64,000 bases of DNA from Acidimicrobiia bacterium (GTDB lineage Bacteria > Acidobacteriota > Vicinamibacteria > Vicinamibacterales > UBA2999), in contig VFZG01000002.1 of the NCBI GenBank assembly GCA_016871275.1, positions 62,001 through 126,000 of the forward strand. Direction: 5' to 3'. The notes below the pieces were generated by a model. The model worked only from the letters and a program-made list of their open reading frames with translations, was not told the origin of the DNA and searched no databases. Shown in pieces: positions 1 through 64,000 of the stretch (the first letter of the stretch is position 1; every line of letters begins with the position of its first letter). The position numbers and the translations under genes are program-made.

Positions 1-1
1 G

Positions 2-751
2 ACCACCGTGCTCGACATCGATCGCGGCGAGCCCGCGGTGTCGCACGTGCGCGCCGCGCTCGAAGGCCAGGCGCACGTCGTCACCGCCAACAAGGGGCCG
101 GCGGCGTTTGCGTATCACGAGCTCGAAGCCCTCGCCGAATCCGTCGATCGTGTGTTCCTGTTCGAGGGCGCGGTGATGGACGGGGTGCCGGTGTTCAACC
201 TGGTGCGCGACACCATGCCGGCGATCGCCATCGACGGCTTTCGCGGCGTCATCAACGCCACCTGTAACTTCATCCTGTCGGAGCTCGAATGCGGCAAGGA
301 ATTCGACCGGGCGCTGGCCGAGATGCAGGCGCGCGGCATCGCCGAAGCAGACCCGTCCCTCGACATCGACGGCTGGGATGCGGCGGCGAAGACCGCGGCC
401 CTCGTCAATGCGATGATGGGCGGGGTGATCACGCCGCACTACGTGCAGCGCACCGGCATTCGCGACCTGACCGGCCTCGACGTGCGCGAGGCGCGCGGCC
501 GCAACAAGCGCATTCGCCTGGTGGCGTCGGCGTCGCGCCACGGCGGCAGGGTCCAGGCGCGCGTCGAACCGGAGCTCCTCGATCACACCGACCCGCTTGC
601 GGGCCTCGTCGATCTCGACAACGCCCTCTATCTCACGACCGACCTGCTGGGAGAGGTCGGCATTGTCCAGCGCGGTGGCAACCTGACACAGACCGCCTAC
701 GCGCTGCTCAGCGACGTCTCGCGCATCTCACAACGGCTCAAGGGACTCTGA
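2..751 (+). CDS. hom: Homoserine dehydrogenase, 5'-truncated by window edge
   Basis: Reduces aspartate semialdehyde to homoserine, the branch point to threonine and methionine. The reading frame is open from base 2, so the gene begins upstream and only the last 250 residues or so are here. The NAD-domain end VVTANKGP is followed by the catalytic-domain blocks EGAVMDGVP, GVINATCNFIL and EADPSLDIDGWDAAAK, which carry the conserved Glu/Asp/Lys of the family. No ACT domain follows; the protein ends soon after the catalytic fold, as in short HSDs. The next gene follows after 42 bases on the same strand. The family assignment is firm; the true start cannot be seen. Confidence 0.93.
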   Translation, partial: TTVLDIDRGEPAVSHVRAALEGQAHVVTANKGPAAFAYHELEALAESVDRVFLFEGAVMDGVPVFNLVRDTMPAIAIDGFRGVINATCNFILSELECGKEFDRALAEMQARGIAEADPSLDIDGWDAAAKTAALVNAMMGGVITPHYVQRTGIRDLTGLDVREARGRNKRIRLVASASRHGGRVQARVEPELLDHTDPLAGLVDLDNALYLTTDLLGEVGIVQRGGNLTQTAYALLSDVSRISQRLKGL

Positions 752-793
752 CGGGAAGCTGATACCGTCCGTTTTGTTGATACGCTCAGTGGG

Positions 794-1981
794 ATGGCCG
801 GACCGTTAGCAGGATTCACGATTGTCGATTTGACGCGCGTGCTGTCAGGGCCGTATTGCACGATGGTGCTGGCCGATCTCGGCGCGCGGGTCATCAAGGT
901 GGAGCACCCGGGCAAGGGCGATGACACGCGTCACTGGGGACCACCGTTCCTTGGCAAGGAAAGCGCCTACTTCCTGAGCATCAACCGCAACAAGGAAAGC
1001 GTCACGGTTGACTTCAAGCCGCGGGAAGGCCGCGACGTGCTGGAGCGACTGGTCGCCAGGGCCGACGTGTTCATCGAGAACTTCCGGCCGGGCACGATCG
1101 AGCGCGCTGGATTCGGCTGGGAGGCGATGCACGCCCGGTTCCCGCGGCTGGTCTATGCCTCGATCTCGGGATACGGCCAGACCGGGCCACGTCGCGACGA
1201 GGCTGGCTACGACGCGGTGATGCAGGCCGAGGGCGGCCTGATGAGCGTCACCGGCGATCCGGATCGTCCCGGGTATCGGCTGGGCGTGGCGATCACCGAC
1301 ATGGTGTCGGGACTGTATTGCGCGCAGGGCATCACAGCCGCGCTGCTGGTGCGCGAGCGGACCGGACAGGGTCAGCGCGTCGACATCGGCATGCTCGACA
1401 CCACCGCGGCCCTGCTGACCTACCAGGCGGCGAACTGGTTCGCGACATCGCGGATTCCGCCGCGCCAGGGCAACCGTCACGCCACGATCGCGCCGTACGA
1501 GACGTTCACGACCATGGACGGTGACATCGTGATTGCCGTCGGCAACGACCCCACCTGGCAGAAGTTCTGTCCGGCCATCGGCCTGCCGGAGCTGGCTGCC
1601 GATCCGCGCTTCACGACGAACCAAGACCGGATGCAGAACTACCAGGCGATGCGGCCGCCAATCGACGCGGCGTTCCGCACCAAGACCAGCGCGCAATGGA
1701 TCGCCATACTGAACGCGGCCGGCGTGGCGAACGGCGAAGTCCGCGACATCGGGCAAATGCTGACCGACCCCCAGCTCGAGGCCCGCGAGATGATCACGAC
1801 CATGATGCACCCGACCGTGGGGGCGACGAAGGTGATCGGCGCGCCGATCAAGCTCTCGGACAATGCGGCCGCCGTCCGCACCCCGCCGCCGGTGCTCGGA
1901 CAACACACCGACGCGGTGCTGGCGGAGATCGGCTACGACCTGGCGACGATTGCGGAGTTGCGTCAGAAGCGCGTCGTCTAG
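794..1981 (+). CDS. CaiB/BaiF family CoA-transferase (formyl-CoA transferase-like)
   Basis: Class III CoA-transferase of 395 residues, which moves CoA between carboxylic acids through an aspartyl-CoA thioester. The N-terminal block MAGPLAGFTIVDLTRVLSGP and the following LADLGARVIKVEHP are the family signature. The likely catalytic aspartate lies in GVAITD at residue 169, the same position as in formyl-CoA transferase. SGYGQTGP and GQGQRVDI are also typical. The length matches the family. The substrate cannot be read from sequence; alternatives include succinyl-CoA:mesaconate-type enzymes. It may be co-transcribed with the upstream dehydrogenase, but no pathway link is evident. Confidence 0.9.
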   Translation: MAGPLAGFTIVDLTRVLSGPYCTMVLADLGARVIKVEHPGKGDDTRHWGPPFLGKESAYFLSINRNKESVTVDFKPREGRDVLERLVARADVFIENFRPGTIERAGFGWEAMHARFPRLVYASISGYGQTGPRRDEAGYDAVMQAEGGLMSVTGDPDRPGYRLGVAITDMVSGLYCAQGITAALLVRERTGQGQRVDIGMLDTTAALLTYQAANWFATSRIPPRQGNRHATIAPYETFTTMDGDIVIAVGNDPTWQKFCPAIGLPELAADPRFTTNQDRMQNYQAMRPPIDAAFRTKTSAQWIAILNAAGVANGEVRDIGQMLTDPQLEAREMITTMMHPTVGATKVIGAPIKLSDNAAAVRTPPPVLGQHTDAVLAEIGYDLATIAELRQKRVV

Positions 1982-2006
1982 CGTCCGGCTGTGACCGGAC
2001 CGTTGA

Positions 2007-2435
2007 TTAGCTGAGCCAGGGGCGGAGCTCATCGAGGAGCATGTCGATGACGTCCTCTTCGGTGAGTTGCACCAGCGGATTGCTGCCTTTGATCGTGCGA
2101 TCGCTCTGAATCACGCGGCTGCCGCGCGCGCGCGTGATCGTCACCAGCGGCTGCGGCGGATCGGCCGTGGAATCCAGCTCCATTCCGATGGCATCGTCTC
2201 GATTGCGCTCGGACTGGAGGCGCACGCCTCCGGCCGGCGTCATCACTTCGAACGGCAGGCCCTCGGCCTTGAGAATGTTGGCGAACATCCGGAACACCGG
2301 GATCGCCGCGGCCTGGAGAAAGGTCTCGTAGTTCGTGCGCGCCTCGGCGGCCCTGCTCCGCCGTTCGGCCTGATCGCGCCGTGCCTGCTCAATCGCAGAC
2401 TTCACGCGCTTGCGAACCACCGCTGCATCAGCCAT
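2007..2435 (-). CDS. Conserved-looking hypothetical protein (142 aa)
   Basis: I do not recognise the family. The first 35 residues are charged and probably helical (Arg/Ala/Glu-rich). A more structured part with RMFANILKAEGLPFEVMTP follows, then a C-terminal helix with EEDVIDMLLDELRPWL. There is no signal peptide and no membrane segment, so it should be cytoplasmic and soluble. It starts 9 bases after the methyltransferase stop and is probably the last gene of the iron/quinone operon. Coding is supported by normal composition and by a better protein than the opposite-strand frame. Confidence 0.72.
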   Translation of the reverse strand: MADAAVVRKRVKSAIEQARRDQAERRSRAAEARTNYETFLQAAAIPVFRMFANILKAEGLPFEVMTPAGGVRLQSERNRDDAIGMELDSTADPPQPLVTITRARGSRVIQSDRTIKGSNPLVQLTEEDVIDMLLDELRPWLS

Positions 2436-2444
2436 CCGTCAATA

Positions 2445-3221
2445 CTACGCGAGACGCTCGACCCCAGCAGCGGCGGATGCTGCCGATGCCCTCGACCGCT
2501 GCGCAACGTGAATGGACATCAGGCCGAACAGGCAGGGAATCACGGTCACGCGATCGAACCGTCGCGCTGCCAGGCGCTCGGCCACACCGCGCGCGCCGGG
2601 ATAGCGCTTGATCGATTCGGGAATGTAGCGGTAGGTGTCCGGATCGCGGTGCAGGATCCAGCCGAGCATCGCACCGGTGATGCCGAGATAGGTGAGATAG
2701 GCACTCCGCACGATGGCATTGTCGGGTTTGTTGAAATCAAGCGACAGCAGCCGGCCACCCGGCCGCAACACGCGCGCGATCTCGTCGATCGCGGCGTCGA
2801 GATCCGGGACGTTGCGGAGTCCGTAACCCGTCGTGACGATGTCGAACGCCGCCGATCGAAACGGCAGCTGCGTCATGTCTCCGGTGATGAACTCGACGCC
2901 GGACGCAGCCGGCCCCGCCGACGCTCGGGAGGAGCGACGGCGGGCCAGTTCGAGCATGCGGTGCGTGATATCGAGGCCCACCGTGCGTGCGCCGCGCGCC
3001 GCGGTCGCAAACGCCAGGTCACCGGTGCCCGAAGCGAGATCGAGGGCGCGCTCGCCAGGGCGGACGCCGGCGATCGACACCAGCGTCGCCTTCCATTTTG
3101 CGTCCTGCCCGTAGGACAGGATCCGGGTAATCAAGTCGTAGCGATCCGCAATCGTCGCAAACAGCTTGCGAACATGCGTGCGCTTGGCCTGCGGCGAGTC
3201 GAATGCGGAGTCCAGCGACAC
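2445..3221 (-). CDS. ubiE: UbiE/MenG quinone C-methyltransferase
   Basis: SAM-dependent methyltransferase for the last carbon methylation of menaquinone (or ubiquinone). The N-terminal segment VRKLFATIADRYDLITRILSYGQD is the UbiE signature 1 region. Motif I is ALDLASGTGDLA; motif II includes FRSAAFDIVTTGYGLRNVPD, the classic second UbiE signature. The protein has 258 residues, close to the usual 230-260. It starts 3 bases after the FeoB permease stop, so it is translated from the same message as the iron genes, an uncommon pairing. Menaquinone is likely if this is an acidobacterium, which is inference. Confidence 0.92.
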   Translation of the reverse strand: MSLDSAFDSPQAKRTHVRKLFATIADRYDLITRILSYGQDAKWKATLVSIAGVRPGERALDLASGTGDLAFATAARGARTVGLDITHRMLELARRRSSRASAGPAASGVEFITGDMTQLPFRSAAFDIVTTGYGLRNVPDLDAAIDEIARVLRPGGRLLSLDFNKPDNAIVRSAYLTYLGITGAMLGWILHRDPDTYRYIPESIKRYPGARGVAERLAARRFDRVTVIPCLFGLMSIHVAQRSRASAASAAAGVERLA

Positions 3222-3224
3222 GGT

Positions 3225-4619
3225 TCAGAACAACCACCGGGCGACGGTGGCGGTGAGGAATGTCACTCCGAACGCGAGCGCCAGCGGCAGCAACGCGCCA
3301 ATGGCCGCCCACTTGCCGCTCAACGTCTCCTTGTAGATGGTGATGATGGTGGTCGCGCACGGGTTGTGCAGCAGCGAGAACAACATCAGGTTGACCGCGG
3401 TGAGCATGGTCCAGCCGTGCTGATCCACCAGCAGGCGCCGAAGTGCGTCCAGCGACTCGAGCTCGGTCATCATGCCCTGCGCCATGTAGATCATCAACAT
3501 CGTCGGAACCACGATCTCGTTGGCGGGTATCGCAATGATGTAGGTGAGCAGGATGACGCCATCCAGGCCGATGGCCCGCCCCAGCGGGTTGAGCGCGCTC
3601 GACACGTGGGTCGCGAGGTTGGTGCCGCCGACCGAGATGTTGGCGAGCAGCCAGATGACGGCACCCGCCGGCGCCGCGGTCTGGATCGCGCGCCACAGCA
3701 CGAACAGCGTGCGATCGATGATCGAGGTGTAGAGAATCCTCAGGATCCCCGGCCGTCGATACGGCGGCAGTTCGAGCGTGAACGCCGACGCCTCTCCCCG
3801 AAGGATGGTCCGCGACAGCACCCACGACACGCCCAGCGTGAAGATCACGCCGAGCACGACGATGGCGACCACCGAGCCGGCGGCGACAAACGACGCGACG
3901 GCGGGCGGAAACGCGGCCGCCACGAACACGGTGGCGAGCATGATCAGCGTCGGGAAGCGCCCGTTGCAGGGCACGAAGTTGTTGGTGAGAATCGCCACCA
4001 GCCGCTCGCGCGGCGAATCAATCACGCGGGTCGCAATCACACCGGCAGCGTTGCAGCCGAAGCCCATCGTCATCGACAGCGCCTGCTTGCCGTGCGCACC
4101 GGCGCGCTTGAACAGGTAATCGAGATTGAAGGCCACCCGCGGCAGGTAGCCGAGGTCCTCGAGAATGGTGAACAGCGGGAAGAAAATGGCCATCGGCGGC
4201 AGCATCACGCTGACGACCCAGGCGAGGCCCCGGAATACGCCGTGCCACAGAAAGCCGGTCAGCCAGTCTGGCGATCCCCGGCTGGTGAACCACGCCGCCG
4301 CCCAGTCTTCGACCGCGAACAAGGCGGATGCGAGCATCGCCGAGGGCACGTTGGCGCCGACAATGGTCAGCCAGAAGACGACGGCGAGAATCAGCAGCAT
4401 CAACGGCAGGCCGAACAGCCGTGACGTGACGATGCGATCGATCTGCTGATCGAGCTCGAGCGTCCTCGATCCCTGGTCGTTGACGGCGCGGCGGGAGACG
4501 CGTTCCACTTCGCCGTAGATCGACGACACGACCTCTTCACGAAAGCCTGCTTCGAGCGATCGGCGCAGCGCGCCTGCCTCGCGAATGACGTCGGCCGGTG
4601 TCGTGACGGGTTCCGTCAT
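3225..4619 (-). CDS. feoB: FeoB membrane domain encoded as a separate protein
   Basis: Ferrous iron permease part of FeoB in the inner membrane, without the G domain. The start was set at the ATG at 4619 (MTEPVTTPADV); the open frame extends further upstream but that part has shadow-like composition. A charged N-terminal region of about 70 residues resembles the cytosolic linker before the first helix. Many hydrophobic segments follow, with the FeoB gate motifs FGCNAAGVIATRVIDSPRER and TNNFVPCNGRFPTL, and a C-terminal HNPCATTI block. The G domain is the next gene upstream, 43 bases away and in another frame, so FeoB is split here. Confidence 0.9.
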   Translation of the reverse strand: MTEPVTTPADVIREAGALRRSLEAGFREEVVSSIYGEVERVSRRAVNDQGSRTLELDQQIDRIVTSRLFGLPLMLLILAVVFWLTIVGANVPSAMLASALFAVEDWAAAWFTSRGSPDWLTGFLWHGVFRGLAWVVSVMLPPMAIFFPLFTILEDLGYLPRVAFNLDYLFKRAGAHGKQALSMTMGFGCNAAGVIATRVIDSPRERLVAILTNNFVPCNGRFPTLIMLATVFVAAAFPPAVASFVAAGSVVAIVVLGVIFTLGVSWVLSRTILRGEASAFTLELPPYRRPGILRILYTSIIDRTLFVLWRAIQTAAPAGAVIWLLANISVGGTNLATHVSSALNPLGRAIGLDGVILLTYIIAIPANEIVVPTMLMIYMAQGMMTELESLDALRRLLVDQHGWTMLTAVNLMLFSLLHNPCATTIITIYKETLSGKWAAIGALLPLALAFGVTFLTATVARWLF

Positions 4620-4662
4620 GCTGTGCGTGCGCTGCCTGCTGCGGCGCTGGCTGCCGTGGCCG

Positions 4663-5481
4663 TCACTGCGCACCTTGCAGCGCGATCTTGCGGCTGAAGC
4701 GCGCGTCGGGGGCCTGCTGGCGGGCGACGAGTTCGGCGAGACGGCCGGTCGTGAGCGCCTCTTCCACCGACGCATCGCCGTCGAGCAGGCGGATGGCAAT
4801 CCACCGCGCGTTCGGCACGCCGGGCGCCGCGGCTTCGATCATCGGCACCAGCTTCGACACGGCGCGCTCGAATGCGGGGGTGCCCTTCGAGCGGAGCGGC
4901 TGGGTGACGGTGTCGCCCGACGCCACGTTGGCGACGTCCTGCAACAACGCCATGATGTTCTCGCCGGTGCGAGCCACGATCGGGACCGCCGGCACGCCGA
5001 GATCGCGCGCCAGCGATCGCGTCTCGACCTCGATGCCGCGCCGCTTCGCTTCGTCGATCAGGTTGACGGCGACGACCACGCGGTCGGTGATCTCGAGCAC
5101 CTGCAGCACGAGATACAGGTTGCGCTCGAGCGCGCTGGCATCGACGACCACGACCGTGCAGTCGGGGCGTCCGAACAACAGAAAATTTCTCGCCACTTCT
5201 TCGTCGTCCGAGGCGGACAGCAGCGAGTAGGTGCCGGGCAGATCGACGAGCTTGTAGCGCTTGCCGGCGAACTGGAATCCGCCTTCGGCGCGGGTCACGG
5301 TCTTGCCGGGCCAGTTGCCGGTGTGCTGCCGCAAGCCGGTCAGCGCGTTGAACAGCGTCGACTTGCCGGTGTTGGGATTCCCGGCGAGCGCGACGACGCG
5401 ATCGAAGCCGCCCACGGCGGCGCCGAGCTGCGCCATCTCCGTGTGCATGGGACAGGTGTCGCAGGCGTGAGGGGCGGACAT
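4663..5481 (-). CDS. feoB: FeoB GTPase domain protein (stand-alone)
   Basis: GTP-binding half of a split ferrous iron transporter, 272 residues. G1 is GNPNTGKST (34-42), the switch I region is GNWPGKTV, G3 is DLPG (80-83) and G4 is NLID (140-143). The C-terminal third fits the FeoB guanine-dissociation helical region. It begins with a cysteine-containing tail, HACDTCPMH, a CxxC pair that could bind metal. The start overlaps the stop of the DtxR-FeoA gene by one base (TGATG). The split could be real or a frameshift in a joined gene; the 43-base spacer with no overlap favours a true split. Confidence 0.9.
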   Translation of the reverse strand: MSAPHACDTCPMHTEMAQLGAAVGGFDRVVALAGNPNTGKSTLFNALTGLRQHTGNWPGKTVTRAEGGFQFAGKRYKLVDLPGTYSLLSASDDEEVARNFLLFGRPDCTVVVVDASALERNLYLVLQVLEITDRVVVAVNLIDEAKRRGIEVETRSLARDLGVPAVPIVARTGENIMALLQDVANVASGDTVTQPLRSKGTPAFERAVSKLVPMIEAAAPGVPNARWIAIRLLDGDASVEEALTTGRLAELVARQQAPDARFSRKIALQGAQ

Positions 5482-6497
5482 CAGCGGCTCCTCTCCGGCT
5501 GCAGTGCCCGCACCAGCACGCGATCGGACTGCTCGCGCCGGAGCGCAATCGTGGTACCGCGCAGTCGATAGGCGCGCGGATCACCGCTGAACGGTTGCAG
5601 CTCGCTGCGCACGCGCGCGCCGGGCGTGAAGCCGAGATCGAGCAACCGCCGCCGCGCAAAGCCCTTGAGGTGCGGATCGAGCGCCACGATGTCGGCGGCG
5701 GCGCCAGACGGCAGGTCGCTCAACGGCAGGACGCCGTCCAGCGCGCGGGCGGGTTCGCTCGACGCGGCCACGACGTGAACATTGGCGGCCAGCATCGGCG
5801 CCAGGCGGAATTCGTTCTCTCCGTCGCTCAGCACCAGGCGCGATGGCGTCCGCTCGATCACGCGCACCACCTGGCCGAGCTTGAGTCCCTCGGCGATCAA
5901 CTGCGCGAAGGCCAGCGGCGGCTCGTCTTCGAGGTGCACGATTCGCGCGGGCGTGGACAGGGGCCACGCGCTCAGCACGGTGCCAGGCGCTTCGGGCACC
6001 ACGCCGTCAGGGCCGGGAATCGGATCACCGTGCGGATCGATGTCGGGATGACCCATCGCCGCGGAGAGGCGATCGAGTTGCTGCGGATTCAGACGATGCT
6101 CCTGCCGCTCTGCCTGGGCGTGCACACGGTCGACCGGCACACCCAGTTCCTCGGCAAGGTAGACCTCCCACAACCGGTGCGCACGCAGTACGTGCAACGC
6201 CAGGCGCTCACCGTCAGTCGTCAACTTCAGGTGCGTGCCGTCGCTGTGAATCAGGCCTTCCAGTTCGAGGCGTTCGGCGAGCGACAGCAACTCGCGATCG
6301 CTCAGTCCCAGTTCACCTTTGAGCGAGCGGAACGATGCGGAATGCCCGTCGGTAGCCTGGCGGAGGAGATGTTTGAGTGCGTTCTCGGTCCGTTCGCGGG
6401 CCAGTCCCGAGCGGTAGACGCGCCATTGGGCGGCGACGCCGTAGGTGGGCAGCAGCACGGCGAAGGCGACCAGCGAGAGAAGGATGGCGATTGCCAC
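5481..6497 (-). CDS. Membrane-anchored DtxR/MntR-like protein with C-terminal FeoA domain
   Basis: Three-part protein of 338 residues. Residues 1-24 form one transmembrane helix (IAILLSLVAFAVLLPTYGVA). A winged-helix DtxR/MntR domain follows, with the metal-ligand region AHRLWEVYL and QAERQEHRL and a typical HPDIDPHGDPIPGPDG loop. The last 75 residues or so form a FeoA-like SH3 domain (LLDLGFTPGARV). The start is GTG at 6497. An ATG 13 bases upstream with a better ribosome site is in another frame and gives no sensible protein. It may sense iron at the membrane or supply FeoA function to the split FeoB it precedes; whether it binds DNA is unknown. Confidence 0.85.
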   Translation of the reverse strand: MAIAILLSLVAFAVLLPTYGVAAQWRVYRSGLARERTENALKHLLRQATDGHSASFRSLKGELGLSDRELLSLAERLELEGLIHSDGTHLKLTTDGERLALHVLRAHRLWEVYLAEELGVPVDRVHAQAERQEHRLNPQQLDRLSAAMGHPDIDPHGDPIPGPDGVVPEAPGTVLSAWPLSTPARIVHLEDEPPLAFAQLIAEGLKLGQVVRVIERTPSRLVLSDGENEFRLAPMLAANVHVVAASSEPARALDGVLPLSDLPSGAAADIVALDPHLKGFARRRLLDLGFTPGARVRSELQPFSGDPRAYRLRGTTIALRREQSDRVLVRALQPERSR

Positions 6498-6499
6498 GG

Positions 6500-6515
6500 T
6501 TTTGAGTCATCAAAA
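6500..6515. promoter_or_regulatory. Palindrome TTTTGA-GTCA-TCAAAA between divergent DtxR-type genes
   Basis: Perfect 6-bp arms with a 4-base centre, only 3 bases upstream of the GTG of the DtxR-FeoA gene and 69 bases upstream of the second regulator. The 87-base space between the two divergent regulator genes is clearly more A/T-rich than its surroundings. The position fits an operator for one or both metal regulators. The assignment is inference. Confidence 0.45.
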
Positions 6516-6584
6516 TAATAAACTCCTGCTCACGAAAAGTCAACGCCCAGTTGTCGGACTGTCTGGTAACATGCTGAAAACGCA

Positions 6585-7253
6585 ATGCTTCCGTCGAGTA
6601 CGGTCGAGAATTACCTGAAGGCGATCTACGTGGGCGAGACCCATTTGGTCGGTGGCCAGAAGCTGGTCCCGATGGGCCAGCTGGCGTCTGCGTTGGGCAT
6701 CGCCCCCGGCACCGCCACGACAATGGTCAAGGCGTTGGCGGAGTCAGGCCTCGTCACCTACGAGCCGTATAACGGCGTGCGGCTGACGCCGGCAGGAGAG
6801 AAGCTCGCGGCCCGGGTCCTGCGCCGCCATCGATTGATCGAGTTGTTTCTCGTCCAGGTCATGGGCATGAACTGGGACGAAGTTCACGAAGACGCCGAGC
6901 AGATGGAACACGTGGTGTCCGATCGGCTGATCGAGCGCATGGACGAAATGCTCGGCCGGCCGGAGTTCGATCCCCACGGCGATCCGATTCCCACCCCCGA
7001 TGGACAGCTCGCGCACCGCGCACTCGAGACGCTGCTCACCTGTCCGCTCAACACGCCCGTCACCGTGGCGCGCGTCACCGATCAGGACGCCGCGTTCCTG
7101 CGCTTCATCGAGAGCCATCACCTGAAGCCAGGTGAAACGATCCAGGTCGAAGAGCGCGACGAAGCGTCTGACAGCGTCAAGCTGAAGGGCCGCGACGACC
7201 AGCGCATGACAATCGGCGCGCGCGCCGCGTCGAAGCTGTTAGTGTCGACCTAG
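6585..7253 (+). CDS. DtxR/MntR-family metal-dependent transcriptional regulator
   Basis: Cytoplasmic DNA-binding regulator of 222 residues, predicted to respond to Fe(II) or Mn(II). The N-terminal winged helix (STVENYLKAIY, then MGQLASALGIAPGTATTMVK) is followed by the dimerisation/metal domain with RHRLIELFLVQVMGM and DAEQMEHVVSDRL, which contain the His/Glu ligands of the family. The C-terminal 70 residues resemble a FeoA/SH3-like domain. It is divergent from the feo operon and is its most likely regulator. Its last 15 bases overlap the end of the convergent phosphatase gene. Confidence 0.9.
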   Translation: MLPSSTVENYLKAIYVGETHLVGGQKLVPMGQLASALGIAPGTATTMVKALAESGLVTYEPYNGVRLTPAGEKLAARVLRRHRLIELFLVQVMGMNWDEVHEDAEQMEHVVSDRLIERMDEMLGRPEFDPHGDPIPTPDGQLAHRALETLLTCPLNTPVTVARVTDQDAAFLRFIESHHLKPGETIQVEERDEASDSVKLKGRDDQRMTIGARAASKLLVST

Positions 7254-7889
7254 TGCTTGCAACACGGCTTCCAGCTCCCGTATGTGATCGATCACGTAGG
7301 GGGTGTCCGGCGGGACCGCACCGAACTTCGGCGCGCCGAACCCGTAGCGCGCAAACACGAACGGCACGCCCGCCACTTCGGCGGTCTTCCAGTCGGCCGG
7401 CGAATCCCCGATCATCACGAGCGGATCGCCGGGGGCGAGCGCCTGCAGCGACCGGAGTCCGGCCGGCTCAGGCTTGCGGCCGTAGTCGCTGTCGCCGCCA
7501 ATGACCCGCGCGAAGAAGCCGCGCAGGCCAAGCGCTTCGAGGATGCCAATCGACGGCCCGAGCGGTTTGTTGGTGAGCACCGCGAGCGGCCCGCGCCGCA
7601 GCGCCAGTGCCAGGCTCTCGGTGACACCCTCGTAGGGCACCGTGTGAATCAACTGCCGCCGCCGGTAGATCGCCATGAAGCGCGCCAGCGCCTCGTCCAC
7701 CGGCGGATCGATTGCCGACCGCGTGAGCGCCCGGCGCACCAGCATCGGCGCCCCCTCGCCCACCATCGTCATTACCTCCGGCTGCGGCAGGGGAGGCACG
7801 CCGTAATCCTCGAGCAGTTCGCCGATCGACTCCGCGAGGTCGCGCGCCGAATCGATCAACGTGCCGTCCAGATCGAAAACCACAATCAC
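7239..7889 (-). CDS. gph: Phosphoglycolate phosphatase (HAD family)
   Basis: HAD-superfamily phosphatase of 216 residues that removes 2-phosphoglycolate or a similar small phosphate ester. Motif I is VFDLDGTLIDS at the N-terminus with both catalytic aspartates. Motif II is AVLTNKP, and motifs III/IV are GRKPEPAG and MIGDSPADW. The cap domain lies between motifs I and II, as in Gph. It is convergent with the DtxR gene and overlaps it by 15 bases. Substrate specificity among Gph-like enzymes is not certain. Confidence 0.88.
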   Translation of the reverse strand: MIVVFDLDGTLIDSARDLAESIGELLEDYGVPPLPQPEVMTMVGEGAPMLVRRALTRSAIDPPVDEALARFMAIYRRRQLIHTVPYEGVTESLALALRRGPLAVLTNKPLGPSIGILEALGLRGFFARVIGGDSDYGRKPEPAGLRSLQALAPGDPLVMIGDSPADWKTAEVAGVPFVFARYGFGAPKFGAVPPDTPYVIDHIRELEAVLQALGRH

Positions 7890-7909
7890 GGGAGAACTCC
7901 ACTGTAAGG

Positions 7910-7937
7910 TTTAAACATTAAACTTTAAACTTCTGAC
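7910..7937 (+). repeat. Heptanucleotide tandem array TTTAAAC
   Basis: Units TTTAAAC, ATTAAAC, TTTAAAC and TTCTGAC follow each other without a gap, in A/T-rich sequence unlike the flanks. The array lies between the divergent phosphatase and QueC genes and runs into the QueC reading frame, where a start codon would be expected. Confidence 0.7.
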
Positions 7938-8613
7938 CTCTACCCTCGTTCTCCTGTCGGGCGGCCTGGACAGCGCCGTGCTGGCCGCGCATGAAGCGCA
8001 GACGGCGGCCGTGCATCCGGTGTACGTCAGCGTCGGCCTGGCGTGGGAGGACGCCGAGATCGCGATGCTCGAACGCCTGCTCGGGTCGCCGGCCTTCGCG
8101 CGCAATGTGGCGCCGCTGTCGCGGATATCGTTCACGATGCGCGATGTCTATGCGCCAACCCACTGGGCGATTCGCGGCGTGCCCCCGGCCTACGACACGT
8201 CGGATGAAGACGTCTATCTGGCGGGCCGTAACCTGGTGCTGCTCACCAAGGCCGCAGTGGTGGCGGCGAAATTGAAGGCGCATCGCATCGCGCTCGGACC
8301 ACTGGCCGGTAATCCGTTTCCCGACGCGCGCCCGGAGTTCTTCAGCACGATGTCGGCCGCGATGTCGCTCGGTCTCGATCACCCGATTGAAGTCGTGGCG
8401 CCGTTTCTCACGTGGGAGAAGGACGCGGTGATCCGGCGGGGCGCCGGGCTTGGCGTGCCGCTCGAACTCACCTTGTCGTGCATGAATCCTGTCGTCACCG
8501 GCGGGCTGCCGCAACACTGCGGCCTGTGCAGCAAGTGCCGTGAGCGTCGCGACGCCTTCGCCGCGGCCGGCGTGACCGACCCGAGCCGCTACGCGAATCG
8601 CTCGCCGCGCTAG
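7933..8613 (+). CDS. queC: 7-cyano-7-deazaguanine synthase (QueC), non-standard start
   Basis: ATP-dependent conversion of 7-carboxy-7-deazaguanine to preQ0. The PP-loop LLSGGLDSAV lies at 7951-7980, upstream of the first ATG/GTG/TTG in the frame, so the gene must start before 7978. The frame is open back to 7915 but contains no ATG, GTG or TTG; CTG at 7933 is the only near-cognate candidate and gives 226 residues, the normal QueC length. The C-terminal zinc site is present (CMNPVV, then CGLCSKCRERRDAF). No queD, queE or queF lies in the window. The start is uncertain; the function is well supported. Confidence 0.85.
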   Translation: MTSTLVLLSGGLDSAVLAAHEAQTAAVHPVYVSVGLAWEDAEIAMLERLLGSPAFARNVAPLSRISFTMRDVYAPTHWAIRGVPPAYDTSDEDVYLAGRNLVLLTKAAVVAAKLKAHRIALGPLAGNPFPDARPEFFSTMSAAMSLGLDHPIEVVAPFLTWEKDAVIRRGAGLGVPLELTLSCMNPVVTGGLPQHCGLCSKCRERRDAFAAAGVTDPSRYANRSPR

Positions 8614-9953
8614 CGGGCCTTCATCAAGTGCGTCGCAACCGCGTGATAGGCGGGCAGCGACGTCGGATCCAGGTTGACGTTGCCGGCCAGCGGATGCGAG
8701 GCGAACCGGGCGATCACCATCTCCGCGGCCGGATCGATATAGATCGCCTGGCCGTGGATGCCGCGCGCCATGTAGGCGCCGTGCTCGTTGTGCGACACCC
8801 ACCACATGCTTCGGTAACTCCAGCCTGGGAGCGTTTTGTAGCCGGCGGATGCGAATCGCGCACGATCGCCGCCCTTGCGAATGTCGTCCACCACGGCTTT
8901 CGGGACGATCTGGTGGCCGTTGAAGCGGCCATCAAGGCGCATCGCCTCGCCGAACCGAGCCATGTCGCGGAGCGTCACATTGAAGCCGGCACCCGCGAAT
9001 TCCGAGCTGGTCGAATCGATGCTGAAGTAGCCGTCCTGCTCGGCGCCGAGCTTCGCCTGCACGCGTTCGTGGAGCAGCTGACTCAGCGACTGGCCGGTGA
9101 CACGTCTGAGCACGAAACCAAGCGCCTCGGTGTTCGGTGTCTGGTAGATGAAGTCGCCGCCGTGCTGGCCGAGCCTCTTCACCCCGGCCAGGTACTCGAG
9201 GTACGACTGCGGGCCGCTGTAGCCGGCCGGACGCGCGAGGAAACCACCGGCGCGCGTGTAGTTCCAGGTGGGCGAACGCAGATCGGTGTAGTCCTCCGAG
9301 TAGTCCAGGCCGGTGCGCATGTCGAGCACCTGGCGCACCGTGGCATCGCCGAACGCGCTGGCGGCGAGCTCGGGGACGTATGTCGCCACCGGCGCGTTCT
9401 CATCGATGACGCCGTCAACGATCATTGCTGCCGCGAGCATGGCGACGTACGACTTGGTGACCGAATACGCGATGTGCGGCTTCTCCGGCGTCAGCACGCC
9501 ACAATAGCGCTCGTAAACAATCCTGCCGCGATGCAAGACGAGAATGCCGTCGGTGTAATTGTGGTCGAGCGATTGCGCCCAGGTGATCGATGCGGTCCAA
9601 CCGATCGGCTGGAACGTCACGGCGTCGATGTCGGCCCGCTCCGCCCGCGGCAGAGCGGCGACCGGCCCGTCGCCGCGCGCGACCACCAACGTCGGCATCA
9701 GTTGCCGGATGTGCGACCACGACCAGCGCGTTTGCGGAAACCTGAACCAGCTGTCGTCAGCCCACTGAATCAATTTGTCCGGCGGTGGCGGCGAGCCGAC
9801 CATCCACTTCATCGCCACGGGATCGGTCGCGCGAGCGTCGGGATACACAGGGGCGGGTGCCTGATCGGCCATGGTCGCGGCCGAGCATACCGCTGCCAGG
9901 CCAATTGCGGCTAGACGGGCCGGCCCGCGCCGGAGCGGAGTGGCGCGGTCCAC
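8610..9953 (-). CDS. Exported serine hydrolase, class C beta-lactamase fold
   Basis: Penicillin-binding-protein-like serine hydrolase (family of esterases, NylB-type amidases and class C beta-lactamases). The start was set at GTG 9953, giving a positively charged N-terminus and hydrophobic signal ARLAAIGLAAVCSAATMA. The catalytic SxxK is SVTK, in AYSVTKSYVAMLAA. A Tyr-centred second motif is seen in FIYQTPNTEALG, and GIHGQAIYIDP resembles the third motif. The stop overlaps the end of queC by 4 bases on the opposite strand. Substrate unknown; a beta-lactam role should not be assumed. Confidence 0.83.
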   Translation of the reverse strand: MDRATPLRRGPARLAAIGLAAVCSAATMADQAPAPVYPDARATDPVAMKWMVGSPPPPDKLIQWADDSWFRFPQTRWSWSHIRQLMPTLVVARGDGPVAALPRAERADIDAVTFQPIGWTASITWAQSLDHNYTDGILVLHRGRIVYERYCGVLTPEKPHIAYSVTKSYVAMLAAAMIVDGVIDENAPVATYVPELAASAFGDATVRQVLDMRTGLDYSEDYTDLRSPTWNYTRAGGFLARPAGYSGPQSYLEYLAGVKRLGQHGGDFIYQTPNTEALGFVLRRVTGQSLSQLLHERVQAKLGAEQDGYFSIDSTSSEFAGAGFNVTLRDMARFGEAMRLDGRFNGHQIVPKAVVDDIRKGGDRARFASAGYKTLPGWSYRSMWWVSHNEHGAYMARGIHGQAIYIDPAAEMVIARFASHPLAGNVNLDPTSLPAYHAVATHLMKAR

Positions 9954-10129
9954 GCCCCGAACACTACCGTGAGCAGAGCCGGATCGCGCTGGTGGCCGCC
10001 GGCCTGGGTTGCCGTGTGCTGCCACGGCTCGGCCACGGTGCGGTGCCAAAGGGAGTCACCGTGGTGCCCTCGCCGGTGCGAATCTGGATGTCGCCGCCGA
10101 GCCGGACGGTCGCAAACCTCATGGCTACC
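9953..10129 (+). pseudogene. Possible C-terminal remnant of a LysR-type regulator
   Basis: One frame reads EHYREQSRIALVAAGLGCRV, then LPRLGHGAVPKGVTVVP and SRTVANLMA. This resembles the end of a LysR effector domain, where an A-x-VAAGLG-x-x-LLP block is followed by a GV-x-V strand and a terminal R-x-V-x-x-L helix. There is no upstream HTH; the serine hydrolase start region occupies that place. The stretch fills most of the 236-base gap before nagA. I see it as a decayed fragment, with limited confidence. Confidence 0.33.
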
Positions 10130-10189
10130 CCTTGCCCTCCAAAGCCTTGGCGCCCGGCGCGTCTGCGGCCGCGCAAGACCCAGGGAGAA

Positions 10190-11368
10190 TCAGGACATCA
10201 GACGGCCCGCCACCCAGGTTTGTTTCACGCGAAGCTGACGGTCCATGACCACCAGATCGGCCTGATGTCCGGCCGCAATCGCACCGTTGCCGCCCCGCCC
10301 GAGCGCTTCGCAGGGCGTGGCTGAACACATCCGCGACGCCTCACCAATCGTGAAGCCGAGGCGCACCAGCGTCCGGAAGGCGCCGTCCATGGTCAGCACG
10401 CTGCCGGCCAGCGTCCCATCGCGCAGCAGCGCCGTTCGTTCGCCGGCGACGATCTGCTGGTCGCCAAGCCGAGCCGTCGATCCAACCGGCAGGCCGGCCA
10501 CGGCCGTGCCGTCGGTAATCGCCATCACGTGTGAGGTCGACTTGCTGCGAATCGCAAGCGCGATGAGCGACGGGTGCACGTGGTGGCCGTCGCAAATGAT
10601 CTCCGCGGACACCAGGTTCGACTCCAGCACCGCGCCGACCACCCCCGGCGATCGCGACGTGATCGACGACATGCGGTTGAACAGATGCGTGGCATGACGC
10701 GCGCCGGCGTCGATCGCGGCCTTGGCTTCTTCGTAGGTGGCCCCGCTGTGCCCGATCGACACGCGGTGGCCTGCCCCTACCAGGTCGCGTACGAGATCGA
10801 GACCGCCGGGCATTTCCGGGGCGAGCGTGACGATGCCGACACTCGAACGATAGGAGACGATCGCTTGCAGGATCTCGTGCCCGGCGAAATCGCCTTCGGG
10901 CCGCGTCCGGTCCGGTTTGTACGATCTCAGGCAGTGCACCGGCTGCGCGCCGTTCCACTCAGGATTGATGAAGTTGCTCTCGAGGTGCGCAGGCAGCACG
11001 CGCGCCGCAGCCGGATCGGGCGCCGCCTGCGCCGCAGCTACGGCAGACAGGAACGTGGTCAGCCTGGCAGGTGAGCACGCCACTGACGTCGGGCAGAACG
11101 CCGTGACGCCGTACTTGGGCAGCTTCGCGGCGACCCTCGCCACCGCATCCGGGCCGTCGAGCACGTCGACGCCCTCCACGCCATGCACGTGCACGTCGAC
11201 GAATCCGGGCAGGACGAGGTATCCCGGCAGCTCGATGATCTCGTCGCCGGGCAGCGGCTCTCCCGGGTGTGGAACGACGTCTTCGATGAGGCCGTCGTTG
11301 ATGCGGAGGGTCGCGCCGGTGATGACGCGATCCTCGATGACGAGATCTGCGCCCCTGAGCGCGATCAT
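10190..11368 (-). CDS. nagA: N-acetylglucosamine-6-phosphate deacetylase
   Basis: Amidohydrolase of 392 residues that deacetylates GlcNAc-6-P in amino-sugar recycling. The metal motif DVHVHG (His 60 and 62) is followed by the metal-ligand glutamate in AHLESNFINP, SIGHSGATYEEA, ATHLFNRMS and the catalytic aspartate in AITDGTAVAG. All family landmarks are present and the length is normal. The ATG overlaps the TGA of a 35-codon ORF (ATGA), so translation is probably coupled to it. No nagB or PTS gene is nearby. Confidence 0.94.
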   Translation of the reverse strand: MIALRGADLVIEDRVITGATLRINDGLIEDVVPHPGEPLPGDEIIELPGYLVLPGFVDVHVHGVEGVDVLDGPDAVARVAAKLPKYGVTAFCPTSVACSPARLTTFLSAVAAAQAAPDPAAARVLPAHLESNFINPEWNGAQPVHCLRSYKPDRTRPEGDFAGHEILQAIVSYRSSVGIVTLAPEMPGGLDLVRDLVGAGHRVSIGHSGATYEEAKAAIDAGARHATHLFNRMSSITSRSPGVVGAVLESNLVSAEIICDGHHVHPSLIALAIRSKSTSHVMAITDGTAVAGLPVGSTARLGDQQIVAGERTALLRDGTLAGSVLTMDGAFRTLVRLGFTIGEASRMCSATPCEALGRGGNGAIAAGHQADLVVMDRQLRVKQTWVAGRLMS

Positions 11369-11472
11369 AGGCGCGCGGCGGCCACGGCCGTGATCTTCGT
11401 GCCCTTGGGGGCGACCGGCGCCAGGCGGGCCATGCCACCGGACACATCAACGCCAAGCGTGACGTCACTCAT
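11365..11472 (-). CDS. 35-residue ORF coupled at both ends (unknown; possible ROK-kinase vestige)
   Basis: A small frame runs from ATG 11472 to TGA 11365. It overlaps the stop of the PIN-like gene by ATGA and the start of nagA by ATGA, so three frames form one coupled chain. The peptide begins MSDVTLGVDVSGG, continues with a GTKI block, and ends with AAARL. The LGVDVSGG and GTKI pieces recall the N-terminal phosphate loop (LGVDxGGTK) of ROK-family sugar kinases, which would fit next to nagA, but the match is short. It could be a leader peptide or a remnant. Confidence 0.42.
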   Translation of the reverse strand: MSDVTLGVDVSGGMARLAPVAPKGTKITAVAAARL

Positions 11473-11900
11473 TTCGCAATCGGCCGATTATCCCCGGAAC
11501 CCCAGTCAGAGTGCGCGTGCAGTTTGCGTCCGTCAAGGGGCAATGGGCCGCCGATGAACAGTTGCGCGTCGAGCCGTGCCAGCAAATCGGCCAGCCCGCG
11601 TTCGTCCGGCGCGGCGAGCACCAGCACGCCGGAGCCGAGTTCGGGCGGGAACGTGCGGTCGTCGAGATAGTCACGATCGAGGGTGATGAGCGTGCGGCGC
11701 AGTTGACGCGCCAGGCGGTAGTGCTCGGTATCGCGCGCCCGGCGAAGGTCAGGATGATCCATCACGAACAATACGTCCCACCGCAACCGCTCGCGCATGT
11801 ACGCCACGATGCCGGCGGGAACGTTGGCGTCGGCGTAGACACGCGGGCGATTGCTCACCGCGTCTGCCACCGGCCCGAGCTCGCTCCACAGCGTCCCCAT
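11469..11900 (-). CDS. DUF5615-like PIN-fold protein
   Basis: Protein of 143 residues with the pattern of DUF5615/Mut7-C PIN-like domains. It has an early acidic strand (VYADANVPAGIVAYMRERL), a central DHPDLRRARDTEHYRLARQ and an acidic LITLDRDYLDD motif, which would form the metal site of a nuclease fold. A strand GVLVLAAPDE follows. Such proteins are often the toxin-like half of VapBC-type pairs, but no antitoxin gene is adjacent. The stop overlaps the following 35-codon ORF. The fold is fairly likely; activity is unknown. Confidence 0.68.
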   Translation of the reverse strand: MGTLWSELGPVADAVSNRPRVYADANVPAGIVAYMRERLRWDVLFVMDHPDLRRARDTEHYRLARQLRRTLITLDRDYLDDRTFPPELGSGVLVLAAPDERGLADLLARLDAQLFIGGPLPLDGRKLHAHSDWGSGDNRPIAK

Positions 11901-11904
11901 AGTG

Positions 11905-11925
11905 GTTGCTGGTTGCTGGTTAGTC
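11905..11925 (+). repeat. Heptanucleotide repeat GGTTGCT x2 + GGTTAGT
   Basis: Three tandem 7-base units in the 32-base space between two minus-strand genes. The design (about three heptamers) is the same as the pair of arrays at 22271-22310, with a different unit sequence. Confidence 0.6.
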
Positions 11926-11932
11926 GCGTTCT

Positions 11933-13063
11933 CTAGCCGTTCCTCTTGGCCTTCTTCTTGATCTCCCGCCGCGCCTCCTTCTCGAGCTCGGCGACCAGTT
12001 GCGCGCGCTGGCCCAACAGCGCCTTGCGCTGACGCTTGCCGTTCTTGTGGCCGACGGCGTACTCACAGAACAACGGGAAGGCAATCGTCGAATCGCAGTA
12101 CGCCACCGCGGTGTCCGGCAGCACGCCGGGATTGACTTTGCCCCAGCTGACGGCTTCGGCCGGCGTGGCGCCCGACAATCCACCCCACACCACGGAATCG
12201 GTGGTGATCTGGATGAAGTAGTCGTTGCCGCCCTTGAGGATCCCGTAGACCTCCCACAGCGTCGGCTGTCCCTGGAGGTAGAAGTTCTTCGGCGATCCGC
12301 CGCCCAGGATCACGCAGCCGTTCTTCTCGGCGGCGCGAATGATGGCGCAGACTTCGTTGACGTCCTGGTTGGGGTCGACCTGCAGCGTGCTGCGATTGAT
12401 CAGCTCGTGATAGGCGACGTTCATGCCGATCGAGCTGTCGCCCGGCGACGAGGTATAGATCGGCACGCCGAACCTGGCCGCGGCTGCGACCATCGAGTAC
12501 GACGCGCAGCCCGGACGGACCTTCAGCAGGTGGCGGCCAAGCGCCTCGTGCAGGTCGGCCGACGACACCGGGCCTTCCATCCCGCTCTTGACGAGGAAGT
12601 CACGGATGAACGTGTCGGTGTCGAGCAGCACTTGTGCCGGGAACAGCACGTCGTAGATGCGAATGACACCTTCGCGGTACAGCACGCGATCGTCCACGAA
12701 CGGCGAGCCGCGGCGCAGCGTGAAGTTCAAGGCGTAGTGCAGATCGTGATAGAGGTTGGCGCCGGTGCTGATGATGAAGTCGATCAAGCCGCGCGCCATC
12801 AGCGAGATCACGCAGCCGCCCAGCCCGGCCGGCGTCATCGCGCCGGCGATCGTGAGCGCGATGGTCGTGTCGTGCTGCTTCGACAGCATCTTGTCGCTGT
12901 AGATGCGGCACGCTTCGCCCAGGCGCGCGGCGTTGAAGGCCTGGAAGCCCTCGTCGATCAGGTGACGCACCGCGGCGCTGCCCTTCGGACGGTAGTAACG
13001 GATTGGCTGGCCTGCCAGGAACGATTTCGCGCCCTTCGGCGCGCCGGGGGAACGGTACGGCAT
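11933..13063 (-). CDS. Deoxyhypusine synthase family protein (homospermidine synthase-like)
   Basis: Bacterial member (376 residues) of the deoxyhypusine synthase family, which transfers the aminobutyl group of spermidine through an enzyme-lysine imine. NAD-binding and active-site blocks are present: ISTGANLYHDLHY, YTSSPGDSSIGMN, then ILGGGSPKNF with the lysine (residue 259) at the place of the catalytic lysine, and TPAEAVSWGK near the end. Bacteria lack the eIF5A substrate of the eukaryotic enzyme; some bacterial homologues make homospermidine, so a polyamine role is the best guess. The basic C-terminus (KKKAKRNG) is unremarkable. It is divergent from the PH-domain gene. Confidence 0.86.
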   Translation of the reverse strand: MPYRSPGAPKGAKSFLAGQPIRYYRPKGSAAVRHLIDEGFQAFNAARLGEACRIYSDKMLSKQHDTTIALTIAGAMTPAGLGGCVISLMARGLIDFIISTGANLYHDLHYALNFTLRRGSPFVDDRVLYREGVIRIYDVLFPAQVLLDTDTFIRDFLVKSGMEGPVSSADLHEALGRHLLKVRPGCASYSMVAAAARFGVPIYTSSPGDSSIGMNVAYHELINRSTLQVDPNQDVNEVCAIIRAAEKNGCVILGGGSPKNFYLQGQPTLWEVYGILKGGNDYFIQITTDSVVWGGLSGATPAEAVSWGKVNPGVLPDTAVAYCDSTIAFPLFCEYAVGHKNGKRQRKALLGQRAQLVAELEKEARREIKKKAKRNG

Positions 13064-13085
13064 CGCTTTAGGTTAGCATCTGGGC

Positions 13086-13550
13086 GTGGCGGACGGCCTC
13101 TGGATTCCCACGGCGGGCGTGTTGGCCGCCATCATCGTGGCGCTGGTGTTGCTGTTCTGGTGGAAGGGGCAACCCTTTACGCAGGGCGACGTGTTCCGCG
13201 CCAGCCGCCTGTCGCGCGGCAACCGGCTCTTTCCGACCCAGGTGCTCATCACATCCACCTCGGTGGTTCACTACACGCCGGAGCTGATCGGCCGAAAAGA
13301 GCATTCGATCCATATGGCCCATGTGGCCTCGGTCAGCATCGATACCAACCTGTTGTTTTCCGACGTCCTGATTGAAACCACCGGCGGCGCCTCGCCGATC
13401 GTGTGCCACGGCCATCGCAAGCGCGATGCGGTGCGAATGAAGCAGCTGATCGAGCAGTACCAAACGCAGTTTTACCGCACGCCGGGCAACGGCCGTCCTG
13501 CCGAAGGCCGCGTCGCCGCCGGCGGTGCAGGAGACGCGGGGCGTGGATGA
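13086..13550 (+). CDS. Membrane-anchored PH-like domain protein
   Basis: Protein of 154 residues with one N-terminal transmembrane helix (TAGVLAAIIVALVLLFWW) and a cytosolic domain with the strand pattern of bacterial pleckstrin-like domains (VLITSTSVVHYTPEL, then HVASVSIDTN, then a C-terminal helix RDAVRMKQLIEQY). The tail is Gly/Ala-rich and disordered. The GTG start lies 22 bases from the divergent DHS-like gene. Its end overlaps the start of the sigma-54 activator gene, so the two are probably co-expressed. The family call is from pattern only. Confidence 0.65.
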   Translation: MADGLWIPTAGVLAAIIVALVLLFWWKGQPFTQGDVFRASRLSRGNRLFPTQVLITSTSVVHYTPELIGRKEHSIHMAHVASVSIDTNLLFSDVLIETTGGASPIVCHGHRKRDAVRMKQLIEQYQTQFYRTPGNGRPAEGRVAAGGAGDAGRG

Positions 13551-14895
13551 TGTGACTGGTGCCGCGCGGCGCGCCAGCGCAGGGGCCCCGCGTTCCCAGT
13601 CGCCCGATCTCGACACCCGCTTCAAGTCGCTGGTCCAGTCGCCGCTCCGCGCCGGCATCCTGCGCTTCCTGAGCGCCCGGCCCGGCGAAGCCTTCGATAT
13701 CGACGCGATGATGCAGGTCTTCGGCCGGATGCGCCTCGACGTGGACAACTGCGTGCGCGAGCTGGTGAAGTTCGGCGTCATCAAGACGATCGGCGGCGAT
13801 CCGCCAACCTATGGCGCGACCCGGCCGGAACAGGAGCCGGTCGCTCGCCTGCTGGAGACCTTCCTCGAGGGCCGCGCCAATCTCGGCATCGAGGAGTCGT
13901 CGCCGTCGGTGCAGCGGTTCCGCGAAATGATCGGCCGCGACGAGAAGATGCTGGCCATCTTCGAGTGGATTCGCACCGCCGCCCAATCCGACATCTCGGT
14001 GCTGATCCTCGGCCCGACCGGCGCCGGCAAGGAAGTCGTGGCGCGCATGATCCACGAGTTGTCGCGGCGCGGGCCGGAGAATTTCCAGGCGGTCAACTGC
14101 GCCGCTCTCCCCGACAGCCTGTTCGAGTCGGAGGTCTTCGGCTACGAGAAAGGCGCCTTCACCGGCGCGCACGATCGCAAACCGGGCCGGCTGGAAATGG
14201 CCAACGGCGGTACGCTGTTCCTGGATGAAGTCGGCGACCTGTCGCTGATGGCGCAAGCCAAGCTGCTGCGCGTCCTCGAGGAGCGCCGCTTCGAGCGCCT
14301 CGGCGGCAACCGATCGATCCACGTGGACTTCCGGCTGATCTCGGCAACCAACCGGCCGCTCGATATGTTCGTGCGCGAAAGAGGCTTCCGCGAGGATCTC
14401 TACTACCGCATCAACGCGTTCGCGATTCGCCTGCCCTCGCTGCGCGAACGCGTCGTCGACATCCCGGTGCTCGCCGGCCGGTTCCTGGCGCGTCACTGCG
14501 CGGCCAACGGCTTACCGCTCGACGCCAAGCAATTCACGCCGGAGGCACAGGATCTGCTCTCGTCGTACCATTGGCCCGGTAACATTCGCGAGCTCGAGAG
14601 CACCGTGTCGCGCGCGGCCCTCTCGGCAACCGGGCGATCGATTCGCGCGGCCGACATTGAATTCCTTCACGGTCACGCCATGCCGCGAGCCGACGAAAGC
14701 TCGACGCGCCTCCCTTCGCTGCGCGATGCCGAGCGCGCGCACATCATTCGGGTGCTCGAGGCGACCAACTGGAACAAGCTCGAAGCCGCCAAGGTGCTCG
14801 ATATCAGCCGCGGCACGCTCTACCGGAAGATTGAGGAATACGGCCTCGAGCCTTCCGGGGGTGGCGGAGGTCGCCGCGGTCGGCCAACCGCCTGA
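13543..14895 (+). CDS. Sigma-54-dependent transcriptional activator
   Basis: Bacterial enhancer-binding protein. After a short disordered start comes a winged-helix-like N-terminal domain (about 30-110) in place of a receiver domain, so its signal is not a classical phosphorelay. The AAA+ domain has Walker A GPTGAGKE, the sigma-54 loop GAFTGA, Walker B GGTLFLDEVG, and the sensor/arginine-finger region SATNRPLDMFVRERGFREDL. A Fis-type HTH ends the protein (LEAAKVLDISRGTLYRKI). GTG 13543 is preferred because AGGAG ends 9 bases before it; GTG 13525 and 13552 are also possible. The target promoters are not apparent here. Confidence 0.88.
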   Translation: MDDVTGAARRASAGAPRSQSPDLDTRFKSLVQSPLRAGILRFLSARPGEAFDIDAMMQVFGRMRLDVDNCVRELVKFGVIKTIGGDPPTYGATRPEQEPVARLLETFLEGRANLGIEESSPSVQRFREMIGRDEKMLAIFEWIRTAAQSDISVLILGPTGAGKEVVARMIHELSRRGPENFQAVNCAALPDSLFESEVFGYEKGAFTGAHDRKPGRLEMANGGTLFLDEVGDLSLMAQAKLLRVLEERRFERLGGNRSIHVDFRLISATNRPLDMFVRERGFREDLYYRINAFAIRLPSLRERVVDIPVLAGRFLARHCAANGLPLDAKQFTPEAQDLLSSYHWPGNIRELESTVSRAALSATGRSIRAADIEFLHGHAMPRADESSTRLPSLRDAERAHIIRVLEATNWNKLEAAKVLDISRGTLYRKIEEYGLEPSGGGGGRRGRPTA

Positions 14896-14930
14896 GGCTC
14901 CTCTCCGGCGTGTCTTTCTTGTCATATGTT

Positions 14931-14970
14931 GACAAGCCCGATAGCCGGATCGCCCGACAGCCCGACCGCC
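14931..14970 (+). repeat. Octanucleotide array, five units of CGACNGCC type
   Basis: Five consecutive 8-base units (GACAAGCC, CGATAGCC, GGATCGCC, CGACAGCC, CGACCGCC) occupy the space between two convergent genes and end 6 bases before the stop codon of the minus-strand reductase. The same 5 x 8 layout recurs at 31765-31804 and 53221-53260. Confidence 0.65.
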
Positions 14971-14976
14971 CGGCTC

Positions 14977-15675
14977 TCAATACTGTTCGACCAGGACTTG
15001 TGAGGCGCCGACGCCAAGTTGCGCGAGCAGTGCGCGCGTGTCTTCGACCAGCTGGGGCGGGCCGCAGACCAGGCACACGCTCTCGGATGACGGCAGCGCC
15101 TCCTGCAACATCTCGAGACTGATTCGGCCGCGGCGGCCCGGCCAGTCTGCGGGCTCTTCGCGCGTCACCGTGAAGTAGGTGGCAATGCGGCCGGCCGATT
15201 CCAGTGCGGCCAGCTCAGCGCGAAACGCGAATTCATCCACGGCGCGCGCGCTGTACACCACCGCAATCGGTTGGGTGACGGCACGCGCCAGGTGCTGCAT
15301 CAGCATCGAGCGCAACGGCGCAATGCCGGTGCCGCCCGCCACGAACAGCGGCGGCCGATCCATCGCGGCGGCCGGCAGGCCGAACGACCCGAACGGACCG
15401 TCGATGTCGAGCGGCGTGCCCGGCGCGGCCCGCTCAAGATGCGGATCCAGCCCACCGTTGTCTTCGACCTGCACCAGCAGCTGCATCACCCCCGATGTCT
15501 CGACTTCCCAGGGAGCGGAGGCAATCGAGTACGGCTTGCGCAACGGCGATCCCCTGAGACCCAGCATCACCGCCTGGCCGGCCGTAAACGCAAACTCCGC
15601 GGCACGCACATCGAGATGAAGGATGCGCGTCCGCGGAGTCGCGAGGGTCACTTGCCGAACCGGAACGGTAATCAC
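14977..15675 (-). CDS. Ferredoxin-NADP reductase-type FAD/NAD(P) oxidoreductase
   Basis: Flavoprotein of 232 residues with the FNR two-domain layout. The FAD-binding RKPYSIAS motif is at about residues 47-54, the NAD(P) loop is VAGGTGIAPLRSM, and CLVCGPPQLVEDT lies near the C-terminus. There is no iron-sulfur domain, so its electron partner must be another protein. It could be a dihydroorotate-dehydrogenase-type electron subunit, a flavodoxin reductase or an oxygenase reductase. Its ATG overlaps the fabI stop by 4 bases, suggesting co-transcription with fatty-acid synthesis. Confidence 0.85.
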   Translation of the reverse strand: MITVPVRQVTLATPRTRILHLDVRAAEFAFTAGQAVMLGLRGSPLRKPYSIASAPWEVETSGVMQLLVQVEDNGGLDPHLERAAPGTPLDIDGPFGSFGLPAAAMDRPPLFVAGGTGIAPLRSMLMQHLARAVTQPIAVVYSARAVDEFAFRAELAALESAGRIATYFTVTREEPADWPGRRGRISLEMLQEALPSSESVCLVCGPPQLVEDTRALLAQLGVGASQVLVEQY

Positions 15676-16445
15676 ATGCCGAGGACGTGAAATCCTGAAT
15701 CGACCATCAGGACCTCACCCGTGATGCCGCGGCCGGCCTCGCTCAACAGGAACGCGGCCGCGTCACCAACCTCCGGCGTTTCGATCGCCCGGCGCAGCGG
15801 CGCCTTCTCGCGGACCACGCCGAGGATCGAGGAGAACCCGCCAATGCCGGCGGCCGCCAGCGTCTTCACCGGACCCGCCGAGATGGCGTTGACGCGAATG
15901 TTCTCGGGACCGAGATCCGCGGCGAGGTAACGCACCGACGACTCGAGCGCGGCCTTGGCCACCCCCATCACGTTGTAGTTCGGGAACACGCGATCGCTGC
16001 CGAGGAACGTCAGCGTCAGTACGGAGCCGCCACCACGCGGCTGCATCAGCGGCTGCGCCCCGCGCGCCAGCGCAATCATCGAGTAGGCGCTGATATCGAG
16101 CGCCTGCTTGAAACCCTCGCGCGAGGTGTTCAGAAACCGTCCGGTGATTTCCTCTCGGGACGCGAACGCGGCGCCGTGCACGACGAAGTCGAGCCCGCCG
16201 TAGGTGTCCGTGATCTTCGAATAGACCGCCGCAATCTCGTCGTCATTCGAGACGTCGAGCGGCAACACCAGCGGCTTGGGATCGAGCGTGGCGGCCAGTT
16301 CCCCGACATGCTCTTCGAACCGTCCCTGGTAGGTGAGGATGAGTTGCGCGCCGCCCCTGGCGGTGGCCTGTGCAATCGCCCACGACAGCGATCGATGGTT
16401 GGCGACGCCGACGATGAGCCCGATCTTTCCGGTGAAGTCGGCCAT
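15672..16445 (-). CDS. fabI: Enoyl-[acyl-carrier-protein] reductase (NADH)
   Basis: Short-chain reductase that completes each fatty-acid elongation cycle. The N-terminal GLIVGVANHRSLSWAIAQ is the FabI cofactor motif, and the catalytic Tyr and Lys occur in NYNVMGVAKAALE, the wide-spaced Y-x6-K of FabI. The end ITGEVLMVDSGFHVLGM is also typical. There are 257 residues, the usual length. The start overlaps the stop of the zinc-ribbon gene by one base (TGATG). Confidence 0.95.
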   Translation of the reverse strand: MADFTGKIGLIVGVANHRSLSWAIAQATARGGAQLILTYQGRFEEHVGELAATLDPKPLVLPLDVSNDDEIAAVYSKITDTYGGLDFVVHGAAFASREEITGRFLNTSREGFKQALDISAYSMIALARGAQPLMQPRGGGSVLTLTFLGSDRVFPNYNVMGVAKAALESSVRYLAADLGPENIRVNAISAGPVKTLAAAGIGGFSSILGVVREKAPLRRAIETPEVGDAAAFLLSEAGRGITGEVLMVDSGFHVLGM

Positions 16446-17191
16446 CAGTGGTTTTTCTTGCGGCCGCGACGGCGACGGCCCCCGCCGCCATTGCCCTGGC
16501 CTGGCGGGCGATCCTGGCCGTGCCCGTGATCGCGGAAGCGCATTGGTCCGATGTTGTCCATGCTGCCGCCGCCGGGGCGCCGGCGGCCGCCACGGAACTT
16601 GTGGTTGCCGCCCGCGTTGCGCTGGTTGTTGTTGCGTCGATTGTGCAGGGATTGAATCGTGAATTCGGGAGCGGTGCGTTGCGTGGGGGCCTGGCCCTCG
16701 GGTCTCGGGAAGGTGGCGCGTATCAGCGACCGCCGGAATCCGCCCTCGAGTTCAGGAACGTCGACTCGGTCAGCGTCCGGAGCCTCGGGCACTGCAGCCT
16801 CCGCCGGTGCGGCAGCGGCCACGGACGGTGCCGGGGCCGCGACAGCGGCGACAGGAGGCGGGACGGCCGCTGGGGCCGCGACTTCCTCCAGGTCTTCGAC
16901 CTCGGATTCAGCGAAGCCGGCGGCGTCTGCGGGAACGGCCGGTGGCTGTGGACGCGGCGTGGCACCAGCGATGTTGTCGAGCACCTGGGTGAACAACGCG
17001 GTCGGCTGCGTCTTGCGACGCGGGGCCGGCGCCTTGCCCGCCTTGTATTCGTGCTCGGCATCGCAGCTGCCGCAACGTGTTCGTCTGATTTCGTCGTCGA
17101 TCATCGCGACGATCGCGTGATCGGTAATGCGGCGCTCGCGTGGACAGTAATCGTCCAACACGTCGCCGGGCCGGTACCGGCGCTCTTGCAT
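16445..17191 (-). CDS. Zinc-ribbon protein with long disordered region and Arg/Gly-rich tail
   Basis: Unrecognised protein of 248 residues in three parts. Residues 1-50 hold Cys16, Cys40 and Cys43 plus nearby histidines (DDYCPRERRITDH and RTRCGSCDAEHEY), likely a small zinc-binding fold. Residues 55-150 are Ala/Pro-rich and disordered. The last 70 residues are Arg/Gly/Asn-rich, like RGG-type RNA-binding tails. No signal or membrane segment is seen. It precedes fabI and overlaps it by one base. An RNA- or ribosome-associated role is a guess; coding is supported by the coupled start and by the Cys motif. Confidence 0.68.
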   Translation of the reverse strand: MQERRYRPGDVLDDYCPRERRITDHAIVAMIDDEIRRTRCGSCDAEHEYKAGKAPAPRRKTQPTALFTQVLDNIAGATPRPQPPAVPADAAGFAESEVEDLEEVAAPAAVPPPVAAVAAPAPSVAAAAPAEAAVPEAPDADRVDVPELEGGFRRSLIRATFPRPEGQAPTQRTAPEFTIQSLHNRRNNNQRNAGGNHKFRGGRRRPGGGSMDNIGPMRFRDHGHGQDRPPGQGNGGGGRRRRGRKKNH

Positions 17192-17290
17192 GCACTCCCC
17201 CGAAAACCGAGCCGGCTTCCCGCGCAGCCGTGTCGGTGCTGAACTGCTATCTACCTGGTCGAACCGTGATCCATGGTCATCAATGTTTCT

Positions 17291-17311
17291 GGCCTTGCCA
17301 TCGGCAAGGCC
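17291..17311. other. Perfect hairpin GGCCTTGCC-ATC-GGCAAGGCC
   Basis: Nine-bp arms with a 3-base loop in the 239-base gap between argH and the zinc-ribbon gene. No T-run follows on either strand, so an intrinsic terminator is not supported. It may be a transcript-stabilising or attenuation structure. I see nothing else in this gap. Confidence 0.5.
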
Positions 17312-17430
17312 AACCGAACAGCACCACGGAGTGTCAATTGATGCGGGAAGCGCTCGAGGGTCCGAATCGACCCAGGGCGCAGGGCGAGGTCGACTATATC
17401 AGGCGGAGCGTGTCAACGACAAGGGCCCCC

Positions 17431-18819
17431 TCAGCCGCCATTGCCGCTCGCCAGCCAGGCCCGGGTTTCCGCCAGCGCCGAGCGGACCGCGTCCGGGTTG
17501 GTCGACTGCGGAGTTTTCCTGACCTTCACCGACGCCGCCGCCGTCACATGCTGCTTCACGTCGTCCCCAAAAAGGTCGTGCGCCTGCCGCCATTCGTCGA
17601 GCGACAGCGATTCGAAGTCGCGTCCCTGCGCCAGCAGCCGGCGGACCATGGCTCCCACGACCTCGTGAGACTGCCGGAACGGCATGCCGCGAGACACCAG
17701 GTAATCAGCAACATCGGTTGCCAGCAGCAGGCCGGAGGCAGCGCGGCCGGTGCGCGCGGGATGCAGCGTCAGGTTGCGCACCACCGACGCGGTGGCGTCG
17801 AGCGACACCGCCAGGGTGTCTTCCGCGTCGAACAGCGGTTCTTTGTCTTCCTGCAGGTCCTTGTTGTAACCGGTCGGCAGGCCCTTCATCGTCACCAGGA
17901 AACCGGTGAGGTGACCAATGGCCCGGCCCGCCTTGCCGCGCACCAGCTCGAGCGGGTCGGGGTTCTTCTTCTGCGGCATCATGCTGCTGCCGGTCGCCGA
18001 CGAATCGGCCAGCTCGAAGAACCCGAATTCTTCGCCCGTCATCAGGATGAAGTCCTCGGCAATCCGCGACAGGTGCACCATCGACAGCGAGACCGCATGC
18101 AGGAACGTCGCGACGAAGTCGCGATCCGACGAGGCGTCCATGCTGTTGAGGACGACGCGGCTGAAGCCGAGCCGGTTGGCGAGGAATGTCGTGTCGATGT
18201 CGTAGCCGGTGCCGGCAATGGCGCCCGAGCCCAGTGTCAGCGCATTGGCTTCTTCACGCGCCGACTCGAGGCGGGCGTGATCGCGACGCAGCGCCGCCGC
18301 ATGGCTCAACAGAAAATGCGAGACGAGCACCGGCATGGCGCGACGCAGGTGCGTGTACGACGGCATCAGCGCGTCGCCCGCCTGCTCGGCCTGATCGGCG
18401 AACACGGCGATCGTCGTGCGGAGTTTCTCCTGGAGCCGCGGGATGCGCCGGCGGAGATAGAGGCGCAGGTCTACCGACACCTGCTCGTTGCGCGACCGGC
18501 CGGTGTGCAGGCGGCGGCCCGCATCGCCGATGCGCTCGACCAGCTGGCGCTCGACGAACGAATGCACGTCCTCGTCGTCGCCAGTGACCCACGAGGGGTC
18601 CTGGCGGCCGCGATCGAGGATCGCCTGCAGTCCCTCGGCAATCGCCCTGGCGTCGGTGGCGTCGAGCACGCCGGCTTTGGCAAGAGCTTCGGCCCATGCC
18701 AGACTGCCGGTGACGTCGTCTTCGAACAGGCGGCGGTCGAACGGAAACGACACGCCAAAGTCGAACGCCGCGGGATCCGGCGCTGAGTCAAATCGTCCCG
18801 ACCATAACGGCTTAGACAT
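17431..18819 (-). CDS. argH: Argininosuccinate lyase
   Basis: Last step of arginine synthesis, argininosuccinate to arginine and fumarate. The fumarase-superfamily signature GSSMMPQKKNPD is intact with the flexible serine loop, and HTGRSRNEQV and YTHLRRAMPV supply other active-site residues. There are 462 residues, the normal length. It follows argG with an 8-base overlap, giving the order argR-argG-argH on the minus strand, under the shared arg control region. Confidence 0.96.
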   Translation of the reverse strand: MSKPLWSGRFDSAPDPAAFDFGVSFPFDRRLFEDDVTGSLAWAEALAKAGVLDATDARAIAEGLQAILDRGRQDPSWVTGDDEDVHSFVERQLVERIGDAGRRLHTGRSRNEQVSVDLRLYLRRRIPRLQEKLRTTIAVFADQAEQAGDALMPSYTHLRRAMPVLVSHFLLSHAAALRRDHARLESAREEANALTLGSGAIAGTGYDIDTTFLANRLGFSRVVLNSMDASSDRDFVATFLHAVSLSMVHLSRIAEDFILMTGEEFGFFELADSSATGSSMMPQKKNPDPLELVRGKAGRAIGHLTGFLVTMKGLPTGYNKDLQEDKEPLFDAEDTLAVSLDATASVVRNLTLHPARTGRAASGLLLATDVADYLVSRGMPFRQSHEVVGAMVRRLLAQGRDFESLSLDEWRQAHDLFGDDVKQHVTAAASVKVRKTPQSTNPDAVRSALAETRAWLASGNGG

Positions 18820-19828
18820 GCGTCTGTCTTCCCACCACCCGCGCCGCGCCCTTGAAGAGGCGCACGCGGATGGTTCCGGTCATCTGCTGCGATGTGGCGT
18901 CGACGTACGCATCAATGCCGCCGCGCAGCGGATCGAACCACTCGCCGCGATCGATCGCCTCGACATAGGCGGCTGACACCGCCATATCGAAGCGCTGCTG
19001 CGACTCGGACGAGACGTAGCGCCACAGCTCGCCGTGCGCGAGGTGCAGGACGACCGCCGCCGGCGCTTCGTACAGCGCGCGGGTGCGGGTGCCGTCGGCA
19101 CGGACCTTGATGCGGTCCAGCCGGCCGACGCCGTGCTCGCCGGCAATCGTCGACAGGCTCTCGATCAGTTCCGGAAACGTCATCGTGACGCCGCTGTGGC
19201 CGGACGGCGCGCCGCGTTCGAACAGAATGTCGACCAATGCCGGCTGGTTGGGGGTGTCCTCGAGCCGCTTGGTCAACGTGAACGACGCATCGGGCGGCGG
19301 CGATGAACCGTCATCGCCGCGGCGGCCGACGGTCCTCCCCCACAGGTTGGCATCCACGCGATCGGCGCCCTGGTCGACCGGAGCGGTGAAGCCTGGCTCG
19401 TCGGCAAAGGCGATCGCGGAGTAGTGGAGCCCCAGCGTCTTCAGCGCCCGCGTCAGGCGCACGGCATCGCGGCCGGCACATCCGTGGGCGATCATCTTCG
19501 TCTTCTCGAGGCTCGCGATCTGCACCAGCTGCCTGGCGATGATCGGGCGGGTCAGCGCCGTCGACATCGGGTAGCGCCCGTCCGACAGCGCTCCGGCTTT
19601 GAGCGACGGCAGCACCGCGTCACGCACGAACTCGTCGCGCGCGTCGACAACGTGGGCGCGGATCGCGCCGCTCGACAGCGCCTGCTCGCGGATCTCATTC
19701 AGATCGGCGGGCTGCCCCAGATCGAGCGTCAGGGTGATGACGTCGGCGCGGTGATGATCCGCCAGCCACTGAATGCCGGCGGTGGATTGGGCGCCGCCCG
19801 AGTATGCAAGCACGATCGTCTTCTTCAA
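18812..19828 (-). CDS. argG: Argininosuccinate synthase-like protein with altered PP-loop
   Basis: Sits where argininosuccinate synthase belongs, between argR and argH. ArgG-like blocks are RYPMSTALTRPIIARQLVQI and an AHGCAGRD region, and the C-terminal half fits the family. Two core motifs are changed. The N-type PP-loop SGGLDTS reads SGGAQST (10-16), losing the conserved aspartate, and AHGxTGKGNDQVRF is shortened to AHGCAGRDAVRL. The length is 338 residues against about 400. The start is TTG, overlapping the argR stop. With no second argG in view it may still be active, or may have changed role. Confidence 0.78.
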   Translation of the reverse strand: MKKTIVLAYSGGAQSTAGIQWLADHHRADVITLTLDLGQPADLNEIREQALSSGAIRAHVVDARDEFVRDAVLPSLKAGALSDGRYPMSTALTRPIIARQLVQIASLEKTKMIAHGCAGRDAVRLTRALKTLGLHYSAIAFADEPGFTAPVDQGADRVDANLWGRTVGRRGDDGSSPPPDASFTLTKRLEDTPNQPALVDILFERGAPSGHSGVTMTFPELIESLSTIAGEHGVGRLDRIKVRADGTRTRALYEAPAAVVLHLAHGELWRYVSSESQQRFDMAVSAAYVEAIDRGEWFDPLRGGIDAYVDATSQQMTGTIRVRLFKGAARVVGRQTHV

Positions 19829-20274
19829 CTGGCCAGGTCCCTCAATTGCTTCGAGACGGTCTGCGCGCCCTTCGGGTCGCGCGCGATAATCAGAATGGTG
19901 TCGTCGCCGGCCAGGGTCCCGGCCACGTCCGGCAGCCGCGATCGGTCGATCGCCACCGCCAGCATTTGTGCCTGGCCGGTGCCGGTCTTGAGGACCACCA
20001 GATGCTGCACCGCTTCGAGATTCACCAGAAACTGCGACAGCGCGTGTGACAGGCTGTCCAGCGCGCTGGCTGCCGAAGTGGATTCGGCGCCCGACGGCTG
20101 GTAGGCGCCGTCTGAAGAGCGCTTGAGCAGGCCGAGCTCCTTGATGTCTCGCGACAGCGTGGCCTGCGTCACATCGAAGCCGCGAGAGGCGAGGTGTTGC
20201 CGCAGCTGCTCCTGGCTGCGGACGGCTTCGCGCTCCACGACTTCGAGAATGGCCGATTGCCGTTGAGACTTCAT
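19825..20274 (-). CDS. argR: Arginine repressor ArgR
   Basis: Hexameric arginine-sensing regulator of 149 residues. The N-terminal winged helix contains QEQLRQHLASRGFDVTQATLSRDIKELGL, of which TQATLSRDIKEL is the recognition helix. The C-terminal arginine-binding domain has HLVVLKTGTGQAQMLAVAID and GDDTILIIARD. The start at ATG 20274 gives the canonical MKSQRQSAILEVV; the longer open frame upstream runs through the promoter region. Two ARG-box-like sites lie just upstream, one over its own likely -10, so it probably represses itself and argC. Confidence 0.95.
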   Translation of the reverse strand: MKSQRQSAILEVVEREAVRSQEQLRQHLASRGFDVTQATLSRDIKELGLLKRSSDGAYQPSGAESTSAASALDSLSHALSQFLVNLEAVQHLVVLKTGTGQAQMLAVAIDRSRLPDVAGTLAGDDTILIIARDPKGAQTVSKQLRDLAS

Positions 20275-20289
20275 AGTTATACGTTCGAG

Positions 20290-20303
20290 TGAATCAGTAT
20301 ACA
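20290..20303. promoter_or_regulatory. ARG-box-like site 1 (argR side)
   Basis: TGAATCAGTATACA matches the E. coli consensus TGAATWWWWATTCA in nine of the ten half-site positions. On the minus strand it contains TATACT, a good -10 for argR, 16 bases upstream of its ATG. Binding of ArgR here would block argRGH. Confidence 0.65.
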
Positions 20304-20333
20304 CAAGATCAGAGACATTCATAACGATTTCTG

Positions 20334-20362
20334 TTGACAGTCTGAAAATATGCATGTATAAG
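20334..20362 (+). promoter_or_regulatory. Sigma-70-type promoter of the argCBDAJF operon
   Basis: TTGACA (20334-20339), a 17-base spacer, then TATAAG (20357-20362). This is a near-consensus housekeeping promoter in an A/T-rich island. Transcription should begin near 20369, about 43 bases before the argC ATG. Confidence 0.7.
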
Positions 20363-20368
20363 TATTCT
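20355..20368. promoter_or_regulatory. ARG-box-like site 2 over the argC -10
   Basis: TGTATAAGTATTCT matches the ARG half-sites in eight of ten positions and covers the -10 hexamer of the argC promoter. It lies 65 bases from site 1, so an ArgR hexamer could bind both. The assignment rests on the consensus and position. Confidence 0.6.
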
Positions 20369-20411
20369 TTTCGGCGAATAATCATCCGGAGCGCGGATTC
20401 GACATCGGGGT

Positions 20412-21458
20412 ATGACGGAGCTGATGGCCACTCAGGCCGTGCACGAAAAGCAAGGCGACACACAGGACAAGCTGCAGGTTCGGGTCGCGATTGCCGGCGC
20501 CACCGGCTTTGCGGGGCAGGAATTGATCCGCCTGCTCTGCCGCCATCCCAACGTCACCATCACCGCGGCAACCGGTTCGCAGGCCACCAGCACGCCGCGC
20601 AAACTGCCGGCCCTCTCCAGGATTTGGGACGGCACGGTTGTGCCCCTGGACGCCGCTGCGTTGGCGGCCGATGCGGTCTTTCTTGCGCTGCCTGAAGCCG
20701 CATCCGCCGAGCTGGCGCCGTCGCTGCTGGCAAGCGGCCTGCGCGTCATCGACCTGTCTGGCGCGTTCCGCCTGCGCGACGATCGCCAGCGCGCGAGGTT
20801 TTATCCGGCCACGGCATCGCTGCCGGCGGGCGTGGCGTACGGCCTGACCGAGTTCGAGCTTGCCGCCATCGAGTCGGCGGCGCTGCTGTCGAACCCCGGC
20901 TGCTACCCGACCGCTTCCCTGCTGGCGCTGCTGCCGCTCCAGCGCGCCGGGCTGTTGCAGCCGGGCGCCGACATCGTCATCGACGCGAAGTCGGGCATCT
21001 CCGGCGCCGGCAAGGCCGCGACGGAGCGGACGCACTTCTCCGAGAACCACGGCAGCGTGGCGGCGTACAACCCGTTCGGGCATCGTCACACGCCGGAGAT
21101 GGAACAGGCGCTCGGCCAGCCGGTGACGTTCGTGCCGCACCTGGTGCCGCTGGACCGGGGCATTCTGTGCAGCATCTACGCGCACCTCGTGCCGGGCACG
21201 ACCGCTGCCGCCGTGTCGCAGGCCTTCGAGCGCGCCTACGCCGACGCGCCGTTCGTGCGCATCACCGGTGACGCGCTGCCGGAGATCAAGCACGTCGCGC
21301 ACACGAATTTCTGCGACCTCGGCTGGAGGGTCGACGAGGCGAGCCGCCGCGTGTTCGTCGTCAGCGTGATCGACAACCTCGTGAAGGGCGCGGCCGGCCA
21401 GGCGATCCAGAACTTCAACGTGATGTACGGCTTCGATCAGCGGGCGGGCCTGCTGTGA
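20412..21458 (+). CDS. argC: N-acetyl-gamma-glutamyl-phosphate reductase
   Basis: NADPH-dependent reduction of N-acetylglutamyl phosphate, third step of the acetylated arginine route. The Rossmann loop is VAIAGATGFAGQELIRLL, the active-site cysteine lies in SNPGCYPTAS, and a catalytic histidine region is seen in FVPHLVPLDRG. It has 348 residues, normal for the short ArgC form with a small N-terminal extension. It is the first gene of the rightward arg operon, and its stop overlaps the argB start by GTGA. Confidence 0.95.
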   Translation: MTELMATQAVHEKQGDTQDKLQVRVAIAGATGFAGQELIRLLCRHPNVTITAATGSQATSTPRKLPALSRIWDGTVVPLDAAALAADAVFLALPEAASAELAPSLLASGLRVIDLSGAFRLRDDRQRARFYPATASLPAGVAYGLTEFELAAIESAALLSNPGCYPTASLLALLPLQRAGLLQPGADIVIDAKSGISGAGKAATERTHFSENHGSVAAYNPFGHRHTPEMEQALGQPVTFVPHLVPLDRGILCSIYAHLVPGTTAAAVSQAFERAYADAPFVRITGDALPEIKHVAHTNFCDLGWRVDEASRRVFVVSVIDNLVKGAAGQAIQNFNVMYGFDQRAGLL

Positions 21459-22264
21459 AGCGCGTTGCGGTATTGAAACTCGGCGGCGAGCTGCTCGAAG
21501 GCGATCAGCGGATGATCGCGATCGGCAAGGCGATCAAGAGCGCCGCCAGGAAGATGCGGCTGATCGTGGTGCATGGCGGCGGACGCGAGATCGATGCGGC
21601 GCTGGCGCAGGTCGGCATCCCGAAGCGGCAGGTCGATGGCCTGCGCGTCACCGATGCCGAAACGTTGCACATTGTCGTGTCTGTGCTCGCCGGGACGATC
21701 AACACGAAGTTCGTGGCGGCCATCAACGCGGCCGGCGGGAAGGCGATTGGCCTGACCGGCGCGGACGCCGGCGTGGCGCCGGTCGAAAAGGCGGCGCCGC
21801 ACAAGGCCACCAGCGGCGAGACGGTTGACCTGGGCATGGTCGGGACGCCGCTCAAATCGGCATCGCCCGACGTGGTCGAAACGTTGTGCAAGGCGGGTTA
21901 CGTCCCGGTGATCGCCTGCATTGGCGCGTCGAAGAACGGCAAGTTGTTCAACGTCAATGCCGATACGTTGGCGGGGAGCCTGGCTGCGCGGCTCAAGGCC
22001 AAGCGCCTGGTGATCGCGGGCGCGACGCCGGGTGTGCTCGACAAGCGCCAGCAGACGATCCCCAAGCTCAACAAGGAGCGGATCGAAAAGCTGGTGAAAT
22101 CCGGCACGGCCAATGCCGGCATGGTGGCCAAGCTGGCCGCATGCCAGGCCGCGCTCAAGGGCGGCGCCAAGAGCGTGGCGATAGTCGACGGGCGCGCGCC
22201 CAGGCGGCTGGTGAAGGCGCTGGCGGGAGAGAAGACGCCGGCGACGACGAAGATCACGGACTGA
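21455..22264 (+). CDS. argB: Acetylglutamate kinase
   Basis: Phosphorylates N-acetylglutamate, second step of the pathway and the usual feedback point. Amino-acid-kinase blocks are VLKLGGELL, IVVHGGGREIDAAL (substrate loop), and NVNADTLAGSLAARLKAKRLV. The GTG start overlaps argC. The protein has 269 residues. The Arg/Lys-rich C-terminal tail continues a little beyond the usual end. An N-terminal arginine-sensing helix is absent, which suggests the arginine-insensitive type, as expected when ArgJ recycles acetyl groups. Confidence 0.93.
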   Translation: MKRVAVLKLGGELLEGDQRMIAIGKAIKSAARKMRLIVVHGGGREIDAALAQVGIPKRQVDGLRVTDAETLHIVVSVLAGTINTKFVAAINAAGGKAIGLTGADAGVAPVEKAAPHKATSGETVDLGMVGTPLKSASPDVVETLCKAGYVPVIACIGASKNGKLFNVNADTLAGSLAARLKAKRLVIAGATPGVLDKRQQTIPKLNKERIEKLVKSGTANAGMVAKLAACQAALKGGAKSVAIVDGRAPRRLVKALAGEKTPATTKITD

Positions 22265-22270
22265 ATTCTT

Positions 22271-22310
22271 ACGGGCTACGGGCTACGGGCAACTGGTAAC
22301 TGGTAACTGG
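22271..22310 (+). repeat. Two adjacent heptanucleotide arrays (ACGGGCT and AACTGGT)
   Basis: ACGGGCT, ACGGGCT, ACGGGC (20 bases) is followed directly by AACTGGT, AACTGGT, AACTGG (20 bases). They fill most of the 55-base argB-argD gap. Both are 2.86 copies long and share the 7-base period. Confidence 0.75.
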
Positions 22311-22319
22311 CTTCTTACG

Positions 22320-23552
22320 ATGTCCAACGTTGTGTCCCTCGAAGCGCAGCACGTGCTGCCAACCTACAAGCGGCACCCCGTGGTGTTCGTCCGCGGCGAG
22401 GGCACGCGCCTGTTCGACGAGAACGGCAAGCGCTATCTCGACTTCCTGTCGGGCATCGGCGTGTGCGTGCTGGGCCACGCGCATCCCGGTCTCGCGGCGG
22501 TGATTGCCGAACAGTCGAAGACGCTGATTCACACGTCGAACCTGTTCTACCACCCGCTGCAGGGCCGGCTGGCGGCGAAGCTGGCGGCGATGTCGGGTCT
22601 GCAGCGCACGTTCTTCTGCAACTCCGGCACCGAAGCGGTCGAGGCGTGCCTGAAGTTCGCGAGGCGCTACTGGTACTCGAAGGGAATCAGGAACCGTACG
22701 CAGTACGTCGCGCTCGAGCACGGCTTCTCGGGACGCACGATGGGCGCGCTGTCGGTGACGGCGAATGCGCAGTACCGCGATCCGTTCGGTCCGCTGATTC
22801 CGGGCGTGACCTTTATCGCGCAGGACGACATCCAGGGACTGGAAGCGGCCGTGACCGATCGCACCGCTGCGATCATCGCCGAGCCAATCCAGGGCGAAGG
22901 CGGCGTCCGGCCCCTGTCGCCGGCGTTCGCGGCGGCGGTCGAGCGCGTGACCACGGCGACCGGCACGTTGCTGATTGCCGATGAGATTCAGTGCGGCCTG
23001 GGCCGCACCGGCCGGCCGTTCCACTGCCAGTCGTTCGGGTGGACGCCGGACCTGATCCCCGTCGGCAAGGCGATCGGCTCGGGCATCCCGATCGGCGCGG
23101 CGCTGGTGGCCGAGCACGTGGCGAAGGAGATCGTCGCCGGCGACCACGGCACCACCTACGGCGGCAATCTGCTGTCGACGCGCGCGGCGCTGTTTGTCCT
23201 CGACGAACTGGACACGCTCGCGCCGCACGTCAAGGCCATGGGCGCGCTGCTCGAGCAGAAACTCGGCGCGCTGCAGCAGAAGCACCAGGTGATCACCGCG
23301 GTCAAAGGCGCCGGCCTGATGCAGGGACTGCATCTCAGCGTCGACGCGCTGCCGGTGGTCGAAGCCTCGCTCAAGGCCGGGCTGGTGGTGAATCGCACCG
23401 CCGAAACGGTCGTGCGGATGTTGCCGCCGCTGATTGTCGGCCCCGCAGACATCGAGGAAGCCGTGGGCATCCTCGATGGCGCGTTGGCGTCGGCCACGGC
23501 AGGTGCAGCAGGCACGAAAAGAACTGCGGAGCAGGTGAACGCGTCACGATGA
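22320..23552 (+). CDS. argD: Acetylornithine aminotransferase
   Basis: PLP-dependent class III aminotransferase of 410 residues. Key blocks are FFCNSGTEAVEACLKFAR (phosphate loop), LIADEIQCGLGRTG (aspartate to the pyridine nitrogen) and PVGKAIGSGIPIGA with the PLP lysine, then HGTTYGGN. All match ArgD. The last 35 residues are Ala-rich and variable. The stop overlaps the next start by ATGA. It is preceded by the heptamer arrays, which leave little room for a ribosome site. Confidence 0.95.
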   Translation: MSNVVSLEAQHVLPTYKRHPVVFVRGEGTRLFDENGKRYLDFLSGIGVCVLGHAHPGLAAVIAEQSKTLIHTSNLFYHPLQGRLAAKLAAMSGLQRTFFCNSGTEAVEACLKFARRYWYSKGIRNRTQYVALEHGFSGRTMGALSVTANAQYRDPFGPLIPGVTFIAQDDIQGLEAAVTDRTAAIIAEPIQGEGGVRPLSPAFAAAVERVTTATGTLLIADEIQCGLGRTGRPFHCQSFGWTPDLIPVGKAIGSGIPIGAALVAEHVAKEIVAGDHGTTYGGNLLSTRAALFVLDELDTLAPHVKAMGALLEQKLGALQQKHQVITAVKGAGLMQGLHLSVDALPVVEASLKAGLVVNRTAETVVRMLPPLIVGPADIEEAVGILDGALASATAGAAGTKRTAEQVNASR

Positions 23553-24157
23553 GCATGCGAGTCGTTGTCGACAACGGTCCCGGACGGAAGCGGCGCGCTT
23601 CCTCCAGCCGTTCCTTGAAGGCGGCGAAGCCGCCGGTCACGCTGCGTCCCGCCGTGGCGGCGGACGCGCCGGGGCTGCTGGCCTTGATTGCTGCCCATCT
23701 CGAGGAAGGCCGGCTGTTGCCGCGCAAACTCGATGAGCTGGTGGTCCACGCGCCGCGCTTCGTGGTGGCGGTCGAACCGGCCGCCGGCGATCGCCCGGAG
23801 ACCATGGTCGGGTGCGCGGAGCTGGCACCCTTGTCGCCGCACGTGGCCGAGATCCGCTCGCTCGTCGTCAGCGGCAGCATGCGCCGGATGGGTGTTGGCG
23901 TGCGCATGGTCGATACGCTGGCGGCGCGCGCCCGCACCCTGGGCTACAGCCGGCTGTGCGCGTTTGCGCACGACCCGGCGTTCTTCGTGCATCGCGGTTT
24001 CTCGATCGTGCCGCACACCTGGGTGCCCGAGAAGATCGCGCACGACTGCACGGCGTGCCCGTTGTTCCGCAACTGCGGGCAGTATGCGGTGGTTCAGGAG
24101 ATCGTTCAGCCGAGCGTTCAGACCAGCGTTCAAACGAACGTGCAATCGACCGTATGA
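23549..24157 (+). CDS. argA: GNAT N-acetyltransferase, short ArgA-like (N-acetylglutamate synthase)
   Basis: GNAT-fold protein of 202 residues, likely making N-acetylglutamate. A basic tail of about 30 residues comes first, then VTLRPAVAADAPGLLALIAAH, the acetyl-CoA region EIRSLVVSGSMRRMGVGVRM, and FAHDPAFFVHRGF. The CTACPLFRNC cysteine motif after the GNAT fold is typical of short ArgA proteins in arg operons. Its last 20 codons are made of a 12-base tandem repeat that gives a VQxx repeat (VQPSVQTSVQTNVQ). Start and stop both overlap the neighbouring genes by ATGA. Confidence 0.85.
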   Translation: MSMRVVVDNGPGRKRRASSSRSLKAAKPPVTLRPAVAADAPGLLALIAAHLEEGRLLPRKLDELVVHAPRFVVAVEPAAGDRPETMVGCAELAPLSPHVAEIRSLVVSGSMRRMGVGVRMVDTLAARARTLGYSRLCAFAHDPAFFVHRGFSIVPHTWVPEKIAHDCTACPLFRNCGQYAVVQEIVQPSVQTSVQTNVQSTV

Positions 24158-24198
24158 ACGACCGTCCGAACGACCGCCTGAACGTCCGCCCGATCGCC
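24092..24198 (+). repeat. Dodecanucleotide coding minisatellite across argA/argJ junction
   Basis: Nine diverged 12-base units begin with GTTCAGGAGATC and GTTCAGCCGAGC and end near GCCTGAACGTCC. They encode VQxx at the ArgA C-terminus and, after the overlapping ATGA, in another frame, the NDRPNDRLNVRP start of ArgJ. The period of 12 keeps both frames open when units are gained or lost. Confidence 0.72.
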
Positions 24199-25386
24199 GG
24201 CGGGGTGACCGCGCCTGCCGGATATCGTGCCGCCGGGCTTCATTGCGGCATCAAGGCCAGTGGCAAGCCCGATCTGTCGCTGATCGTGAGCGACACGCCG
24301 GCGAGCGCCGCCGGACTGTTCACCATCAATCTCGCCAAGGCCGCGCCGCTCTATCTGTGCCGGGACAACCTGGCCTCGAGCGGCGGCCGCGCGCGCGCCG
24401 TGATTACCAACAGCGGCTGCGCCAACGCCTGCACCGGTCCCCAGGGCGTGGCCGACGCGAAAGAGATGATGCGCCTCACCGCGTCGGCGCTCGGCTGCCC
24501 CGAGAACCAGGTGCTGGTCGCCTCGACCGGCGTGATCGGCGTCAACCTGAAGATGGACAAGATCCGCGGCGGCGTTCCGCAAGCCGTGGCCGCTCTGGCG
24601 GCCGATGGCGGCGCCGCTGCGGCGCGGGCCATCATGACGACCGATCCGTTTCCCAAGGAGTTTGCCGTCGAGGTCACGACGGAGTCGGGGACGTTCCGCG
24701 TCGGCGGCATGTCGAAGGGCTCCGGCATGATCGAGCCCCGCATGGCGACCATGCTCGGCTACCTCACGACGGATGCGGCGGTCGATCCGGCAATGCTGTC
24801 GCGGGCGCTGACCGAAGCCAGCCGCTACACCTTCAATGCGATCACGGTGGACGGCGAGCCGTCGACCAACGACTGCGTGTTCGCCCTCGCCAACGGCGCC
24901 AGCGGCGTGGCGATCACCGAGGCGCTCTACCCGGCGCTGTTCGATGGCCTCCGTGCCGTCGCCCATGAACTGGCGCTCGGCATCGTCCGCGGCGGCGAAG
25001 GCGCCACCAAGCTGATGTCGATCACCGTCACCGGCGCATCGACCGACGCCGACGCGTGGATGGCCGCGCGCGCGATTGCCAACTCGCCGCTGGTCAAGAC
25101 CGCGGTGCACGGCGGCGATCCGAATTGGGGACGCCTGGTCGCGGCGGCAGGCCGTTCCGGCGCGGCGTTCGTGCTCGACGGCGCCCGCGTGCAGATCGGC
25201 CCACTGGTGCTGTTCGAGCATGGTCGCCCGTTCGATGAGCTGGCGCCGAAAGCCGCCGAGTATCTCACCGGCCAGGACCTGCAGATCGAGGTCGATCTCG
25301 GCGCCGGCGGCACGCATCGCGCCACCGTGTGGACGTGCGACCTGTCGGCCGAATACGTCAAGATCAATGCCGAGTACCGCACTTAG
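24154..25386 (+). CDS. argJ: Bifunctional ornithine acetyltransferase/N-acetylglutamate synthase
   Basis: Transfers the acetyl group from N-acetylornithine to glutamate, so the acetyl cycle is closed. The protein self-cleaves between Ala and Thr; the site is in GMIEPRMATMLGYL, with the new N-terminal Thr as nucleophile. GGVTAPAGYRAAGLHCGIK, ITNSGCANACTG and HGGDPNWGRL are ArgJ blocks. It has 410 residues. The first 12 residues or so (MNDRPNDRLNVRP) come from the 12-base repeat array and are not part of the fold. It starts inside the argA stop. Confidence 0.95.
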   Translation: MNDRPNDRLNVRPIAGGVTAPAGYRAAGLHCGIKASGKPDLSLIVSDTPASAAGLFTINLAKAAPLYLCRDNLASSGGRARAVITNSGCANACTGPQGVADAKEMMRLTASALGCPENQVLVASTGVIGVNLKMDKIRGGVPQAVAALAADGGAAAARAIMTTDPFPKEFAVEVTTESGTFRVGGMSKGSGMIEPRMATMLGYLTTDAAVDPAMLSRALTEASRYTFNAITVDGEPSTNDCVFALANGASGVAITEALYPALFDGLRAVAHELALGIVRGGEGATKLMSITVTGASTDADAWMAARAIANSPLVKTAVHGGDPNWGRLVAAAGRSGAAFVLDGARVQIGPLVLFEHGRPFDELAPKAAEYLTGQDLQIEVDLGAGGTHRATVWTCDLSAEYVKINAEYRT

Positions 25387-25415
25387 ATCTGGTCCCGATC
25401 ACTCGAACAGCCAAT

Positions 25416-25447
25416 CAACAGATCACCAGCTCACCAGCTCAACAGAT
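25416..25447 (+). repeat. Octamer array in A-B-B-A order before argF
   Basis: CAACAGAT, CACCAGCT, CACCAGCT, CAACAGAT follow without gaps, and the last unit contains the ATG of argF (25446). This is a direct octamer repeat with a mirror-like order. It replaces an obvious ribosome-binding site. Confidence 0.65.
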
Positions 25448-26369
25448 GCAGAATTTCCTTTCCATCCTCGATCTCGATCCGGATCGGCTCACGAAGCTCC
25501 TTGAATCGGCCGCCCGGCTGAAGCGCGATCGCGACCAGGGCATGAAGGCGTCGACCGCCGCCGTGCTCAACGGCAAGCACGTCGGCATGCTGTTCGAGAA
25601 GCCGTCGTTGCGAACGCGCGTCACCTTCACCATCGGCGTGCGCGAGCTGGGTGGCGACGTGGTGGAGATTCCGGCCGACGTGATGCACGCCGATCGCGAG
25701 CCGATCCAGGACGTTGCCCGCAACCTCGAGCGATGGGTGGACGCGGTCGTGATTCGCACCTTCGGCCAGGATCGCCTGACCCAGATCGCCGAGATCGCGC
25801 CCAAGCTGCACATCATCAACGCACTGAGCAACGAGGAGCATCCCTGCCAGGCCCTGGCCGACATGCAGACGCTGTTCGAGCGCTGGGGCTCGGTGGCCGG
25901 CAAGCGGATCGCCTACGTCGGCGACGGCAACAACGTCTGCGCGTCGCTGGTCCACGCGGCGATGATGCTCGGCGCCCACGTGCACGTCGCGACCCCGAAG
26001 GGATTCGAGCTGCCCGACGAAGTGGTCGACCAGGCGGCCGAGGTGTCGCAGCAGGGCGCCGGACTGACGGAGTTCACCGACCCGAAGGCGGCGGTGCGCG
26101 ACGCCGACGCGATCTACACCGACGTGTGGACGTCGATGGGCCAGGAAGTCGAATACACCGAGCGGAAGAAGGCCTTCCGTCGCTATCAGATCAACGAGAC
26201 CATGATGGCGCTCGCCAGGCCGGGCGCGTTGTTCATGCACTGCCTCCCCGCGCATCGCGGCGACGAGGTCAGCGATGAAGTGATCGAGTCGCCGATTTCA
26301 GTGGTGTTCGACCAGGCGGAGAATCGCCTGCACGCGCAGAAGGCGCTGCTCGTCGAGATGCTCAGATAG
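25446..26369 (+). CDS. argF: Ornithine carbamoyltransferase
   Basis: Makes citrulline from ornithine and carbamoyl phosphate. The carbamoyl-phosphate loop is EKPSLRTRVTF (SLRTR in place of STRTR, common in some phyla), followed by HPCQALADMQT, the ornithine loop DVWTSMGQE and HCLPAHRGDEV. It has 307 residues. The SMG loop and HCLP box favour OTC over acetylornithine carbamoyltransferase, which fits the presence of ArgJ. It is the last gene of the operon and a 9-bp hairpin begins at its stop codon. Confidence 0.93.
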   Translation: MQNFLSILDLDPDRLTKLLESAARLKRDRDQGMKASTAAVLNGKHVGMLFEKPSLRTRVTFTIGVRELGGDVVEIPADVMHADREPIQDVARNLERWVDAVVIRTFGQDRLTQIAEIAPKLHIINALSNEEHPCQALADMQTLFERWGSVAGKRIAYVGDGNNVCASLVHAAMMLGAHVHVATPKGFELPDEVVDQAAEVSQQGAGLTEFTDPKAAVRDADAIYTDVWTSMGQEVEYTERKKAFRRYQINETMMALARPGALFMHCLPAHRGDEVSDEVIESPISVVFDQAENRLHAQKALLVEMLR

Positions 26370-26389
26370 CCCGAACCGGCGGTTCGGGC
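26369..26389 (+). terminator. Hairpin at argF stop (possible terminator)
   Basis: GCCCGAACC-GGC-GGTTCGGGC, a perfect 9-bp stem with 3-base loop starting at the last base of the argF stop. The T-run of a classical intrinsic terminator is missing, so termination may need a factor. Confidence 0.5.
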
Positions 26390-26425
26390 CAGCCAACCCT
26401 GCCCGGGACGAACCGCTGCTTCGTC

Positions 26426-28759
26426 CTACCGCTGAGTGGTCGTCGCCGTCTTTGGCTTCAGGTACTTGTCGTACCACGCCACCATGCGGTTCTCGAAGTC
26501 AATGCTCTCCGCGACGCTGTTCGGCGGACGATGGCCGCCGTTGACGTAGCGCACCCACTCCACGTCCTTCCCCAACCGGCGCAGCGCGTAGTACAGCTCC
26601 CGCGACTGATTGGCGGGCACGTTGGGATCCTGATCGCCGCTGATCGTCAGCAACGGCGTCTTGACGCGATCGAGGCGGAAGATCGCCGAGTGCTCGATGT
26701 AGCGCTCCGGATACTCCCACAGCGTGCCGCCGATGCGATCCTGGCTCTTCTCCGGGGCGTGCGTGTTGCGCACGCCGAGGCGCTCGCTGTCGGTGTAGAA
26801 GCTGATCATGTCGACCTTGCCCGACACGTTGATGGCCGCCTTGAAGCGATCCGTCTCGGTCAGCAGCAGCACCGTGGCATAGCCGCCGTAGCTGGTGCCG
26901 TGCACGCCGAGGCGATCGGGATCGGCGATGCCCAGGTCGATCAGCTTGTTCGCCGCGGCGGTGACGCCCTTGGCCCATGACTCACCCGGCCGTCCCACCA
27001 CCAGATTCACCGACGGGTGGAACACGGCATAGCCCTGGCCGGCCAGCAGTGCCGCGCGGCCGTCGAAGCCGTTGTCGAAGAACCTTTCGTAGATCTCGAA
27101 CACCGTCGGGTAGCGCCGCCCCTTCTGGTAGCCGATCGGGTAGCGCAGCACGCCGTACAACACCTTGCCGTCAGCATCGCGGTAGGAGACGAGCTCGGAT
27201 GCCGGCAGGGCCTTCTTGGCGATCCACGGATTGAGATCGGTCAGCTTGCGCACGTTGGTGAAATCCGGATCCGCGGCATAGAGTTCCGCCGGCCGCGTGC
27301 CGTCGGACTTCGAGAACACCACGGTGCTGCCATCGCGCGACTGGCGAATGCCCTGGTAGACATTCGCATCGCGAACCAGCGTCGTCAGCGTCTTCGTTGT
27401 CAGGTCGAGGCGCGAGATGCCGCGCTCCCAGCGATCGGGCTCGCCGTACTGCACCAGAATCGCGTCGCCCGCGGGGTTCCAGTCGAGCGCCGTCAGCCGG
27501 GGATTCTGGTCCTCGTTCTTGTCGTCGATGGTGAGCACCTTCTCACGGGCGCCATCAGCGACGTTGGCGACGTACCAACCTGTTCGGCTGGTCAGCAGCA
27601 GCTTCGAGCCATCGCGCGAGAACGACGCCACCGAAAAGGACTCGGCGTCGGAATCCGGTTTCGCGTCGGGCTCCAACTTCGGCTTCGGCGTGATGGAACG
27701 CGGCTTCCCTCCGGTCAAGTTCTGGACGAAGATTTCGCCACGGTCGGCAAACGCGAACAGGCGTCCATCGTCCGACCAGCGCGGCGTCGCCGTCTTCAGG
27801 GTTGTGGCATCGAGCACCGTCACTGGGCTGGCGGCGCCACGGACCTGCGTGCGGATGGTGTTGTCGGTCCCGAAGATCACGTCGTAGTTGGTCTTCTCGG
27901 TGGTGTCCTCGAGCCACACCACGTTTGTGCCATCACGCGTCATCCGGTAGTTCGACATCGCCGCCGTCGCCATGAACGGCGTGGCGGCGCCGGTGGCGGG
28001 ATCGATTTCGGCGACGGCGCGGCGACGATTCAGCCGGCTCATCGCGTCCCAATCGAGCATCGGCGTCGATGCCTGCACCACGACCGGGCCGCCGACCAGC
28101 GTCTTGAACGCGGATTGTGCTGCGGTGTCGTCGGCCGGCGACCGCACGGCGGCAACCAGCCGGGTGCCGTCAGGCGTCCACGACAACTCCGAATTGGCGG
28201 CCACCGCGGCGTCGGGCTTGCGCGGCACTTCCACCAGGGTCCGGCGGGCGACGTCGTAGATCCACAGCGACGTAAGCGGCAGGCCGGCCGGTGTTTCGGC
28301 GGCGGTCAGCAGCCCGAGTCGCGCGCCGTCGCGCGTGAAGGCCGCCTGCCTGACGTTCATCAGGCCCTTGCCGACCCGGTCGACGGCGCCGCTCTGCGTG
28401 TTGACGACCATCAGCTCCACCATCGATGGCGCGAAGTAGGTGGGATCGCCGTAACGGCGGTGATTGGTTTCGGCATTGTCGAACGTCCGGCGGGCGCCAA
28501 TCGCCACCAGGCGCCCGTCCTCACTGAGGTCAAGTATTTGCGCGGTCGTGACCTTGAGCATGTCCTCGGCGGTAATGACGTCGAGCGACTGTGCGTGAGA
28601 CGCGGCAAACCAGACGGCGGCGATCAGGACGGCGGCACTGTAACCAATGGCACGAGGGATCGTGGCATTAACCGGGCCGTTCCTAGGGAACGGCCCCAGC
28701 CTCTTCAATGAGCTTGATGCCGCCAACAATTGGTGTCCTCGAAACGCTCCGTTAGTCAT
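26426..28759 (-). CDS. Secreted S9 family prolyl-oligopeptidase-like peptidase
   Basis: Exported serine peptidase of 777 residues with an N-terminal beta-propeller and a C-terminal alpha/beta-hydrolase domain. The catalytic serine is in GVHGTSYGGYATVL, the aspartate in ISGDQDPNVP, and the histidine in NGGHRPP. A hydrophobic stretch (GYSAAVLIAAVWFAASHA) near residue 40-58 looks like a signal peptide, but it is preceded by an unusual 38-residue extension that includes a perfect DNA hairpin. No other start codon lies between. The ATG overlaps the stop of the exported repeat protein, so both are coupled. Confidence 0.9.
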   Translation of the reverse strand: MTNGAFRGHQLLAASSSLKRLGPFPRNGPVNATIPRAIGYSAAVLIAAVWFAASHAQSLDVITAEDMLKVTTAQILDLSEDGRLVAIGARRTFDNAETNHRRYGDPTYFAPSMVELMVVNTQSGAVDRVGKGLMNVRQAAFTRDGARLGLLTAAETPAGLPLTSLWIYDVARRTLVEVPRKPDAAVAANSELSWTPDGTRLVAAVRSPADDTAAQSAFKTLVGGPVVVQASTPMLDWDAMSRLNRRRAVAEIDPATGAATPFMATAAMSNYRMTRDGTNVVWLEDTTEKTNYDVIFGTDNTIRTQVRGAASPVTVLDATTLKTATPRWSDDGRLFAFADRGEIFVQNLTGGKPRSITPKPKLEPDAKPDSDAESFSVASFSRDGSKLLLTSRTGWYVANVADGAREKVLTIDDKNEDQNPRLTALDWNPAGDAILVQYGEPDRWERGISRLDLTTKTLTTLVRDANVYQGIRQSRDGSTVVFSKSDGTRPAELYAADPDFTNVRKLTDLNPWIAKKALPASELVSYRDADGKVLYGVLRYPIGYQKGRRYPTVFEIYERFFDNGFDGRAALLAGQGYAVFHPSVNLVVGRPGESWAKGVTAAANKLIDLGIADPDRLGVHGTSYGGYATVLLLTETDRFKAAINVSGKVDMISFYTDSERLGVRNTHAPEKSQDRIGGTLWEYPERYIEHSAIFRLDRVKTPLLTISGDQDPNVPANQSRELYYALRRLGKDVEWVRYVNGGHRPPNSVAESIDFENRMVAWYDKYLKPKTATTTQR
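28674..28696. other. Perfect 10-bp hairpin inside the S9 peptidase 5' region
   Basis: GGGCCGTTCC-TAG-GGAACGGCCC, within the part that codes for the poorly conserved N-terminal extension. It may be an inserted palindrome, or a structure that controls translation of the peptidase. Confidence 0.55.
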
Positions 28760-30015
28760 GATGCTTTCCTCGCGCGAATCAGAACCTCAATCTCGTCGTT
28801 GCGGTTGTTCTCGAAGTAGAGCCGTTGGCGGCCGTCGGGATCCAGCGTGATCACCGCGGGCGCCGCGCTGGCGGTCACGGTCCACCCGAGCGGCAACACG
28901 ACCGTGTTGCGCGGGCGTCCGAAGGCGCGATCCCACACCAGCTCATCGCCGTCGAGCCGGTAGCGATTGGGATCGGTGTAGGTTTCGGTGATGCGAAGCC
29001 GGGCCGACTGCCCCTGCTTCACCGCCGGAAAGCTGATCACGACGATCTGTGTCGTGTCGGCGACCGGCTCGCCGGCGTCGAGGCCCCGCTTCTTCAATTC
29101 GGCGCCGCTGATCGTCTCGACCTTCAACGCCTCACCGGTATCGAGCAGCACTGCCGACGGGTTGGATACCGAACTGCCGGCGCGCACCACATTGAAGTAG
29201 TGCGCCACACCGGGACGCGACTCGGTGTAGTCGTGGTACAGGTTGAACGAGTGTGTCGCTGGATCGTTCGGGAAGTACACGATTTCCCGATTCTGGTGGG
29301 CGCGATCGGACAGGCGCGACGCCTGTGACGCCAGCGTGACCGTTGACGGCACGCCGCGGTCGGTTGGAATCGGCGGCGTGAACGGGGCCAGCCCGGGCCG
29401 GGCTCGAATCACGAGCGGCGCCGCGGCGGCACTCGTATTCAGGAACGTGATCATCACCCGACCGTCCCCGGTCGTCAGCACCTGCGACGGCACGTTGCAG
29501 CTGATCAAGCGATAGCCGGCGGGCAGGACCACGGCATTGCGGCGAATGCCCAGCGAACGATCGAAGACAATGGTCTGGCCGTCGCGGAAGTAGCTCTTGG
29601 CATCCTTGTAGGTCTTGTCGATCAGCACGCGCCCCTCGCCGCCCTTCGGCACCGGCCGAGCGAGATGCACTTTCAGCCACTCGGTTTCGAGATCGGCGGT
29701 GGGATGCCCTTCCGTTCTCGCCTGCGCACCGCTGACGATTTCCCACTTCAGCGGCTGACCGGTCATCATGTCGGTGACACGCTCGTCGCTGGCGATGCTG
29801 CCCTTGCGAATGGCGTTGAAGAAGAACTTCGCGCCTGGCGTGGTCGCGGTGACCTCATACAGGATGCGGAACTGCGCAGTGTCCGGCGCCAGCAGTTCGT
29901 AGCGCGTGTAGTCGTCTTCCTGCGTCTGCCGCTGGGGTGTCTGCGCCGCCACGGCAGCCGGAATTGCGAGTGCCAGCAGAAGTGCTGCGCGTCGAACAGG
30001 CATGACGCGCATCAT
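28756..30015 (-). CDS. Exported protein with two related halves (unknown)
   Basis: I do not recognise the family. A signal peptide (MPVRRAALLLALAIPAAVAAQ) is followed by two domains of about 175 residues that look duplicated. Each has a Tyr-rich strand (FRILYEV and YHDYTES), then a block ending in a Tyr/Phe-Asp pattern (YFRDGQTIVFDRSLGIRRNAV and YRLDGDELVWDRAFGRPRNTV), and VVLPxGW/Y. The sequence is beta-rich with no catalytic motif in view. It lies 3 bases downstream of the CbiX-like gene and overlaps the S9 peptidase start, so the three act as a unit, perhaps a partner or inhibitor of the peptidase. Confidence 0.75.
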   Translation of the reverse strand: MMRVMPVRRAALLLALAIPAAVAAQTPQRQTQEDDYTRYELLAPDTAQFRILYEVTATTPGAKFFFNAIRKGSIASDERVTDMMTGQPLKWEIVSGAQARTEGHPTADLETEWLKVHLARPVPKGGEGRVLIDKTYKDAKSYFRDGQTIVFDRSLGIRRNAVVLPAGYRLISCNVPSQVLTTGDGRVMITFLNTSAAAAPLVIRARPGLAPFTPPIPTDRGVPSTVTLASQASRLSDRAHQNREIVYFPNDPATHSFNLYHDYTESRPGVAHYFNVVRAGSSVSNPSAVLLDTGEALKVETISGAELKKRGLDAGEPVADTTQIVVISFPAVKQGQSARLRITETYTDPNRYRLDGDELVWDRAFGRPRNTVVLPLGWTVTASAAPAVITLDPDGRQRLYFENNRNDEIEVLIRARKAS

Positions 30016-30018
30016 ACG

Positions 30019-30942
30019 TTACTGGAGGCTGGCGAACACCCACTTCACGATGCGCTCGTCAGGCATCAACGCCTGCGGGGCCATGGTGTAGTCGAGGCCT
30101 TCGAGCCGCTTGCGAAGGCCCTGCTCGATGCCGCCGAACGACAGCAGGTGCGGGACGATCAGCACCCTGCGGCCGGCCGCGATCTGCGCTTTCACCAGGT
30201 CGCGCAGTTGCTTGGTGGCGGCGTCGCGCACCGTCGGACCCGCATCATCGCGAACGGTCAGGTAGTCCACTGATGCGTACGGGGCCGAAACCCTGGTCTG
30301 GTCCGCGACCACGGCCAAATCCGCCAGCCAGCGCCGGTTGTCGTCGTCCGGCACGGGGCCATGCGCGGCGATGATGACGGCTTCCTGCGCGGGAGCGCTG
30401 CTGATCGACTTCGCGCGGTCGGCGACGATGGCGCCGATCAACGGATGGCGGTTGAGTGCCGGCGTCATGCGAATTGGCAGCGTGGTCTTCACGGGCGATG
30501 CCGGGTCACCGGACATCGCCTCGTGATTGCCGTGGTCCATCGCCACGCCATGCGCGGCGTGGTTCATCTTCGCGAAGATCGCCAGGTCCTTCGGCGCATC
30601 GGCGCGAAGCCCAAGCAGGAACTCGGTGGACGTGATGACCGAGCTGTGCGACGACACGAACAGCGGCACGGCGACGATCCTCTTGACTCCGCGCGCCGCG
30701 AGTCTGTCCACCGCCTGCTGGATCGCCGCGCGTGACGCCATGCCGAACGCCACTTCGGTCGGCTGCGCCACGTCAACGGTCTTCGCGACGTCGGCGACGC
30801 GCTGGTTCCACTCCGGCCTGCCGCCATGGGCCATCAGCAGCACGCCGGTGTCGCTTGACTGCGCGAGAGCCGGAGCAGCCATGCCGGCGATGACGCCGCA
30901 CGCCAGGTGCATCAAGAAGAGAACGGCCCGAAAGACCTTCAT
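30019..30942 (-). CDS. Exported CbiX/SirB-like chelatase-fold protein
   Basis: Sirohydrochlorin cobalto-/ferrochelatase-fold protein of 307 residues, in two halves. The metal-site histidine motifs are VLLMAHGGRPEWNQRV and VIIAAHGPVPDDDNRRW, and there is a His-rich loop (MNHAAHGVAMDHGNHE). An N-terminal signal (AVLFLMHLACGVIAGMAAPALA) predicts export, unlike cytoplasmic CbiX. ATG 30942 was chosen; a TTG at 30969 in frame would include the palindrome as coding. Export and the iron-type operator suggest metal or tetrapyrrole handling in the periplasm; enzyme activity is unproven. Confidence 0.8.
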   Translation of the reverse strand: MKVFRAVLFLMHLACGVIAGMAAPALAQSSDTGVLLMAHGGRPEWNQRVADVAKTVDVAQPTEVAFGMASRAAIQQAVDRLAARGVKRIVAVPLFVSSHSSVITSTEFLLGLRADAPKDLAIFAKMNHAAHGVAMDHGNHEAMSGDPASPVKTTLPIRMTPALNRHPLIGAIVADRAKSISSAPAQEAVIIAAHGPVPDDDNRRWLADLAVVADQTRVSAPYASVDYLTVRDDAGPTVRDAATKQLRDLVKAQIAAGRRVLIVPHLLSFGGIEQGLRKRLEGLDYTMAPQALMPDERIVKWVFASLQ

Positions 30943-30951
30943 TTTGATAAT

Positions 30952-30970
30952 GTTGAGATTTAGTCTCAAC
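30952..30970. promoter_or_regulatory. Fur-box-like palindrome GTTGAGA-TTTAG-TCTCAAC
   Basis: Seven-bp perfect arms, 9 bases upstream of the CbiX-like ATG and 46 bases from the divergent pxpA start. The core TTGAGA-N5-TCTCAA is the same as in the larger palindrome before the FTR1 gene (52771-52799), so both genes are probably under one iron regulator. Confidence 0.62.
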
Positions 30971-31016
30971 TTCGCAAAGTAGGGTACCGCCGACTAACAT
31001 TGGGAGTCAAGCAAAA

Positions 31017-31775
31017 GTGAGAATCGATCTCAATTCTGACCTTGGCGAGTCATTCGGGCCCTGGCCCATGGGCCAGGACGCCGCGCTGATGGACAGCATT
31101 TCCTCGGCAAATGTGGCCTGCGGCTTTCACGCCGGCGACCCTGGCACCATGCGGGCAACCCTTCGGCTGGCCAGGACCAAGGGCGTCGCGGTCGGCGCGC
31201 ATCCGGGTTTCCCGGACCTGGTCGGCTTCGGGCGGCGCGAGATGAAGGCCTCAGCCGCCGAAGTGGAAGACTTCGTGCTGTATCAACTGGCGGCGCTGGC
31301 GGGCATGGCGGCCGCAGAAGGCATGCGGCTGCAGCACGTCAAGGCACACGGCGCGCTCTACAACATGGCGTGCAAGGACCGTCCGCTGGCGGACGCCATT
31401 GCCAGAGCCACGGCGGCCATCGATCGCTCGCTGGTCCTGTTCGGCCTGCCGAACTCCGCACTCCTGCGCGCCGGTGAATCGGCCGGGTTGCGCGTCGCCG
31501 CCGAAGTGTTCGCGGACCGCGCCTACGATCCAGACGGTTCGCTCACCTCCCGCAGCCAGCCTGGCAGCGTGATGCACGACACGCCCGCGGTCGTCGCGCG
31601 CGCGATCAGGATGGTGCGCGACAATGAGGTCGTCGCCATCGACGGCTCCACAATCACGTTGCAGGCCGACACCATTTGTCTGCACGGCGACACCCCGGGT
31701 GCCGCCGATCTCGCGCGCGAAGTGCGAAGAGGACTGGAAGCGGCGGGCATTCGAATCGCTCGCCTGACGGCCTGA
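31017..31775 (+). CDS. pxpA: 5-oxoprolinase subunit A (LamB/YcsF family)
   Basis: Part of the bacterial ATP-dependent 5-oxoprolinase that opens pyroglutamate to glutamate. MRIDLNSDLGESFGPW is the strict family start, followed by NVACGFHAGDP, VGAHPGFPDLVGFGRR and KAHGALYN with conserved histidines and aspartates. It has 252 residues. The partners pxpB and pxpC are not adjacent, so they must lie elsewhere or be absent. The GTG start gives a 74-base divergent region with the CbiX-like gene. Confidence 0.93.
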   Translation: MRIDLNSDLGESFGPWPMGQDAALMDSISSANVACGFHAGDPGTMRATLRLARTKGVAVGAHPGFPDLVGFGRREMKASAAEVEDFVLYQLAALAGMAAAEGMRLQHVKAHGALYNMACKDRPLADAIARATAAIDRSLVLFGLPNSALLRAGESAGLRVAAEVFADRAYDPDGSLTSRSQPGSVMHDTPAVVARAIRMVRDNEVVAIDGSTITLQADTICLHGDTPGAADLAREVRRGLEAAGIRIARLTA

Positions 31776-31804
31776 CGCCCCGACGGTCCGACGGCCCGAC
31801 AGCC
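31765..31804 (+). repeat. Octanucleotide array, five units of CGACGGCC type
   Basis: TGACGGCC, TGACGCCC, CGACGGTC, CGACGGCC, CGACAGCC. The array begins in the last codons of pxpA and ends exactly at the stop codon of the minus-strand permease gene. It is 40 bp long, like those at 14931-14970 and 53221-53260. Confidence 0.72.
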
Positions 31805-33036
31805 TATTCGTATCGCATGGCGTCCACCGGCTGAAGGGCCGCCGCCTTCATCGCCGGGTACCAGCCAAACACCAGCCCCACCACGAACGACACGATGAAG
31901 CCGAGGAAGATCGCGCTCATCGACACGTGCGTCGACCAGCCGGCATACTCGGCAATGGCCACCGATACCAGCGCGCCGATCGCGATGCCGGCGATGCCGC
32001 CGCCCACCGTCATCAACAACGTCTCGATCAGGAACTGCATGGTCACGTCGCGCTTGCTGGCCCCGGCCGTGCGTCGCACGCCGATCTCCCGCGTGCGCTC
32101 GACGACCGAGGTCAGCATGATGTTCATGATGCCGATGCCGCCGATCAGCAGCGCCAGCGTCGCCACGCTGCCAATCACCACGCTGAACGTGCGCTGGGTG
32201 CGATAGCGGCGCTCCAGCAGCTCGCGCGGCACGACGATGTGAAACTCGTCGGCGTCGCGGGTCTGCAGCAACAGCCGGCGCAGGACGTCACCAAGCGCAA
32301 CCGACTGTTCCGCGTTTGCGACCTGCACCCAGATCTCTTCGACCGGCTGGTTGGGGCTCACCGACAGCGTCCTGCCGGTGACGGCCGACAACGGAGCGAT
32401 CAGGGCCCGGTTCACGTTATGCCACGCCATCGTCGTTCCGGCCTGAGGATCCCCCCCCTGCTCGTGCAGCAGGCCGACAATCCGGTAGTGATCCTCGCCG
32501 ACGCGAATGGCCTCCCCGACGGGATCGCGGTAGCCGAAGACCTGCTGCGCCAGCAGGGCGCCAATCACGCAGACCCGCGCTGAGGTGTCCGCATCGCTCT
32601 GACTCAACAGCCGGCCTCGATCCACAGTCAACCGGAGGATCTGCTGCCACTCGGGGGTTGAGGCGAGTACCTGTGCAGGGTTGATCTGATCACCGCCGCC
32701 GACGCGCAGGTAGCGCCACACCACCGGCGCCGCCAACGTCGCGGATGGAATCATCGACCGCGCGCGCTCGGCATCGGCGGCGTCCAGTTGACGCTTCGAC
32801 GTGCCCCGCGCATTCAGTCCGCCGGCGCTCTGCGCCACGATGTTGTCCAGCCCAAGCGCGTCGACTTGCGCGAGCGCATCGCGCGCGGCGCCCTCGCTGA
32901 CCGACATCATGGCTATGACGGCGGCGACGCCAAGCACCACGCCCAGGACGCTCAGCGCCGTGCGCAGCCGGTAGCGGCCCAGGCCTTCGACCGCGATGCG
33001 AAGGTATTCGGAGAGCTCAGCGAGGTTGAAGCGCAT
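31804..33036 (-). CDS. MacB-type ABC permease (FtsX/MacB_PCD) without ATPase domain
   Basis: Inner-membrane protein of 410 residues with one N-terminal transmembrane helix (LRTALSVLGVVLGVAAVIAM), a large periplasmic MacB_PCD domain, and three C-terminal helices in the FtsX pattern (ALLIGGIGIMNIMLTSVVERTREIGVRR). The MacB nucleotide-binding domain is missing and no ATPase gene lies next to it, so an unlinked ATPase is needed. It overlaps the membrane-fusion gene by 20 bases and ends the six-gene run that starts with the Ser/Thr kinase. It would act as the mechanotransmission part of a tripartite pump. Confidence 0.9.
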   Translation of the reverse strand: MRFNLAELSEYLRIAVEGLGRYRLRTALSVLGVVLGVAAVIAMMSVSEGAARDALAQVDALGLDNIVAQSAGGLNARGTSKRQLDAADAERARSMIPSATLAAPVVWRYLRVGGGDQINPAQVLASTPEWQQILRLTVDRGRLLSQSDADTSARVCVIGALLAQQVFGYRDPVGEAIRVGEDHYRIVGLLHEQGGDPQAGTTMAWHNVNRALIAPLSAVTGRTLSVSPNQPVEEIWVQVANAEQSVALGDVLRRLLLQTRDADEFHIVVPRELLERRYRTQRTFSVVIGSVATLALLIGGIGIMNIMLTSVVERTREIGVRRTAGASKRDVTMQFLIETLLMTVGGGIAGIAIGALVSVAIAEYAGWSTHVSMSAIFLGFIVSFVVGLVFGWYPAMKAAALQPVDAMRYE

Positions 33037-34405
33037 GGCCGGGATTCTGTGTCGGCGCCGCGGAGGCCGGCGCCGGCGGTATCAGGGAGACGCGCTCACC
33101 TTCTTGCAGTCCAGCAGTGATCTCGACCATCCGATCGTTCGACTGCCCGAGATCCACCCGGCGCATCTCGGTGCCAGCCACGCCAACCACGTAGACCACG
33201 CGTGTGCCCTGGTTGTTGAACACCGCGGTCACCGGGACCATCAGTACGGCCGGCCGGGAGCCCACGATTACGTCGGCGCGCACGCTCATCTCAGGACGAA
33301 GGGCGGCATTGGTGTGATCGAGCGCAATCACCAGGTCGAAGCGCTTGTCGTCAAAGGGCCGGGTCGCTACCGCGGAGGCCAGCGTTCCCACGCGACTCAC
33401 CGTTCCGGTCAACGTGAGACCTGGAAACGCCTCGACGCGCACCTCGGCCGGCTGTCCCGGCGCCACCCGATGTACGTCAGTCTCACTGATGGACGATTCG
33501 ACCACCATCTGATCGACCTCGGGAATCGTCACGATGCCGTGCGTCGCGAAGACGCGATCGCCGACCCGCAGCTTGCGACGCGGGGTCGACTGGAGGTTGT
33601 CTTCATAGACCACCAGCCCGGCGCCACGCGCGCGAACCGAGCATCCGTCGATCAGGCGGCTCAAGGTCTCGGCCTTGAGCTGCAGCTCGCTCACCCTGGC
33701 TCGAATCAAGCCCAGCTGCGCGGCTTTCTGCGACAACGCCAGCGCGGCGCGTTTCTGTTCGCGCGGATGCGACAGCTGCAGCACGATGTCGCTGCGCCGC
33801 CGGGCGAGCAGCAGTTCCTCCTCGGCCTGTTCGAGCTGATCCTCGGTGCGCGCCAGCTCATCGCGGGTGATGAACCCCTTCTCGAGCAGCGGCTTGAGGT
33901 TGCCGTACTCCTGTCGCAACCGTTCGGCTTTGCGCTGTGCCCGCGCCAGCGCCGACCGGGCCTCGTCGACCGTCAGCGCGCCCTCGCCCTCGGTCACGGC
34001 TTTCACCTCGGCGCCGGCTTCCTCGTACTCGCCGTCCGCGACCTGCAGATCCATTTGCGCCTGGCGGTGGTCCTGTCGAACCCGCGCCAGCTCGATCTCG
34101 AGGTCCGTGGTGTCGAGTCTGATCAGCACGTCACCGGCGTTGACACGGGCGCCTTCGGCCGCCAGCTCGCGAATCTCCACGTCCCGCCCGGGGACAGGGG
34201 ATCGGTAGGTGATCGATTGCAGCGGCTTCAGGGTGCCGCTGGCCGACAGGCGCGCCGTCAGCTCGCCGCGCTCGGCGATGGCCACCATCGCATCATCAGC
34301 CCCGGCGCGCGCCCAGTACACCAACACCGCGAGCAGGCCGATCGCCGCCGCGCCCGCGGCCAGCACGCGCGGAGACTGCAGCGCGGTCGGAAGACTGGCA
34401 TTCAT
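33017..34405 (-). CDS. Membrane fusion protein (HlyD/MacA family)
   Basis: Periplasmic adaptor of 462 residues with an N-terminal membrane anchor (RVLAAGAAAIGLLAVLVYW). The split lipoyl/barrel-sandwich domain starts in GELTARLSASGTLKPLQ; a long coiled-coil hairpin (about 115-250, Glu/Ala/Arg-rich) follows, then beta-barrel and membrane-proximal domains (VTIPEVDQMVVESSISETDV, then MSVRADVIVGSRPAVLMVPV). The layout is MacA-like. It overlaps TolC by 4 bases and the permease by 20, so the three are translated together. Confidence 0.9.
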   Translation of the reverse strand: MNASLPTALQSPRVLAAGAAAIGLLAVLVYWARAGADDAMVAIAERGELTARLSASGTLKPLQSITYRSPVPGRDVEIRELAAEGARVNAGDVLIRLDTTDLEIELARVRQDHRQAQMDLQVADGEYEEAGAEVKAVTEGEGALTVDEARSALARAQRKAERLRQEYGNLKPLLEKGFITRDELARTEDQLEQAEEELLLARRRSDIVLQLSHPREQKRAALALSQKAAQLGLIRARVSELQLKAETLSRLIDGCSVRARGAGLVVYEDNLQSTPRRKLRVGDRVFATHGIVTIPEVDQMVVESSISETDVHRVAPGQPAEVRVEAFPGLTLTGTVSRVGTLASAVATRPFDDKRFDLVIALDHTNAALRPEMSVRADVIVGSRPAVLMVPVTAVFNNQGTRVVYVVGVAGTEMRRVDLGQSNDRMVEITAGLQEGERVSLIPPAPASAAPTQNPGHALQPR

Positions 34406-35874
34406 TTCGGCAGATGAGACGCCACCGACAGGACGTTCGTCGAGCCCGTCATGTCGGTGCGCGGATTGAAGATCCCGAGGACGGCGCGGAGCCGGAGTGT
34501 CGCCACCGCCGATTCCGCCAACGCCTGGATGCGCCGGCTTTCGGCCTCGAGCAGGCCGGCTTCGGCGGTGACCACCTCGAGATTGTTGGACAGGCCATTC
34601 TGGAAGCGCAGCTGCGCGACCTCGACTTCACGCGTGCTGAGCGCGACATGGTTCTCCGCGGCGGCGAGGTTTCGGATCAGCCGATCGCGCTCGCGCACGC
34701 CCTGCCTGACGTGATCGGCGATCTGGCGCTCCAGCGTTTCGGCATCGCGTCGCCGGCGGTCGCGATCGATCACGGCCGACTGGTACTCGACTTGCTGCGC
34801 GGTTCGATCCACCGGCATGGCAATCGTGAAAAAGGTCGCAAACTTGTAGCCCTCGAGTCCGAAGCTGCCTCTGAACGAGGGGGCGGTCTCGCGGCGCGTC
34901 AGCGCGAAGTTCACGTCCACCTGGGGCAGCAACTGGTTCCGGGAGTAGCGGATCTGCCGATCCGCCTCCTCGCGCGCGGCGAGGCGGCTCTTGAGATCAG
35001 GCCGATTGGCCAACGCGGTGGCAGTCACCGAAGCCACGTCGATGGGGTCGGTCGTCGGCCGCGGGATGGCGGCATCCACCGTGAACGGTTCGGTGGCCGG
35101 ACGGCCCATCAGGAACGACAGCTGATCGCGCGCGTCTTCGACCGCCGACTGCGCATCGAACAACTGGAGCTCGGCTTGCGAGACCAACTGTTGCGAGCGC
35201 AGGACATCGAGTTGCGACACCAGCCCGGCATCGAGCTTCGCTTCGGATGCGTCGCGCAGGCGCCGCGCCCGCAGCAGACTCTGGCGCGCCACCTCCACGA
35301 AGGTCTGCTGCGACACCACGCGATAGTAGGCACCCGCCACCTCCACCGCGACCTGCTGCTCGGCCAACGACTGCGACCGCGCCGCGTCTTCCTTACGCAT
35401 TTCAGCGACCGTCAGCGAGCGGCGCGCCACGCTGGGGCCGAATCCACGCAGCAGCGGCTGGGTCAGCGTCAGCGTGGTGTCGGCGTTGTAGAACAGCACG
35501 TCGCCGGCTGAATCCATGCCTGGGATCTGGGCCGAGGCCGTGCCGGTAGACAGCCGCAGCTCGGTGCCGGTCACGAGCTTCTGCGACACGTCGACGCGAT
35601 ACGTCTGGCTGCTGACGTCGGTGCGGCCGAACGAGCCGAAGATGTTCGGCGTCACTTTGGGCCGGAACGTGTTGCGGGCCAGGCGCAGGCTCAGGTCGGC
35701 CTGCGCGATCGTGTCGGCCTGGTTCACGAGCCGCTCGTTCTTCGACAGCGCCTCGGTGACGGCGTCGGCGAGCGACACGGCCTTCGGCGCCTGCGCGGAG
35801 GCGGACCCCGCCAACAACAACCCGCACGCCGTCCAGGCCGCGGCTCGGAGGGAAACACCGGCGTTCATCAGCAC
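34402..35874 (-). CDS. TolC family outer-membrane efflux protein
   Basis: Outer-membrane channel of 490 residues. A signal peptide (AAAWTACGLLLAGSASAQA) is followed by two OEP repeats, each with a long helical stretch (AVTEALSKNERLVNQAD and ATALANRPDLKSRLAAREEA). It lies 15 bases after the Ig-like protein gene and overlaps the adaptor gene, so it is part of the kinase-caspase-exporter run. Together with the adaptor and permease it would span both membranes. Confidence 0.92.
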   Translation of the reverse strand: MLMNAGVSLRAAAWTACGLLLAGSASAQAPKAVSLADAVTEALSKNERLVNQADTIAQADLSLRLARNTFRPKVTPNIFGSFGRTDVSSQTYRVDVSQKLVTGTELRLSTGTASAQIPGMDSAGDVLFYNADTTLTLTQPLLRGFGPSVARRSLTVAEMRKEDAARSQSLAEQQVAVEVAGAYYRVVSQQTFVEVARQSLLRARRLRDASEAKLDAGLVSQLDVLRSQQLVSQAELQLFDAQSAVEDARDQLSFLMGRPATEPFTVDAAIPRPTTDPIDVASVTATALANRPDLKSRLAAREEADRQIRYSRNQLLPQVDVNFALTRRETAPSFRGSFGLEGYKFATFFTIAMPVDRTAQQVEYQSAVIDRDRRRRDAETLERQIADHVRQGVRERDRLIRNLAAAENHVALSTREVEVAQLRFQNGLSNNLEVVTAEAGLLEAESRRIQALAESAVATLRLRAVLGIFNPRTDMTGSTNVLSVASHLPK

Positions 35875-35889
35875 CTCGCTATGCGCGAA

Positions 35890-36993
35890 TTATGACTTAG
35901 TGAGCGTGATCGGGAACGATCCCTGCGTCAGCTCGTCGACCGGCCCGCCGACCGCGCCGGTCGACACGCTTTTCTGCTCGTGCTTCATGGTGCCGGTAAT
36001 GGTGTTGCCGCTCATCGACCCTTCGAACGCGAACGTTCTCACCGAGGTGATGACCTCGCTGCCCTGGCCGCTGCCGGTTTGGTTGACGGTCTGCTCCGCC
36101 CGCAGCGCGGACGGCGTCCCTGAGATCGGTGCCTGTACGGAAAACGTGCCGGTGGGGTCGGAGCCGACGCAGGTCTGCGACACCACCGTGTCGGTGCCCG
36201 ACACCTCGATCCTGCCGCTCACCGAAGACGCGGTGTTGGTGTCGAGGGTGATCTGCGCGCGACCCGACACCGCTCGCGTGATCGTGCACGAATTCGCGGG
36301 CACGTTACGGCTCGTAATGGTGCTGACAATGGTACCGGAGAAGGCGCCGCTGAAGGAGCCGGTGGCGTTGTTCTTGTCGCCGCCGTCGCTGGCGAGTTGT
36401 CCTGCCGCGACAGCGCCACCGGCAACCGCCGCGGCTGCGAGCCCAATGGTGGTCGCGGAGAGTCCGCCGCCCGCGCCGGCCGCGCCGCCGGCGCCGGCAC
36501 CACCGCTGGCGCCGCCAGCACCACCGCCTGCTCCACCGCCTGCTCCACCGCCGCCGCCCGCCGAGCCGGCGGAGCCGCCGCCTGTTGCCGCACCGGCAGC
36601 GGCCGCCTGGGCAGCGGTCAGCACGTTGGTCTGCGCAATCGTTGCCGTGGCGATTTGTCCCTGGAAGGCCGCCGACACCTGAATCTGAAACGCGCCGGCA
36701 GCCGCGGGAGTCAGGCTGGTCACGGCGGCCTGCCCGGCCGCGTTGGTCGCCACCGTCAGCGTGGACAGCCCGCCGAACGACGCCGCCTTGCCACCCTCGA
36801 TCGAAAACGTGACCAGCGCGCCGGCGACCGGCAGGTTGTTACGGTCGCGCACTTCCACAATGGGCCGCACCGCCGTCTTCTGCTGGATGATGTTGACCGC
36901 GTCTTCGCCTTCGATCACGACGACCCGCAACGCCGGTTGGGCGGCGGGCGCCTGGACGCCAAGCAGCGCGGTGAGGGCAACGATTGTCAGCAT
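35890..36993 (-). CDS. Secreted Ig-like-domain protein with Gly/Ala-rich linker
   Basis: Exported protein of 367 residues in three parts. A signal peptide (MLTIVALTALLGVQAPAAQ) leads to an N-terminal Ig-like (Big-type) domain of about 110 residues (VRPIVEVRDRNNLPVAGALV). A Gly/Ala/Ser-rich linker of about 80 residues includes a hydrophobic stretch (TIGLAAAAVAGGAVAAG) that could be a membrane helix. A C-terminal beta-rich Thr/Ser-rich domain completes it. The start is ATG 36993, sharing a base with the caspase stop; the longer upstream frame is a shadow. Function unknown; surface or periplasmic partner of the kinase/caspase pair is an inference from the operon. Confidence 0.78.
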   Translation of the reverse strand: MLTIVALTALLGVQAPAAQPALRVVVIEGEDAVNIIQQKTAVRPIVEVRDRNNLPVAGALVTFSIEGGKAASFGGLSTLTVATNAAGQAAVTSLTPAAAGAFQIQVSAAFQGQIATATIAQTNVLTAAQAAAAGAATGGGSAGSAGGGGGAGGGAGGGAGGASGGAGAGGAAGAGGGLSATTIGLAAAAVAGGAVAAGQLASDGGDKNNATGSFSGAFSGTIVSTITSRNVPANSCTITRAVSGRAQITLDTNTASSVSGRIEVSGTDTVVSQTCVGSDPTGTFSVQAPISGTPSALRAEQTVNQTGSGQGSEVITSVRTFAFEGSMSGNTITGTMKHEQKSVSTGAVGGPVDELTQGSFPITLTKS

Positions 36994-39164
36994 CACGCAG
37001 TGCACTTGGCTTGCGGCATGATCGCGTCGATCTGTCCAACGTAATTGCGCGCGTTTCTGGACTCGTCGAGATGCGGATTGAGCTCGAGCATCTTCGCGTA
37101 GCTCGATCGCGCGTCCTTGAGGTAGCTGCACGCCTGCCGCGCATTGAACAGATCGCGATTGACGTTGCCCAGCAGAAAGTAAGCTATCGGATCCGACGGT
37201 GCATGCTTGAGCGATCGCCGGCAATACTCGCGCGCTTTCAGCGGGTTGCCGACCTTCTGCTCGGTGAGGCACAAGCCCAGGAAACCGGCGCTGCGCAAAC
37301 TGTCGTAGGCGCCCTGCCGATCGGCGTGACGGCGGGAACCGATGCCGAGGCCGATGAAATGAAATGCCAGCCTCGAGCCGATGCCGGTCGAGAAATTGGT
37401 GAGATCCAGGAACGTGCGATACCCCTCGCGCGCATCGGCATACAGGCTGATCTGCACCGTGCGATCGGTGCTGGCGGCGGCCATCTGCCGCATCGCATCG
37501 GCTTTCCAGAGATGCGCCTGTGCGTTGGACGGCTTGATCTGCAGCGCGCGGTCGGCGTTCTCCACCGCGCGGCCCCAGGCGCCTTTGTCCCAGTAGGCCC
37601 GCGCCAGCATGGCGTAGGCCTGGTCGTCATCGGGGTCGAGACGCTGCGCTTCGGTCAGCTCGCGAATGGCCTCATCCGGGTCGCCCCGCTCGATCAGCAC
37701 CGCCGCGCATTCGATGCGCGCATCGATGTGCGACTGGTCGATGGCAATCGCACGCCGGAAGAAGGCGACCGATTCGTCGTACTTCAACAGCAGCTGGTTG
37801 ACCTGGCCGAGATGATAGGCCGCAATCGCAAACGATGGATCGACCTGCAGCGCCTTCTCGAACAGCGCCGCCGCCTTCTCGAGGTCGGCTTCGCTCTGGC
37901 GGCGCTCGATTGGTATTAGGTTCATCAGGCTCATCGACGATCGGCGGGTGAACAGCAGCTTCTCGCCTTGGTCATTGAGCGCCTGGGCCGGTTTCTTGAT
38001 CTGGCGCGCGTAACGGATGCGAAGGCTGACGGTGACCTCCTGTCCGGGAGCGATCATCACTTCCTTCTGCTCCGGCTCGTAGCCCTCGCGGACGCCGCGG
38101 AATTCGTGCAGGCCGCTCGGCAGGCTCGGCAGCGTCAGCGGCTGGTTCTTCGAGATGCGGCCGATCAGGTTCCCGTCGACATACACATCCACGTCGTCCA
38201 TGTTCGACTCGATCACGGCGGTACCGAGCATCGACGGAGACTTCGCGCCGTCGGACAGGCAGCCTTGCGCAACCCCGAGCGGCATGTCCGGCTCGTAGTC
38301 ACCGCGGGCGGTCGGCGTCTGCGACAACTGGCGGGCGCGGGCGTAGCGGCGCACGTTCGATCGCACGTACTCGATCAGCTCGTCGGCGGTGATCAGGCCG
38401 TCGCAGGGATCGCTGTCGGCATAGCCGCGGAACGCCTGCACGAGGTAGTAGGTGAAGAACCCGAAGCCGGTCGACAGGTTCGGATCCTCGAAGCTCTGTT
38501 CGCGCTCGGTCGTGGCGGTCAGCGTCAGGAAGCTGGCCGGCAGCGTCTTGAACTGCTGCTCGAGCGCTTCGTTGGTGGTTTCCGCGTTGATCTTGCCGGA
38601 GTGGCAGGCGTCGGTGAGCAGCACCTTCCAGTTCGCGCCGACCTTGTTGGCGAGCACGTCGCCGAGCGTCGACATGGCATAGGCGGTGGTATCGAGGCGA
38701 TCGGGCTGCACGTCGTACGGCGCCAGGAATCCGCGCCCGTTCTGCACGAAGCCGTGACCCGCGAAGTAGACGACCACGCGATCGGTCGGCAGCGCGACGG
38801 TCGGCAGCCAGTGCTCGAGCGAATCCCTGATGTTGGCGAGCGTCGCCTGCGATCCCTTCAGGAACCGGACGTTTTCCGCGGGAAATGCGCCGCCTTCGTG
38901 GCTGATCAGGACACGATAGAACGCATCCGCATCGCTCTCCGGGTAGCGCAGCTGCTTCGACTCGTCGAGATGCTGGTAGCGCGACACGCCGACGATCAAC
39001 GCATAGCCGCGCGGCACCGCCGTCTTGACCTGCAGCGGCGTATTGCGAGGCGCGAGGATCAGGTCGCGGGGCGTCTGGTTCGCCGGCGGCGCGGGCGTCT
39101 GGGCGCCGGCGCCGACCGGCAACAGCGCGATACCGAGGGAGAGGAGCAGCACGCGCATGGTCAC
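36993..39164 (-). CDS. Secreted caspase-like (C14) protein with PEGA and TPR domains
   Basis: Caspase-fold peptidase of 723 residues. A signal peptide (MRVLLLSLGIALLPVGAGA) precedes the domain at about 50-290. The catalytic dyad is His137 in VVVYFAGHG and Cys187 in LLTDACHSG, both intact. A PEGA-type beta domain (about 315-390, VDVYVDGNLIGRI) follows, then six or more TPR repeats to the end (EKALQVDPSFAIAAYHLGQV and later repeats). Export puts the peptidase in the periplasm or outside. It overlaps the kinase gene by 4 bases and the Ig-like gene by 1, so these form one signalling module. Confidence 0.9.
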   Translation of the reverse strand: MTMRVLLLSLGIALLPVGAGAQTPAPPANQTPRDLILAPRNTPLQVKTAVPRGYALIVGVSRYQHLDESKQLRYPESDADAFYRVLISHEGGAFPAENVRFLKGSQATLANIRDSLEHWLPTVALPTDRVVVYFAGHGFVQNGRGFLAPYDVQPDRLDTTAYAMSTLGDVLANKVGANWKVLLTDACHSGKINAETTNEALEQQFKTLPASFLTLTATTEREQSFEDPNLSTGFGFFTYYLVQAFRGYADSDPCDGLITADELIEYVRSNVRRYARARQLSQTPTARGDYEPDMPLGVAQGCLSDGAKSPSMLGTAVIESNMDDVDVYVDGNLIGRISKNQPLTLPSLPSGLHEFRGVREGYEPEQKEVMIAPGQEVTVSLRIRYARQIKKPAQALNDQGEKLLFTRRSSMSLMNLIPIERRQSEADLEKAAALFEKALQVDPSFAIAAYHLGQVNQLLLKYDESVAFFRRAIAIDQSHIDARIECAAVLIERGDPDEAIRELTEAQRLDPDDDQAYAMLARAYWDKGAWGRAVENADRALQIKPSNAQAHLWKADAMRQMAAASTDRTVQISLYADAREGYRTFLDLTNFSTGIGSRLAFHFIGLGIGSRRHADRQGAYDSLRSAGFLGLCLTEQKVGNPLKAREYCRRSLKHAPSDPIAYFLLGNVNRDLFNARQACSYLKDARSSYAKMLELNPHLDESRNARNYVGQIDAIMPQAKCTA

Positions 39165-40960
39165 TTGTGCTTGAGGTCGAAGCTCGCCGTGACGGCCTTG
39201 CCGACTTCCGCCTTGTTGACCACGTAGGTCGCCTGGGGCGTCTTCGATTTCGCCGAGTCTTTCGCGAACACGAGGTCGCGCGACTGGATGCTGTTGCGCA
39301 ACTCGGTGATCAGCGCGGGTGAGCCGCGCTCGAACGACTGCACCGGGCGATCGAACCCCGGCAGCGCGGCGAGGGGCTCGCGGCTGAGGAAGACAAAGAT
39401 GCGCTCGACGCCGGCCGGTGGATCCATCCGGAAGAAGTTGTCATCCGGCACCTGGTAATCCTGGAATCGCTTCACGGCGTTTCGGCCACCGTTGATCTCG
39501 GGATTCGGGAACAACACCGTCCAGTTGCCGCTGGTGCCCTGTTGCGCCACGTACAGGTAGCCGTCGATGTTCGATTCGAACGCAAACCGGATGCGATCGC
39601 CCGTCTGAAATTCCTTCGAGGGATCGACATCCACCGCGGCGTCGTCGGGACCGGCCTGGATCAACCGGAATCGCAAACCTGGCGACACGATGGCGTCGTT
39701 CGCCGCGAAGAGCTCAATCGCGTCGCGCTCCTTCGGCGGCGCCGGTGCCGCGACGGGCGCGGGCGGCGCAGCCGTTCCCGCCGCCGGCTTGCTGTCCGCC
39801 GCGACCGAGGCCGCCCGCTTCGTCTCCGCCGCCGGCGTGGCTGTGACAGCGGCCGGAGACGAGGCGGGGGCTGACTCACTGGATGCCGGCGCGGCAACCG
39901 ACGGCGCGGCATTGGCATCTGCGCGCATCGTCTCGGGGGCACCCGTTTGCCACGAGAGCGCGGCGGTCAGCGCGCCAATCACGACGGCGGCGGCCGCGCC
40001 GCCCGCCCACCACAGCCGCCGCGATTCCGCCGGCGGAAACAGGGACGACAACTCCTGTGCCGGAATCGACTTCGGCTCCCACACCGTCGATCCGCCGCTC
40101 GACTCGATCGCGCTGATGCGCGCGCGGCTGCTCTCGAGGAAATTGATGAGCGCCTGCCGCATGTCGTCGGCCGACGGGAAACGATCGCCAGGCGCCTTCG
40201 ACATCGCGCGCGACACGATCTGTTCGATCTCCGGCAGCATGCGGCTCATCTCGGTGTCCATCGGCGCCGCCGGCTGCTGGATCACCTTGAGGATCACCGA
40301 CGAGAGGCTCTCGTTGTCCGGCTCGAACGGCCGCCGCCCCGACAACATTTCGTAGGCCATCACGCCGGTGGAGTAGATGTCGGTGCGCCGATCGACCGGC
40401 TCGCCCTTGAGCTGTTCGGGCGAGGCGTAGTGCGGCGTGCCGAGCACGTTGCCGGACGCGGTCAGCGTGTCGGCCACCAGCACCCGCGCCAGGCCGAAGT
40501 CCATCAGCTTGATGGTGCCGTCGGAGCCCAGGTGAATGTTGCTCGGCTTGATGTCGCGATGCACGACGTCGAGCCCATGGGCGTGATGCAGCGCCTCGAG
40601 CACCTTCGCCAGAATCTTGATCTTGTCTTCGAAGGTCAGAGCCTTGGAGTCGAGCACATCCGACAGGTTCCTGCCCTGCAAGTACTCCATCGCGATGAAG
40701 ACCACGCCGTCGGACTGGCCGGCTTCATAGACAGTGACGATGTTGGGATGCGACAGCCGCGCGCAGGCCTGCGCCTCGCGCATCATGCGATCGAGATACT
40801 CGGGCCGATCGATGTCGGGCCGGACGGTCTTCACGGCCACCGTGCGTTGCAGCGCGGGATCGAAGGCCTTGTAGACCTCGCCCATGCCTCCACGTCCGAG
40901 CACTTCCTGGATCGTGAATCGGCCGATCGATTCGGGCAGCGGTGTTGTGGGGCGAGCCAT
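39161..40960 (-). CDS. Transmembrane Ser/Thr kinase with C-terminal DUF4384
   Basis: Eukaryotic-like kinase of 599 residues. The glycine loop is GRGGMG (22-27), the ATP lysine Lys44 in VAVKT, the catalytic loop HRDIKPSN (134-141) and DFG at 154-156; all are intact, so it should be active. One transmembrane helix (about 316-336) is followed by an Ala/Pro-rich linker and a DUF4384 domain (about 420-560, NIDGYLYVAQQGTSGNWTVL), which would be outside the cytoplasm. DUF4384 is often found with caspase-like peptidases. It is the first gene of the six-gene run. Confidence 0.92.
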   Translation of the reverse strand: MARPTTPLPESIGRFTIQEVLGRGGMGEVYKAFDPALQRTVAVKTVRPDIDRPEYLDRMMREAQACARLSHPNIVTVYEAGQSDGVVFIAMEYLQGRNLSDVLDSKALTFEDKIKILAKVLEALHHAHGLDVVHRDIKPSNIHLGSDGTIKLMDFGLARVLVADTLTASGNVLGTPHYASPEQLKGEPVDRRTDIYSTGVMAYEMLSGRRPFEPDNESLSSVILKVIQQPAAPMDTEMSRMLPEIEQIVSRAMSKAPGDRFPSADDMRQALINFLESSRARISAIESSGGSTVWEPKSIPAQELSSLFPPAESRRLWWAGGAAAAVVIGALTAALSWQTGAPETMRADANAAPSVAAPASSESAPASSPAAVTATPAAETKRAASVAADSKPAAGTAAPPAPVAAPAPPKERDAIELFAANDAIVSPGLRFRLIQAGPDDAAVDVDPSKEFQTGDRIRFAFESNIDGYLYVAQQGTSGNWTVLFPNPEINGGRNAVKRFQDYQVPDDNFFRMDPPAGVERIFVFLSREPLAALPGFDRPVQSFERGSPALITELRNSIQSRDLVFAKDSAKSKTPQATYVVNKAEVGKAVTASFDLKHK

Positions 40961-41176
40961 CGTATTCGCGCCTCTGATTAGACCCGAACAACCTCGTCAG
41001 AGCGACATCGGAATCGTAGGGTCGCCGAGTCCGATCGTCAATCACGACTCTAACTGCCACCACATCACTTCAAGGCCAGTGCCGGTTCGAACGAACGGAA
41101 TCAGGCCAAAATCGCATCGTCTGCCCCCAACGTGGCATGACGAATTTGTAACCAAGATGACGAGTTCGGAATGGGG

Positions 41177-41200
41177 TGCGACATTTGGGGCCAGCCCCCA
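41177..41200 (-). repeat. Dispersed palindromic repeat, copy 1
   Basis: On the minus strand the sequence is TGGGGGCTGGCCCC followed by AAATGTCGCA. The 5-bp stem GGGGC/GCCCC has a 2-base loop. Two more copies lie at 60154-60174 and 60195-60218. It sits in the 480-base space between the kinase gene and the DGQHR gene, where I see no convincing gene except the small ORF at 41270-41428. Confidence 0.65.
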
Positions 41201-41269
41201 GAAGTGGCTAATGGCGGCGATCCGTGAGGACCGCCTCCCAAAAGTTGCCGCCAACCTGGCTCCCCCCGG

Positions 41270-41428
41270 CTACCACGGCACAATGCGGTCGTAAACAGAC
41301 TGGCGACGCAAGCCAATAATCCAGGGTCCGTGCCACGAGGAATCAGCCGGTTTTTCGGCGACCTTGCGCTTCAGCGCTTGCTCGGCGAAGACGGATTTGT
41401 GCTCAGCAATCACAAGATCGCGGCTCAC
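41270..41428 (-). CDS. Small ORF downstream of the DGQHR gene (unknown)
   Basis: GTG 41428 opens a 52-codon frame, 13 bases after the stop of the DGQHR protein. It has a helical charged start (SRDLVIAEHKSVFAEQALKR) and an aromatic end (SSWHGPWIIGLRRQSVYDRI). The composition is unlike shadow frames of GC-rich genes, but the ribosome site is weak. It could be a small partner of the DGQHR protein, a frameshifted tail of it, or chance. Confidence 0.3.
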   Translation of the reverse strand: MSRDLVIAEHKSVFAEQALKRKVAEKPADSSWHGPWIIGLRRQSVYDRIVPW

Positions 41429-41441
41429 CCTCGACGAATCT

Positions 41442-42581
41442 CTACCCGGCCGCACCTTCCGGATACTGGAGAGCCAGGCGCAATTCCTTCGCCAGGTTGT
41501 CGACCGTCGTCCCCTGGCGCTTCCAGGCACCATCGGTCTCGAAGCGCAGCGCGCCGATGCGGCGGCCCCACGGCGAGATGACGCGGCCAATCGCGCGGAA
41601 GTCGGTGCGGTCGGCGTGGTGCTGGTCGATTTTCTGGATGACGTCGGGCGCGACACGAATGAACGCGCGCAGCGCGGTGGCCGACTTGATGCTGTACTTG
41701 CGGCCGTTCCACGCCGACTCGAAAATCGTCGAGATCTGCTTGAAGTAGTTCACGAAGAACTTCTTCGATTCCTCGCGGAACTGCTCGCTCTTCCTCGCGC
41801 CGCCGAGCGCGGCTTCATCGGCAAACAGCTTCTTGAGCTCCTGCGCGAGCGGCGCCTGGCCGACTCGGCCCTTGCCGACGCCGAGCAGCTTGATTTCGCC
41901 GAACAGCGGCGATTCCTCGCGGTCGTTGATCGCGCGGACGACGTCGTGGGCGGCGGCGAGCGCCTCGTCGCGATACAACTGGCGGCCCGAGAGCGACACC
42001 AGATGCGACGCGTTCAGGCGCGTGTGCTTGGCGTTGATCGTGACGAACATCTGCACGATGTGATCTTCCGGCACGCGGTCGAAGATGATGGCCGGCACCG
42101 TGAACGGCTCGTCGCCAAACCGGTCGATGTCGGCGTGCAGCGCCAGCAGCCGGTGCTGTCCGTCAATCGCGCGCAGGATGCCTTCGCGCTCCGGCACCTT
42201 CAACCGGCCGACCCACGCTCCGCTTTCGATGGGCTCGAAGCTGAGCTTCTCGTCGCACGAGATGATCACAGCGCCCGGAATCGACGGCAGGTCGCGCGCC
42301 TGGCGGCACTGCTCGTAGTACTGCACGAGCTCGTCGATCTTCTTGCGGATGATCTGGCGCTGGTAAGCCTTTTCGTTCGAGGCAATGCGGCGCTCGAGCA
42401 AATCCCAGTTGATCTTCGATTGCGGCCCGCCCTTTTTCTTGCCGCGCAACCCAGCCTGGGCCTGATCCTGATAACTCAGCACCTCAAATCGCACGAGCTT
42501 GTCGATATCGTTGGCCGTCAGGGAGGCCTGATAGAATTGCACGCCGAACTGCTGCATCCGAATTGCCGCTACGCTAATCAT
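41442..42581 (-). CDS. DGQHR-domain protein (DndB-like)
   Basis: Protein of 379 residues with the defining motif LRAIDGQHRLLALHA near residue 140 and a downstream TINAKHTRLNASHLVSLSGR region typical of the DGQHR/DndB family. In phosphorothioation systems DndB regulates modification, and relatives occur with other DNA-modification systems. No dndCDE, no restriction gene and no methylase is in the window, so this one is an orphan. The first 100 residues are charged and helical. It is convergent with nothing and divergent from the M14 enzyme. Confidence 0.82.
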   Translation of the reverse strand: MISVAAIRMQQFGVQFYQASLTANDIDKLVRFEVLSYQDQAQAGLRGKKKGGPQSKINWDLLERRIASNEKAYQRQIIRKKIDELVQYYEQCRQARDLPSIPGAVIISCDEKLSFEPIESGAWVGRLKVPEREGILRAIDGQHRLLALHADIDRFGDEPFTVPAIIFDRVPEDHIVQMFVTINAKHTRLNASHLVSLSGRQLYRDEALAAAHDVVRAINDREESPLFGEIKLLGVGKGRVGQAPLAQELKKLFADEAALGGARKSEQFREESKKFFVNYFKQISTIFESAWNGRKYSIKSATALRAFIRVAPDVIQKIDQHHADRTDFRAIGRVISPWGRRIGALRFETDGAWKRQGTTVDNLAKELRLALQYPEGAAG

Positions 42582-42720
42582 GTGGGCTCGTCCAAAGAAT
42601 CGGATTCTATCGTTTGCAGACGCGGTGTCTCAACGTTTTTTGCCCAGAATCGTGGGGGTCTCGAGGCGGTTCCGGCCTCAAGACGTCACGTAAGTCACTT
42701 ATTTTAATGGACTTATTGCA

Positions 42721-45531
42721 ATGACCAGAAAGATGCGCCTTCCCGGCACTTTGCTCGTGGTTGCCCTGTTTCTTGGCTCGGCAGGGCCAGCGGTCACGAA
42801 TGCGCAGAGACCGAGCACCGCCACTGCCCAAGACGATGGGGATTTTGCGAAGTTTGTGAAGCAAGCTACCACCAAACCGGAGTTCTTGTCGCCGCTTGTT
42901 GATCATTTGCCCAAGAAAGCGGGCGTGCCGACACCCAAGGACATCCTCGGATACCACATCGGCACCGAGAAGAAGCTGACCTACGTCGCCGATCAGCAGC
43001 GCTACTTCCGCGCCCTCGAGAAAGCCTTGCCGGGCCGCGTCAAGACCGAGGTGATCGGTAAGACGGAAGAAGGCCGCGACATCATGGCCGTCTTCGTCAC
43101 ATCCGAGGCCAACCTCAAGAACCTCGAAACGAACCGGCAGAACATGCGGAAGATCGCGGATCCGCGCGGGCTCACCGACGCGCAGGTGCAGCAGCTCGTC
43201 GCCGGCACCAAGCCGCACTATCACATCAGCGCCGGCCTCCACAGTGGTGAAACGAATCCACCGGAGTCGGTGATCGAGCTCGCCTATCGCCTCGCGGTCA
43301 GCGAAGAGCCCTACATTCGCCAGATCCGCGACAACGTGATCGTGTCGATCATGGGTGCGACCGACGTCGACGGCCGCGATCGCTACGTCGATTGGTACTA
43401 CGCCTACAAGACCGAGGAGCAGTACGACGGCGGCGAGAACTACGGCGGCCCCCCGTACTGGGGCAAGTACGTCTTCCACGACAACAATCGCGACATCAAC
43501 TACGGCGTGGATTCACTGCGCGCGCACCTGAACTGGTACCTGCACTGGGTGCCGCCCATCTGGCACGACGTGCACGAAGCGCAGACGCTGCTCTACACGT
43601 TCAGCGGCCAGCCGCCCCAGAACGCGAACCTCGATCCGATTCTCTACACCGAGCTGCCGTTCTTCGCGACCTACGAAGTCAACAAGCTGACGTCGTACGG
43701 CATGCCGGGCGTGTGGCACTTCGGCTTCGTGGACATGTGGTCACCGGGATACCTCGGCTTTGCGGCCGCCAACCACAACGGCATGCTGCGCATGTATGAG
43801 GTCTTCAACCAGGGCGGCGCGAACACCAAGAAGGCGCGCCTGCAGGGTGGCCAGACGACCAGGCAGTGGTACCGGCCGAACCCGGCGCCGGTGGGCGAAG
43901 TCGACTGGTCGATCCGCAACTCGATCAACTACGCGCAAACGGGATTGCTGACCGCGCTCGAGCTGACCTCGAAGTTCCCGCAGATGGTGGTCGAGAACTA
44001 CTACCAGAAGTCCGCGAACGCGGTGAAGCGCGGCGGCGACCAGCCGCCCTACGCGTTCGTGATTCCGGCGGGCCAGCGCGATCAAACGCAGGTCGATCGC
44101 GTTGCCAACCTGTTGCGCCGCCAGGCCATCGAAGTGCATCGCGCAACCGCGGAGATCAAAATCAAGGAAGACACCTTCGCGGCGGGCTCCTACGTCGTGA
44201 AGCTGAATCAGCCGTACGGGCCGCTGGCCAAGACGCTGCTGGAGAAGCAGAACTATCCCGATGCGTCGCTGACTACCTACGACGACAGCGCGTGGACCAT
44301 GGGGATGGCGAACAACATCGACGTCAGGACGATCGAGGACAAGTCGATCCTCGACGCCGCGGCGACGCTGCTGAAGGAAGACGTCACGACGCTCGGCGGG
44401 CTCACCGATCCGAACGGCGCCATCGGCGCCGGCAGCGCCACCTACATCGTCCAGCACAACGGCGCGCTGAACCTGATCACGCTCCGCTATCGCCTGAAGG
44501 ACTCGGCGATCACGGCCGCCAAGGCCGCGTTCAAGATTGGCGATCGCGAGTTTCCTGCCGGTTCGTTGCTGATCCCGGCCAGCGACCGCGCGCGCCGCGA
44601 AATTGAATCACTCGGCTTGATGGGGATGGCGGTGCAGCAGTTGCCGGCGGGCGTCGAGTCGTTCGACGTCGATCTGCCGCGCATCGCGATCTACACCACG
44701 TGGGCGAACACCGAGAAAGTCGGCTGGGTGCGCCTCGCCTTCGATCGCTGGGAGATTCCGTTCGACCTGATTCACAAGGATCACGTCCAGGCCGGCGCGA
44801 ACCTGGTCTCGAAGTACGACGTCATCGTCATGCCGCACCAGACCGCCAACGGCAAGTCGATCGTCTATGAGCAGCCGAAGCTGTCGAAGCCGCTGCCGTA
44901 CAAGAAGAACGACACGTTCAAGTCGCTCGGCCTGTATGCGGAGACCGACGACGTGCGCGGCGGCATGGGCCTGGCGGGCGCGGCCGAGTTCCAGAAGTTT
45001 GTCGAGGCGGGCGGCGTGTTGGTGACGATGGGCGTGGCCAGCGCCTTCCCGGCCGAGTTCGGCATTGCCAAGGGTGTCGAGGCGCAGAATCCGGCACCGG
45101 GCTTCTACGCGCCAGGCCCGTACGTGCAGAGCGAAATCCTGATGCCGGCCCACCCGGTGATGTACGGCTACCACCAGAAGACGCTGCCGATTCGCTTCAA
45201 CGGCGGTCCGCTGCTGCAGGCCGGACCGCCGCCGGGCTTCGAACAGTTCGTGGGCTCGTCGCCCGAGCGCCCGCAGATCATCGCGCGCTTCACCGGCGGT
45301 GAGGCCGGCGTGCTGAGCGGCCTGATGCGCAACCCGGATCAGATTCGCAATCGGCCGATGGTGGTGGACGCACCGGCCGGCAAGGGCCGGGTGATCCTGT
45401 TTGCCAACAACCCGATCTACCGCTGGCAGACCTTCGGCGAGCACGGGATGCTGTTCAACTCGCTGATGTTCTGGAATGACATGACCGGCGCTGCGTCGTC
45501 CAAGCCCACGACCACCGGGGGCCAGCAGTAG
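42721..45531 (+). CDS. Secreted M14-family zinc carboxypeptidase-like protein
   Basis: Large exported protein of 936 residues. A signal peptide (GTLLVVALFLGSAGPAVTNAQ) is followed by an M14 domain. The zinc motif HxxE lies in SAGLHSGETNPPES and a later part of the fold in FHDNNRDINYG. The C-terminal 450 residues contain a class-I glutamine-amidotransferase-like/ThuA-type beta-alpha region (GGVLVTMGVASAFPAEFG) common in large acidobacterial M14 proteins. It would degrade peptides outside the cytoplasm; specificity is unknown. It stands alone. Confidence 0.88.
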   Translation: MTRKMRLPGTLLVVALFLGSAGPAVTNAQRPSTATAQDDGDFAKFVKQATTKPEFLSPLVDHLPKKAGVPTPKDILGYHIGTEKKLTYVADQQRYFRALEKALPGRVKTEVIGKTEEGRDIMAVFVTSEANLKNLETNRQNMRKIADPRGLTDAQVQQLVAGTKPHYHISAGLHSGETNPPESVIELAYRLAVSEEPYIRQIRDNVIVSIMGATDVDGRDRYVDWYYAYKTEEQYDGGENYGGPPYWGKYVFHDNNRDINYGVDSLRAHLNWYLHWVPPIWHDVHEAQTLLYTFSGQPPQNANLDPILYTELPFFATYEVNKLTSYGMPGVWHFGFVDMWSPGYLGFAAANHNGMLRMYEVFNQGGANTKKARLQGGQTTRQWYRPNPAPVGEVDWSIRNSINYAQTGLLTALELTSKFPQMVVENYYQKSANAVKRGGDQPPYAFVIPAGQRDQTQVDRVANLLRRQAIEVHRATAEIKIKEDTFAAGSYVVKLNQPYGPLAKTLLEKQNYPDASLTTYDDSAWTMGMANNIDVRTIEDKSILDAAATLLKEDVTTLGGLTDPNGAIGAGSATYIVQHNGALNLITLRYRLKDSAITAAKAAFKIGDREFPAGSLLIPASDRARREIESLGLMGMAVQQLPAGVESFDVDLPRIAIYTTWANTEKVGWVRLAFDRWEIPFDLIHKDHVQAGANLVSKYDVIVMPHQTANGKSIVYEQPKLSKPLPYKKNDTFKSLGLYAETDDVRGGMGLAGAAEFQKFVEAGGVLVTMGVASAFPAEFGIAKGVEAQNPAPGFYAPGPYVQSEILMPAHPVMYGYHQKTLPIRFNGGPLLQAGPPPGFEQFVGSSPERPQIIARFTGGEAGVLSGLMRNPDQIRNRPMVVDAPAGKGRVILFANNPIYRWQTFGEHGMLFNSLMFWNDMTGAASSKPTTTGGQQ

Positions 45532-45602
45532 TGCGGCAGATCGGTGCCGTTGTCATTGGTATGACGGCTGGCTTCGCGCCGGCCTCGCGTCGTAAGCCGC
45601 GC

Positions 45603-46148
45603 TCAGCCTCGGCTGTCGAGGAACTCCCGCATCAACGCCGCGTTGCGGTCGTTGGCCTTCCACCACAGGTCGGCCAGTGGGCCGACCAGCGGAATACCTC
45701 CCAGGATCACGTCCACCAGCACGTTCGACAGCATTCTCGACACCAGCGACGCCGGCGGTCCGTATTGCAGCGTGCGGGCGATCAGCGTCAGCGAGATTGC
45801 GGCGCCTGCGAAGTTGCCGACGACCGGCACGAGGTCGAGCACGGCATCCAAACCAATGCGGCCGACGATCGGCAGCGCGACCGCGCTGTCCATGATGCGG
45901 GCCAGGCGGTCGATGTGCGCGCCGAACAGGCGCTGGGCCTCTTCGAGGGGAATGCCGCGCGCCTGGGCGAAGCGCGCGATCCGCGTGGACGCGGTGGCGG
46001 CCACGCCGCCGACGCTGCGGTCGACGATCGCCGCCATCCGCTCGGCAGTCCGCAGGAATACCCGGCGCAACGCGAAGAAGCCGATGACGGCGACGACGAG
46101 AATGACGGCCAAGGCGACCGTCAGCCGCGTGAGGATCGCTTCGAGCAT
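45603..46148 (-). CDS. DUF4112 membrane protein
   Basis: Protein of 181 residues with an N-terminal transmembrane helix (LTVALAVILVVAVIGFFAL) and the DUF4112 core, LARIMDSAVALPIVGRIGLD followed by AVLDLVPVVGNFAGAAISL and ILGGIPLVGPLADLWWKAN. Two to three further membrane segments are predicted. No function is known for the family. It follows the stop of a decayed reading frame by 10 bases and is convergent with the M14 gene. Confidence 0.85.
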   Translation of the reverse strand: MLEAILTRLTVALAVILVVAVIGFFALRRVFLRTAERMAAIVDRSVGGVAATASTRIARFAQARGIPLEEAQRLFGAHIDRLARIMDSAVALPIVGRIGLDAVLDLVPVVGNFAGAAISLTLIARTLQYGPPASLVSRMLSNVLVDVILGGIPLVGPLADLWWKANDRNAALMREFLDSRG

Positions 46149-46158
46149 CTCAGCTCGA

Positions 46159-46315
46159 TCATGTCCGTTTCGCAGTCACCATCACGGTGGAATCAGCAAT
46201 CGTCAGCTGCGTGATCCTGCCACCTTCATGAGCAAAAGCGATCTTCACGCCCGGCGCCCCGACCGGATCGCCGCCGGCGGTGTCGAACTCGAAGATTGCG
46301 AAGCGGTAGAGGACG
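46159..46315 (-). pseudogene. C-terminal fragment of a decayed gene
   Basis: One minus-strand frame reads GVLYRFAIFEFDTAGGDPV, then KIAFAHEGGRITQLTIADST, ending VMVTAKRT with TGA at 46159. The strand-rich pattern with a GGRIT-type turn resembles the C-terminal beta domain (DUF3471-like) of exported serine hydrolases. No start codon or upstream domain is present, because the space is taken by the plus-strand gene at 46338. I read it as a remnant. Confidence 0.3.
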
Positions 46316-46337
46316 CCCTGGTTTATGCTCTGCCTCC

Positions 46338-46760
46338 ATGAGCCAGATCAACATCGGCGGCGTGTTGAAGGGCGGAGCGGCGGCGGGAAGCATCATGGTG
46401 ATCAGTGAATTCATCCTGAACGTTCCCGTGGCCGGCTCGCAGATGGACAAGGAACTGGCGGCGCTGAGCCTGCCACCGGTGAGCACCGCGGCGACAGCCA
46501 CGTTTACGGTCGCCACCTTCCTGCTGGGGATTGCAACGGTGTGGCTGTACGCCGCCATTCGCCCACGGCTCGGTCCGGGGCCGAAGACCGCGATGGTCGC
46601 CGGCCTGCTGGTGTGGGCGATGTCGTATCTCTACTCGGGGGTCTTCTTCTACATGATCGGCATGCAGTCGCTCGGACTGGTGCTGGTCACGATCGTCTGG
46701 TCGGCCATCGAGATGATCGTCGCCTCGTCAGTCGGCGGCTACTTGTACCGCGAAGCCTGA
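46338..46760 (+). CDS. Four-helix integral membrane protein (unknown)
   Basis: Hydrophobic protein of 140 residues with four predicted membrane helices (GAAAGSIMVISEFILNVPVA, TATFTVATFLLGIATVWLY, AMVAGLLVWAMSYLYSGVFF and GLVLVTIVWSAIEMIVASSV). The start is ATG 46338 after CTGCCTCC; upstream in-frame codons look non-coding. I do not recognise the family. Its stop abuts the stop of the convergent M24 gene. Confidence 0.75.
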   Translation: MSQINIGGVLKGGAAAGSIMVISEFILNVPVAGSQMDKELAALSLPPVSTAATATFTVATFLLGIATVWLYAAIRPRLGPGPKTAMVAGLLVWAMSYLYSGVFFYMIGMQSLGLVLVTIVWSAIEMIVASSVGGYLYREA

Positions 46761-48059
46761 TCACTTGATGACGAGCAGCCGGTAGTTGGCCGGGTGCAGG
46801 AACTGAATGCCTGCATCGGTCAGGATCGCGTCGTCTTCGATCGGAATCCGCAGCTTCGCGCCGTTCCATTCGGGAATCGGCGTGTAAGCGAAATACTCGA
46901 ACGCGAACATGTGCTGATCGTGCATCACGAACGTGGTCTGCAGCGGCTGCCATGTGGTGAGCGACGGTCCGATGTCGTGACCGGTGTTGCCAACGGGGTG
47001 GAACCCATAGACGACGTCGGTCTTATCGTCCTTGTTCGGACGATTGAACTCGATCACGCCGAAGCCGGCGGCGCGTAGCGCCGCATCCATCGCCTTCATG
47101 GTGGCGTCGGCGCGCACGCCGACCGTGATCGCCTTCTTGAGCACGTCGCGCACCGAGAGCGCCTTGTCGAACGCGTTCTGGATGCTTTTCGGCGCCGCCG
47201 TTTCGCCGGGCTTCAATACGTAGGCGACGCGCTTGACGTCCGTGCCGAAGTTCATCAGCTGGACGCCCCAGTCGATCATCATCACGTCGCCCGGCTGGAT
47301 GATGCGGCCGCTGGACGTCGCCGCGATGCCGTTGGGGCCGGTGATGTAGACCGACGGCATGTCGAATTCCGATCCGAGTGCGCGCGCCAGCAGCTGGTCC
47401 TGCATCCACCACGCCACGTCTTCCAGGGTCGTCTTGCCCGGCGTAATCACTTCGTTTGACAACGCCCGTTCGGCGAGCTGGATGGCGATGCCGGCGGCTT
47501 CGCCAAAGGCGACGATCTCCGAAGCGACGCGATGCGATCGGAAATCAGCGACCAGCTTCTCCGCCGACACGAACCGTGATGCGAACGTATCGCCCAGCGT
47601 CTTCTTGAGGTGTGCCAGCATTGTCACCGACAATCCATCGGCCGGGCCGATCTCGTCGGACATGTTGAGGCCAATGCGTTTCGGGTTGCGGGTCTTGACG
47701 TGCTCGGCGAGGGTGGCCGCGGAGGCGATGATGTCGTAGGCGCCTGACTCGTTCAGCATATAACCGCTGGGGCCAAGCGCGGCGCGCTCGATGCGATCGC
47801 CGCCGCGATCGGTGAAGACGTAGTAGCCGAGACCAGAGACGTATCCGCGGCCCAGATCATTCCAGAGAGGGTCGTAGTGGTTCTCTTTGACCGCGACAAT
47901 CCACATGTCGATGTTGTTGTCCCGCATGGCGCGCGGTAACACCTGCTCGAACTTGTCGAGGCGGATCTGGCGTTGCATTTCCCAACGCCTTCTGGCTTCC
48001 TGTGCGTAGGTCGGCAGTACCTGCAACAAGACGATGGCTAGGGTGATCAGGAATCTCAT
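46761..48059 (-). CDS. Secreted M24-family aminopeptidase (Xaa-Pro type)
   Basis: Exported pita-bread-fold metallopeptidase of 432 residues. A signal peptide (MRFLITLAIVLLQVLPTYAQ) is followed by an N-terminal domain typical of Xaa-Pro peptidases and the catalytic domain. The five metal ligands can be placed in VMMIDWGVQ (Asp), FGTDVKR (Asp), GNTGHDIGP (His), FAFEYFAYT (Glu) and IPIEDDAI (Glu). It should act in the periplasm on proline-containing peptides. It is divergent from the DUF5916 gene. Confidence 0.9.
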   Translation of the reverse strand: MRFLITLAIVLLQVLPTYAQEARRRWEMQRQIRLDKFEQVLPRAMRDNNIDMWIVAVKENHYDPLWNDLGRGYVSGLGYYVFTDRGGDRIERAALGPSGYMLNESGAYDIIASAATLAEHVKTRNPKRIGLNMSDEIGPADGLSVTMLAHLKKTLGDTFASRFVSAEKLVADFRSHRVASEIVAFGEAAGIAIQLAERALSNEVITPGKTTLEDVAWWMQDQLLARALGSEFDMPSVYITGPNGIAATSSGRIIQPGDVMMIDWGVQLMNFGTDVKRVAYVLKPGETAAPKSIQNAFDKALSVRDVLKKAITVGVRADATMKAMDAALRAAGFGVIEFNRPNKDDKTDVVYGFHPVGNTGHDIGPSLTTWQPLQTTFVMHDQHMFAFEYFAYTPIPEWNGAKLRIPIEDDAILTDAGIQFLHPANYRLLVIK

Positions 48060-48143
48060 CGTTTTCCCATGTTAAGGTGCCAGTCCCTAATACAATTCTT
48101 TACATCGAGCTCGGCGGTTCCAGGAGACGATACACGTTTGCGC

Positions 48144-49252
<1,109 letters not shown>

Positions 49253-49256
<4 letters not shown>

Positions 49257-50431
49257 TCTTCTTCTTCAGCCGGCAGATCGGCTTGTCGCCGGCCGGTGAC
49301 ACGATTCCGCTCCTCGCCGGGTCACGGATCACCGGGCGCGTCGGCGGGTGGACGATCGGGGCTCTCAACATTCAGCAGCGGGAGAAGGGGGCCAGCCCCT
49401 CCACCAACTTCACCGCGCTGCGGCTGCGTCGAAACATCCTCGCCAACTCGGACATCGGCGTGATGATGGTCAACAAGGACCCGAAGGGCGGCGACTACAA
49501 CCGCGGGTTCGGCGCCGACGCCAACTTCCGCTTTCTCCGCGACCTGACCGCCAGCGTTTCGGTCGCCAAGAGCGCCTCACCGAAACACCGCCTCGCCGGT
49601 TCGGGCGACGACTGGTACTCCAAGAGCAGCGCCGGCTACCGCTCCAACCGGTGGGAAGCACGCGGCATGTACCAGACGATCGGCAGCCGCTTCAACGACG
49701 AGATGGGCTTCGTGCCGAGGCGCGGCGTCGATAACTCCGAGTTCTACCTCGGGGCCCGCTTCCGCCCCCGACGCATGCAGCGCTGGTTGCGCGAAACGTT
49801 TCCGCACATCCAGTTCGAGAACTTCTCGCGCCGCAATGGCGGCGGCCTCGAGTCGCGCTACATGGACTGGCACTGGCCCGTCACGTTCCAGAACAGCACC
49901 TTCGTTGAAATCGGCACCAACCCCAACATCGAAGTGATCGACGAACGCTTCTCGATCAACAGCCGGCGACGGATCTTCGTGAACCCGGGCCGCTACGAGT
50001 TCAAGGAACACTTCATCCTGGTCAACACCAACTCCTCGGCGCCCTTCTCGATGAACCTGCGCGCCGGCACCGGCGAGTTCTACGACGGCTACCGCCGCAA
50101 CTACACCATCGGCGGCACCTTCCGGCTGAACCAGCATTTCAACGTGTCGCTCAGCGACCAGATCAACGACATCGAGCTCGGCTCCGGCTCGTACGTGACC
50201 CACCTGCTCACCGGGCGCTTCAACGTCTACTTCTCCACCAGGATGTTCGTGAATGCGCTGGTGCAGTACAACACCGACACCCATCAGTGGAGCTCGAATG
50301 TCCGGCTGGACATCATCCACCGGCCGTTGAGCGACATCTATCTGGTCTACAACGAGCGGCGCGACTATCGCAGCGGCGACCTGATCGCGCGCGCGATCAT
50401 CGCGAAGATGACGTATCTGTTTGCCTTCTAG
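49253..50431 (+). CDS. DUF5916/CBM9-like outer-membrane protein, C-terminal part
   Basis: Continuation of the same protein in the next frame. The in-frame region before ATG 49253 reads GGRQNQSQD after more glycines, so this is not a natural start. It consists of beta-barrel strands to the C-terminus with alternating aromatic residues (RRNYTIGGTFRLNQHFNVSL, VNALVQYNTDTHQWSSNVRL) and ends in a terminal aromatic (AKMTYLFAF), the classical outer-membrane insertion signal. Function is probably glycan binding or export at the surface. Confidence 0.85.
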
Positions 50432-50443
50432 GCCTCCAGAGGC

Positions 50444-51538
50444 CTACTTGAGCACCGGCGCGAGTATTCTCCACGCGCCCGTCAACTCCATCGCCCCCAT
50501 CTTGCGATCCTTCCACCGCACGACCTGATACAACAGGGCGCAGAGAGCCACCGTTGCGACCAGCGACAGTTCCAGCGGCAGCACACGCTTGATCGGGCGG
50601 GCGAGGCCGCCGTAGACCATCTCCACGTGAATCCAGTAGACGAACAGCGACGAGCGGCCGAGCGTGCTGATGACGCGTCCGGGCACATCGGGCGCCGTGG
50701 TGAGGGTGCGCCGCACGAACGCATGCAGCGTGTCGATCACCTTGGAGATCGGCAACATCGCGGTGCAGATACCGAGGCGGATGAAGAAGAACGTCGGCGA
50801 GCTGGTCCAGAAATTCGCCACCGGGTAGATCGACGGCCGGAACGACGCTGCGTAGGCGATCGCAATCGCCCCCAGTCCCGAGATCAGCAGCCCGCGCTGC
50901 AGCCGCCGCTCGGCCCGCTCGGTCCGCGCCGCGTGCACGAGCTCGCCGGCGGTCGCACCGGCGAGCACGAACCCCGCCCACGGAAACAGGGCGAAGTTGC
51001 TGCGCCCGGGCAGCGGGCGAAGGTAGGCCTCGATCGGATCTGGCAGCATCGACAGCAGACCGGCTTCCCTGACAAGTGGCGTGCTCATCGCCACGATGAC
51101 AGTGGCGATGGCGAACAGGACGACCCGCGTCGTTCGACGCTCTGACAGCCCCCAGATGATCGCGGCTGCCAGCATGGCGATGCCCATCACGTTCAGGATG
51201 TCCACCTTGAGCACGTTGCTGATCGCGCCCCAGCCGAGCAGCTGCGACTGCAGGCGGAACAGGAAGGCGAGCACGAATACTTGCAGCGCCCTGGTGCGCG
51301 CCATCGTCGCCGCCTGAGCGCCGCCGACCTTCAACGCACGGGCGGACGCCGCCATGGAGATCGTCAATCCGGCCAGAAACAGGAACAACGGCGCGGCCAG
51401 GCCGGCCACGAAGATGGTGTACATGTAGAGCGTGCGGGTCTTGTCTTCCGCCCGCGTCCACGCGTCGGTGACGTGCGCGCCGACCATGATCAGCACGGCG
51501 ACGCCGCGCAGCCAGTCGAGATAAACCTTACGCGGCAG
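50444..51538 (-). CDS. Acyltransferase-like membrane protein (DUF1624/HGSNAT-like)
   Basis: Multi-helix membrane protein of about 364 residues. The conserved family start is RKVYLDWLRGVAVLIMVGAH, with the His that binds the acyl donor in this group. The first 12 residues of it lie upstream of the only ATG/GTG start (51496), so that start is too late. The frame has no standard start between there and the OsmC gene; CTG 51538, overlapping the OsmC end by 11 bases, is the only candidate seen. It likely acetylates a periplasmic glycan, by family analogy. Confidence 0.75.
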   Translation of the reverse strand: MPRKVYLDWLRGVAVLIMVGAHVTDAWTRAEDKTRTLYMYTIFVAGLAAPLFLFLAGLTISMAASARALKVGGAQAATMARTRALQVFVLAFLFRLQSQLLGWGAISNVLKVDILNVMGIAMLAAAIIWGLSERRTTRVVLFAIATVIVAMSTPLVREAGLLSMLPDPIEAYLRPLPGRSNFALFPWAGFVLAGATAGELVHAARTERAERRLQRGLLISGLGAIAIAYAASFRPSIYPVANFWTSSPTFFFIRLGICTAMLPISKVIDTLHAFVRRTLTTAPDVPGRVISTLGRSSLFVYWIHVEMVYGGLARPIKRVLPLELSLVATVALCALLYQVVRWKDRKMGAMELTGAWRILAPVLK

Positions 51539-51947
51539 TGGTGACCTCGAAACGCGTCTCCAACTCGATGTCCTCGCGCAACGAGTGCCAGACCGAGCAG
51601 TACTTTTCCCGCGACAAATCGATGGCGCGCTGGATGGCGTGCTCAGGTACGGCGCCGCCCACCATGAAGGTCAGCGTGAAGCGCACGAAACGGCGCGGCG
51701 GATCCTCGCGGCGGTCACCGGCAATGCGGGCCTCGAGCGACGCCAATGGATGCCGGCCCGTCAAGACGATGTCGGCGACGTCGATGGCCATGCAGCCGGC
51801 CAGCGCCATCGCCACCGCCTCGGGCGGCGACGGACCGGCGGTGCTGTCGCTATCGAGAATGATGCTGGTGCGAGACGTGGCGGCGCGAAACTTCAGATCG
51901 CCGAGCCACGTGAGGGTGGCCGTGAGTGGCGGCTTTGACACCGCCAC
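51528..51947 (-). CDS. OsmC/Ohr family peroxidase-like protein
   Basis: Thiol-dependent hydroperoxide-detoxifying fold, 139 residues. The two redox cysteines are in MALAGCMAIDVADIVL and SREKYCSVWHSLRED, with the family spacing. The N-terminal strand block LTATLTWLGDLKFRA fits. It would be cytoplasmic. It lies between the iron permease and the membrane acyltransferase, 18 bases from the former, so peroxide defence may be linked to iron uptake. Confidence 0.88.
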   Translation of the reverse strand: MAVSKPPLTATLTWLGDLKFRAATSRTSIILDSDSTAGPSPPEAVAMALAGCMAIDVADIVLTGRHPLASLEARIAGDRREDPPRRFVRFTLTFMVGGAVPEHAIQRAIDLSREKYCSVWHSLREDIELETRFEVTTAA

Positions 51948-51965
51948 AGAGTAACAGCGTTCGCA

Positions 51966-52754
51966 CTAGGCCGCGCGGCCGGTGGCGGTCGATCCCTGCG
52001 CCTGGCGGTTCCCGCCCATCAGCATCGACAACAGCAGCCAGCCCACCGGCAGCGCGACGAGCATGTAGGTCAGGTACTGGCCATATACACCGTCGGGTCC
52101 GTACGGCTCGGTGGCCCAGTGCAGCGCCTCGCTGCCCGGGAACAGGTTCGCCTCGGTCAGTTCGTGGAAGCCGTAGATCAGCAGCTGGCCGACGAACACC
52201 AGCAGGAAGATCGCGGTCACCTGGAAGAACAACTCCAGGTTCACGCGATGACCGTAACGCGACCACAGCATCGCCACAAAGGCCGCGGCGAGCGTGCCGG
52301 CAACGGCGCCGCCGAGCAGCGTCATGGTTTCGACCTGCGTCATCAGCGTGCCCATCAGCAGCGCGGTTTCCATGCCCTCGCGCGAGATCATCAGCAGCGT
52401 GAACAGGAAGACGCCGAGCTGCGCCTTGGCATCGGTCTGCTGATGCATCGACTGGTACAGGTGGCCTTCAATCTCGCCCTTGATCCGCTTCGCGGTGCGC
52501 CACATGTGCACCGTGAGGGTCGCCACTGAAATCGCGGCGGCGATGGCGAGCACACCTTCCCACAGCGCCTGGTTCGCAACCTGCGAGAACAAGTAGCCCG
52601 CGATACCGCTCAGGACAATCGACAGGGCGATGCCCCAGTGCACCGCCGGCACCAGTTCGCGGCGGCCGCTCTTGCGGAGGTAGGCGAGGCTGATGGCAAT
52701 GATGAGGAACGCCTCGAGGCCTTCCCGAAGGGTGATCACAAAGGCTTGCAACAT
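51966..52754 (-). CDS. FTR1-family high-affinity iron permease
   Basis: Inner-membrane iron permease of 262 residues with seven predicted helices. The two REGxE iron motifs are intact: LREGLEAFLII at the very N-terminus and SREGMETALLMG in the middle of the protein. The start is ATG 52754, giving MLQAFVITLREGLE, as in FTR1/EfeU; the longer frame runs through the operator. A perfect palindrome 17-45 bases upstream suggests iron repression. No EfeO/EfeB or multicopper oxidase gene is adjacent. Confidence 0.9.
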   Translation of the reverse strand: MLQAFVITLREGLEAFLIIAISLAYLRKSGRRELVPAVHWGIALSIVLSGIAGYLFSQVANQALWEGVLAIAAAISVATLTVHMWRTAKRIKGEIEGHLYQSMHQQTDAKAQLGVFLFTLLMISREGMETALLMGTLMTQVETMTLLGGAVAGTLAAAFVAMLWSRYGHRVNLELFFQVTAIFLLVFVGQLLIYGFHELTEANLFPGSEALHWATEPYGPDGVYGQYLTYMLVALPVGWLLLSMLMGGNRQAQGSTATGRAA

Positions 52755-52770
52755 GTGGGGGGCAGCTGTC

Positions 52771-52799
52771 TTCCAATTGAGAATCAGTCTCAATTGGAA
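52771..52799. promoter_or_regulatory. Large Fur-box-like palindrome before FTR1
   Basis: TTCCAATTGAGA-ATCAG-TCTCAATTGGAA, perfect 12-bp arms. It contains the core TTGAGA-N5-TCTCAA shared with 30952-30970. Iron transport downstream and the TGAGAATxAxTCTCA shape agree with a Fur-type operator. Confidence 0.75.
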
Positions 52800-52805
52800 T
52801 GTCTA

Positions 52806-53154
52806 GCATATGCGACCACTCTCGGACCGATCAACTGGTATGGGACTTCGTACGGCTCGCGCGTCGCTCAGGTCTATCTAGCGTCGCTACCCCACCAGCG
52901 TTCGGGCCGTGTCGATGAAGGGTATTGTGCGGCCGTCAGCGGTGAACGGCTGCCAGCAGGGTGGCGAAGCAGTCGTCCGCACCCTGTCGCGCGGCCGGCA
53001 TGTCGTGATTCGCAACCACGGTCATCCGATCGGCAACGCGGAAGCCTGCATTGGCAGGATGATCAGCCAGTTTCTGGATCGTGGTTCGGCGGACGGCATC
53101 GACATCAGGTGCGCCGCCGAGATTCCCGTGCCACCGTTCGACGTCTCCAGGTGA
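52806..53154 (+). pseudogene. Decayed alpha/beta-hydrolase (TAP-like, S33) gene
   Basis: The first piece reads LGPINWYGTSYGSRVAQVYL, the nucleophile elbow of tripeptidyl-aminopeptidase-like hydrolases. The frame then shifts, and YPTSVRAVSMKGIVRPS continues the family pattern. An abrupt jump to the far C-terminus follows (QQGGEAVVRTLSRGRHVVIR, then GHPIGNAEACIGRMISQFLD). One frameshift and a central deletion of some 250 residues are therefore evident, and the beginning is missing too. The product cannot be active. Confidence 0.7.
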
Positions 53155-53220
53155 CCACGACGACGAACGTCCTATCGATCTGGAAGAACGGCAACGGTGA
53201 CGCGGAGGGCTGAGTAGTGC

Positions 53221-53260
53221 CGTCGGCCCGTTCGCCCGCGGGTCCGTCGGCCTGACGGCC
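53221..53260 (+). repeat. Octanucleotide array, five units of CGTCGGCC type
   Basis: CGTCGGCC, CGTTCGCC, CGCGGGTC, CGTCGGCC, TGACGGCC, ending 3 bases before the stop codon of the minus-strand GNAT-like gene. Same length and placement as the arrays at 14931 and 31765. Confidence 0.65.
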
Positions 53261-53263
53261 CGC

Positions 53264-53860
53264 CTACTCCGCGTAGACGACGGTGCGGATGCTGCGGTGG
53301 CCGCGCGCCAGTTCCGCGGGCAGCAGTTTACTCAGGTAGACCTTCGACTCGCCGATGTCGCCCGGGTTCGGTTCGTGTTTCACGACGTTGAACTGCAGCT
53401 GCGCCAGCACCGCGCGCATGTCGTAGTAACGGTTCTTCGTCTTGACCACGACCTCTTCGAAGCCGGCCGCCATGGCCCACACTTCCGATTCTTCGGTGAG
53501 GGCGCGGAAGTGGCCCTGGCCGCGCCAGTCGCGCCGCGTGCCGCCAATCCACTGATACAGAATGCGGCGGCCGTCGAAGGCGACCGTGCCCGCCAGCCGC
53601 GCCACCAGGTCGCGGAGCTTCGGGACCGACTCGTCGGCGCGGATTTCGTGGACGATCTTGTAGGACACCGGCACCGGCGCGCCGGTCGGGTCGTCGGGCA
53701 GCGGCGCCTCGGCGATCAGGATGAGCGACTCGCGGTCGCCGAGCCGATCGATGATCTCGGCGGCCGTCTTGCGGCGCGGGAACTCCCCGAAGTTCTCCTC
53801 GATGTACTGAATCTCCCACGCGCCCGGCTCGAGCGCGTACTGCTTGATCAGGTATTCCAC
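53264..53860 (-). CDS. GNAT-like acetyltransferase
   Basis: Cytoplasmic protein of 198 residues. The central part has the GNAT order: a strand SYKIVHEIRADE, then ILYQWIGGTRRDWRGQGHFR, where RGQGHFRALTEE is the acetyl-CoA pyrophosphate loop and helix, then a strand GFEEVVVKTKN and MRAVLAQLQFNVV. The substrate is unknown. The N-terminal EYLIKQYALEPGAWEIQYIE is not familiar. It is 64 bases downstream of fhs on the same strand. Confidence 0.7.
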   Translation of the reverse strand: MEYLIKQYALEPGAWEIQYIEENFGEFPRRKTAAEIIDRLGDRESLILIAEAPLPDDPTGAPVPVSYKIVHEIRADESVPKLRDLVARLAGTVAFDGRRILYQWIGGTRRDWRGQGHFRALTEESEVWAMAAGFEEVVVKTKNRYYDMRAVLAQLQFNVVKHEPNPGDIGESKVYLSKLLPAELARGHRSIRTVVYAE

Positions 53861-53924
53861 CGGTCGCTCGATTATATGAGAAGCGATGGCCGCGAGGTCA
53901 GCCGGCGCTGGCGTGCCGGCCTGC

Positions 53925-55538
53925 CTAGTACTCCATGCCGATCGGGCGACCCTGATCGTCCACGTCCAACTTCTGCGCCTGCGGCACTTTGCCCAGTCCG
54001 GGCATCAGCATCATCGCGCCGGCAATCGCCACCACGAACCCGGCGCCCGCCGACAACGTCACGTCGCTGATGTTCAGCGTCCAGCCCGTCGGCGCACCCA
54101 TCTGCTTCGGATCGTCGGTGAACGAGTACTGCGTTTTGGCGATGCAGACCGGCAGCGTGCCGTAGCCGAGCGATTCGAACTTTTCGAGCCGTGACTTCGC
54201 AGCCGGCTTGAACGACACCCTGCCGGCGCCGTAAACATTGGTCGCGATGATGGAAATCTTCTCCGCCAGCGGCTGATCGTTCGAGTAGAGCGGCTTGATC
54301 GTGCCGGCGTCCGATGCGCCCGCCGCGGCGACGATCTTTGCGGCGAGATCCTCCATGCCGGCTCCGCCCTTGGCGTAACCCTCCGAAAGCGCGGCATCCA
54401 CGCCCAGCGTGCGGCAGAACTTCAACACCAGATCGAGATTGCCGTCTGTGTCTCCCGGAAAGCGATTCAGCGCGATCACCGGCGTCACGCCCCAGCGCCT
54501 GAGATTGTCGAGGTGCCGCGCCAGATTCGGGAATCCGCGATCGACCGGACCGTCGGGCGATCCGCCCTGCGCGCGCAGCGCCTTCAGCGTGACGATCACC
54601 GCCGCCGCCGATGGCACGTGGCCGCACATCGGCATCACCAGGTCGAAGAACTTCTCGGCACCGAGGTCGGCGGCGAACCCGGTTTCATTGACGACGTAGT
54701 CGGCGAGATGCAGGCCGAGCCGCTGCGCCAGCACGCTGCTGGTGCCGTGCGCAATGTTGGCGAACGCACCACAATGCACGATCGCCGGGGCGCCTTCGCT
54801 GGTCTGCACCAGGTTCGGCAACAGCGCGTCGTTCAACAACAACATCATCGGACCGACGGCCTTGAGATCGGCCGCCGTCACCGGCTGGCCGTCGTAACTG
54901 AAGCCGACGACGATGCGGCCGAGCCGCGTGCGGAGATCGTCGCGGCTCTCGGCGAGCGCGAGGATCGCCATGATCTCGGAGGCCGCGGTAATGACGAACC
55001 CGGTCTCGCGCGCCGGTCCGCTCTCGCGGCCGCCAAGGCCGGTCGCGATGCGCCGCAACGCGCGATCGTTCATGTCCATGCAGCGCGGCCAGATGATTTC
55101 CTTCGGATCGATCCGCAGGTCGTTCCCAAAGTGCAGGTGCGTGTCGAGCAGCGCCGCCAGCAGGTTGTGCGCGCTGGTGATGGCGTGGAAGTCGCCGGTG
55201 AAGTGCAGGTTGATGCGATCGATCGGCTCGAGCGACGCCTTGCCCCCGCCGGTCGCGCCACCCTTCATCCCGAAGACCGGTCCCAGCGACGGTTCTCGCA
55301 ACGCCGCCACGGCGTTGTGGCCCAGCTTCACCAGGCCCTGGGTCAGGCCGATGGTGTTGACCGTCTTGCCCTCGCCGCTGGTCGTCGGCGTGATCGCCGT
55401 GACGATGATCAGCTTGCCGCGCCGGGTGGGGAAACGCTCGAGCGCTTCCAGCCTGATCTTGGCAATTGCGTGTCCGTAGGGTTCGAGGAGATCCGGGGTC
55501 AGTCCGAGGCGGGCAGCGACATCCGCAATGGGCAGCAT
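53925..55538 (-). CDS. fhs: Formate-tetrahydrofolate ligase
   Basis: ATP-dependent formylation of tetrahydrofolate, feeding one-carbon metabolism. The P-loop is TPTTSGEGKTV, and family blocks EPSLGPVFGMKGGATGGGKA and FTGDFHAITSAHNLLAAL follow. There are 537 residues, near the usual 550. The two FTHFS signature regions are intact. The rest of the Wood-Ljungdahl pathway is not in the window, so an assimilatory role is more likely than acetogenesis. Confidence 0.96.
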   Translation of the reverse strand: MLPIADVAARLGLTPDLLEPYGHAIAKIRLEALERFPTRRGKLIIVTAITPTTSGEGKTVNTIGLTQGLVKLGHNAVAALREPSLGPVFGMKGGATGGGKASLEPIDRINLHFTGDFHAITSAHNLLAALLDTHLHFGNDLRIDPKEIIWPRCMDMNDRALRRIATGLGGRESGPARETGFVITAASEIMAILALAESRDDLRTRLGRIVVGFSYDGQPVTAADLKAVGPMMLLLNDALLPNLVQTSEGAPAIVHCGAFANIAHGTSSVLAQRLGLHLADYVVNETGFAADLGAEKFFDLVMPMCGHVPSAAAVIVTLKALRAQGGSPDGPVDRGFPNLARHLDNLRRWGVTPVIALNRFPGDTDGNLDLVLKFCRTLGVDAALSEGYAKGGAGMEDLAAKIVAAAGASDAGTIKPLYSNDQPLAEKISIIATNVYGAGRVSFKPAAKSRLEKFESLGYGTLPVCIAKTQYSFTDDPKQMGAPTGWTLNISDVTLSAGAGFVVAIAGAMMLMPGLGKVPQAQKLDVDDQGRPIGMEY

Positions 55539-55649
55539 AAGTAAACCGCATCATTCTACCTGCCTTCGCCATTGGCCGAGACAAGCGCGCAACGTGATTT
55601 CGATGAGCTGCCGTCGTGGCGTGCCACGCGGATCGATCCGTCGTCTGCG

Positions 55650-56879
55650 TTACGGGAGTAGCACCGGGCGCGCGGCGGCGTTCCACTGCGCGTCCCATCG
55701 CTCGGCGGGATGCTGCGCGAGCCAGCCCCGGCTCTTCGCCAATGGCGAGTCGGGCGGCAGGGTTCGCGTGGCGAGGGCCACAAACAAGTGCGCGAGATCG
55801 CCGGGGTCTCGGAACAACACGCCTTCCTGGCCGGGCGTCATGACTTCGGTGAGCACCGGCGCGTAGTCGTAGACCGCAACCGGCACACCAGCGCCGCGTA
55901 AATCCGCGAGCTTCATGGGCAGGTCGAGACCGGACGACGACTGGTGCAGGCACAACCCAAGGTCGGCCATGCCGAGCAACACCGGGTAGTCAGAAGGCTC
56001 AAGCCAGATGGTGCGGACGGCAATCGCCTTGAAGGAGCGCCGCGCCGCGCGCGCCTCGAACGTATCACGCAGCGCGCCCCGTCCGGTGAGAAACACCATC
56101 ATGGCCGGCGATGCCGGGGCGCCGGCGTTCTTCGTCAGCTGGCGTTCGGCGCGCTCGAGCGCTTCGAGCACCAAATCGAAATCTTCGTCCGGTGTCCAGC
56201 TGGTCGGGCACACCACAATCGGCGGACGCGTGCCAAGCTGGCTCCCAACCGAGATCTTCTGCCACAGGGCGTCCGCCCGGGCGGTCGACGGGCGGTCGAA
56301 CGCGGCGGCGGGCCGGTCGTAGACCACAGCCGGCGTCACGCGGTATTCGCGCGACAGCCACCCGGCCAGCGTGTTCGAAACGGCGAGGTGCGCGTCGGCT
56401 CGCTTCGCCCAACGACGCTCGCTGCGCGCCACGGATTTCACCGCGCGATGATGCTCGCCGAGCTTGATGGCGGCGATGGTGTGGGAGAGGTTGTGCCAGT
56501 CGATGACGAACCGCGCGCCGCGCAGGCGGGCCACCAGCCATGCGATCGCCAGTGTCGGGAAGGCCGGGGGGTTCTGCACGAGAACCGTATCGGGCTTCGG
56601 GAGACGCATCAGGGTGAAGAACAGCCGGCGCGCCTGGCCAACGCCGCGCACTGCCGACCCCCACACGAACCGCCGAACGCCGCCCGAGCTTCTGCCCGCG
56701 AACGCGCGATCGGGCAGGCGGTGCACGTGGATGCGCGGGTTCGACTCGACCTCGGGCGTGACCGCGGCGCCTTCAAGGCCGATCAGATCCACCTCGCCGG
56801 CGCCGGCCAGCGAGACCGCGTGATACTGCATCCGCGGGCTGCGGCCCAGATCTCCGATTACGATGACTGCGGTTCGCAT
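55650..56879 (-). CDS. ALG1-like (GT33-type) mannosyltransferase
   Basis: Glycosyltransferase of 409 residues resembling eukaryotic ALG1, which adds the first mannose to GlcNAc2-PP-dolichol. ALG1-type blocks are IGDLGRSPRMQYHAVSL at the N-terminus, FVIDWHNLSHTIAAIKLGEH, VCPTSWTPDEDFDLVLEALE, and ADLGLCLHQSSSGLDLPMKL near the C-terminus. No transmembrane anchor is seen. It starts head-to-head with the WecA-like gene; the start codons share a base. The acceptor here would be a lipid-linked GlcNAc sugar. The similarity is from memory of the family and needs a search. Confidence 0.82.
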   Translation of the reverse strand: MRTAVIVIGDLGRSPRMQYHAVSLAGAGEVDLIGLEGAAVTPEVESNPRIHVHRLPDRAFAGRSSGGVRRFVWGSAVRGVGQARRLFFTLMRLPKPDTVLVQNPPAFPTLAIAWLVARLRGARFVIDWHNLSHTIAAIKLGEHHRAVKSVARSERRWAKRADAHLAVSNTLAGWLSREYRVTPAVVYDRPAAAFDRPSTARADALWQKISVGSQLGTRPPIVVCPTSWTPDEDFDLVLEALERAERQLTKNAGAPASPAMMVFLTGRGALRDTFEARAARRSFKAIAVRTIWLEPSDYPVLLGMADLGLCLHQSSSGLDLPMKLADLRGAGVPVAVYDYAPVLTEVMTPGQEGVLFRDPGDLAHLFVALATRTLPPDSPLAKSRGWLAQHPAERWDAQWNAAARPVLLP

Positions 56880-57868
56880 TGACTGTCTACCTGCTGCTCG
56901 GGCTGACCAGCCTCGTCCTGACCCTTATTCTGACCCCGCTGATTGGACGGGCCTCGACTCGGCTTGGACTGGTAGATGCCCCGGGCGGCCGGAAGGTTCA
57001 CCTGCACTCGGTGCCGCGGATGGGCGGACTCGCGGTGTGCGTGGCGGCCGCCGTGGCGCTGGCGCTCTTCGCCGTCGTTGGTCCCGCCATGCTTGACACA
57101 CCGGACTGGCTCACGATGCGTCCCTTGTTGCTGGCCGGGGGCCTCATTTTCCTGACGGGCCTGATCGACGACGTCCGGGAGCTCGGCGCCGGCACGAAGC
57201 TGCTGTTCGAGTTCGGCGCGGCGGCGCTGGTCATGTCGTCGGGGCTGCTGATCGAGCGGGTGACGTTCGTCGGCCAGACCTGGCCGCTTGGCTGGCTGGC
57301 CTGGCCGGTGACCGCCGTGTGGCTGGTGGGACTGACCAATGCCTTCAACCTCATCGATGGCATCGACGGTCTTGCCACCGGCATTGTGGTGCTGGCCGGC
57401 AGCGCGTGCGGCATCATCCTGATCGTCCGCGGCCACCACGCAGAGGCCATGCTGCTGGCCACGATCGTCGGCGCGGCACTCGGCTTCCTGTTCTTCAACT
57501 TCTCGCCGGCATCGATCTTCCTCGGCGACAGCGGCAGCCTGCTGTTCGGATTCCTGCTGGCCGCGACGGCCATCACCGGGTGGCAGAAGGGTGCCACGGC
57601 GCTTGCGGCCGGCGTGCCGCTGATGATCTTCGCACTGCCGATCGTCGACAGCGCACTCGCGCTGGGGCGGCGCAGCCTCGCCGCGCCGGCGGCCGGTCGA
57701 TCGATCGGCGCGATCCTGAAGCACATTACGCAACCCGATCGCGAGCACATTCACCACCGCCTGACGGCGATGGGCTGGTCAGTGCGGCGCACCGTGCTGG
57801 TGCTGTATGGCATCACCGCGGTGCTGTCAATGCTGGCGCTGGCCACCGCCAACGTGACCAAGCCATGA
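56879..57868 (+). CDS. UDP-GlcNAc:undecaprenyl-phosphate GlcNAc-1-P transferase (WecA/TagO type)
   Basis: Membrane enzyme of 329 residues with about ten helices that starts glycan synthesis on the lipid carrier. Signature sites are GLIDDVREL (the DD pair), NAFNLIDGIDGLA, SIFLGDSGSLLFG and the HIHHRL loop near the C-terminus. The N-terminal GLVDAPGGRKVHLHSVPRMG is also typical. The start codon is TTG. This family is the bacterial counterpart of ALG7. The stop overlaps the next start by ATGA. Confidence 0.93.
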   Translation: MTVYLLLGLTSLVLTLILTPLIGRASTRLGLVDAPGGRKVHLHSVPRMGGLAVCVAAAVALALFAVVGPAMLDTPDWLTMRPLLLAGGLIFLTGLIDDVRELGAGTKLLFEFGAAALVMSSGLLIERVTFVGQTWPLGWLAWPVTAVWLVGLTNAFNLIDGIDGLATGIVVLAGSACGIILIVRGHHAEAMLLATIVGAALGFLFFNFSPASIFLGDSGSLLFGFLLAATAITGWQKGATALAAGVPLMIFALPIVDSALALGRRSLAAPAAGRSIGAILKHITQPDREHIHHRLTAMGWSVRRTVLVLYGITAVLSMLALATANVTKP

Positions 57869-59016
57869 AACGCGTGCTGCTGGTGCAGCCATCGCTGCAG
57901 CCGCCGGGTGGCGGCAACGGCGTCGCCGCCTGGGTGCTGCAGGCACTGGTGCGGACGCATCGCGTGACCGTGCTGTCGTGGCGGCCGGTCGAGATCGAGC
58001 CGATCAACCGCTTCTTCGGCACGCATCTCACGCGCGACGATTTCGCGTCGATCGTGGTGCCGCGATCGTGGAGCTGGCTGGCCGATCACCTGCCGGTGCC
58101 GGCGACGCTGATCAAGCTGTCGCTGCTGATGCGCTACACCCGCCGGGTCAGTGACGGCTTCGACGTGCTGTTCGGTGTCTACAACGAAACGGACTACGGG
58201 CGGCGAGGCATCCAGTACGTGCACTACCCTACGTATCTGCGTCCGCGACCGGAGGTTGACCTGCGGTGGTATCACCCGCCACAACGAGGCCTCAACGCGT
58301 ATTACGCCTTCGCGGACTGGCTGGCGGACTTCTCGCTGGATCGCATGAAGCACAACGTGACGCTGGTCAATTCGAACTGGACCGGCGAACGCGTGACGCG
58401 TGTTCTCGGCATCACGCCGCGCACGCTGTATCCACCGATCGCCGATCCGGCGCCCGGGCGACCCTGGGCAGAACGCCGGAACGGATTCCTGGCCATCGGG
58501 CGCATCTCGCCGGAGAAGGAATACGAGCGCGTCATGAAGATCCTCGCGCGCGTGCGCGAGCAGGTTCCGGATCTGACGCTGGCGATCGTCGGCACCTGGG
58601 ACCGCCACTCACGCGGCTACCTCGGGACGTTGAGGTCGCTGGCGGAATCGCTCGGCCCGTGGATCAGGTTTCGAGACAACCTGACGCGTGCCGATGTCGG
58701 CGACCTCATGGCCTCGCATCGATACGGGATCCACGGCATGCGCGAAGAGCATTTCGGCATGGCGCCCGCCGAACAGGCACGCGCCGGGATGATCGTCTGG
58801 GTGCCACGCGGCGGCGGGCAGATGGAGATCGTTGGCAATCAAGCGGCGCTCATGTACGACTCCGACGATGACGCGGTCCGGAAAATCGTCGGCACGTTGA
58901 CCACGCCGGCCGAGCAGCAACGCCTGCGCGGCCTGCTCGCCGTCAGCAGCGATCGCTTCTCGACGGATCGCTTCATGCAGCAGGTCCGCGAACTCGTGGA
59001 CACGTTCAACGGCTGA
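57865..59016 (+). CDS. ALG11-like GT4 glycosyltransferase A
   Basis: GT-B transferase of 383 residues. The N-terminal VLLVQPSLQPPGGGNGVAAW is followed by IQYVHYPTYLRPRP, VTLVNSNWTGERVTRVLG, YPPIADP and IGRISPEKEYERVMKI. The C-terminal site is YGIHGMREEHFGMAPAEQAR and ends in GGGQMEIVG. The YVHYP, NSxW, EHFG and GG pattern is that of ALG11 mannosyltransferases. It overlaps both neighbours (ATGA, TGATG). It probably adds a sugar, perhaps mannose, to the lipid-linked glycan. Confidence 0.82.
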   Translation: MKRVLLVQPSLQPPGGGNGVAAWVLQALVRTHRVTVLSWRPVEIEPINRFFGTHLTRDDFASIVVPRSWSWLADHLPVPATLIKLSLLMRYTRRVSDGFDVLFGVYNETDYGRRGIQYVHYPTYLRPRPEVDLRWYHPPQRGLNAYYAFADWLADFSLDRMKHNVTLVNSNWTGERVTRVLGITPRTLYPPIADPAPGRPWAERRNGFLAIGRISPEKEYERVMKILARVREQVPDLTLAIVGTWDRHSRGYLGTLRSLAESLGPWIRFRDNLTRADVGDLMASHRYGIHGMREEHFGMAPAEQARAGMIVWVPRGGGQMEIVGNQAALMYDSDDDAVRKIVGTLTTPAEQQRLRGLLAVSSDRFSTDRFMQQVRELVDTFNG

Positions 59017-60131
59017 TGCGCGTATTGTTCGTACATCGTTCGCTGGCGCCCCCGGGCGGCGGCACTGCGGTCGCTGCGTGGATGCTGCACATGCTGGCCC
59101 ACGAGCACGACGTCACCACGCTGACGACCGATCCGTGGTCACCGGCCGCGACCAATGCCTTCTACGGAACGTCGATCCCGGACTCGGTGAAGCGAATCGT
59201 CATCCCGCCGCCACTGCGCTGGCTGTCGGGATTGCCTGAGGATCGCTTGACGCGTTTGCGCCTGTGTTCCGTGCTGCACTACGCGCGGCCGATCGCCGAC
59301 CGGTTCGATCTGTTGGTCTCCGGAGAAAACTACGCGCCGTTTCCCCGCCGCGGGATCCAGTACGTGAACTACCCTGCGGATTTGCAGCCCGCGCCGGCGA
59401 AGTGGCCGGTGCTGGTAAACGGTTACTTCGCGTTCTGTGACTGGCTGCTCGGCGGCCGATGGGCGGACGCTGCCCAAAACGTGACGCTGGCCAACTCCCA
59501 GTGGACCGCGGACGGCTTGGAGCGCCTCGGCGAAGTCTCAAGACCGATCGTCGTGTATCCGCCAGTGATCAAGCCGGAAGGATTGAGTTGGTCGAAGCGC
59601 GACGACGCCTTTCTTTGTATCGGACGCTTTCACGGTTCGAAACGCATTGAACTGGCGATCGCCATCGTCAAGCGAGTCCGGGAGTCCGTGCTGCCATCGG
59701 CACGGCTGCTGCTCGTCGGGTCCGCCGTCGACGCGCACTACACCAAACGCATCCGGCGCATGGCGCTCCGCGAGGGTGATTGGATCGACTTCCGTGAAGA
59801 TCTCTCGCGCCAGCAGCTCAACGCGCTGATGGGGCGGACGAAGTACGGCATCCAGGCGATGGAGAACGAACACTTTGGCATGGCCACCGCGGAGATGACG
59901 CGAGCCGGGTGCCTGGTGTTCGCGCATCGCAGTGGCGGCACGCCCGAAGTGCTGGATCACGAGAACGCGGTGTTGTGGTCGTCGGAGGATGAAGCGGTGG
60001 CTCGTATTTCAGCAATCGTTCAGGGCGGCCGAGGCGACGTGCTCAGCAGTCGCCTGCGAGTCCACGCCGAGAAGTTTTCCAGCGAGGCGTTCATCGAACG
60101 GTTCCGAAGGACCTTGAAGCTCGGCCTCTGA
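59016..60131 (+). CDS. ALG11-like GT4 glycosyltransferase B
   Basis: Paralogue of the preceding gene, 371 residues. Matching blocks are VLFVHRSLAPPGGGTAVAAW, IQYVNYPADLQPAP, TLANSQWTADGLERLG, VYPPVIKPEG, IGRFHGSKRIELAIAIV and YGIQAMENEHFGMATAEMTR, with GGTPEVLDHENAVLW at the end. It came from a tandem duplication of the neighbour. The two probably add successive residues of the same glycan. It is the last gene of the rightward group, and two copies of a dispersed repeat follow it. Confidence 0.82.
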   Translation: MRVLFVHRSLAPPGGGTAVAAWMLHMLAHEHDVTTLTTDPWSPAATNAFYGTSIPDSVKRIVIPPPLRWLSGLPEDRLTRLRLCSVLHYARPIADRFDLLVSGENYAPFPRRGIQYVNYPADLQPAPAKWPVLVNGYFAFCDWLLGGRWADAAQNVTLANSQWTADGLERLGEVSRPIVVYPPVIKPEGLSWSKRDDAFLCIGRFHGSKRIELAIAIVKRVRESVLPSARLLLVGSAVDAHYTKRIRRMALREGDWIDFREDLSRQQLNALMGRTKYGIQAMENEHFGMATAEMTRAGCLVFAHRSGGTPEVLDHENAVLWSSEDEAVARISAIVQGGRGDVLSSRLRVHAEKFSSEAFIERFRRTLKLGL

Positions 60132-60153
60132 CTGACGGCGGCTACTGACAGAC

Positions 60154-60174
60154 GGGGGCTGGCCCCAAATGTCG
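60154..60174 (+). repeat. Dispersed palindromic repeat, copy 2
   Basis: GGGGGCTGGCCCC followed by AAATGTCG, 20 bases from a third copy and identical to the sequence at 41177-41200 over this length. Confidence 0.7.
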
Positions 60175-60194
60175 TACTGACAAGTGGACTCAGG

Positions 60195-60218
60195 TGGGGG
60201 CTGGCACCAAATGTCGCA
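60195..60218 (+). repeat. Dispersed palindromic repeat, copy 3
   Basis: TGGGGGCTGGCACC followed by AAATGTCGCA, one base different from the other copies. It lies directly before the stop of the ABC flippase gene. These two copies fill most of the 89-base convergent gap. Confidence 0.7.
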
Positions 60219-60220
60219 TT

Positions 60221-61993
60221 CTAGGTCAACTGACGAAAGGCTGGGTCTGATATCAGGTCGGAGTATTTCCCAATGGCGGCCAGCTTGCCCTCGCGCAGGT
60301 AAATCAACTGATCGCAGTTCTTTACCGTCGACAACCGGTGCGCGATAGCGATCACCGTCCGCGTGCCGTGCACGTTCGCGATGGCTTCGGTCACCTCGCG
60401 TTCGGTCTGGTTGTCGAGTGCCGCGGTCGCCTCGTCAAAGAGCAGCACCGGCGGATCGTGATACAGCGCGCGCGCGATCGCGACGCGCTGGCGCTGCCCG
60501 CCTGACAGCCGGATGCCGTTTTCTCCCACCATGGTGTCGAGGCGCGAGGGGAATGACGCCACGACTTCGTCGAGCCGGGCCTGCTGGACCGCGGCGGCCA
60601 GGCGCGCCTCGTCGATCGCGCTGTCCGGAATCCCGAACGCGATATTGCGGCGCAGCGTATCGTCGAGAAGGTAGACGCTCTGCGACACGTAGCCAATCTG
60701 CCGCTGCCAGGCGCGCTCCTGCCCTTCGAGCGCGACGCCGTCGATCAGGACGTGGCCGGTCGTCGGCGGCAGGAGGCCCAGCAGTACATCGACGAGCGTG
60801 CTCTTGCCGGCGCCGGTCGGTCCGACAATGCCGACGGACTGGCCGCGCCGAACGGTGAATGAAATGTCTTCGAGCGCATAGGGCGGCCCGCCCTCGTAGC
60901 CGAACGACACGCGATCGCAGGTCAGCGTCGCCTGCAGCATAGGCCTTTCCGGCTGGAAGGTCCGTGGCGCCGGCGCTCGCAAGTGCCGCATGTCGTCGTC
61001 CATGCCCTGAATCCACGGGTGCGCCTCCCGCATATAGCCGGCGTTGAGCATGATGCGATTCGCGGACGGCACCACGCGGAACCCGGTGTAGGCGAACAGC
61101 GCCAGCACCGAAATGGCGTCGCCACCCGACACGTCCTGCCGCAGCACGAGGAAGATCACGAGTAGCATGCTCAGCATCAGCGTGGCCTCGACGCCGAGCC
61201 TTGCCGCGCTGGCCGCCCACGCGCGCCGTTGTTTCGTGACGCCGAGATCGCGCTTCACGTGACGGAACCGCTCTTCGAAGAACGGCTGCCGCCCGCTCAC
61301 CGTCACGTCCTTGATCGCGCCAAGGCTCTGCTGCAACAGGTGCAGCTGGTGTTGGTAGAGCTGGCGCTCCGATTCACCGATGCGCTCCCACGATCGTCGG
61401 GCCATGACGATCGGCACCAGCGCCAGCGCGAGCACGATCCCCACGGTGACGAGCGTGATCGGCGGCGCGGACACGAGCAGCACGATCGACAGCGCGAGGA
61501 TGATCACGGCCTCGGCAAAGATGTTGACCGCGGATCCGGCGGCCAGCTCGAACACGATGTCCGAGGCGCGCGTCATGGGTTCGATCAGCGACGCGGAACG
61601 GCGGCGGGCGTGAAATTGGTAGTCGGCGCCGAGATACCTTGCCAGCAGGCGTTCTGCGGCAATGGCGGACGATCGGTACACCAGTCCTTGCCGCAACCAT
61701 TCGGCCCACGACAGAAACAGCGCGCGCAGCAGGTAGAAGACTGCTACGGCCAGTACGAGCACGGCGACGACCACGCGAGGATCACTGCTCGGCGACATCG
61801 ACCACAGCCGCGACACCACCGGAGCGCGGCGCACGAGCTCGGGATCGACAACCAGGCGCAGGAGGCCGAACATGGCCAGCGCGCCGGCGGCCTCGATCAG
61901 CGCCGCCAGCGCCGCCACCGGCAACAGCCCGAACCACCGCCAGCGTTCGCGCGCCGGCAGCCACCCGATCACCGCAAGTAAGTCACGGATCAA
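60221..61993 (-). CDS. ABC transporter with fused permease and ATPase (PglK/MsbA-like flippase)
   Basis: Homodimeric ABC exporter half of 590 residues. Six membrane helices (ALIEAAGALAMFGLLRLVV near the start) are followed by an ATPase with Walker A GIVGPTGAGKSTLVDVLL, signature LSGGQRQRVAIARAL, Walker B VLLFDEATAALD and the switch His in AIAHRLSTV. The N-terminal LPARERWRWFGLLPVAALAA recalls the PglK type, which flips lipid-linked oligosaccharides. Location after the ALG-like cluster supports such a role; substrate is not proven. It is convergent with the GT4 gene. Confidence 0.9.
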   Translation of the reverse strand: MIRDLLAVIGWLPARERWRWFGLLPVAALAALIEAAGALAMFGLLRLVVDPELVRRAPVVSRLWSMSPSSDPRVVVAVLVLAVAVFYLLRALFLSWAEWLRQGLVYRSSAIAAERLLARYLGADYQFHARRRSASLIEPMTRASDIVFELAAGSAVNIFAEAVIILALSIVLLVSAPPITLVTVGIVLALALVPIVMARRSWERIGESERQLYQHQLHLLQQSLGAIKDVTVSGRQPFFEERFRHVKRDLGVTKQRRAWAASAARLGVEATLMLSMLLVIFLVLRQDVSGGDAISVLALFAYTGFRVVPSANRIMLNAGYMREAHPWIQGMDDDMRHLRAPAPRTFQPERPMLQATLTCDRVSFGYEGGPPYALEDISFTVRRGQSVGIVGPTGAGKSTLVDVLLGLLPPTTGHVLIDGVALEGQERAWQRQIGYVSQSVYLLDDTLRRNIAFGIPDSAIDEARLAAAVQQARLDEVVASFPSRLDTMVGENGIRLSGGQRQRVAIARALYHDPPVLLFDEATAALDNQTEREVTEAIANVHGTRTVIAIAHRLSTVKNCDQLIYLREGKLAAIGKYSDLISDPAFRQLT

Positions 61994-62010
61994 CAGCTAC
62001 CTGTCACATT

Positions 62011-62027
62011 CTTACGCAAGTCGTAAG
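62011..62027. promoter_or_regulatory. Palindrome CTTACG-CAAGT-CGTAAG upstream of the ABC flippase
   Basis: Six-bp arms and 5-base centre, 18 bases upstream of the flippase start and 82 bases upstream of the divergent MATE gene. It is a candidate operator of an unknown regulator. Confidence 0.4.
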
Positions 62028-62033
62028 TTGTAA

Positions 62034-62048
62034 CGGGGACTGACCCCG
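62034..62048. other. Short palindrome CGGGG-ACTGA-CCCCG
   Basis: Five-bp arms in the same divergent region. It is of the same general GGGG-N-CCCC type as the dispersed repeats but without the AAATGTCG part. Confidence 0.45.
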
Positions 62049-62109
62049 CACCTACCAGATCTGTTGCAGTTTCTGCGATGCCGGCGGGAGCGTTCGGCTA
62101 GACTGCCGT

Positions 62110-63450
62110 ATGCAAGACCTCACGACCGGCTCGCTGACGGGCCATCTCCTCAAAACGACGAGCTTCATGCTGGTGAGCATGGTCTTCCAGACGCTCTACA
62201 TCCTGGTCGACTTGTTCTGGGTGGGCCGTCTCGGCACCGATGCCATCGGCGCCGTCGGGCTGGCGGGCAATTTGTCGTTCATCGTGATCGCCCTCACGCA
62301 GGTCCTGAGTGTTGGCGCGACCACGCTCGTCTCGCACGCGTCGGGACGCAAGGATCAGGATCACGCCATCTTCCTGTTCAACCAGTCGCAGGTGCTGTCG
62401 ATGGTCGCGGCGACGATCTTCCTGGCGATCGGCATGCTGACCCGGCAGCAGTACGCCGCCAGCCAGAGCGCCAGCGAAGGCATGCGCATCGCCACTGAGG
62501 AGTACCTGCTGTGGTTCATCCCGGCGATGGCGTTGCAGTTCGCAATGGTCGGAATGGCGGCGGCGCTGCGCGGCACGGGCAACTTCAGGCCCGGCATGAT
62601 TGTGCAGACGACGACGGTGATCATCAACATCGTACTCGCGCCCTTCCTGATCTTCGGCTGGGGCCCATTCCCGGCGTGGGGCGTGGCCGGCGCCGCCATT
62701 GCGACGCTGGTGGCCATCACCATCGGCGTCGCGTGGCTCGCCGTGTACTTCATGACCGCGACCGGCTACCTCCGCTTCCACTTCGGCCACTGGTCGCCGC
62801 AGCTCAAGGTCTGGTGGGACATGCTGAGGATCGGCCTGCCCGCCGGCGCCGAGTTCGCGCTGATGGGCGTCTACCTCGCGGTGATCTACGCGATTACCAA
62901 GCCGTTCGGCGCCGCCGCACAGGGCGGATTCACCATCGGGCTTCGCATCGTGCAGTCCGCGTTCCTGCCCGTCGTCGCGCTTGGCTTTGCCGTGGCGCCG
63001 GTCGCCGGGCAGAACTTCGCTGCCCGCAAGGGCGATCGTGTCCGCGCCGCCTTCAAGGCCGCCGCCGGGCTGTCGGTGGGCGCAATGGTGGTCTCAGGCA
63101 CCGCGATCTACCTCGGAGCCGGGCCGCTGATGCGCATCTTCACCTCCGACCCCGACGCGATCGCCGTCGGTGTGGTTTACCTGCGCATCGTGGTGCTCAC
63201 CTTCGTCGCTTCCGGGGTCACCTTCGTCACGTCGAGCATGTTCCAGGCGCTCGGCAACACCATTCCCTCGCTGGTCACGTCGGGCCTGCGCCTGGTGCTC
63301 AGCGTGATGCCCGCCGTGCTGCTGTCCCGTGTCGCCGGTTTCAGCCTGACGTGGATCTGGTATCTCAGCGTGGTGGCGGTGCTCCTGCAGATGGGCGCCA
63401 ACCTGCTGCTGTTACAGAGGGAATTCCGATTGAAGCTCGCGCAGGTATAA
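62110..63450 (+). CDS. MATE family efflux transporter
   Basis: Twelve-helix antiporter of 446 residues with two MatE halves. The first half includes QTLYILVDLFWVGRLGTDAI and LRGTGNFRPGMIVQTTTVII; the second half begins with LRIGLPAGAEFALMG and includes SSMFQALGNTIPSLVTSGLR. Cation-coupled export of drugs or metabolites is the family role; the substrate is not known. A less likely alternative is a Wzx-type flippase, but the half-repeats and gene context favour MATE. Confidence 0.9.
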   Translation: MQDLTTGSLTGHLLKTTSFMLVSMVFQTLYILVDLFWVGRLGTDAIGAVGLAGNLSFIVIALTQVLSVGATTLVSHASGRKDQDHAIFLFNQSQVLSMVAATIFLAIGMLTRQQYAASQSASEGMRIATEEYLLWFIPAMALQFAMVGMAAALRGTGNFRPGMIVQTTTVIINIVLAPFLIFGWGPFPAWGVAGAAIATLVAITIGVAWLAVYFMTATGYLRFHFGHWSPQLKVWWDMLRIGLPAGAEFALMGVYLAVIYAITKPFGAAAQGGFTIGLRIVQSAFLPVVALGFAVAPVAGQNFAARKGDRVRAAFKAAAGLSVGAMVVSGTAIYLGAGPLMRIFTSDPDAIAVGVVYLRIVVLTFVASGVTFVTSSMFQALGNTIPSLVTSGLRLVLSVMPAVLLSRVAGFSLTWIWYLSVVAVLLQMGANLLLLQREFRLKLAQV

Positions 63451-63460
63451 TCACCGGCGA

Positions 63461-64000
63461 GTGAAGCTCGCCGTCCCGAAAGAATGCCGCCCCGGAGAAC
63501 GCCGGGTCGCGGTCACCCCTGACAACGTCGCGCGATTGGTCAAGATGGGCTTCGCGGTGGCCGTTGAGCAGGACGCCGGCGCCGCGGCGTCGTTTGGCGA
63601 CGATGACTACAGCGCCGCCGGCGCGGAGGTGATTGCCGACACGCGCGCCATCTGGCAAGTCGGCGACATCGTCCTGAAAGTGCAGCCGCCGGCGATGCAT
63701 CCCGGACTCGGCGTGCACGAGGCCGAGCTGATCCGCGAAGGGGGAACGCTGATCTCGTTCCTCTATCCCGGCAAGAACGCCGCGCTGATCGACGCCCTCG
63801 CGCGCCGCAAGGCCACCGCCATTGCGGTGGACCAGATTCCCCGCATTACGCGCGCGCAGAAGATGGACGCGCTGTCGTCGATGGCCAACATTGCCGGCTA
63901 CCGTGCGGTCGTCGAAGCGGCAAGTTTTTACGGGCGCTTCTTTACCGGCCAAATGACCGCGGCCGGCAAAGTGCCTGCCGCGAAAGTCCTGGTGATTGGC
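63461..64000 (+). CDS. pntA: NAD(P) transhydrogenase alpha subunit, 3'-truncated by window edge
   Basis: First 180 codons of PntA, the NAD(H)-binding part of the proton-pumping transhydrogenase. The GTG start gives KLAVPKECRPGERRVAVTPD, the conserved alanine-dehydrogenase/PntA start. Later blocks QDAGAAASFGDDDYSAAGAE, AVDQIPRITRAQKMDALSSM and NIAGYRAVVEAA, with FTGQMTAAGKVPAAKVLVIG at the edge, are strong PntA markers. It has no stop within the window. It lies 10 bases after the MATE gene and may share a transcript with it. Confidence 0.94.
   Translation, partial: MKLAVPKECRPGERRVAVTPDNVARLVKMGFAVAVEQDAGAAASFGDDDYSAAGAEVIADTRAIWQVGDIVLKVQPPAMHPGLGVHEAELIREGGTLISFLYPGKNAALIDALARRKATAIAVDQIPRITRAQKMDALSSMANIAGYRAVVEAASFYGRFFTGQMTAAGKVPAAKVLVIG

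Follow-up and report, generated by a model that had tools for sequence, protein, structure and literature searches.

A bacterial ALG1 orthologue in a gene cluster predicted to build lipid-linked glycan for N-glycosylation

Whether a bacterium builds a lipid-linked glycan with enzymes of the eukaryotic ALG type, and whether that glycan is meant for proteins, is the question raised by five genes in the window (the whole analysed stretch of 64,000 nucleotides). In yeast and human cells, ALG1 adds the first mannose of the protein-linked sugar chain. The initial annotation had named the five as an ALG1-like enzyme, WecA, two ALG11-like transferases and a PglK-like flippase, and all are intact open reading frames. 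The window is interpreted here as holding the cytoplasmic half of a bacterial ALG-type N-glycosylation pathway, with a probability of about 0.7; activity and glycan are inferred, without biochemical evidence.

The ALG1 gene (P0001, 55650-56879, minus strand, 409 aa) and the WecA gene (P0002, 56879-57868, plus strand, 329 aa) abut head to head at 56879. The first ALG11-like gene (P0003, 57865-59016, plus strand) begins at an ATG (57865) that overlaps the stop codon of WecA; the second (P0004, 59016-60131, plus strand) overlaps the P0003 stop at 59016. Because these coding ends and starts overlap, the three plus-strand genes look like one operon. The ABC half-transporter gene (P0005, 60221-61993, minus strand) is followed by a MATE-family transporter gene (62110-63450, plus strand; PF01554, 1.5e-41), which is kept in the relatives' loci L001-L004 and L007. 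The latter is a conserved neighbour only, and no part in the pathway is claimed for it.

Membership of P0001 in the ALG1 family

P0001 carries the blocks on which its ALG1 reading had been based, GDLGRSPRMQYHA, DWHN and SSSGLDLPMK. Direct comparison with yeast and human ALG1 extends this likeness to a full-length, colinear and ALG1-specific similarity of 33-34% (E 3.4e-60 for yeast Alg1), placing the motifs far beyond chance. Both comparison sequences were typed in; the human one was checked at published residues, with 8/8 in agreement. The profile of P0001 and 18 bacterial relatives (19 rows) matches yeast Alg1 over its full length with 316 bits. Human ALG1 scores 301 bits (39%) against the best bacterial copy and only 257 bits against yeast. 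Yeast Alg1 matches 45 of 1085 open reading frames at E<=1e-3, all of them at ALG1 places, with copies repeated in overlapping loci.

The alignment of 27 bacterial sequences with human and yeast ALG1 contains 38 invariant columns. Among eight positions of human ALG1 that are changed in ALG1-CDG, R48 and G384 are kept in all 27 bacterial rows, A360 in 26 and Q50 in 18, followed by E351 (12), R276 (9), P98 (1) and S258 (0, a gap). The motifs DWHN, TSW/F..DED and SSSGLDLPMK..D are common to eukaryotic and bacterial ALG1. The last of these includes the donor-site aspartate pair DX6D (SSSGLDLPMKxxD), found in 28 of 29 ALG1 rows, both typed ones included, where the P0003 family has EX7E; the pair is inferred to be diagnostic for ALG1.

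A generic GT4 enzyme, like ALG1 only by convergence or in its motifs, would have refuted the initial annotation, which was to fall if only generic GT4 profiles matched. Taken literally, this outcome occurs: the Pfam and NCBIfam rows for P0001 are generic or sub-threshold GT4. Neither collection, however, has a row named for ALG1, and the outcome is overridden by the direct comparison. The predicted structure, GT-B-like with a mean pLDDT of 87.1, also leaves room for a generic enzyme, as it has the GT-B fold common among GT4 enzymes; BshA and MshA came first in the fold search, and this general fold is uninformative for ALG1 membership, and no solved ALG1 structure was found for comparison. Against a generic identity stand the full-length colinear similarity, the absence of any glycosyltransferase at E<=1 when the PDB is searched with the 19-row profile, and DX6D in place of EX7E. 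Short of gross errors in the typed yeast and human sequences, the generic reading is already refuted; it is rejected here as very improbable, and on its sequence P0001 is an ALG1 orthologue.

The resemblance to eukaryotic ALG1 (CAZy GT33, chitobiosyldiphosphodolichol beta-1,4-mannosyltransferase) concerns the shared length of the proteins; P0001 differs at the N-terminus. Its start aligns near position 39-40 in the typed yeast sequence, and the eukaryotic-type extension with the membrane anchor (yeast residues 1-39) is missing, so P0001 is assigned to the ALG1 family and not to the ER-anchored form. Its predicted function is that of a beta-mannosyltransferase acting on lipid-PP-GlcNAc(n); the use of GDP-Man and GlcNAc2-PP-lipid for beta-1,4-mannosyl transfer is likewise a prediction, the activity being inferred only. 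On viral contigs, none of 22 ALG1 pattern matches was confirmed.

Partner enzymes and the oligosaccharyltransferase

P0002 matches PF00953 above the Pfam cut-off (E 2.8e-38), carries HIHHR and is identified as a WecA-type polyprenyl-phosphate HexNAc-1-phosphate transferase, the enzyme of the first step; on the NCBIfam ECA_wecA equivalog it reaches 109.7 bits, under the cut-off of 326. Calling it the counterpart of ALG7 is an analogy of function, made without an ALG7 sequence comparison. P0003 and P0004 are GT4 glycosyltransferases with 38-39% similarity to each other. P0003 has the reported YVHYP, NSNW and EHFG together with an EX7E motif; P0004 has NSQW and EHFG, with YVNYP in place of YVHYP. 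The label supported for both is ALG11-like and not ALG11 proper, since neither protein has a Pfam row at E<=1 for PF15924, the ALG11 N-terminal domain. The P0003 family profile gives 75 bits for typed yeast Alg11, 56 for bacterial ALG2, 47 for the best PDB GT4 and 25 for yeast Alg2, and the weakness of these scores and the few comparators limit the name to ALG11-like. The P0003 family is present in 11 of 12 cluster-type ALG1 genomes and in none of 17 others, with one remnant besides. Neither the G107 nor the L001 cluster showed a P0004 counterpart.

P0005 (PF00664 and PF00005) is predicted to be a lipid-linked oligosaccharide flippase. Of the single-length half-transporters among the 60 PDB matches listed, PglK/WlaB ranks first (8.1e-68), in keeping with a PglK-like half-transporter; a PglK equivalog it is not, with 244 bits against a cut-off of 1000 for the NCBIfam PglK model and higher scores for MsbA (281) and HepA (271). 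An ABC homologue also lies in the ALG1 clusters of L013, L017, L055, L059, L062 and L063.

The oligosaccharyltransferase that the initial annotation proposed to look for elsewhere in the genome is present on the same contig, at C2:142560-144749, 16.6 kb past the window's end. It is the sole STT3/AglB homologue of the window's genome (G000), scores above the PF02516 cut-off, also matches PF22627, and reaches 372 bits on NCBIfam TIGR04154, under the cut-off of 450. Archaeoglobus AglB (3waj/5gmy) is its closest PDB relative (E 1e-51 to AfAglB). The protein holds the N-domain, the core domain, the first Asp, DHH, the Glu of the TIXE loop and WWDXG, the last as WWDQG where AfAglB has WWDYG.

For the supply of sugar, the genome contains a GMPP-type mannose-1-phosphate guanylyltransferase (the L083 ORF). 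Its closest PDB entries are mannose-1-phosphate guanylyltransferases (1.5e-47), and its NCBIfam score is 299 bits, under the cut-off of 440. TIGR01479 was discarded as a GDP-Man marker, only its C-terminal part being matched in the four searched ALG1 genomes of the window's genus, G000 included. A search of G000 for a second GT28 besides MurG, in an ALG13/14 or MurG paralogue role, returned one PF04101 match only. Unlike the eukaryotic setting, the genome therefore lacks the chitobiose-forming step, which is proposed for relatives, and the acceptor of its ALG1 probably has only one GlcNAc. Full-length ALG2 was not found in G000, where one partial GT4 match (3.4e-16) covers query residues 259-384.

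Protein glycan or surface polymer

In the proposed pathway, WecA would transfer HexNAc-1-phosphate, probably GlcNAc, to undecaprenyl phosphate, and the ALG1 orthologue would attach a hexose in beta linkage; mannose, with GDP-Man as donor, is the probable sugar. P0003 and P0004 would extend the glycan, P0005 would flip the lipid-linked product, and the AglB/STT3-type enzyme would pass it to asparagines of exported proteins. The gene families, the ALG1 orthology, the oligosaccharyltransferase motifs, the common contig, the co-occurrence and the GMPP-type enzyme come from sequence; the sugars, linkages, step order, flippase substrate and N-linkage are inferred. The Campylobacter pgl locus (PglB/PglK), of which PglK was also met in the PDB search, is alike in its cytoplasmic lipid-linked glycan, PglK-like ABC flippase and STT3-type oligosaccharyltransferase. 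It differs in that the glycan here would come from ALG1 and ALG11-like enzymes, with ALG2 in some relatives, and in that the oligosaccharyltransferase is closest to AglB. Archaeal AglB N-glycosylation is alike in its type of oligosaccharyltransferase; by comparison the gene set here is bacterial, with ALG1 and WecA, and in NCBIfam the L013 GT28 has MurG as its nearest model. The accessible part of the Agl24 study (PMC8993221) describes a chitobiose core for the Sulfolobus N-glycan.

The lipid-linked oligosaccharide made by the cluster could instead be destined for a surface polymer or a glycolipid (an O-antigen or exopolysaccharide unit), with STT3 served by another route. Routes to O-antigen likewise use WecA and ABC transporters, and ALG1 occurs without STT3 over the cut-off in all eight searched genomes of the second ALG1 subfamily and in G556, where less than 15 kb holds ALG2, an ALG11-like transferase, an ABC gene, a GT28 and also ALG1. 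ALG1 alone therefore does not imply N-glycosylation. Of 13 searched genomes with cluster-type ALG1, however, 12 have STT3 over the cut-off, compared with 7 of 60 without ALG1; this bears on the surface-polymer reading only indirectly, Wzy polymerases and O-antigen ligases lying outside the searches. The counts leave out the window-type loci L003, L005 and L006 and the second-subfamily loci L008, L009, L011, L015, L016 and L018. In the phylum of G298, 6 of 20 ALG1-free genomes have STT3 over the cut-off, and the G514 match is weak (31 bits).

Gene arrangement and loss bear on the same choice. ALG1 and STT3 share one cluster in five relatives: they touch in L017 and L019/L059 and lie within 5 kb in L013, L055 and L063, with STT3 outside the ALG1 cluster in G000 and G514. 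In G293, of the same genus, the cluster and STT3 residues 83-516 are both missing, and the MATE gene remains with a gap at residues 55-119. G293 is the smallest of five same-genus genomes, and its compared stretch lacks a further 5 genes that do not belong to the pathway, so the joint loss is suggestive only. Together with the STT3 gene on the same contig, these observations strengthen the N-glycosylation inference of the initial annotation; the surface polymer it also allowed is unlikely and is not excluded.

Distribution and origin of bacterial ALG1

In relatives ALG1 occurs together with STT3, a MurG paralogue and the flippase, and ALG2 orthologues are found in L013 (9256-10497; 1.8e-57 to typed yeast Alg2) and L017 (11767-12960; 1.5e-54). 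In G246, G297, G298, G299, G514, G556 and G630 a GT28 is encoded within 5 kb of ALG1 on the same contig, which is not so in G238. Contamination with eukaryotic DNA was rejected for L013, where ALG1 and ALG2 are uninterrupted and sit beside bacterial-type genes, presumably trigger factor, ClpP, ClpX and Lon as recognised by eye.

According to the accessible part of Lombard 2016 (PMC4973528), the closest prokaryotic relatives of Alg1 are undetermined, and the enzyme is perhaps a eukaryotic innovation. The present loci provide ALG1 orthologues from bacteria, in some cases next to STT3 and in two next to an ALG2 orthologue, making the origin of Alg1 testable by phylogeny and biochemistry. Tentatively, and with more doubt than belief, the mannosyl core of the eukaryotic N-glycan (ALG1 with ALG2 and an ALG11-like enzyme) may function in bacteria as an N-glycosylation pathway that has an STT3 and a flippase of its own, eukaryotic ALG1 descending from this clade or sharing a bacterial source with it. 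Horizontal transfer of ALG1, in some cases with ALG2, from eukaryotes to bacteria is a question separate from function and appears rather unlikely. The patchy distribution favours it, with carriers in 12 of 297 Acidobacteriota genomes (the window's own included), 2 of 235 in the phylum of L017 and 3 of 247 in that of L013. The bacterial ALG1 subfamilies, however, are 40-44% similar to P0001, about as far apart as the best bacterial copy and human ALG1, and have different neighbourhoods. The unrooted ALG1 tree, which left out the fragments L006, G088 and G246 and repeated copies, includes only two eukaryotic rows, both typed; these fall beside L013 with weak support (73/92), and the direction of transfer remains unresolved. 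Some bacteria hold a fuller ALG-type set than G000, which bears on the source of this eukaryotic biology, and bacterial ALG1 and ALG2 could, by inference, help to assemble the Man-GlcNAc2 core, either in vitro or inside E. coli.

Cluster layout and the identity of P0001

Five intact genes occupy positions 55650-61993: the ALG1-like glycosyltransferase P0001 and the ABC half-transporter P0005 on the minus strand, and WecA, P0003 and P0004 on the plus strand with overlapping stop and start codons. The genome, G000, measures 3.96 Mb, and the window is its C2:62001-126000. The start codons of ALG1 and WecA stand head to head at 56877-56881 with zero intergenic space, as they also do in the related locus L003. 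A 198-aa protein at 53264-53860, for which a Pfam search gave no row at E<=0.01, is kept beside the cluster in relatives at 71-89% identity. The nearest named loci to P0001 (L001-L007, 61-74% identity) are all MAGs, six of them titled Acidobacteria(ota) or with an acidobacterial genus. The seventh, L001, is titled ‘Cyanobacteria bacterium’; it has the same contig position as G167, a genome of the window's own genus, and is probably a mislabelled MAG.

Pfam and NCBIfam return only generic GT4 rows for P0001, the outcome that the initial annotation had named as refuting its ALG-like route, yet direct comparison with ALG1 supports ALG1, and on its sequence P0001 is assigned as such. The yeast Alg1, Alg2 and Alg11 and human ALG1 sequences were typed in, not drawn from a database. 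P0001 matches yeast Alg1 at E 3.4e-60, and a profile of 19 rows (P0001 and 18 relatives) scores yeast Alg1 at 316 bits across residues 40-445; against the PDB, this profile matched no glycosyltransferase at E<=1. In the yeast Alg1 comparison nothing besides ALG1 copies matched in a 336-protein set at E<=10, and in a wider set of 1085 ORFs, each 250 aa or longer, the 45 matches at E<=1e-3 are all ALG1 places, repeats included. Human ALG1 shares 38.8% identity with the protein of L013, a relative with a fuller cluster (301 bits), 36.7% with yeast Alg1 (257 bits) and 34.3% with P0001 (235 bits).

The typed human sequence agrees with the residues given in the available portions of PMC7616334 and PMC9545396 at R48, Q50, P98, S258, R276, E351, A360 and G384; S258L is also reported in the accessible part of PMC10816918. 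R48 and G384 are each common to all 27 bacterial rows, followed by A360 (26/27), Q50 (18/27), E351 (12/27), R276 (9/27) and P98 (1/27); S258 falls in a gap (0/27). Across all 29 ALG1 rows, 38 columns are invariant. The AlphaFold model of P0001 (pLDDT 87.1) lies closest to BshA and MshA, a proximity that would be expected for any GT4 relative.

As far as its accessible portion goes, Lombard 2016 (PMC4973528) treats the origin of Alg1 as unknown, and PMC8993221 deals with Alg13/14, with ‘Alg2’ and ‘Acidobacteri’ absent from its main text. GT33 appears as an automatic label on microbial data, the enzyme unanalysed in the available text, in papers on a gut metagenome (PMC12690562), on a Pasteurella genome (PMC13068622) and on soil transcripts (PMC13188737). 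Among the matches listed from the open PMC literature, none deals with bacterial Alg1 or Acidobacteria oligosaccharyltransferases; subscription papers and CAZy could not be searched, and therefore no priority is claimed.

Transferases, predicted flippase and oligosaccharyltransferase homologue of G000

P0003 and P0004 form one family, with EX7E in 13/13 rows. Scored with the profile of this family, yeast Alg11 reaches 75 bits, bacterial ALG2 56, yeast Alg2 25 and the best GT4 in the PDB 47. The margin is weak, the comparators are few and the Pfam search gave no PF15924 row, so the initial description of both goes no further than ‘ALG11-like’. For P0005, PglK is the closest single-length half-transporter among the best 60 PDB matches (8.1e-68), those above it being double-length ABC proteins; P0005 falls far short of the PglK model cut-off, and the MsbA and HepA models score better. 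G000 also encodes a GMPP-type guanylyltransferase (L083:1129-2190) and only one GT28, taken as MurG. The search of four ALG1-bearing genomes of the window's genus gave no second strong GT28 (G167 and G277 each have a further match, at 22 bits) and no full-length ALG2, so their glycan should be shorter than that of the fuller clusters L013 and L017.

The search for a PglB/AglB/STT3-type oligosaccharyltransferase elsewhere in the genome, proposed in the initial annotation, yields a single STT3 match, in a 729-aa ORF at C2:142560-144749 (L022:16560-18749, minus strand). Its alignment with Archaeoglobus AglB (E 1e-51) spans residues 6-560 and places in register the first Asp, DHH, the TIXE-loop Glu, GQNRF and WWDQG, the last being WWDYG in that AglB. 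Catalytic roles are ascribed to such motifs in this enzyme family. PF22627 is above its cut-off, and TIGR04154 scores 372 bits, under its cut-off of 450.

Fuller clusters, distribution and possible use of the glycan

Several relatives hold larger sets. L013 contains WecA, two STT3 genes, a MurG paralogue, ALG1, ALG2 and ABC; its GT28 is read as a MurG paralogue because it scores 222 bits against the MurG cut-off of 250. The STT3 genes of L013 lie in tandem in one cluster (1189-3972 and 4044-6833; 927 and 929 aa). L017 carries ALG1, STT3, ALG2, GT28, ABC and an ALG11-like gene; L019/L059 an ALG11-like gene, GT28, ALG1, STT3 and ABC; L063 (genome G630) WecA, GT28, ALG1, an ALG11-like gene, ABC and STT3; and L055 (G238) ABC, ALG1, an ALG11-like gene and STT3, with 3.9 kb from STT3 to ALG1. 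L062 (G514) has ABC, an ALG11-like gene, ALG1 and GT28, its STT3 being on a different contig. Among the 1085 ORFs, yeast Alg2 matches at E<=1e-3 only L013:9256-10497 (same as L052) and L017:11767-12960.

ALG1 is rare among the bacteria surveyed, occurring in 12/297 Acidobacteriota genomes (G000 included), 2/235 of the phylum of L017 and 3/247 of that of L013. With duplicate genomes merged (G300 with G167, and G302 with G277), STT3 is above cut-off in 12 of the 13 searched genomes with ALG1 of the cluster type (G000, G107, G167, G277, G238, G246, G297, G298, G299, G301, G514, weakly at 31 bits, and G630), against 7 of 60 without ALG1 (Fisher p = 3e-8, kinship uncorrected). The latter were taken as listed, with no random draw, and divide into 1/20 Acidobacteriota (borderline), 6/20 of the phylum of G298 and 0/20 of that of G297. 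The P0003 family (E<=1e-20) is present in 11/12 cluster-type genomes searched, missing from G297, and in 0/6 second-subfamily genomes and 0/11 others.

From sequence, the gene families, the orthology of ALG1 and, in relatives, of ALG2, the oligosaccharyltransferase motifs and the linkage can be considered established; the sugars, the order of steps, flipping and N-linkage are inferred. The initial annotation had left N-glycosylation and a surface polymer side by side, and a surface glycan remains possible, since ALG1 also occurs without STT3. The exception among the 13 genomes, G556, holds ALG2, an ALG11-like gene, ABC, GT28 and ALG1 within 15 kb (L112), and its genome search gave no STT3 match at E<=0.001, which suggests another use or a missed oligosaccharyltransferase. 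In the second ALG1 subfamily, STT3 is above cut-off in none of eight genomes searched (one match, in G261, is under cut-off). This subfamily belongs to other Acidobacteriota (L008-L012, L014-L016 and L018, e.g. L012:7341-9254) and is 40-44% identical to P0001; several of its loci adjoin apparent xanthine-dehydrogenase and hydantoinase genes, judged by sequence starts.

A same-genus genome without the cluster

In G293, a genome of the same genus, the genome search gives no ALG1 match. At the syntenic place, its locus L113 runs from MATE through a 74-residue P0003 remnant (L113:10270-10491) to FTHFS from residue 115 onward. The STT3 is likewise reduced: L121:6805-7548 encodes residues 1-82 and then 517-703, between the methyltransferase side and the homologue of L022:14760. 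As a control, coverage was compared for 30 G000 genes from the cluster and STT3 stretches, and 19 are covered at 0.75 or more. Coverage is 0 for ALG1, WecA and ABC, 0.19 for P0003, 0.16 for P0004 and 0.37 for STT3. Five non-pathway genes (L022_2512, 3423, 7502, 8980 and 13170) likewise have zero coverage, and residues 55-119 of MATE are missing; the loss is therefore not confined to the pathway, and misassembly of this MAG cannot be excluded. At a distance from the cluster, only STT3 survives with a large piece missing from its interior.
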